IMG/VR virus record: IMGVR_UViG_3300025168_000644
Location: 1 to 24,406 of that record
Length of the DNA stretch: 24,406 nucleotides
Direction: 5' to 3' (one strand)
From: a virus
Positions 1 through 24,406 of this stretch are shown piece by piece. Every line of letters starts with the position of its first letter. Positions within the stretch are counted from its first letter, which is position 1. Under the pieces are notes generated by a model. The model saw only the letters and a program-made list of their open reading frames with translations, did no database searches and had not been told where the DNA came from. Position numbers and translations under genes: made by a program.

Positions 1-1
1 G

Positions 2-3000
2 GGAACAAAAATTCGATTGACTCGTGCTTATGACTTTAGACCTGCTGGTACAATTTTCAATGATACTCGTACAAGTGTTATCACGCATTCATTATTAGCA
101 GATAATCAAGCATTTAATGGTTCAAGAGATACCAATAGTCTGCACATGGGTGATGCGTATTTGTGTCTATGGCATCCTAATCTTGGTCGCCCTCATACAT
201 TCTATTCTGATTCTTCAAGAACATGGTTAAATCCACTTACTGATAGAGCAGTACTGTCAAAACCATTGAACAGTATGCCCGAACATTTTGAAACCGTACA
301 TTACCACGACGCAACGTACTATGCAAGTTTAGGTCCTTTCGCATTCAATATCGCTACACCGACTAAACCCAGTACTATACTTACTAAAGCACCATCAGGT
401 GCAAGTACTCCTACTGCCCCTATGACTGTAATAGGTAATGGAACAACGAACGCATTTAGTAGTACGGTTTCTCTTTCTGCTAATAAAATATTATCTCAAA
501 TTAACACTGGTTCTTCACCTGCTCTTGCAGTATCAGATTTGATAAACATTGACGATGAAACTTTTTCGATTACTGCCATAACAGGGTCGCATACAATTAC
601 GTACACTAATCCTAACGGCGGTGGTGCTCAATCAATTCTTGCAACTGTATATACATTAGAACGAAGTGCGGCACATACAACTATTGATTCAAATGTTAAA
701 ACTGGGGCTGATGGTTCTACATCTTCTGCAACGCAATCAAGTGGTGCGCCGTTACTGAATCACTATTGGCCTTGTGGAAGCCGTGGTGGTCCTTTAACAA
801 GTAGACTCGATGGGTATGGGTATGTATCAGCCTCTTGGGATTATCCGTTAGAATATACTTCTGATGGTCCTGTATGGGTTGACCATGATGACGATGGTTC
901 ATACGCTGTATCATTAGGAATAACAAAATCAGTTTATGATAACTTTACAGATGCTACTTGTGATACTTCAAACACGGATGCTACTGTTACAATAGATTCT
1001 ACTACTAAGTTAGCAGTAGGTATGGGAGTAAGTGGTACAGGTATAGCAAGTGGTGCAACCGTATTATCTATCACGAATGCTACTACATTTGAATTGAGTG
1101 CTAATGCTACTGCCTCTAATACAAATACAACTCTTACTTTTACTCCTGTAAAAACACGAACACGACCATTCGGTTACCGCTTCTCTCTACGTCAACCATA
1201 CAACAAACCTCAATGGGCTTTGTATGGAATGAGAGCATATCGAGAAGCGAGTATTACTGGTTCTAACACGATTGCTGGTTATCAACACGGTCCTCTTGTA
1301 CAGCAAGAAACTCAAACATGGACATATGCAGGTGGTTCAGGTTTGGGTAACTCTACTTATCCCAACACATACGTTGGTATTATGGAACGACAAACAAACT
1401 TTAGCGGTATGCTTGGAGTCGATAAACCAGAATGGCAAGTGCGTTATGGAAACGGTATGCGTATGACAAGAGCATTTGGATGCCCTGTACGAACATTACG
1501 TAATGCATCTACAGTAGTAAGAGATTGGTGGGGCGATGCTACTGGGAAGAGTATTGATTCAATTCATGATGCTGTAAAATACTATCTTGTTGACTGGTGG
1601 GGTAACACCCGTGGTGAAGATATACGCCGTTATCCTGTACGTGGGTTTGGTATCAGACCCGCATGGGATAGTGCTGATGCATATGAGTACGATAGAGTAA
1701 GTGACAGAACTCCATATCAACGTCTATACAATAATGGTCAACCACTTGTTAACTTGAAAACTATAACTGATTTAGCAGATTCAAATGTAACAGACGGATT
1801 AAAAGTACCAAGATTTGGTGGTCGTCTTAACAATGTTAACAACAACGATGCTAATAATTTAGTCGATGTATTCATGCCAACTCATGCTCAAAGAATAGGA
1901 GACATGGGTAACGGGCGAGGTGTTCGATACCCAACTGCATTTAATGAAGATTTGATTACTGATGTTGATGAACCGTATCATACAACAGGTGTAGTGTTGT
2001 CACACAATACCGCTGAACCGAATACATCAGAAGGTTTGATACGAGCAAGAAATGACGTACTGCAACCTAATGAAGTTCCTCGTGGAATAAGTGCTCGACT
2101 CGGTATAGATGAAAATGGACTGTTAAAACCAGAAGCCGTAGCAAGCGATAGAGTAGAAGATTTCAGCGGTGAGACACCACACAAGGATGCTGTAAGTCGT
2201 TCAAGTCCACGTATAGGTATTGACGGCGAAAACATAGAAGGTGTGGACGACAACATGATGGCAATCAATACCGAAGCACATAGTCTACACACAGACAGAA
2301 ACGTGGGACAGCGTGTTGTTCTGCAAGGTGGATTGACCGCTGGTTCGCAAACATTAGGTAACTACGATTTGACAAGTTTGACTTTCGCTGGACAGCCACA
2401 AGGCGGTGTCATGCGTTACACACACACTTCCAACTTCAATCCTTTAGGTGGTACATATTTGGCCGAGACTCGTAATTACTTGTCTCCTGTAAGCGACAAG
2501 GATTGGGGTGCGTTTACAGATGCTACTTGCGATACGAATCACTCATCAGGATTGTCTGATGGTTCTTCTACGAGTGTAAGGCATATCACGATGGATTCTA
2601 CTGCTAAATTAGTAGTAGGAATGACGGTAACTGGTACTGGTATTCCTTCAAGTGCCACAGTAGCCGCTATAAATAACGCTACATGTTTCACTCTTAGTGC
2701 TAATACAACTGCTACTAATGCAAATACAACACTTACATTTGGACCTCCGAATCTACATAGTAGTAATCCGTATGCAACAAGCACATTTGTAGGTACTTCT
2801 CAAACAAACTATACAGATAAAACTATCACGTATATGCTTAGAACAGTAAGACTACTTGACAAGCAACACGTAGAAATTTTTAGACCTAACAATGCACTTC
2901 ACTCGTCATCCCCGCAATATGGTGCGAATTACTTCTCCGCTACTGGTGGTGGAAAGTATGGTCTATTCTTGTATGAAACCAGTAACGGGAGAGCAACATC

Positions 3001-3364
3001 AGGTCTTTACATAAGAGGAACAAATCCTGATTCCAATCCACCCTATGCACCTGCGTATGTGATGAAGGTTTCAGCGAGTGATACTGTCCCTATCAGTAAA
3101 GGACCGAAGATTATTGGAATAAGTGATACGTCATTCGATTCTTCATTACTCAATAATGAAGTTACAAGACTCGTCATAAGTGAAAATACATTGCAACATT
3201 ATCGTTCTGATGCACCAAGAAGGCGTTCTCGCATTGATAGTGATGAGAAGGTAAAGCGCATGGACTTTACCGTACTCCCACGGTTCTCACAAGCCCTGCA
3301 CCCTAAAGGACATAAAGGAGATGTAACCTACAACACATCAGACCACACAGGTGATGGCTCATGA
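2..3364 (+). CDS. Large virion structural protein, 5' end cut by window edge
   Basis: The frame is open from the first bases of the window, so the N-terminus lies outside; the TTG at 17 is only the first possible start codon seen inside. About 1,120 residues are visible. I see no enzyme motif. The protein is rich in Asn, Thr, Ser, Gly and aromatic residues, as extended beta-structured tail or capsid-decorating proteins are. Two copies of a roughly 70-80 residue Thr/Ala/Asn-rich module, each opening with FTDATCDT, occur near residues 310-380 and 835-915. Similar modules with a GTGI and LSAN-T-LTF pattern are common in marine phage structural proteins (recalled, not searched). The stop overlaps the next start (ATGA at 3361), so it is the first visible gene of the tail operon. 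A tail, baseplate or surface protein is the best reading; the exact role is not known. Confidence 0.8.
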   Translation, partial: GTKIRLTRAYDFRPAGTIFNDTRTSVITHSLLADNQAFNGSRDTNSLHMGDAYLCLWHPNLGRPHTFYSDSSRTWLNPLTDRAVLSKPLNSMPEHFETVHYHDATYYASLGPFAFNIATPTKPSTILTKAPSGASTPTAPMTVIGNGTTNAFSSTVSLSANKILSQINTGSSPALAVSDLINIDDETFSITAITGSHTITYTNPNGGGAQSILATVYTLERSAAHTTIDSNVKTGADGSTSSATQSSGAPLLNHYWPCGSRGGPLTSRLDGYGYVSASWDYPLEYTSDGPVWVDHDDDGSYAVSLGITKSVYDNFTDATCDTSNTDATVTIDSTTKLAVGMGVSGTGIASGATVLSITNATTFELSANATASNTNTTLTFTPVKTRTRPFGYRFSLRQPYNKPQWALYGMRAYREASITGSNTIAGYQHGPLVQQETQTWTYAGGSGLGNSTYPNTYVGIMERQTNFSGMLGVDKPEWQVRYGNGMRMTRAFGCPVRTLRNASTVVRDWWGDATGKSIDSIHDAVKYYLVDWWGNTRGEDIRRYPVRGFGIRPAWDSADAYEYDRVSDRTPYQRLYNNGQPLVNLKTITDLADSNVTDGLKVPRFGGRLNNVNNNDANNLVDVFMPTHAQRIGDMGNGRGVRYPTAFNEDLITDVDEPYHTTGVVLSHNTAEPNTSEGLIRARNDVLQPNEVPRGISARLGIDENGLLKPEAVASDRVEDFSGETPHKDAVSRSSPRIGIDGENIEGVDDNMMAINTEAHSLHTDRNVGQRVVLQGGLTAGSQTLGNYDLTSLTFAGQPQGGVMRYTHTSNFNPLGGTYLAETRNYLSPVSDKDWGAFTDATCDTNHSSGLSDGSSTSVRHITMDSTAKLVVGMTVTGTGIPSSATVAAINNATCFTLSANTTATNANTTLTFGPPNLHSSNPYATSTFVGTSQTNYTDKTITYMLRTVRLLDKQHVEIFRPNNALHSSSPQYGANYFSATGGGKYGLFLYETSNGRATSGLYIRGTNPDSNPPYAPAYVMKVSASDTVPISKGPKIIGISDTSFDSSLLNNEVTRLVISENTLQHYRSDAPRRRSRIDSDEKVKRMDFTVLPRFSQALHPKGHKGDVTYNTSDHTGDGS
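935..1147 (+). repeat. Copy 1 of duplicated Thr/Asn-rich beta module
   Basis: This encodes a module starting FTDATCDT and ending in LTFTP within the large structural protein. It shares residue pattern and local DNA identity with the copy at about 2503-2743. The 17-bp string tttacagatgctacttg is identical in both (944-960 and 2514-2530). Confidence 0.75.
2503..2743 (+). repeat. Copy 2 of duplicated Thr/Asn-rich beta module
   Basis: This encodes a second module starting FTDATCDT, with an insertion of about 10 residues near its start relative to copy 1. It then follows the same order: DSTAKLVVGM, GTGIPSSATV, LSANTTATN, LTFGP. It is probably an Ig-like or beta-sandwich surface insertion that was duplicated within the gene. 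Confidence 0.75.
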
Positions 3365-3699
3365 TGGATTACGACTTTTGTGATTGTTGTACTCCTATGG
3401 AAAATGCATTTGCATTAATGAAAGCAAAAAAGAAGAGTAAGCCGTTTCACGGTTATAACCCTAACAAACATCATCGAAAGGGTGGCTTGAACGCTAAAGG
3501 TCGTGCCGCCGCCAAGCGTAAGAGTGGTGCAAACCTCAAACCTCCCGTGACAACCAAACCAAGTAAACTCAAGCCCGGTTCAAAGAAAGCAAAGCGTCGT
3601 AAGTCGTTTTGCGCTCGCATGTCGGGTGTCAAAGGCCCGACCAGCAAAGGTGGTAAACTCACACCAAAGGGAGCATCCTTGAAGCGATGGAACTGTTGA
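3361..3699 (+). CDS. Small basic Cys-containing protein, DUF6321-like
   Basis: 112 residues, very rich in Lys, Arg and Gly. The N-terminus carries a CDCC cluster. The C-terminal two thirds has the run HRKGGLNAKGR, then KSFCARMSGVKGP, a GGKLTPKGASL stretch and the ending RWNC. I recognise this as the DUF6321-like pattern found in marine T4-like cyanophages and related viruses; the function there is unknown as far as I recall. The start overlaps the upstream stop as ATGA, with GGTGA about six bases before it. Its high positive charge and place among virion genes suggest nucleic-acid binding inside the particle or a role in assembly, but that is inference. The conserved Cys residues could bind metal. 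Confidence 0.75.
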   Translation: MMDYDFCDCCTPMENAFALMKAKKKSKPFHGYNPNKHHRKGGLNAKGRAAAKRKSGANLKPPVTTKPSKLKPGSKKAKRRKSFCARMSGVKGPTSKGGKLTPKGASLKRWNC

Positions 3700-3708
3700 G
3701 GGCTTGAT

Positions 3709-4332
3709 ATGATATTTGAGAAGGCGTGGAACTTTCTCAAGGCTTTACGCCAATCCGAATTGGGTGAGTTCCACCCCGACTTTCCGAGTTCGTATGGGCC
3801 GATGACGATGCTTTCCAGTCAACCCACTCAAGCAACCATAGACAGTAGGATGAACGACCGAGTTCGTTTTCAAGACTTTGACAAAAAGCACACACAACCT
3901 TACGAGTCGTTTGTCCATCAAGGTATGACAGGTAAACCTCCTTCTCCTAATGCTTTAGATTGGGAAAAAGCGTTTAGGGAAAAACAACCCCACATCATAC
4001 CCTTTAACTTTGAAGAAGGAGACACAGGGAATTGGTTTCGGCCAGCAATGCAACGAAGTCCATCTTCTGTGAGAAATCACAAAAAAATGTTGGAAATGAT
4101 GGGTTTTGGCCCATCGGTAATCAGTTATGGCAGGGATAACCCGCACAGAACAGTAGGTGTTCGTATGCCTTTAGACGAATCAATGGGAATGTTTCGTGAT
4201 AAAGGTTATGAGAATGAGGACGCTGAAGCCTTCATCTATGGCGACATTCCACCCGAAAGGCTCGTTATGGTTCCCGGTATGGGTGATACAGTCAATACTT
4301 GGCCGGGTGGCTTAGGGAGGGTTGACGAATGA
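3709..4332 (+). CDS. Hypothetical protein in tail operon, 207 aa
   Basis: I do not recognise a family with confidence. The protein is soluble, with no signal peptide or membrane segment. It is rich in Pro, Met, Phe and Asp, with an N-terminal amphipathic stretch (FEKAWNFLKAL) and a C-terminal segment AEAFIYGDIPPERLVMVPG. That last motif resembles the ending of several small phage proteins, in which an acidic residue is followed by a beta strand and PP-x-x-I/L; some of these have ADP-ribosyltransferase-like folds, but this is too weak to name a function. A GAGGG ribosome-binding site precedes the ATG. The stop overlaps the next start (ATGA at 4329), so it is co-translated with the baseplate-hub-like gene and may be an assembly or virion accessory protein. 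Confidence 0.75.
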   Translation: MIFEKAWNFLKALRQSELGEFHPDFPSSYGPMTMLSSQPTQATIDSRMNDRVRFQDFDKKHTQPYESFVHQGMTGKPPSPNALDWEKAFREKQPHIIPFNFEEGDTGNWFRPAMQRSPSSVRNHKKMLEMMGFGPSVISYGRDNPHRTVGVRMPLDESMGMFRDKGYENEDAEAFIYGDIPPERLVMVPGMGDTVNTWPGGLGRVDE

Positions 4333-5729
4333 CCGTCATAAAAAATACTACTACTGGTCGGTTTAACACCGATGTTAGTGAAGTCATGAGCCATGTACGT
4401 AAGCCCGTGTTTGTTGACAATGCTGTTCATCATGCTCGTGTAAGCGTACAAACTTCATCGAAGCCAAAGATTACTGTAGAAAAAAGCAATACCCGCACAC
4501 TACAGGTTATGCCTCAATCATCGTATCAGATTGTTGAGGGTGAATCAGGAGTACAGATTACACACGCTCAAACACCCGGTCATGAGTACACCGGTAAGCC
4601 ATATTTTAATGGTGAAAGTTTATCTTCAAGCAACATTCCAATCCTTCTATACAATGAACTGCGCCCTTCCGAACGTTTAGTTCTAAAATCTATAGAAGAT
4701 AGTACAATAGGAATTTTTGGGCATCTACAGAATATGAAAAGTCGTACTCTTGATGACATAGGATTTACTCATGATGCCGTGAAAATGGGACAGCCTCTCG
4801 ATATTGGATTAAGAACAACAGACTTAGCCATAAAATTAGCAGAATCAGTAGATACAGGTATTACAAGTATGAACATTGGTCGCCATGAATCAGTCGTTAC
4901 AAAGAAAAGAAATCACAGTACAAGATTTATTGGGCAAAATTTCAATAACACAAATTTACTTACAGCGTTGCGATACATTGCAAGACACGATGGGCGAATG
5001 GTTCTGTTAGATACATTTGGAAATTTACTGTATGTACCAATTTCGTTTAGTGAAAATACAATTGATATATCAAACTCATATAGTTCAGGAAAAAGTAAAA
5101 ATCCAATTGACAATTCAGCGAATAGAGTTACAGTACAGGGTATTCCTATGGCATTGAATGATTTGGTTATAGTAACTGTAGACGATGCGGAATCACAAAC
5201 AAACGACGTGCGAGAACTAACAGCACCATTCGTAGACCATACTGTACGAAATAAAAATAGTGCAAAGAGAGTTGCTCGAAAAATTCTACGAGGTCAGTCT
5301 TTAATGAAAGGTGCTGAAACAATTTCAAACAGTTATTCTGGTTTAGGACTAAGACCCGGTATGACGGTTATACATGAAGGTAAGAATAAAATAATTACTG
5401 AAATTAGACATCAACCCTTTGCTATGAAAAGTGATATATCGTTAATGAATATAGACGTTGGACTTGAAGGTATTTTGCAATCGTTGAACGAAGGGTTTAC
5501 TGTAGAAGCAAATAACATTAATCCTGAAAATATCTTCCAGATAACGGATGTCAATTTGGCAATGTTCGGAAAAGTAGAACTTAAAATCCATGCTGAAATA
5601 TATGAAAATAAGGTTATGAGTACCGCAATTCTTATTGGTGGTACATCGAGAGGAACAGTTGGTGGAAGGGGCGAACCTATGGGTGGAAACAAGAGTAGCA
5701 AATTCCTGATTGGAAGAGGTGGAGTGTAA
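4329..5729 (+). CDS. Baseplate-hub-like tail protein (gpD/gp27 type)
   Basis: 466 residues. The central part reads like the tail-hub family (phage late control protein D, T4 gp27 and relatives). An ALRYIARHDGRMVLLDTFGN segment lies at about residues 213-232. It is followed by an NRVTVQGI strand near 263, a TVRNKNSAKRVARKIL helix near 303-318, and GLGLRPGMTV near 336-345, the position where hub proteins have a 'lrPGd.V' turn. In tailed viruses this protein forms the trimeric ring at the tail tip that joins tube and spike. The last 30 residues are Gly-rich and low in complexity. It overlaps the preceding gene by ATGA and the following one by TAATG, and sits two genes before the fibre, where a hub gene is expected. 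The family call rests on pattern recognition only. Confidence 0.6.
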   Translation: MTVIKNTTTGRFNTDVSEVMSHVRKPVFVDNAVHHARVSVQTSSKPKITVEKSNTRTLQVMPQSSYQIVEGESGVQITHAQTPGHEYTGKPYFNGESLSSSNIPILLYNELRPSERLVLKSIEDSTIGIFGHLQNMKSRTLDDIGFTHDAVKMGQPLDIGLRTTDLAIKLAESVDTGITSMNIGRHESVVTKKRNHSTRFIGQNFNNTNLLTALRYIARHDGRMVLLDTFGNLLYVPISFSENTIDISNSYSSGKSKNPIDNSANRVTVQGIPMALNDLVIVTVDDAESQTNDVRELTAPFVDHTVRNKNSAKRVARKILRGQSLMKGAETISNSYSGLGLRPGMTVIHEGKNKIITEIRHQPFAMKSDISLMNIDVGLEGILQSLNEGFTVEANNINPENIFQITDVNLAMFGKVELKIHAEIYENKVMSTAILIGGTSRGTVGGRGEPMGGNKSSKFLIGRGGV

Positions 5730-6073
5730 TGCCAATAAGTAATCACATACGCCGCTTACTCATCGAAACCATTAGAGATAACATCAATGAAGTTGTCTTG
5801 GGATTTGATGGTACACCAGCGACCAGCGACGATGGTTCAGCGGGGCGACCTGCCATCACACTCACACCTACGGTTACGATAGTAGATGACGGGACACTTC
5901 TAATAGAGGCAACACTTCCACACACAGAAACCTTTACTGAACCCATAAAGGAAGTATACATTCAAACAAGGGGTACAACGAGTTTTACTCCTGTAAGTAG
6001 ATTCACCATTAAACCAATTACTAAAAATAATTCTAATGAAGTGAAAATTGAAATAACAATTGAGGTGGCATAA
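5729..6073 (+). CDS. Small tail/baseplate-associated protein, 114 aa
   Basis: Family not recognised. An N-terminal helix (NHIRRLLIETIRDNI) is followed by an Asp/Gly/Ser linker and then a Thr-rich beta-strand region ending in KIEITIEVA. This helix-then-beta-sandwich plan is seen in small baseplate or fibre-attachment proteins. It starts inside the hub gene's stop (TAATG, with an AGGTGG ribosome-binding site), and its own stop overlaps the fibre start at 6073. A link between hub and fibre is a reasonable inference from position but is not shown by any motif. Confidence 0.8.
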   Translation: MPISNHIRRLLIETIRDNINEVVLGFDGTPATSDDGSAGRPAITLTPTVTIVDDGTLLIEATLPHTETFTEPIKEVYIQTRGTTSFTPVSRFTIKPITKNNSNEVKIEITIEVA

Positions 6074-9027
6074 TGACAGGTAATCCGTTATCAGGACATA
6101 CAAAAAAGAATATGACATTAACGACTCATACGAGTCTAAGCACTCCTACAATAGAAGATGGGTTATTTGATGGGGAACCAATCATCAGTCCCAGTATAAC
6201 AAATGCATACGAAGGAATACATGGAAATGGAATTATCCTTGAAGAAGATACTGCAAAGGGGGATGGGGATAGAAACAATCCAATTAACTTGGCAGGTCGA
6301 GTAAATGGTGTTGCATCAAGTTCTCATTTCAGGGTAAATGTGTTAGGTGGTTATGCTGTTATAGACGGTGTAATGTTTGCCTTCGGAGGTTCAAATACAG
6401 ACATAGACCTTATTTCTACAAGCGCACATAAGGTTGGTTCAGCCACCGCACTAAATTCGGGTCAAGAAGCATTAGTAGTAATTTATGTTAATTCAGATAA
6501 TGATAATAATTCAATAGGATGGGAAATAGGAAGTCCTGTTACTGCTGGTTCATCATACCCACTTGCACCATCTTCATTCCTTAATGACCCTCTATCCTCA
6601 TTGAATGTAAAACAATCTATTGTACTCGCTACATTGCGTTGCGTTTACGAATCGGGTTCAGGTAATTTAAACATTAAAGTAACTGAAATAAATGATAAGA
6701 GAGTATTCATCAGACCTTCTCCTATTTATCTATCACCAGTAACATCAGGCGCAGTAGCGGCCACAGATGCTATCGAATCCCATACAGCCTTAGATAGTCT
6801 ACATGGTGCTGATGAAACAGGTGCTATGTCTGCAAGTCGCTTTGGTGCTATATGGGAATCTTATGGGACTCAACTATCAAGCACTACTGCGCCTGATAAC
6901 GATAAAAGTGTTTTGTATTATAGTGGAACACATGCGGCTCGATTTACACGTTCAATCTTTGACCGTGTATTGACAAGCACAGCAACGAGCATAACACTCA
7001 AATCTACTGATGCTAATATTCTACTTCTAACCCCCGGTGGAAGTGCTACAGTTACTACAAGTGGTTCTTTCCCTGCTGGTTATATCATTGAGATGCGGAA
7101 TCTACATGCGAGTAACGCTGTAGTATTTGCTCGTGCTTCAAACTATTCTGTATCGGGAGGAACGCTTACAAGGTTCGTTTGTACTACAAGTCACGCTTCT
7201 ACTCCTGTGTTCAGCGTCTTATCAGACGACTCAATAGAAACTGTACAACTTGCTAATGATTCTGTTACCACAGCGAAAATAGTTAATGCAAATGTTACCA
7301 CAGCAAAAATTGCTGATGATGCAATCACCTCGGCTAAGATTGCTGACGGTGCTGTGATAGCGGCGGCTATTGGTGCTGATGCTGTAACAGCGGCTAAGAT
7401 TGGCGATGATGTAATTAATAGTGAACATATTGCCGCTGGCGCAGTTGACTTGGAACACATGTCTGCAAACTCAATAGACTCCGACCAATATGTTGATGCT
7501 TCTATTGATACAGCACACATAGGGAATAATCAAATTACGAATGCGCTGATGGCTGACAATGCAATTGATACCGCTGAACTTGCGGCTTCTGCTGTCGAGA
7601 CAGCGAAGATAAACAATGCCGCAGTAACCGCTGATAAACTGGCGAGCAATGCTGTTACAACAGCAAAAATAAATGCTGATGCTGTGACGAATGCTAAGAT
7701 TGCTGATGATGCTGTTGATACAGAAAACATTGCTGATGATGCAATTACAGCCGCACTTATTGATGACGGTGCTATACTTACGGCGGCTATTAGTGATGAG
7801 CAAATCACCCTTGCTAAACTCGCTCACGCCGCCGCTAATACAGTTCTCGTAAGAGATGCAAACTCCGCTGGCGACCCATCGTTCAAAGCCGTGACAAACA
7901 CGCAAATCCTAATTGGTGACGGTACAGGATTCACCGCCGCCGCATTATCTGGTGATGCAACAATGACTAATGCAGGTGTGATAGCAATCGGTAACGATAA
8001 AATAACTGCCGATATGATTGGTGACAATGTAATTAATAGTGAACATTACGTCGCCGCTTCAATTGATAATGAACACTTGGCAGACAACGCTGTGGACTCC
8101 GACGAGATAGCGGCTGATGCAGTTATCACATCAAAGATACTGAATGCAAATGTTACGACAGCGAAAATTGCCGATGATGCAGTTACCGCAGATAAGTTGG
8201 CCGCAAACGCTGTAGTCAATGCAAGTGTAGCCGCAAGTGCCGCAATCACATTTGCTAAATTAGAACCCCTTGATTCAACAAAGATACTTGTTGGTAATGC
8301 TTCAAATGTAGCAACAGAAGTTGCAGTAAGCGGTGATGTCACTATGGCAAACACTGGTGCTGTTACTATCGCCGCTGATGCTGTCACCTATGCTAAGATA
8401 CAAAATGTATCAGCAACAAACGTGTTGTTAGGAAGAGATAGTACAGGTGCAGGTATCGTTGAAGAAATATCTGTTGGAGATGTACAAACCATGTTGAATG
8501 TCGCTGATGGTGCTACTGCTTATACTGATTCCGATGCTGTTAATGCTAATGCAACACTCATAAACAATGTAACTGTATCAGCATTGAACAACCTTAATTC
8601 TATAAATGCTATCACCGCCAAAGCATCTAAGTTTTCTGCTTATCTTTCAGGGAATCAAAGTTACAGTTCAGGAGCGACAAAGATAACACACAACGCAGTT
8701 TTGTGGAATGTAGGTTCTGACTTTAGCACAAGCAATAATGAATATACTGCACCGAGAGATGGTTATTATCTTGTAGCATGTAGTTATTATGCTTCTTCTA
8801 CACCAACATGGGCGATGTCTCTAATTTACGTATCACCCGCATCAGGTGGAGGGTATGCTATTCGGCTTCGTAGGTTGAGTTCTAACGGTCAAGATACGCA
8901 TATATCATCAGTAATAAAATTAAGTGCGGGTGATAAGGTTGCTCACTACGCTCATGCTTCGGGAAGCACAACTATACAAGCGGCTCTCACTACTCTCACT
9001 TACTTTCAAATTACGGAGATGCTATGA
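6073..9027 (+). CDS. Tail fibre / receptor-binding protein with AKIAD repeats and C1q-like tip
   Basis: 984 residues in three parts. Residues 1 to about 300 form an attachment-like region with many beta strands (GIHGNGIILEEDT, GGYAVIDGVMFAFGG). Residues about 384-800 are a long run of short degenerate repeats of the form A-D-D-A-I-x-x-A-K-I, interrupted by ILIGDGTGF and ILVGNASNV modules with an SGDVTM-type strand, as in many marine phage fibres. Residues about 850-984 (KFSAYLSGNQSYSSG, NEYTAPRDGYYLVACSYYAS, IKLSAGDKVAHYAH) fit the C1q/TNF-like jelly-roll used as a trimeric receptor-binding tip. The protein probably recognises the host surface. An AGGTGG ribosome-binding site and a TAATG overlap support the start. 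The long antisense open frames under the repeats reflect codon periodicity, not genes. Confidence 0.85.
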   Translation: MTGNPLSGHTKKNMTLTTHTSLSTPTIEDGLFDGEPIISPSITNAYEGIHGNGIILEEDTAKGDGDRNNPINLAGRVNGVASSSHFRVNVLGGYAVIDGVMFAFGGSNTDIDLISTSAHKVGSATALNSGQEALVVIYVNSDNDNNSIGWEIGSPVTAGSSYPLAPSSFLNDPLSSLNVKQSIVLATLRCVYESGSGNLNIKVTEINDKRVFIRPSPIYLSPVTSGAVAATDAIESHTALDSLHGADETGAMSASRFGAIWESYGTQLSSTTAPDNDKSVLYYSGTHAARFTRSIFDRVLTSTATSITLKSTDANILLLTPGGSATVTTSGSFPAGYIIEMRNLHASNAVVFARASNYSVSGGTLTRFVCTTSHASTPVFSVLSDDSIETVQLANDSVTTAKIVNANVTTAKIADDAITSAKIADGAVIAAAIGADAVTAAKIGDDVINSEHIAAGAVDLEHMSANSIDSDQYVDASIDTAHIGNNQITNALMADNAIDTAELAASAVETAKINNAAVTADKLASNAVTTAKINADAVTNAKIADDAVDTENIADDAITAALIDDGAILTAAISDEQITLAKLAHAAANTVLVRDANSAGDPSFKAVTNTQILIGDGTGFTAAALSGDATMTNAGVIAIGNDKITADMIGDNVINSEHYVAASIDNEHLADNAVDSDEIAADAVITSKILNANVTTAKIADDAVTADKLAANAVVNASVAASAAITFAKLEPLDSTKILVGNASNVATEVAVSGDVTMANTGAVTIAADAVTYAKIQNVSATNVLLGRDSTGAGIVEEISVGDVQTMLNVADGATAYTDSDAVNANATLINNVTVSALNNLNSINAITAKASKFSAYLSGNQSYSSGATKITHNAVLWNVGSDFSTSNNEYTAPRDGYYLVACSYYASSTPTWAMSLIYVSPASGGGYAIRLRRLSSNGQDTHISSVIKLSAGDKVAHYAHASGSTTIQAALTTLTYFQITEML
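7228..8400 (+). repeat. Degenerate short coding repeats of the tail fibre shaft
   Basis: About 40 copies of a roughly 30-bp unit encode variants of DDAITxAKI, typically gatgatgctgtt...acagcgaaaatt. The units are imperfect, but some segments are identical: the 20-bp string atgtaattaatagtgaacat occurs at 7409-7428 and 8027-8046. This looks like expansion by duplication within the shaft-coding region. Confidence 0.8.
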
Positions 9028-9188
9028 TGACACCACAAGAGATGACAACGGGAATGCACAACGCAGGTTTTACTCAATTCGATTATCCTGAACATGGTCT
9101 GTATTTTATTGACGGGACTATCAACCTCAATGAATGGCCGAGCAGTTGGGGTACACCACCTACACAAGCCGTCATAAACAGTTGGTAA
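9024..9188 (+). CDS. Small hypothetical protein after tail fibre, 54 aa
   Basis: The 54-residue ORF begins ATGATG, overlapping the fibre stop by four bases, with GGAG five bases upstream. The product is acidic to neutral and rich in aromatic and turn-forming residues, with FTQFDYPEHGLYFIDGTINL in the middle. No family is recognised. The tight coupling to the fibre gene suggests a fibre chaperone or tip-associated peptide, which is inference. The overlapping antisense frame at 9006-9242 has no comparable start signal and was rejected. Confidence 0.6.
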   Translation: MMTPQEMTTGMHNAGFTQFDYPEHGLYFIDGTINLNEWPSSWGTPPTQAVINSW

Positions 9189-9189
9189 T

Positions 9190-9264
9190 ATGACAATTCT
9201 TATCTTTTTCTTGATAGCGTTCATAGCAGGTTTTGTTGCCACATGGCTTGCTACTGTTGATTAA
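9190..9264 (+). CDS. Possible 24-aa single-span membrane peptide
   Basis: ATG directly follows the stop of the 54-aa gene (TAATATG). The peptide, MTILIFFLIAFIAGFVATWL followed by ATVD, would be one hydrophobic helix of about 20 residues. Holin- or spanin-like small membrane peptides sit at the end of some tail operons, but a peptide this short cannot be classified. There is no clear ribosome-binding site. The same bases contain a T-rich run (9203-9211) that could instead be a transcription terminator for the + operon. The last 14 bases overlap the end of the convergent zinc-ribbon gene. Confidence 0.3.
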   Translation: MTILIFFLIAFIAGFVATWLATVD

Positions 9265-9421
9265 AAGATGAATCAATCCAAAACGCACCGCACTCTTTAC
9301 ATTGAAAGAGATGAATACGTTTACTTTCACCGTCAAGGTATCTCGCCGTTAGGCGATGCGGAATATGCCAATGTGTACACTTACGGCACTTGACCTTTAA
9401 TCGGTCAATCAATCGTCCCAT
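9251..9421 (-). CDS. Small zinc-ribbon protein, 56 aa
   Basis: ATG at 9421 follows the thermosome stop with no gap (TAG then ATG), and the frame ends with TAG at 9253-9251. The product has two CxxC pairs, CRKC at residues 12-15 and CKEC at 41-44, separated by 25 residues rich in His, Arg and Tyr. This is the layout of a single zinc ribbon, as in archaeal transcription and RNA-binding proteins. It is the last gene of the - strand operon and lies tail to tail with the + operon. The Cys spacing and junctional start argue that this is a real gene and that the + strand frame at 9268-9393 is its shadow. A regulatory or RNA/DNA-binding role is inferred only from the fold. Confidence 0.7.
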   Translation of the reverse strand: MGRLIDRLKVKCRKCTHWHIPHRLTARYLDGESKRIHLFQCKECGAFWIDSSFNQQ

Positions 9422-10942
9422 CTATTCCATGCCTCGACGTGCAATGATGTCATCAATGCGTAGGATAGCATTCGTAACTTCCGCCGCACTCAATACCGCT
9501 TGTCGTACAAGTTCTACAGGCTCGATAACACCGAGCGCAAGAACGTCGCATACACCACCGTTCTCGACATCAGGACCTACAGAAGTATTACCTTCCATTA
9601 GTTGGTGTCTCATTTCAAGAATCGTATCAAGTGGGTCTTGACCAGCATTCTCAGCGATAGTCGCAGGAATGCTCTCTAAAGCATCTGCAAAGGCTTCGAT
9701 AGCCATCTGTGCTCGACCACCCACTTGAGCCGCATGGTTGCGTAGATAGACAGCCATACGAGCGTATGCGTTACCTGCACCAACAACAATCCTATCATTA
9801 GCCATGACCAACGATACAACTCCAAGAGCGTCATCAAACCCACGTTCGACTTCTTCAAGTGTGTGCGAAGTAGCACCACGTAGTACGAGTGTTGCTTCCT
9901 TACTTTCACCAGTATTATTAGAAACAAACAAATGCCATACATCATTGTGCTTCTCTCTTGTAATGTTGGTTGAAGTGTATGATGAGATGTCATCAACTGT
10001 TTGGAAGATGACGCTATCAGTAGCACGTTTTAGCGCACGTATAACTGATTCAGGAGTACGACGTACAGCCATAATTCCATGCTTCTTGAGGAAGGCGCAT
10101 ACGTGGTCGTTTACGCTATCACGTACAAAGACAATACCATGCTTGCCGTCGAATGCTTCTACGATACTCTTTGCATTTGAAATCAAATCAGCCTTACCTG
10201 CGGATTTGTATGATGAATAAGACGAAGCATCAATCTGTACCTGTACATTCTCTTCACTCTTTTCAACATCAAGTCCTGTGTTGATAAGCATGAAATGACG
10301 ATAGGTTTCCTTTTCATCCTCTACTTCAAGTACGAAATCCTTGTTGACAATCACACCACCAAAGAGGTATGAGTCATCAAGCGAACCACCGGGGAACGAT
10401 ACCACACGTACTGATTCAGCACTTCCTGCTTGTTCGACAGCAGACACACATAGTTCTGATACCTTGTCGAGAGCGTTCTCAAGAGTCTTACCAGTAATCG
10501 CAGTACGTGCAATCTTAAGGTATTCTTCTCTTCCTTCGGCTAACATAGCAACCTCATTACTTAGGTATGTAGTCGCCATGAGAGATGCCTCGTGATACCC
10601 ACGACAGATGACGTTAGGGTGTAAACCACGAGCGAAGAGAGATTCTGTGTTACCCAGTAACGCACCTGCTAATACGACAGTACTTGTTGTACCATCGTAG
10701 CACAGGTTCTCTTGCGTCTTTGCTACTTCTGCAATCATCTTACCACCGGGATGTGATACGTCTACTTCACGTAGAATGGTTGCGCCATCGTTTGTTACGA
10801 TAACGTTCCCATGCCCGTCTACAAGCATCTTATCCATACCCATTGGTCCTAACGTGGACTTCACGGTATCAGCAATTGTACGTGCCGCACGTATGTTCAT
10901 CTGTTGTGCATTTGTTCTTCCTATGTCCTGTTCTTTTTTCAT
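9422..10942 (-). CDS. Group II chaperonin (thermosome/HSP60-like) subunit
   Basis: 506 residues from the ATG at 10942, which has GGTGA five bases upstream; a GTG at 10951 is the alternative start. Hallmarks of the TCP-1/thermosome family are present: TLGPMGMDKMLVD at residues 30-42, NDGATIL at 51-57, DGTTST at 83-88, GLHPNVICRGY, FDDAL (conserved nucleotide-site Asp), AQMAIEAFADALESIPATIA, and ILRIDDII near the end. Thermosomes form a two-ring ATP-driven folding chamber with a built-in lid. Compared with cellular thermosomes (about 540-550 residues) it is short, ends at RRGME without the Gly/Met-rich tail, has Tyr instead of Gly before DGTT, and shows VGAGNAYAR where GGGA-E is usual. It probably folds viral capsid or tail proteins, alone or mixed with host subunits (inference). 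The gene follows the exonuclease with overlapping ends. Confidence 0.92.
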   Translation of the reverse strand: MKKEQDIGRTNAQQMNIRAARTIADTVKSTLGPMGMDKMLVDGHGNVIVTNDGATILREVDVSHPGGKMIAEVAKTQENLCYDGTTSTVVLAGALLGNTESLFARGLHPNVICRGYHEASLMATTYLSNEVAMLAEGREEYLKIARTAITGKTLENALDKVSELCVSAVEQAGSAESVRVVSFPGGSLDDSYLFGGVIVNKDFVLEVEDEKETYRHFMLINTGLDVEKSEENVQVQIDASSYSSYKSAGKADLISNAKSIVEAFDGKHGIVFVRDSVNDHVCAFLKKHGIMAVRRTPESVIRALKRATDSVIFQTVDDISSYTSTNITREKHNDVWHLFVSNNTGESKEATLVLRGATSHTLEEVERGFDDALGVVSLVMANDRIVVGAGNAYARMAVYLRNHAAQVGGRAQMAIEAFADALESIPATIAENAGQDPLDTILEMRHQLMEGNTSVGPDVENGGVCDVLALGVIEPVELVRQAVLSAAEVTNAILRIDDIIARRGME

Positions 10943-10947
10943 TGTGT

Positions 10948-11550
10948 TCACCAGTTTACTTCTATGTCTACTAATTCTCCCGTGTCTACTGCACGAGAAC
11001 GAATGTAGCCTTCGCTCTTACCAAATTGGTATAGGTCATATGTGAGTTGAGCATCGCTTAAGCAATACTTAGCCACCTCATCATATTTCCCCTGCCTCCA
11101 TGCTTTAGGCGCATCCTCACTATTCATAAGTTTGTTGTCGCTTAAGGTATGCTTAACCAAGTCTTTGAGGCTGGTCATGACTTTCTGTTGTGTCATAGCC
11201 GCTTTGTTGACGAGGTTCTTTGTATCAATGACGCTTTCTGTTTTCAGCATATCACCTGCTGTCCAACAGTCCAATGCATCCCGTAATACAGGGAGGTCGA
11301 ATGCTTTGATGTTATGACCGATAATGACACCGCCCTTCTTGACGTGTGCATCTAAGTCATCACCTAATGTGCGAGGGTGTAGTGCCTTTACTGTGGCATC
11401 TACAGACAATGATTTGTTACAGTAGATGTTTCCATCCTCTCCGTTCCATGTAGCCACTACTGTAGGCTCGAAAGATGCGGTCTTATCCCATCCCCCTATT
11501 TCCCAAGAGTAGTTGCCCGTTTCAATATCTAATGCCATTATGTCACTCAT
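10948..11550 (-). CDS. DEDDy 3'-5' exonuclease (DnaQ/RNase H-like)
   Basis: 200 residues from the ATG at 11550, which has GGTGA five bases upstream; a GTG at 11559 would add three residues. All exonuclease motifs are visible: motif I ALDIET (D8, E10), motif II IIGHNIKAFDLP (D85), and motif III KYCLSD (Y162, D166), which marks the DEDDy subfamily. These enzymes remove nucleotides from 3' ends with two metal ions, for proofreading or end processing. The gene overlaps the end of the candidate helicase gene by eight bases and the start of the thermosome. Since PolB here has its own, partly diverged exonuclease domain, this protein may provide extra proofreading or recombination end-processing. 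The family is clear; the precise job is not. Confidence 0.88.
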   Translation of the reverse strand: MSDIMALDIETGNYSWEIGGWDKTASFEPTVVATWNGEDGNIYCNKSLSVDATVKALHPRTLGDDLDAHVKKGGVIIGHNIKAFDLPVLRDALDCWTAGDMLKTESVIDTKNLVNKAAMTQQKVMTSLKDLVKHTLSDNKLMNSEDAPKAWRQGKYDEVAKYCLSDAQLTYDLYQFGKSEGYIRSRAVDTGELVDIEVNW

Positions 11551-12946
11551 TCTTTTCACCTTTTCTTCTGTAATACATTCTTCCTGAACTCTTCTTTCGA
11601 TTGAATAATTTCGCCGAGTAGTCCTTGAAGTGCCGTTGCGCTGTACTCTTGCTTACACCTGTGTTAGACATATACATATTCCATATACTCATCTGTAATC
11701 TCCAACCATCACCCTCATCATCAATCTCATATGGGGCGCATGCCTTGTATGCTTTGAGCATGTCATCGTGAATCTTACCTTCCTTAGCCTTACTTCCATT
11801 GATTTCAACGGAATCCTCAAGCCAAGCAATGAGGTTTTGGAATAGGTCAATGAGAATCTCGTGAGCCATGTCTACGTGGTCCGCAGTAATCACCCACTTC
11901 TCATCAAGAATAGCCATGTGAGTAGCGAAGATACCTAAGTAGTTCTCAACAGCAGGGGTGAACGAAGCAACAATTTCAGACATGCTCGCATCCATGTTGC
12001 GAAGCAGGTCGTATATCTCATCAGACGCTTGATACAATGCTGTATCAAAGTCAGGCGCAGGGGTGAACATAGTCCACATCTTTTCCTGTACCAAATCTTC
12101 TCTTTCATCTTCGGATAGTTCATCCCATTGGGTGAATGTTATCTCACCCATATCGAGTAGACGGTCCCGCATTCTCTTCTCACTTGTTCTGAAATAATCA
12201 TACAAGTCATCCTTCGTGTAATCAATCTCTTTTGATTGTTTAAAGAACGTACCAAGCCTACGTGTACTCACCTCTTGTCTTGCGTCCATGTCCCAATGCG
12301 CCCAGTAAAGCAATACACGTTGGAAGATACCCTTAGTCAGTACGTAGTCCTTAACACCCTTCGGTGGGTACGTAGTAATCCATAGCGACACCATAGAAGG
12401 ACACTCAACCTTGTTGCCCTTCATGTGCTTAACGAGTGTGTTGTTCCCGCTTCCTACAGGGTTACACGCTGTTTGTAGATACAATACAGTCTCTTGACTG
12501 TGCTTGTTTGGAGTAAGTAGAATAGAACCTTCATCGAAATTGATACCCTTACGACCTGCGAGCAAACCCGGTACTGTCTCCATCTCACCAGTAGGCTTTC
12601 CATGCTCATCTACAATCTGTTCTGTAGAGCCTATCAGTCCTGCGTCTGTACCTGATGCAAACAACTCGATTGGAATACCGACATTTTCCATAATGTCTCC
12701 AACGAAGTTCCATGCAATGGATTTACCAGTCCTTGATGGCTGAATCCAAAAGACGTGAACACGAGGGTCGAGGTGGGTATCACCAGTCGGAATACGAACA
12801 TATGGTAATGCGAGTTGTCCTTGAATGTAAAAGAATGACAGTAGACCCGGTATCTCATTCTTCATTGATGTTCTTGAGAAGTGCGTAAGATACGCATCCA
12901 AAATTGGAAACTTCTGTACTGCTCTATATTCCTTTACTGATGTCAT
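11543..12946 (-). CDS. P-loop ATPase, candidate replicative helicase
   Basis: 467 residues from the ATG at 12946. The longer open frame to 13024 would run through the promoter and into the ERCC4 gene, so the later start is preferred. Walker A is QPSRTGKS (residues 69-76), Walker B is INFDEG (135-140), a sensor-like ITTYPP follows at about 190-195, and an arginine-finger-like GIFQRVLLY lies at about 206-214. The C-terminus looks like a winged helix (IWNMYMSNTGVSKSTAQRHF) with a basic tail. This organisation matches phage and archaeal AAA+/RecA-type helicases such as DUF3987-like or MCM-like proteins, but I cannot assign one family. In a genome with polymerase, clamp, loader and primase and no other obvious helicase, the replicative helicase role is the natural inference. 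A 22-bp promoter element lies 14-35 bases upstream. Confidence 0.75.
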   Translation of the reverse strand: MTSVKEYRAVQKFPILDAYLTHFSRTSMKNEIPGLLSFFYIQGQLALPYVRIPTGDTHLDPRVHVFWIQPSRTGKSIAWNFVGDIMENVGIPIELFASGTDAGLIGSTEQIVDEHGKPTGEMETVPGLLAGRKGINFDEGSILLTPNKHSQETVLYLQTACNPVGSGNNTLVKHMKGNKVECPSMVSLWITTYPPKGVKDYVLTKGIFQRVLLYWAHWDMDARQEVSTRRLGTFFKQSKEIDYTKDDLYDYFRTSEKRMRDRLLDMGEITFTQWDELSEDEREDLVQEKMWTMFTPAPDFDTALYQASDEIYDLLRNMDASMSEIVASFTPAVENYLGIFATHMAILDEKWVITADHVDMAHEILIDLFQNLIAWLEDSVEINGSKAKEGKIHDDMLKAYKACAPYEIDDEGDGWRLQMSIWNMYMSNTGVSKSTAQRHFKDYSAKLFNRKKSSGRMYYRRKGEKNE

Positions 12947-12959
12947 AATTCCACAACCT

Positions 12960-12990
12960 TTTTCTCTTTGCCGATTTATAAGGCTAAACC
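12960..12990 (-). promoter_or_regulatory. Archaeal TATA promoter of the helicase-thermosome unit
   Basis: On the - strand this reads TTATAAATCGGCAAAGAG followed by AAAA, in the short gap between the ERCC4 stop (12984) and the ATG at 12946. The TATA-like core is centred about 30 bases before the ATG, so a start site about 25 bases downstream would give a nearly leaderless mRNA. The 22 bases 12960-12981 are identical to those upstream of PCNA (20849-20870). Confidence 0.75.
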
Positions 12991-13682
12991 TTTTTTCTCC
13001 TTGCTTGGCGTACCTCTTCCTCACTTGTTAATACTTTAACGAGTAAACTACGTCGGGTGTCGCCCAACCCTTTTACCTTCTTTAGTGATTCAGGGAATAC
13101 CATTTCTTCGATACTGCCGCATTGTTCTAACAAGCGTTCAGCAATCTCCCTCCCAATGGAGGGTACAGCCAACAGCATATCCAAACGGATGTCATTAGAC
13201 GAGACACGGCGTAGTGCGTGTGCGCCATGCTTGCTCGCTGGCTTGTGGAGTTTGTCATGTAGTTTCACTACAAACATTGCCGCCTCACTTAGATTAGGCG
13301 TGTAGAATACTTGGCACTCAAAGTCAGACATAACTCTCGCTATCGTACCCATGAGTTCATTTTGTATTCGTGAATATGTAACCTTCTTACCATTCTTCTT
13401 TGCCATTGCAACGTACTTGTCAATGGACCCGTGAACGACTAAGAAGAATCGTTCGTAATTGGCATCCATGTTATCGAGTTGTCGCCATAGATGACCGTTG
13501 TGTGATGATTGGAATAGGTCGCCAATACTCTTCGCTTCTACAAGCGCACCACCGAGTAAGTAGTCTCCAACGAGCAATGGCTTACGGACTATGTTCAGCC
13601 CCGCCTTCGTTGCTCGTCGCTCTATGGACTCGCATAGGCTTCCTCTCTCGTTGCTATCAATAATCAAATCAGGCTTAGGCAT
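12984..13682 (-). CDS. ERCC4 (XPF/Mus81/Hef-type) nuclease with HhH domain
   Basis: 232 residues. The N-terminal ERCC4 nuclease domain shows IIDSNERG (D9, E12, R13), VGDYLLGGALVEAKSIGD (residues 38-55) and HLWRQLDNM. The C-terminal 65 residues hold tandem helix-hairpin-helix motifs (AVPSIGREIAERLLEQCGS and KKVKGLGDTRRSLLVKVL). XPF-type enzymes cut branched or flap DNA at single/double-strand junctions, and archaeal forms act on stalled forks and recombination intermediates. The length is that of a minimal archaeal XPF without the helicase part. One oddity is the core motif ERKxxxD, which reads EAKSIGD here, with Ala replacing the usual Arg. The start overlaps the upstream stop (TAATG) with GGAGG before it. 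The role is probably resolving replication or recombination intermediates. Confidence 0.9.
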   Translation of the reverse strand: MPKPDLIIDSNERGSLCESIERRATKAGLNIVRKPLLVGDYLLGGALVEAKSIGDLFQSSHNGHLWRQLDNMDANYERFFLVVHGSIDKYVAMAKKNGKKVTYSRIQNELMGTIARVMSDFECQVFYTPNLSEAAMFVVKLHDKLHKPASKHGAHALRRVSSNDIRLDMLLAVPSIGREIAERLLEQCGSIEEMVFPESLKKVKGLGDTRRSLLVKVLTSEEEVRQARRKKV

Positions 13683-13924
13683 TACTCTTCCTCCTCTATT
13701 GGTATGTTATGTTTAACGTGATTCACACAGTAGACACTATGTTGTGTGCGTAACTGTTTGCATCTTCTCTTTCCACCACTCGTAAGTGATTTACATTGAT
13801 ACTTCTTTCTCACTTCTTCTTTTTGTTTACAGACATAACATATACGTAGATAACCATCAAAGTATCTATCGGGCTTTACTGTCCCTCTATACTGCCCACA
13901 AACGCTACACGGTACAGATGGCAT
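13682..13924 (-). CDS. Small Cys-rich putative zinc-binding protein, 80 aa
   Basis: Cys pairs occur at CSVCG (near residue 6) and CYVCK (near 29), and a second cluster C-x4-C-x10-C-x2-H (CKSLTSGGKRRCKQL, then CVNH) follows. Two small zinc sites are therefore likely. The rest is strongly basic, and the protein ends in an acidic IEEEE. I recognise no named family. It is sandwiched between primase and ERCC4 nuclease with TAATG overlaps on both sides, which suggests coordinated production and a DNA-related role, but no function can be stated. It could be a cofactor of either neighbour. Confidence 0.8.
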   Translation of the reverse strand: MPSVPCSVCGQYRGTVKPDRYFDGYLRICYVCKQKEEVRKKYQCKSLTSGGKRRCKQLRTQHSVYCVNHVKHNIPIEEEE

Positions 13925-15012
13925 TACATTACCCCCGTACCGTCGTGATAATTACACTTACCAACACATAGACCTTCTTGGTAAAGTGTGGTACAGGAAG
14001 CATGAGTATGCCCCGCTTTGACAATATGAGTAACTCGCATAGCGGTATAATCACGGTCAAAGTCCACCCAGTTCTGTTGAGAACATATGTCAACAATGGA
14101 TGGAACATGAGTCAATCGTTCTTCTTCTGTTACCTTCCAAGCAGGGAAGAACATTCTGAATCTATCGGCAAGGAATGACACGAAGTGATACCTTGCTCTA
14201 TCAGTAGGGTTACCACCGTTCATTGCCGCTTGCGCTAAACATGGTAAGATGTGTATGTCATCATACGCTACAGTAGGTAAATCGACAGGCTTGATGTCTG
14301 TCATTGTCATCAATGGGCTTTGTATGATTTCAAAGTCAAGTCGTTCTCCACCCATACTGATGTAACCAGTATGCGGAACCATTGCTTTGTCCATCAGACC
14401 ATCATACGTTAGTGTAGTGAGTTCTTCACTTGTTAATGGTATAGTCCAGCAATCTCTCTTCGCATTGAATGAGTTGGGTATGCGTATCATACCGCTTGTA
14501 TCAAACGCTACTGTAGGGTCATTGCAACGAAACGTACCCAAGACCTTCTCCCACTTGTTGATGAGTACTCTCCCTGAATACTTTACTCGTGAAAGTTCAG
14601 AACCATCGGCGGGTTCAATTGTTTCTGAAAGAGGAACCCATACGTGAAATCCTCCACCAGTAAACCATACGAAGTGTTCAATGTTGTTATTGGATAGGTG
14701 TCGGTGTAGACCGATTACTTCGGAGTGTGGTATCTCAAAGGGTACATCAACACCACGATTCTTGAAATCCTTACAGTCGAAGTCCATTACAAAGTGGTGG
14801 ATTCGTGGAGTGTTGTAATCGACACGATGATGCTTAGGGGCTTGTGTTTCATTGTAACCATAAGCCGTAAAGTATACGTTACCACTTCCGTTCTTGCCAC
14901 GCCAATACTGTTGTAGTTCATCGCTATCCTTTACAATTCGTCGCCACCCACGTTCACCATTAGCAGGTAATTCCAAGACCTCTCTTGGAAAATCAATGGG
15001 TACGAACGGCAT
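13924..15012 (-). CDS. priS-priL: Fused archaeo-eukaryotic primase (PriS-like catalytic plus PriL-like Fe-S domain)
   Basis: 362 residues. The first half is an AEP/PriS catalytic domain: MDFD with the metal-binding D77-x-D79, a WFTGGGFHVWVP loop at 116-127, and the third acid D171 followed by MIRIPNSFNAKR. The second half (about 250-355) resembles the PriL C-terminal domain, with an ILPCLAQA opening (C258), a central helical part with C310, and HASCTTLYQEGLCVGKC (C340, C349, C353). Four of these cysteines would hold a 4Fe-4S cluster. The enzyme makes the primers for DNA synthesis. In most archaea the two parts are separate subunits; single-chain fusions are known in Nanoarchaeum. GGTGA sits four bases before the ATG. 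Gene context with PolB, clamp and loader fits well. Confidence 0.85.
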   Translation of the reverse strand: MPFVPIDFPREVLELPANGERGWRRIVKDSDELQQYWRGKNGSGNVYFTAYGYNETQAPKHHRVDYNTPRIHHFVMDFDCKDFKNRGVDVPFEIPHSEVIGLHRHLSNNNIEHFVWFTGGGFHVWVPLSETIEPADGSELSRVKYSGRVLINKWEKVLGTFRCNDPTVAFDTSGMIRIPNSFNAKRDCWTIPLTSEELTTLTYDGLMDKAMVPHTGYISMGGERLDFEIIQSPLMTMTDIKPVDLPTVAYDDIHILPCLAQAAMNGGNPTDRARYHFVSFLADRFRMFFPAWKVTEEERLTHVPSIVDICSQQNWVDFDRDYTAMRVTHIVKAGHTHASCTTLYQEGLCVGKCNYHDGTGVM

Positions 15013-15016
15013 GTAA

Positions 15017-15319
15017 TCACCGGAATGCTCGTAGGAAGTCGTCTAAGTCTTGTTTCAATTTTTCCATTGTTTCTACAATCTCATTATCCATCAGATAACG
15101 TGCATGAATAGTGTATAGAATATCGAGAGGACCAACCGTATCAGGGAAGCCTGTCTCTTCGTCTAACCATGAATCAATGGTTGTCTGTCTATATGATGTA
15201 CGAATGAAAGGAACCCTGTTAGGTAAGTTACCATTCTCTTTGACTATGATTCTTACCGAATACTCTTCATCTAAAAATTCCTCTAAGAAACGTTGTATTG
15301 CTAATCCTTGTGCTTTCAT
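15017..15319 (-). CDS. Hypothetical protein, 100 aa, between nuclease and primase
   Basis: No family is recognised. It is an acidic, mixed alpha/beta protein: an N-terminal helix (IQRFLEEFLDEEY), a strand (SVRIIVKE), and a C-terminal helix rich in Glu, Leu and Asp (VETMEKLKQDLDDFLRAF) that could form a short coiled coil. It starts on the stop of the Fe-S nuclease (TAATG, GGAGG ribosome-binding site) and ends four bases before the primase. It could be a small partner of either, but nothing in the sequence decides this. Confidence 0.8.
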   Translation of the reverse strand: MKAQGLAIQRFLEEFLDEEYSVRIIVKENGNLPNRVPFIRTSYRQTTIDSWLDEETGFPDTVGPLDILYTIHARYLMDNEIVETMEKLKQDLDDFLRAFR

Positions 15320-16335
15320 TATATCTCCTCCTTTATGTTGTCTAAGTAGTCATCGGTGAGCGACCAAAATTCACAGTCGCTTTTGTAATCACACCAATTG
15401 CATTTTAGTTTCTGTTCCTCCATTGGAACTCCTTTTTTCAATCTTCCTAAGAATGGGTCAGGTGGGAACTCCATGTTCAGATGAGCCTTCACTAACTTGA
15501 CGAGATTGTTTTCTACGCTACGCATAGCCAACTTACCCTTCTTATCAGTAGCAGACTCATAGTGCAACTTCGCACCAGTCCCGCCTTCTATGCCCCCACC
15601 CGGAAACTCCCATCCCCAATGGGTGATAGGGAGTAGTTCATGGTGTGGACTGTTCTCCAACATCATCTTGTAGAATGCCATCTCCTTACGCATGTTTCCC
15701 GGCTTGCTACTGTTGTACTTACCAGTCTTTAATTCCATTAGAGCAAAGCCGTTCTCTTCGCTTTTGAAGAGTGTATCAATGAATCCTGATAGATGAATAG
15801 GAATAGGCTCATCATCAACGATGACATACCTATTACCGTGAATGTTTGACTCAACACCTACAGGTCGCCAGTCCTTACCCTTAGTAGCAAGTAACCGTCT
15901 GAACTGCCAATCAAGCCATTGTTGAATCTGTTCCTCCTCACCGAACTCATACGGTTCAGGAGGGGTGGGCGCAGATGATAGGAAGAGTTCTCTCGCAGTA
16001 TCTATATCTTCTGTACGTAGTATCTCGCTTTCCTGTTGGCTTGTGAAGTTACCCCAAAACCATTCCATGAGGTCGTGGACATTCAATCCACGAGTGTGAT
16101 AATAACGGCTCTCGCCTCGTAGTCCCTTGAACTTCTCAAGATAGTATTGTTGTGGACACCAGCCGAATGTACCTATGCTTGACTTTGTAATACGGAGAAT
16201 CTTGTCTTGGTCCTCCTTTGGATTCCATGCGTATGTACTACGCTTGTACCAGTCCACTTCTTCTGTGTGGCCTGTCTCCTCCCCGTACTCGTCTATTAAT
16301 TGGCGACTATCATCACCAGTAGGATTCCATCTCAA
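15319..16335 (-). CDS. Cas4/RecB-like PD-(D/E)XK nuclease with Fe-S cysteines
   Basis: 338 residues from TTG at 16335, chosen because it overlaps the upstream stop by four bases (TTGA) and has GGAGATG five bases before it. The longer frame from GTG at 16413 overlaps the upstream gene by 82 bases. Motifs of the RecB/Cas4 family: GTFGWCPQQYYLEKF (C60), RGLNVHDLMEW (H87), IHLSGFIDTLF (D187), MELKTGK (E201, K203) and RKEMAFYKMML. A C-terminal CNWCDYKSDC adds three Cys (C312, C315, C321), which with C60 form the typical 4Fe-4S set. Such enzymes trim DNA ends, usually as 5'-3' or 3'-5' single-strand exonucleases. With Sak4-like ATPase and OB-fold protein nearby, recombination or end-resection is likely. 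No cas1 or cas2 is present, so a CRISPR role is not supported. Confidence 0.88.
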   Translation of the reverse strand: MRWNPTGDDSRQLIDEYGEETGHTEEVDWYKRSTYAWNPKEDQDKILRITKSSIGTFGWCPQQYYLEKFKGLRGESRYYHTRGLNVHDLMEWFWGNFTSQQESEILRTEDIDTARELFLSSAPTPPEPYEFGEEEQIQQWLDWQFRRLLATKGKDWRPVGVESNIHGNRYVIVDDEPIPIHLSGFIDTLFKSEENGFALMELKTGKYNSSKPGNMRKEMAFYKMMLENSPHHELLPITHWGWEFPGGGIEGGTGAKLHYESATDKKGKLAMRSVENNLVKLVKAHLNMEFPPDPFLGRLKKGVPMEEQKLKCNWCDYKSDCEFWSLTDDYLDNIKEEI

Positions 16336-16520
16336 TCTTTCATCTCCATCTCGATGAGTTTCTGTAGGTATACGGCTAAGTCCATTGCTTCTTCTTGTGC
16401 GTGTATGAGCCACTTAAGACGAGATAGTTTCTCATCCTCCATACTCACCCCATACTTTGCAAGGCCGACCTGCGCTCGTTCCTGTATCTTCTCGCATACT
16501 TCATCTTCTATTCTACTCAT
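16332..16520 (-). CDS. Small MazG-like (all-alpha NTP pyrophosphatase) protein
   Basis: 62 residues from ATG at 16520, which overlaps the upstream stop as ATGA and has GGAGG seven bases before it; a longer frame begins at 16538. The helix-loop-helix pattern ERAQVGLAKYGVSMED then LKWLIHAQEEAMDLAVYLQK matches the short phage versions of the MazG/dUTPase-like all-alpha fold, with E43, E44 and D47 as likely magnesium ligands. MazG-type enzymes hydrolyse (d)NTPs to monophosphates and help clean or rebalance nucleotide pools. At 62 residues this holds only the central helices, so it would need to oligomerise to be active. Confidence 0.65.
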   Translation of the reverse strand: MSRIEDEVCEKIQERAQVGLAKYGVSMEDEKLSRLKWLIHAQEEAMDLAVYLQKLIEMEMKD

Positions 16521-16831
16521 TGGTTTTCCTCCCGCCAATTCAAATAATCAATTACTGCATCTGCTGTATCACCATTATCGGGAACTAAAAATTCAGACGA
16601 CATGTGTGAAAGAGGACCTTCATCTATGGCTACATCCTTACTTAATTCCCATTCAGGAGGTAACAAAGGAACTTCTTCATAACTCCCTATGACTTCTATA
16701 CGCCATTTGTCATATGTTTCAGGGGAAGTAAAAAATCCAACTGGAATTTTAAAATCACCATCTCCATCGGGAAAATGATAAAGTATCTTTCCCCATCTCA
16801 TCTCTTCTTCGTTCATCTCTTCTTCGTTCAT
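16517..16831 (-). CDS. Acidic hypothetical protein, 104 aa
   Basis: No family is recognised. The product is acidic and rich in Trp, Pro and Glu (FPDGDGDFKIPVGFF, EVPLLPPEWELSKDV) and is probably a small beta-rich domain. The start region carries a perfect 15-bp tandem duplication (16802-16831) that gives two ATG codons, so translation could begin at residue 1 or 6; a third ATG follows at once. GGAGATGATGAG precedes the first ATG. The stop overlaps the MazG-like start. Confidence 0.75.
   Translation of the reverse strand: MNEEEMNEEEMRWGKILYHFPDGDGDFKIPVGFFTSPETYDKWRIEVIGSYEEVPLLPPEWELSKDVAIDEGPLSHMSSEFLVPDNGDTADAVIDYLNWREENQ
16802..16831 (-). repeat. Perfect 15-bp tandem duplication at a start codon
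   Basis: Two adjacent copies, 16802-16816 and 16817-16831, read ATGAACGAAGAAGAG on the - strand. They duplicate the start codon and the first five residues (MNEEE) of the 104-aa protein. Confidence 0.9.
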
Positions 16832-16835
16832 CTCA

Positions 16836-17240
16836 TCATCTCCATATGTGTCTTAGTTTGTTCTTTGGGTCAAGTAACTTTATCGAATCAATTGTCTTAT
16901 CCTCTAAAGTAATTATTCGTGTATTGATTGTAGCCATCCTTGAGTCAACCATTGACTTAACATCGACTTCCAAATCACCATCTCTCCGTCGCTCGATTTC
17001 ATCTATCTTAGTCGATACTTCGGCTTGTACGATAGTACCTATGTATGATATTTTACTCTCTAAAGTAGCCAAGCGGTCCTCGATTGCTTGCATACCATTC
17101 TGAATATTGGTGAACACCTTTGTCATTTGAGCAGTAAACGTCCTCTTATCCCTACAATCAAAACACAATTTGTTTGGGTCTGTATTCGTGGAAGGGGTGA
17201 AAATCCCTGAACATACTATGCACTTCTTTTCAAGGGTCAT
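16836..17240 (-). CDS. Zinc-finger plus coiled-coil protein, 134 aa
   Basis: The start is set at ATG 17240, with GGTGA five bases upstream; ATG 17252 is an alternative that adds four residues. The N-terminus has CIVC and LCFDC, a four-Cys zinc site separated by about 15 residues. From about residue 40 onward there is a long heptad-like helix (VFTNIQNGMQAIEDRLATLE, then KIDEIERRRD, then ATINTRIITLEDKTIDSIKL), most likely a coiled coil. A zinc module on a coiled-coil stalk suggests an oligomeric scaffold or DNA-binding protein; no named family is recognised. It overlaps the end of the upstream gene by 11 bases. Confidence 0.75.
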   Translation of the reverse strand: MTLEKKCIVCSGIFTPSTNTDPNKLCFDCRDKRTFTAQMTKVFTNIQNGMQAIEDRLATLESKISYIGTIVQAEVSTKIDEIERRRDGDLEVDVKSMVDSRMATINTRIITLEDKTIDSIKLLDPKNKLRHIWR

Positions 17241-17448
17241 CGTATTCACCATCCTCGATTAGTGATGCGATACTCATTGTCTCCATCGCTGTACAGATTT
17301 GTACAAGCACCTTCGTGAGAGTGAGCCTCATTTGCATTCTGCTGTTATCTTCTTTCATTGCATCCACGATACCCTTCACCGCTACATCTAATGTATCGAG
17401 TGTGTGTAAAGCGGATTCTCTTAGTCGTTCTATTTTATCAGACATCAT
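17230..17448 (-). CDS. Small helical hypothetical protein, 72 aa
   Basis: No family is recognised. Nearly all of it is predicted by eye to be alpha-helical (RLRESALHTLDTLDVAVKGI, then LTLTKVLVQICTAMETMSIA), ending in an acidic tail. It starts within the upstream stop (ATGATG with GGGGG before it). It lies in a run of small genes just downstream of PolB. Confidence 0.7.
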   Translation of the reverse strand: MMSDKIERLRESALHTLDTLDVAVKGIVDAMKEDNSRMQMRLTLTKVLVQICTAMETMSIASLIEDGEYDDP

Positions 17449-17678
17449 ATATTCCCCCTGTATTTTCTTCGCTTGTTATTGAAACCAATGCTCTCGGTAA
17501 CCTCTCGGTTCTCCTTCTCGAAATCATATAATCGTTTCTGATTTGTAGGAGTCATATCGAAAAACTCATTTAGTTTAGTTTGTCGCATGACCTTTCCACC
17601 GCAGTTACAGCAATACTTTACTGATGAATTTACCGTCTGCGTTTCTTGTACCTTTTTCCAAAATTTCCATTTACTCAT
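17445..17678 (-). CDS. Small basic protein with CxxC, 77 aa
   Basis: The start is placed at ATG 17678, five bases after the PolB stop; a start at 17693 would overlap PolB. It is basic, with one YCCNCGGK cluster near residue 23 (Cys at CC-x-C) and no second pair, so a complete zinc site would need a partner chain. The C-terminus is Lys/Arg-rich (NNKRRKYRGNI). No family is recognised. Its position directly after PolB suggests a DNA-related accessory role. Confidence 0.7.
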   Translation of the reverse strand: MSKWKFWKKVQETQTVNSSVKYCCNCGGKVMRQTKLNEFFDMTPTNQKRLYDFEKENREVTESIGFNNKRRKYRGNI

Positions 17679-17682
17679 TTTA

Positions 17683-20085
17683 TTACCATCCATATTTTTT
17701 AGGAACTCTCATTGCTGTTACTGCATCCAAATCCCAGTTGAGGGTTTCGTATACTGATTTGATTTTTGAACGCACCCACTTCTCTACTACAGTAGACCAG
17801 TCGATGTCGTAATCCTCAAGTTGATTTACATTCTCGTATGCTATTACATTGGTGAGAGGTTGCCCTTCGGGTACACCGTTTACGAATACCCACTTGATGC
17901 TGTCTCCCTTGTTGAAGTCAGTCTTGAGGTATTGGTTAGAGTACCTCGCCGCTTTAGCAGGGTTGGGTACAACCTTGTCATACTCGTGTAGTTTCTTATT
18001 TATGCGACCACTTGAAGCAATCTCATCAACAGACTTACCACCCTTGTACAGATTCGTAACAGCAGGTCTAACATTGTTGTACACCTCATTCTCATCAGCA
18101 CCAGTAGCAATCAACTCGAATGCCGATGAAAGAATCTCCTTCGTTACCGCAGGGGCGTTGGATGCCTTAAGTGAGTAACCAGTTACTTTCATCTTACCTT
18201 TATCTTCCAAAGGCCATGATATGAGTCCGAAGTTTCTGTTCTTCGTATTGGCAGTAAACCAGTATGGGAAGAATGCTTCAAACTCGACATCAAGATACGC
18301 CAAGTTCAATTCATTCTGTGAGATACCTGTGAGCGTTTCACATAGAGGGTGTGCATCATCAAATGGTACTTGCACATACACGGAGTCCGTGTGTCCTGCA
18401 AGAGCCTTGTAGCCACGCTTCTCACACTCATCAACGAGCATGGTGATAGACTTACGACCAAGATATGTAATGGATGATGCAATGGCATAACTACTCCATT
18501 GACCGCCAATCTTACGGCTTCCTGTCATTCCATAGAGAGCGTTTACTGCAACCTTTACAGCCATCTGTAACATGTTGTAACCGAGTTTCTCATCTGCATC
18601 AGTTGCTTCCTTCATCATTGTCTTGTATTGCTTTCTCAAGGCAAGCAGTTCCTTGACAACCTTCGGGAACAGTCCCTCCTTTGATTGGTCCCAATGGAAT
18701 GTACCACCAGTACCATGAATGTATGTACCGTCCTTCTCTCGCTTAGGAGGTATGTTGAGTGTAAGTATTCCTTCTCCACCCTCATCAACGAGGGTCGTCC
18801 AACACAGGTTAGCGGAGAGAATAATGTTAGGATATAGTGAAGCGAAATCCATGAGAGCGACGTTCTCATGACGACCCGGTACAGGTTGCATAACCCATGC
18901 CGCTTCCAATTCAGGTCGTTCTTGTATGTATGATGAAGGGGCTTTGAGTTCGGTACGTCGTCCTATCAATCCCCTGTAGTATCGAGTAACCTTGTGTGTA
19001 CTTCCAAACTGCACACCGCAGACTTTCTGCAATGCGAAGTGGAAATTAGTACAGTTAAGTTTGTCATCACAATCACGCAAGAGTGTTGTATCAACAAGAC
19101 AGTAATCAACGAAGTCATCATAGTAATCAGTCCATCCATTGAACACAGTCATACCCTCAATGTCATTTGTTAGTTTACCTCCGAAACCAAGTTCCTTAGC
19201 GAACCAATCGAGTTTACGAGATTGTGCTTGACCTTTACCAGACTTTTGCCATATGCCCTCAAAGCCACTTCCATCAGTCCATTGAGCCGCAGTATCAAAC
19301 ACCAGTCGCCCCTTGATAGGTTGACGTGTACTCTTGTACCCACTCCCATCTTTGGGGGGTGCAACGAATATGTTGAGTGGAGACATGCGCCCACGTTCAG
19401 CACCGAGCCTTCGGTGTAGATGTGGTAAGTCAGCCCAATGTCCTGCATGAGCAATGAGCATATCAGGGTCACGTTCCTCAAGGAACGTCAAGAAGCCATC
19501 ATGCATCTCATGCTCGTTAGCATATGTACGTAGTTCATAACCACCATACCTATCAATAAACTCGGTCTTACGAGTCGTGTTGTGTATGCTGTCTCTACTC
19601 CATGCAAAGACAACGGGAGTACGAAGGTCGCTGTCTACAACAGCCATGACTGTTGTAAAGTCGTCATCATCATTCGGGTTCCATTCAAGGTCGAAGTACC
19701 ACTTACGAGGATGAAAGTCAGGTATCTCATCAGGATAGTTTGTCAGAAGAATCTGGTCAAGGTAATTGACATCAGCCTCGTATGTCCAACGTGGACACTT
19801 ATCCTTTAACTCCCAAAGTAAGTTGGGATGTGATACTGTAACCTTCCATAGATTCTGATTGTGTAATCCCTTCGCTGAAATGTCATAATGTATTTCTGCA
19901 CCGAGTCTTTGAATACGACGTAGTACATGAGTAGGGGATGCTTGGTCAACCCAACAGAAGGGCTGTACATAGTCATCATCCTCACTCATGATGTATCGCT
20001 CATGCAATACACCATCAGCACCCCTGCGCCTCTCGTAGAGAACGGGAGGGTCTGATGGGGATTCGGAGAACCAATCAATTATCAT
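17683..20085 (-). CDS. polB: Family B DNA polymerase with 3'-5' exonuclease domain
   Basis: 800 residues, the expected size for an archaeal-type PolB. Exonuclease motifs: Exo I WYFDLEW (D132, E134), Exo II IAHAGHWADLP (D219, but the usual Asn and Phe are Ala), and Exo III DYCLVD (Y328, D332). Polymerase motifs: A MDFASLYPNI (D413), B KVAVNALYG (K511, N515, Y518), and C GHTDS (D567, with His565 where DTD has its first Asp). KVTGYSLKASNAP fits the K-x-x-G region, and a thumb-like C-terminus follows. It copies the viral genome with PCNA (the gene immediately upstream, ATGA overlap, GGGAGATGA before the start) and the RFC-like loader. The catalytic Asp pair D413/D567 is intact, so the enzyme is probably active. 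Confidence 0.97.
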   Translation of the reverse strand: MIIDWFSESPSDPPVLYERRRGADGVLHERYIMSEDDDYVQPFCWVDQASPTHVLRRIQRLGAEIHYDISAKGLHNQNLWKVTVSHPNLLWELKDKCPRWTYEADVNYLDQILLTNYPDEIPDFHPRKWYFDLEWNPNDDDDFTTVMAVVDSDLRTPVVFAWSRDSIHNTTRKTEFIDRYGGYELRTYANEHEMHDGFLTFLEERDPDMLIAHAGHWADLPHLHRRLGAERGRMSPLNIFVAPPKDGSGYKSTRQPIKGRLVFDTAAQWTDGSGFEGIWQKSGKGQAQSRKLDWFAKELGFGGKLTNDIEGMTVFNGWTDYYDDFVDYCLVDTTLLRDCDDKLNCTNFHFALQKVCGVQFGSTHKVTRYYRGLIGRRTELKAPSSYIQERPELEAAWVMQPVPGRHENVALMDFASLYPNIILSANLCWTTLVDEGGEGILTLNIPPKREKDGTYIHGTGGTFHWDQSKEGLFPKVVKELLALRKQYKTMMKEATDADEKLGYNMLQMAVKVAVNALYGMTGSRKIGGQWSSYAIASSITYLGRKSITMLVDECEKRGYKALAGHTDSVYVQVPFDDAHPLCETLTGISQNELNLAYLDVEFEAFFPYWFTANTKNRNFGLISWPLEDKGKMKVTGYSLKASNAPAVTKEILSSAFELIATGADENEVYNNVRPAVTNLYKGGKSVDEIASSGRINKKLHEYDKVVPNPAKAARYSNQYLKTDFNKGDSIKWVFVNGVPEGQPLTNVIAYENVNQLEDYDIDWSTVVEKWVRSKIKSVYETLNWDLDAVTAMRVPKKYGW

Positions 20086-20837
20086 TCATCTCCCTCATCT
20101 ATAATCACAAGTAAAGTATTGTCTTGGTCGAAGATAATCGGTGTACCATCTCCCATGTGGAATCGTGCTTGTTCATCATCCAAGAACTGTAGACAAGCAG
20201 GTAACCAATCTCCATAGTATGATTGTACTGTAGCCGAAGGACCATCAGTATCGCTAATAGACAATGTAGTGAACAGGCGACCACTCGCCGCTTTACCTGC
20301 TACAATACCAAACTCTTCCTCACCACAATGAACACGCAGTTTGAACTGTGAGTCATCAGATACGAGTGTACGCATACCCGCCAATGAAATCAAATCCTTA
20401 GTTTCAAATAGCGTACCATGAGCCGTTAAGGGACTCTTGTAAAACGTAGTGAAGTTATCACCAATACATGAATTAATTACTTTACTCATTGCATTAACTT
20501 TAGCATGGGACTCAATCTCATCAGTACTGGGTATCTGCAATCGGTTACCACCTGCATCAATGTGTAGTGGCTTGACAGGAGATACCTGTCGAAGTGTTAC
20601 ATCATCCTGCTTACTTGCTTTCAAGAACTTAAGGAACTTCTCAAGCATTGCAATATGAATGATGCCTTCTTCTTCTATGTCCGATACGACAAGACGCTTG
20701 CGTAGATAGTAATTAGCATACGCTACTTGAACGGTCATGTATATACCTGAACAGTTGATACGAAGGTCCTCAATACCTTTAGTGAAACCACTAAGGAACT
20801 TCATCAAATCACTTCGGTCTACGGTTATCTTAGTCAT
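20082..20837 (-). CDS. pcn: PCNA-like sliding clamp
   Basis: 251 residues, the usual PCNA length. The order of elements fits the clamp: an N-terminal DLMKFLSGFTKGIEDLRINC segment, a central linker (HIDAGGNRLQIPSTDEIESH), and a second domain with KDLISLAGMRTLVSD and SQFKLRVHCGEEEFGIVAG. The C-terminus, MGDGTPIIFDQDNTLLVIID, matches the PCNA ending 'g-P-...-v.y.l...g.l.f.lap'. Similarity is recognisable but divergent. The clamp trims into a homotrimeric ring that tethers PolB and other enzymes. The ATG lies 11 bases past the 22-bp TATA element, so this is the first gene of its transcript. PolB follows with an ATGA overlap. Confidence 0.85.
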   Translation of the reverse strand: MTKITVDRSDLMKFLSGFTKGIEDLRINCSGIYMTVQVAYANYYLRKRLVVSDIEEEGIIHIAMLEKFLKFLKASKQDDVTLRQVSPVKPLHIDAGGNRLQIPSTDEIESHAKVNAMSKVINSCIGDNFTTFYKSPLTAHGTLFETKDLISLAGMRTLVSDDSQFKLRVHCGEEEFGIVAGKAASGRLFTTLSISDTDGPSATVQSYYGDWLPACLQFLDDEQARFHMGDGTPIIFDQDNTLLVIIDEGDE

Positions 20838-20848
20838 ACAATCAACTC

Positions 20849-20879
20849 TTTTCTCTTTGCCGATTTATAAAGGTGGAAA
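20849..20879 (-). promoter_or_regulatory. Archaeal TATA promoter of the PCNA-PolB unit
   Basis: The - strand reads CCACCTTTATAAATCGGC then AAAGAGAAAA. TTTATAAA (20864-20871) is a consensus archaeal TATA box centred about 29-30 bases before the PCNA ATG at 20837, giving a very short leader. The 22 bases 20849-20870 match the helicase promoter perfectly. Confidence 0.8.
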
Positions 20880-20978
20880 GGAAGAAGGAGGATAAAGTGA
20901 TAGAAAAACCCCTGTCATGGTCGATGAAAACCAGAAGTCGGAATGAAATTTCCCTCTTATTACTTGACAAACTTTCCC

Positions 20979-21004
20979 CAATACCTAACATGCAAAAGGT
21001 ATTG
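20979..21004 (-). terminator. Hairpin after the Sak4-like gene, possible terminator or processing site
   Basis: Perfect 8-bp inverted repeat, CAATACCT and AGGTATTG, with a 10-base loop, beginning two bases after the stop codon at 21007. No long T run follows immediately, so it is not a classic intrinsic terminator. It could mark the 3' end of the transcript or stabilise it. Confidence 0.4.
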
Positions 21005-21006
21005 AA

Positions 21007-21972
21007 TCACAAACTCCCATCGTATAATTCAGGGAGGCCGAACCATTCAGGCTCGCCATCAGGACGTGTAGTGAATACCTTTCTTCGCTTGTCTTGAAGT
21101 TCAGGATTCATCTTCGCCTTAGAGAATTTGACATAGTAGTGCATCGCTAACAACTCACCATCTTCATTGAGTTCTTCTTCCTTCTCGGTAAGTAAGATAG
21201 TCGGTAAGTAGTTGTTCGTTCGCTTCTCCCAATCAGGTACGAAACGCTTGTTGGGTCCATAGAAGTCCTTAGTTGCCATGTGGGTTTCCCATATGACCTT
21301 AACACCAAGTCGAACTAAATCACGAGACAATGCTGTGAGTTGGTGGAACCGTGTGTTACGGATAGCCCATGTCGCTTGCTTCTCAACCTTCGCTGAACCG
21401 CTTCCGTCTGCCGCATCAATGGCATCGTTGGACAAACCTAAGTCCACGATACGCATGTTGTTGGCACATATCTCTAACCATGAATCAACACCACTAATGA
21501 TAACACCCCATACAGGGTTGCCCTTTGTTGCTTGGTCATGTACATACTTCATGATGTCCATGACACGCTGGTGAGTAGCGGGATAGTTGTAAGCAGTACG
21601 GTCATTGACCGCCATTGCCCACGGGTTCCATGATACGATGTTGTCCTCTTCTGTGTGTAGTGCGGAAGCAAGCATTGCTACGCCCATATCAAAATCGAGT
21701 ACGTGTAGTTTAGCGTTGGGGTCTTTGGTTGTATCTTTGGCAAACCAATCGAGCATGATACCCGACTTACATGTGCCATCAAATCCAGCCACTCCGATGA
21801 AGTCGTAGCGTTGTGCCTTAGCCTTCTCCATCATTGTTTGTTCTGCTCGTAGGTGAGCGAACGGGTCATCATTACTGACAGCCGCCGTTACTTTTGCTTG
21901 TACCTTCGCCTTCGCCTTCGCTTCCTTTTCTTCGTTCTTAATTTCTGTTACTGTTGTTCCAAATCCTGACAT
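21007..21972 (-). CDS. Sak4/RecA-like recombination ATPase
   Basis: 321 residues from ATG at 21972, which has a perfect AAGGAGG site seven bases upstream; the longer frame to 22020 would overlap the previous gene. Core motifs: P-loop VAGFDGTCKSG (about residues 61-71), with Cys in place of the Gly before Lys; VLDFD at 91-95; Walker B-like VIISGVDSW; and VIWETHMATKD, which fits the sensor region of the AAA_24/Sak4 family of short Rad51/RecA-like ATPases. The N-terminus is an Ala/Lys/Glu-rich helix (KEAKAKAKVQAK). Sak4 proteins promote single-strand annealing and strand exchange together with an SSB, and are often encoded next to it. The OB-fold gene two positions upstream fits that pairing. 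A more RadA-like assignment cannot be excluded without alignment. Confidence 0.8.
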   Translation of the reverse strand: MSGFGTTVTEIKNEEKEAKAKAKVQAKVTAAVSNDDPFAHLRAEQTMMEKAKAQRYDFIGVAGFDGTCKSGIMLDWFAKDTTKDPNAKLHVLDFDMGVAMLASALHTEEDNIVSWNPWAMAVNDRTAYNYPATHQRVMDIMKYVHDQATKGNPVWGVIISGVDSWLEICANNMRIVDLGLSNDAIDAADGSGSAKVEKQATWAIRNTRFHQLTALSRDLVRLGVKVIWETHMATKDFYGPNKRFVPDWEKRTNNYLPTILLTEKEEELNEDGELLAMHYYVKFSKAKMNPELQDKRRKVFTTRPDGEPEWFGLPELYDGSL

Positions 21973-21974
21973 AT

Positions 21975-22214
21975 TTATTCCTCCTTTTTGTCTTTCAACA
22001 TCCAAGCATACGCACCCCAAACAGGATTAGCACCTGTCACGCACCAACCAAAGTTAGCCTTATCGTTTTCATCCGTGTATGTTTTTTGTTCTTCATCACT
22101 CCAACGATATAAACAAGGTCTGTAAAACGAAACATCGCCATCTTCATCGGGTTCTTCTAATACAACACTACCTAAACCATCATGTGGAGGCAGTTTGTTC
22201 AATTGCTCATTCAA
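21975..22214 (-). CDS. Hypothetical protein, 79 aa, between SSB and Sak4 genes
   Basis: Family not recognised. The open frame begins at 22274, but that overlaps the candidate SSB gene by 68 bases; TTG at 22214 overlaps its stop by only eight and has GGAG about nine bases upstream, so it is preferred. GTG 22238 is another option. The product is acidic and rich in Trp and Tyr (SFYRPCLYRWSDEEQ, then FGWCVTGANPVWGAYAWML). It ends in KDKKEE, and the AAGGAGG for the Sak4-like gene lies inside its last codons, so the two are probably translationally coupled. Confidence 0.7.
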   Translation of the reverse strand: MNEQLNKLPPHDGLGSVVLEEPDEDGDVSFYRPCLYRWSDEEQKTYTDENDKANFGWCVTGANPVWGAYAWMLKDKKEE

Positions 22215-23532
22215 ATTGACCAACTCCTGTATCGCCACCAGTTGCTCGTTGTCGGCTACGTCGTGGGTCTGCAAAGACTCCCATGACGCTTATCTTAGGA
22301 GATACAATACCATTGTATTCCTTCATACCTAAACGACCAAAGACAAGTACTGTAGAGCGTTCGGCGTATTCAAACGCCTCCTCACCCCATCCTGCTACGA
22401 ACGGTTGAGTAAGGTTACCCACCGCACCTGCAATCCAGCATTGTACATCACCAGTAATACTACTTGATAGTGTCATAGAATAGTTGTAACCTTCGGGGTC
22501 GAAGTCGCTTTCACGAGGCTCGCTGTTGAGCGATGTAACCAATCCCCTTGTGATAACCAACGGACCCCATTGACGACGCTCGCCACCAATGTCTCCGCTT
22601 TGCTTGCCACGTTCATACGCATCATCCAATTCATCAATTGGTACGTAGTACTCATGGAAGGCAGGTAATGTCCAAAACTTTGAAGGTTGAAGTAGAGAGC
22701 GTACATCTTCGGGAAGGAACTCATCTGTGTATTCAATCTCAAAGTTACTGTAAACACCGAGCACATCTTTGAAATTATCTGATGCCTTCTCTCGTGGTGG
22801 AACAACTTGTATCTTACAAGGGCGACCCTGTTGGATATTGAGTTCCGTAAGTTCATTGGTCAAGTCAACACGCCATAGAGACACCTTGTTGTTCTTAACC
22901 AGTTCTTCTTCCTCATGTCCGAGGAAGTATGCATATCGACCCATGCGCTTGAATGGCGCAGGGTCGCCGTTGTATGAGGTAAGACAGACCCAATCACTTC
23001 CTGATTGTAGTCCATAAGGTGGGTTCTCATCACTTGATGCTTCGAGTTTCTTGACACCATCCTTTGTGTGTAAAGACCATACTGAACCAGTCTTTTCAAA
23101 CGCACCAAGACGACCACTTCCGATTGCATCGGACGGGTCCTCTGCATACAACTTGAGATTGCTCTGTACAATGTTAGCAAGTCTGTCTCGCTTACGGTCT
23201 TGCACACCTAAGAATGAACCAACCCATGTGGAGAGGTTCTTACTACTTCCACCGCTTTGCTTGCGAGTTTCAGTAAACACTTGTTCAGCCCAATCGACCA
23301 ACAAATCATCATCTTCATCAGCAGGAGAGTCGCAACCATAATGCGTTGTAATGTACTCAAGGTACATCTTCTTCGCATCTTCTATTGTCTTGCTTGTGCG
23401 CTTTGCATAGGCATCCAAACGAAGCATTACTCCTTTGGGTAACCCATCCTCGCTCGCTTCTGCTTGTACAGTACCAAAGCCACTTCCTGTATCTTCTACG
23501 TTTTCGTATTCATCTTCTTCTTTCCATGTCAT
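22207..23532 (-). CDS. OB-fold protein, candidate single-stranded DNA-binding protein
   Basis: 441 residues from ATG at 23532, with GGTGA five bases upstream; TTG 23544 would add four residues. The N-terminal 120 residues are acidic and helical. The middle (about 150-300) has beta-rich segments (SDWVCLTSYNGDPAPFKRMG, then CKIQVVPP). The C-terminal 110 residues (WGPLVITRGLVTSLN, YNYSMTLSSS, VQCWIAGAVGNL, STVLVFGRLGMKEYNG, PKISVMGVFA) follow the strand order of an OB fold, as in RPA and SSB proteins. It sits between the RFC-like loader and the Sak4-like ATPase, where an SSB would be expected, and no other SSB is visible. The call rests on fold pattern and context, not a signature motif. Confidence 0.6.
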   Translation of the reverse strand: MTWKEEDEYENVEDTGSGFGTVQAEASEDGLPKGVMLRLDAYAKRTSKTIEDAKKMYLEYITTHYGCDSPADEDDDLLVDWAEQVFTETRKQSGGSSKNLSTWVGSFLGVQDRKRDRLANIVQSNLKLYAEDPSDAIGSGRLGAFEKTGSVWSLHTKDGVKKLEASSDENPPYGLQSGSDWVCLTSYNGDPAPFKRMGRYAYFLGHEEEELVKNNKVSLWRVDLTNELTELNIQQGRPCKIQVVPPREKASDNFKDVLGVYSNFEIEYTDEFLPEDVRSLLQPSKFWTLPAFHEYYVPIDELDDAYERGKQSGDIGGERRQWGPLVITRGLVTSLNSEPRESDFDPEGYNYSMTLSSSITGDVQCWIAGAVGNLTQPFVAGWGEEAFEYAERSTVLVFGRLGMKEYNGIVSPKISVMGVFADPRRSRQRATGGDTGVGQFE

Positions 23533-23537
23533 CTTAA

Positions 23538-23714
23538 TCACCAATCTTTCAATATTTTTTGTTCTATTTCTTTTGTTATTTCATACGCCTTGTCTACAGC
23601 AAAGACAACATCATCTTCTCCTGTAGTAATCAAAGCGTGGAATATGATACTCATCATGAGGCAACGTGTTGCGTCTGCGCCCTTGTCGAGTGCGGGTTTG
23701 AAATCAAAACTCAT
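23538..23714 (-). CDS. Small helical protein, 58 aa, between RFC and SSB
   Basis: ATG at 23714 overlaps the RFC-like stop as ATGA, and the frame ends with TGA at 23540-23538, five bases before the candidate SSB start. The product begins MSFDFKPALDKGADATRCLM and ends with a Lys/Glu-rich helix (ITKEIEQKILKDW). It seems all-helical, with no recognised family. The stop/start overlaps on both sides, and the otherwise unexplained gap, argue that it is a true gene. Confidence 0.7.
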   Translation of the reverse strand: MSFDFKPALDKGADATRCLMMSIIFHALITTGEDDVVFAVDKAYEITKEIEQKILKDW

Positions 23715-24406
23715 TCTTCCAACTCCTTTCTTAGTCTTGCAACGAACACATCTACATACGACTCGTCGCTTCCTATGAACTCATGAACGATTTCCATCAT
23801 CTGACCCCATACGAATATGATACTGAATGCTGTCTCCGCATCCTTGTCAAAGAACTTAGAGACATACTTGTGAATGTTGTACATGAATTGAGTGCGCCCT
23901 GACGACTTGTTTAATCGTTCATGTAGGCTTTCACGCAAGTCATTGAACTTGTTATTCGATACATCCTCCCACCAGTTCGCCCCATCAGAAGCATTCTGTA
24001 TGTGGTCAAGCGCATCAGGTGAACGCTTTAGTGAGGTAAGATAGTTTACACTCTCACGTAGGTCGCCGTCAAGAGATTCGACAAGAGCAGGATAATTCTT
24101 CACCCATTCAGTCGGAAGGAAATCAAGGCGAGAAAGATGCTTCGCACCTTCACTTCCCCCTACTCTTTCAAATGTATAGGTTCGACATCGACTCTTGATA
24201 GCGTCGTGTATCTTACCCCCATCGTTCGCAGTAAGGATGAAGATGACCCGATTAGCATACTGTTCCATGATTCCACGTAGCGTTTGTTGAGCAGGTATAG
24301 TGAAGCCATCAAATTCGTCAAGAACTATTACCTTGATGTCCGTACCTATGCCCTTCAATCGACAGAACAATTTGAGTTCATCACGAACATAGTTGATACC
24401 ACGTTC
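23711..24406 (-). CDS. rfcS: RFC small-subunit-like clamp loader ATPase, 5' end cut by window edge
   Basis: The frame is open to the right edge of the window, so the N-terminus and Walker A lie outside; about 231 residues remain. It begins ERGINYVRDELKLFCR, which matches the 'ERGIdviR..ik.f' region of RFC small subunits. Walker B is VIVLDEFD, followed by QQTLRGIMEQY, the sensor 1 strand VIFILTAND and the arginine-finger SRC motif (KSRCRTYTFERV). The lid helices and a helical collar domain follow. RFC loads the PCNA ring onto primed DNA with ATP. It is the first visible gene of the - strand module and overlaps the 58-aa ORF. Only one RFC subunit is seen here; a large subunit may lie outside the window. 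Confidence 0.93.
   Translation of the reverse strand, partial: ERGINYVRDELKLFCRLKGIGTDIKVIVLDEFDGFTIPAQQTLRGIMEQYANRVIFILTANDGGKIHDAIKSRCRTYTFERVGGSEGAKHLSRLDFLPTEWVKNYPALVESLDGDLRESVNYLTSLKRSPDALDHIQNASDGANWWEDVSNNKFNDLRESLHERLNKSSGRTQFMYNIHKYVSKFFDKDAETAFSIIFVWGQMMEIVHEFIGSDESYVDVFVARLRKELEE

Follow-up and report, generated by a model that had tools for sequence, protein, structure and literature searches.

Several described viruses carry host-recognition modules that resemble the locus studied here. In the metaviromic islands of marine bacteriophages (pelagiphages among others), a hypervariable locus for host recognition within an otherwise conserved genome carries a C1q-like head, and the C1q protein described there is distinct from the T7-like tail fibre (PMC3909814). 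In the Alteromonas phages V22 and A5, a tip and its downstream chaperone are exchanged as a module between unrelated virus families; these chaperones are 195-240 aa long and have structure models (PMC10579305). The haloarchaeal tailed viruses of the Hafunaviridae also have a hypervariable adhesin gene, which sets host range there, and the same study already remarked that tail adhesins of archaeal tailed viruses resemble those of phages (PMC8651126). The fibre that we describe likewise has a C1q-like head at a variable locus, but it belongs to an archaeal virus, its head terminates the fibre itself, and a 53-aa partner gene appears to travel along with it. Compared with the V22 and A5 chaperones, this partner is 53-57 aa long, belongs to no known family and would be a chaperone by analogy. 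The tip is of the C1q type, whereas the Hafunaviridae adhesins are glycine-rich and of the T-even type (PMC8651126).

Viruses of the Poseidoniales are abundant. They are uncultured according to the ICTV profiles, and in the openly accessible literature searched we found nothing on how they recognize their hosts, no description of a C1q tip in any magrovirus and none of the 53-aa gene. By gene content, the window (the whole stretch of 24,406 nucleotides that was analysed) is a magrovirus-like genome of a marine archaeal tailed virus, which bears out the archaeal assignment made in the original prediction. It encodes the Magrovirales set of a family B DNA polymerase, a clamp loader and a chaperonin. 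Its main genes form two opposed clusters, one on the + strand up to 9027 and one on the - strand at 9422-24370, which is a Magrovirales trait under the criteria of the ICTV profile (PMC10768690). The first convergent neighbour of the fibre gene, and a marker of the viral backbone, is the group II chaperonin (thermosome) gene at 9422..10951 on the - strand (Pfam Cpn60_TCP1, E=4e-121). No MCM helicase was found in the 24.4-kb record, which is itself a fragment. The host probably belongs to the marine archaea of the Poseidoniales.

The fibre gene (6073..9027, + strand) is a single ORF of 984 aa. It is the last large gene of the late cluster and closes the + strand cluster opposite the convergent replication cluster. 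Its product matches the tail fibre families phrog_892 (E=5e-38), phrog_28766 (E=2e-30) and phrog_21412 (E=8e-22), with the repeats supplying much of the score. A search with the N-terminal part recovered fibre homologues in 19 viral contigs. This part, residues 1-380 (6073..7212, + strand), is a putative anchor domain that is conserved in relatives with differing stalks and tips: identity is 96% in L011, L013 and L015, 62-70% in others, and 35-36% in L006 and L008. The AlphaFold model of the anchor is poor (pLDDT 58), and its fold had no PDB match at E<=0.001. Our main reading, to which we assign a probability of roughly 0.78, is that a magrovirus-like virus binds its receptor through this protein, a tail fibre consisting of an anchor, a repeat stalk and a C1q-like tip that is exchanged as a cassette with the 53-aa gene.

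The putative receptor-binding head comprises the last 146 residues (839-984; 8587..9024, + strand). As a monomer it is confidently predicted to fold into a C1q/TNF jelly roll (pLDDT 90.1, pTM 0.84), as the original prediction had proposed. The VIA match of this model to the C1q domain of Caprin-2 has a Z of 17.6 and an rmsd of 2.1 over 126 residues, and Foldseek and VIA together returned C1q/TNF domains as well as phage and cyanophage receptor-binding domains. The Pfam C1q profile (PF00386) scores 18.3 bits on the tip (E=0.0029) and does not reach its curated cut-off of 23.7 bits; thus, we call the tip C1q-like by fold and not a member of Pfam C1q. Such a knob might also sit on a head fibre, a turret or another capsid decoration. 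Jelly-roll trimers are found on capsids too, trimeric jelly-roll protrusions are reported for the Charybdis elements of Poseidoniales (PMC12324425), and we infer the attachment to the tail. However, the gene ends the late cluster, its product matches tail fibre PHROGs and the tip matches tail receptor-binding domains. The same fold is predicted for gene 29 of HSTV-1 (‘virion component’; E 4e-10) and for R9TQ80 of virus CGphi46 (E 3e-10), at 14-18% sequence identity to the tip, and gene 29, like the present fibre, stands at the end of a + strand gene run. We consider a role in the capsid very unlikely.

Comparison of related viruses suggests how a receptor-binding tail fibre of this kind has changed. 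The flanks of these viruses are 95-96% identical (DNA); inside the fibre, identity drops to about 45-60%, or the counterpart is missing altogether. By these sequence comparisons, the anchor and the flanking genes stay while the stalk and tip are replaced. The tip is also carried by a second archaeal-type siphovirus group (group S). Its head and tail genes have no relation to those of magroviruses, and it is called archaeal from its replication genes (22-32% identity), not from a known host. The tree of the tips conflicts with virus lineage (AU p=0.0005), with L049, whose membership in group S is uncertain, on a long branch. Between L007 and the magrovirus tips synonymous codons are well preserved (z=6.1-7.5), and an exact DNA match of 53 bp lies at 9081. 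The clear case of recent tip exchange is with this second archaeal-type group. Tips were collected with two peptide patterns, a scan that would miss more diverged ones.

The functional unit extends past the fibre stop at 9027, because a conserved gene of 53 aa (9027..9188, + strand) overlaps this stop; an in-frame ATG at 9024 would give 54 aa. The gene is easily missed because it is small and lies inside the convergent gap. We also considered that the conserved DNA past the fibre stop might be an RNA element or a terminator. It had no Rfam match at E<=1 and no terminator-like site, and it proved to be coding. The mini-gene is under purifying selection (dN/dS 0.06-0.17 in eight comparisons). 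Its product has no Pfam match at E<=10. Six of the minis that follow C1q tips have no PHROG match at E<=1, and the L019 ORF gave only a chance-level E=0.24. The 53-aa protein matches none of the tail fibre assembly chaperone families in Pfam and PHROG, and we do not class it as a member. A short hydrophobic ORF comes next after the mini-gene in the window, L013 and L015.

The 53-aa gene could be unconnected with the tip and occupy the convergent gap by chance, as a passenger or a regulator. That it has no family match would fit, as would the hydrophobic ORF found further downstream in the same three sequences. Against this, the mini-gene follows 22 of 22 uncut C1q-tip fibres, including those of the unrelated group S viruses (the count leaves out L008/L039 and L010, which are cut inside the tip; 2/23 tip contigs), and all 15 contigs recovered by scanning for the mini-gene carry a C1q tip. 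Behind the non-C1q fibres L016, L022, L025, L026 and L021, no mini-gene was detected. In the cases inspected it starts at the fibre stop or a few bases away, its subtype tracks the tip subtype, and the DNA match between group S and the window stops at 9167-9168, near the mini-gene stop. A chance neighbour is quite unlikely in our judgement. From linkage, position and conservation, the 53-aa protein is probably a tip-specific partner, a putative assembly chaperone or cap.

Between the anchor and the tip lies the stalk. It contains an in-register repeat of 10 aa (30 nt). Compared with 500 shuffles, BLOSUM autocorrelation gives z values of 11.9 (lag 10), 11.1 (lag 20) and 9.6 (lag 30), and TRF also reports a 30-nt unit. 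A PSSM scan counts 29 units, where 0.98 are expected in a shuffled protein, and the shuffles of both tests rule out chance low complexity as the source of the repeat. The expectation of a large, repeat-rich fibre was correct; the proposed number of about 40 AKIAD-type units was too high. Twenty consecutive units occupy residues 385-584 and form the first array (7225..7824, + strand; supported by PSSM scan, autocorrelation and TRF, and without indels). Seven units at residues 641-710 form the second (7993..8202, + strand; PSSM scan), and single units follow at 722 and 768. The sequence has no G-X-Y repeat, and a collagen-like stalk was rejected. The 20-bp identities noted earlier are present: the longest exact direct repeat is 20 bp, at 7409 and 8027.

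The length of the stalk varies. The L012 fibre is longer by 330 nt (11 x 30), an in-register stretch lying between two repeat copies; the window looks like a recombinant of these two L012 copies, with two mismatches in the left flank and two in the right; the best switch point, at 8108-8116, falls in the second array. Recombination at the repeats, as foreseen in the original prediction, is thus seen in one case (window and L010 versus L012); more often the stalk and tip are replaced entirely. Taken together, the differing stalks and tips within flanks that are about 95-96% identical and the 330-nt step support both length variation and modular exchange. The repeats might instead be mainly a device for adjusting stalk length through slippage or recombination, in the manner of a contingency locus. 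The in-register difference with its clean switch and the count of 32 units in L012 versus 29 in the window would agree with such a device. However, the units are degenerate, with no exact repeat above 20 bp; the first 20 have the same copy number in the window, L010 and L012, the three alleles in which they occur; and relatives swap out the whole array, seven of them keeping 0-4 units. A structural stalk with incidental crossover sites is explanation enough, and we regard a dedicated tuning device as unlikely.

The stalk is also where the fibre resembles those of marine phages, a likeness claimed earlier that holds for the arrays and the linker, as it does for the phage receptor-binding domains matched by the tip. 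The arrays match cyanophage fibres at about 35-41%. The linker (residues 760-823; 8350..8541, + strand) is widespread in marine virus fibres, cyanophages included, with at least 442 relatives in viral contigs. Identity reaches 66% across 49 aa in P-SCSP1 cyanophages; for a contig bearing a T7 RNA polymerase it is 75% across 51 aa. A DUF5907 repeat (PF19264) at residues 750-807 scores 26.9 bits (E=5.4e-6), just under the curated cut-off of 27.0 bits. Nearly the same linker follows alanine-rich repeats in gp28 of P-SCSP1u (PDB 8i4m), and this linker was the sole match among solved structures for the decapeptide array. Cryo-EM of its N-terminus shows gp28 to be a trimeric tail fibre, the distal part not being resolved; gp28 differs from our fibre in its T7-type anchor, cyanobacterial host and other distal end (PMC10575957).

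These matches could mean that the fibre is a product of host-recognition traffic between bacterial and archaeal viruses. In keeping with such traffic, outside the fibre stretch 75 of the 79 linker contigs fetched show no relation to magroviruses apart from a DUF6321 match in 4. Of the 79, 50 were screened for three marker genes, and 45 of these bore none. Yet a single branch separates the magrovirus linkers from the others in the linker tree (SH-aLRT 90; 1 change versus a shuffled mean of 12.3), which was built on 64 columns, with some magrovirus rows taken from searches other than those that gave the phage rows. Most comparisons also put synonymous codons near saturation (median z 1.4; P-SCSP1u z 1.0, L074 z 0.5), though z exceeds 3 in 7 of 88 rows, some of them unclassed contigs. 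Relatives of the tip, which the original prediction proposed to look for in phages, are distant: the best phage match is only about 30% identical (HMO-2011), the variant tip of L028 has no match in phages, and among genome contigs only a Chryseobacterium MAG matched, weakly (38%). Recent exchange of the linker across domains is rejected on the tree and the near-saturated codons. The linker split, the codons and the distant phage tips together indicate that any exchange is old, or that a constrained linker has been retained from an ancestor. The exchange of host-recognition parts across domains proposed earlier is supported as an ancient sharing of the linker but not as a recent event, and we find it improbable that such traffic produced this fibre. 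Overall, the earlier observation is partly confirmed and its interpretation partly supported; it was largely right.

Based on these results, we propose a model of the receptor-binding tail fibre. Three copies of the protein would join, with the N-terminal domains fixing the fibre to the tail and a long stalk, able to bend, built from the decapeptide arrays and linkers. At the C-terminus, the C1q/TNF-like heads may form a trimeric knob that binds a molecule on the host-cell surface. The 53-aa protein, whose start codon overlaps the fibre gene, would be needed by the C1q-type tip or sit on it, most likely as an assembly chaperone or a transient cap. Stalk length changes in 30-nt steps through recombination between repeat copies, as in the one case seen. 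Tip and mini-gene appear to move as one cassette, also to or from the group S siphoviruses with their unrelated structural genes, and a swap would change the choice of host or receptor. More tentatively, and at somewhat less than even odds, the tip and the 53-aa gene could be a mobile receptor cassette among unrelated archaeal-host tailed viruses, with the 53-aa protein the first known of a tip-partner family (as chaperone, cap or a component of the knob itself) and tip type tracking host, not lineage.

The model offers a bounded, testable host-recognition cassette for Poseidoniales viruses, in which the receptor-binding end, not the virus backbone, moves between lineages. Trade in tip cassettes between unrelated archaeal viruses could help explain host changes. 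If tip type does track host, tips may be usable to link uncultured archaeal viruses with their hosts.

The fibre gene (6073-9027, + strand, 984 amino acids) is the last of the main genes on the + strand. Those from 9422 onward lie on the opposite strand; their products are a group II chaperonin, an exonuclease, ERCC4 and PD-(D/E)XK nucleases, a family B DNA polymerase and a clamp loader. This gene set and the two opposed clusters fit the ICTV description of Aoguangviridae/magroviruses (PMC10768690), tailed viruses of marine archaea, and haloarchaeal viruses were the best among the listed phage-collection matches to the polymerase (22-24% identity). By gene content, rather than by direct comparison with a named magrovirus genome, we call the virus magrovirus-like. 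Within the late cluster, a cargo site (3699-4329) holds a 207-aa ORF without a Pfam family; the site is empty in the related contigs L013 and L014 and carries an HMG-CoA-lyase-like gene in L015 (Pfam HMGL-like, E=1e-19), and the auxiliary genes that ICTV gives for aoguangvirids include HMG-CoA lyase (PMC10768690). Elsewhere, a perfect 15-nt repeat (16798-16834, 2.5 copies) spans the start of a - strand ORF (16517-16831).

The fibre begins with a conserved anchor (residues 1-380), for which the predicted model was of poor quality. Decapeptide units follow: 20 consecutive units with no indel (residues 385-584), seven more (641-710), and single units at residues 722 and 768. These 29 units compare with 0.98 expected by shuffling, and autocorrelation of the fibre at lag-10 gave z=11.9. 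The original prediction of about 40 AKIAD-type repeats was therefore too high; the 20-bp identities that it described do occur, the longest exact DNA repeat in the fibre being 20 bp (7409 and 8027). A stalk linker (residues 760-823) precedes the tip (839-984).

The tip was predicted at pLDDT 90.1 (18 sequences) and matched C1q/TNF domains, with Caprin-2 at VIA Z 17.6 and an rmsd of 2.1 across 126 residues. It also matched phage receptor-binding domains, namely the phi812 central spike, the short tail fibre of cyanophage A-1(L) and TM4 gp23. Matching predicted viral structures were marine phage C1q proteins and proteins of the archaeal viruses CGphi46 and HSTV-1; HSTV-1 gene 29, a virion component by its annotation, is likewise the last in a run of + strand genes. 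As the tip scored below the family cut-off in a Pfam C1q search, we use ‘C1q-like’ for the fold only, and in this sense the model bears out the C1q-like tip first proposed.

Sequence comparison indicates that the fibre is a mosaic within a nearly fixed backbone. The downstream replication region is 95.6-96.4% identical in DNA in five relatives (L002/L012, L011, L013, L014 and L015). The fibre match to the window is interrupted at 7326-8996 in L011 and L013 and at 7313-8608 in L015, and L014 diverges from about 4800 to near the fibre end. The anchors of L011, L013 and L015 are 96% identical, and the stalks of L013 and L015 have 4 decapeptide units versus 29 in the window. In 150-nt bins, L012 is 75-94% identical to the window in the anchor region, 97-100% in the decapeptide array and 87-94% in the tip. 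L012 is longer by 330 nt, exactly 11 periods. The window follows the left L012 copy until 8108-8116 (2 mismatches) and then the right copy (2 mismatches), whereas either copy alone gives 36 or 65 mismatches across the same 200 nt. A switch of this kind is the mark left by recombination between copies of the repeat, by loss or by gain, as expected if repeat number can vary in this way.

The linker is the fibre stretch most widely shared with phages (66% across 49 aa in P-SCSP1 cyanophages; gp28 of P-SCSP1u is a trimeric tail fibre, PMC10575957), and a linker scan found at least 442 relatives. Further magrovirus sequence was present at 4 of 79 new linker loci; the other 75 had the fibre stretch alone in common, plus a DUF6321 match in four. 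Those four contigs (L106, L126, L132 and L133) match the DUF6321 protein (window 3361-3699) at 45-49% identity over ~70 aa, and the linker is otherwise the sole part they have in common with the window. Markers in the best 50 of the 79 loci were DNA polymerase A (2), T7-type RNA polymerase (1) and thermosome (2), with none of these in 45. In a tree of 89 linkers, whose 64 alignment columns give weak resolution, a single change accounts for the 13 rows from magroviruses, against a mean of 12.3 after shuffling (SH-aLRT 90). Synonymous codon identity departed little from expectation: the median z was 1.4 across 88 rows, of which 7 exceeded 3. For both reasons we read the linker as an old shared part rather than current cross-domain traffic. 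Thus, of the proposed exchange between viruses of bacteria and archaea, old sharing of the linker with phage fibres is supported, but recent traffic is not.

Clear recent exchange is seen instead for the tip, with a second virus group. Five contigs from the tip scans (L007, L009, L037, L038 and L049) had other near-fibre proteins without a magrovirus match. The first four have structural genes in common, including portal, tail tube and tape measure; we call them group S and consider them archaeal with moderate confidence, membership being less clear for L049. The replication genes compared for L009, L037 and L038 (polymerase, PD-(D/E)XK, ERCC4, clamp loader and others, not all for each contig) are only 22-32% related to those of magroviruses, and their polymerases gave the top bit score against a haloarchaeal virus. 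One L007 neighbour gene is nearer to phage proteins, and the L007 terminase matches phages and haloviruses alike. In the tip tree (18 rows), the four group S rows need 3 changes, and they make up one side of a branch in 0% of the bootstrap trees (200); L049 sits on a long branch, and 2 changes are left without it. A constraint keeping magrovirus tips together was rejected (AU p=0.0005). Between the tips of L007 and magrovirus L035, identity is 78% and synonymous codons agree at 77/109 sites (expected 40.9; z 7.4), and L007 and the window have 53 identical bp in common at 9081. These sequences point to recent tip exchange in L007. For L037 the exchange is older, since its synonymous z against magrovirus tips was only 0.8-3.7. 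Assembly chimeras are unlikely because the contigs come from several metagenomes. Two weak C1q-tip-like stretches are also encoded on L050, a contig of a Chryseobacterium MAG (2622-2912 and 3695-4078), which gave a tip match at 38% identity.

The DNA matches of L007 and L009 to the window extend past the fibre stop, to 9167-9168, into a 53-aa ORF (9027-9188, + strand). The ATG of this ORF overlaps the TGA that ends the fibre gene, and an in-frame ATG at 9024 is a possible alternative. The exchanged cassette thus appears to include this unlisted mini-gene besides the tip. The window and all contigs whose tip is not truncated (21/21) have a counterpart behind the fibre. Because 16 of these sequences went into the profile, scores do not count as independent evidence for them, whereas presence and position do. 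A scan begun from the mini-gene found 15 contigs, all (15/15) already known tip contigs, and its two protein subtypes pair with two tip subtypes. It was not detected after the non-C1q fibres of L016, L022, L025, L026 and L021. L019, with a different tip, has a 63-aa ORF behind the fibre that is similar by eye, and L067 gave a weak match (E 0.006). For the mini-gene, dN/dS was 0.06-0.17 (8 comparisons). The 53-aa protein had no Pfam match at E<=10, and those after C1q tips had no PHROG match at E<=1. Behind it, a 24-aa hydrophobic ORF (9190-9264), possibly a small membrane peptide, is also found in L013 and L015.

Earlier reports already describe modular, hypervariable fibres and C1q heads in marine phages (PMC3909814) and cryoconite phages (PMC7468147), adhesin variation in haloarchaeal viruses (PMC8651126), and trimeric jelly-roll protrusions on variable-length stalks in Charybdis elements integrated in Poseidoniales (PMC12324425). 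New, as far as the literature searched shows, are the finding of magrovirus-like viruses with a C1q-type tip, the exchange of this tip with an archaeal-type group unrelated to them, and the 53-aa gene that accompanies it.

We propose a model that builds on the fibre modules, their mosaic exchange and the linkage of tip and mini-gene, with the fold taken from prediction. By analogy with known tail fibres, the fibre would trimerise, with its anchor on the tail and a flexible stalk. The 53-aa protein is a putative chaperone or cap; the closest parallel is the fibre-chaperone modules common to Alteromonas phages (PMC10579305). The C1q-like knob would bind a cell-surface ligand, and the fibre may thereby set host choice.
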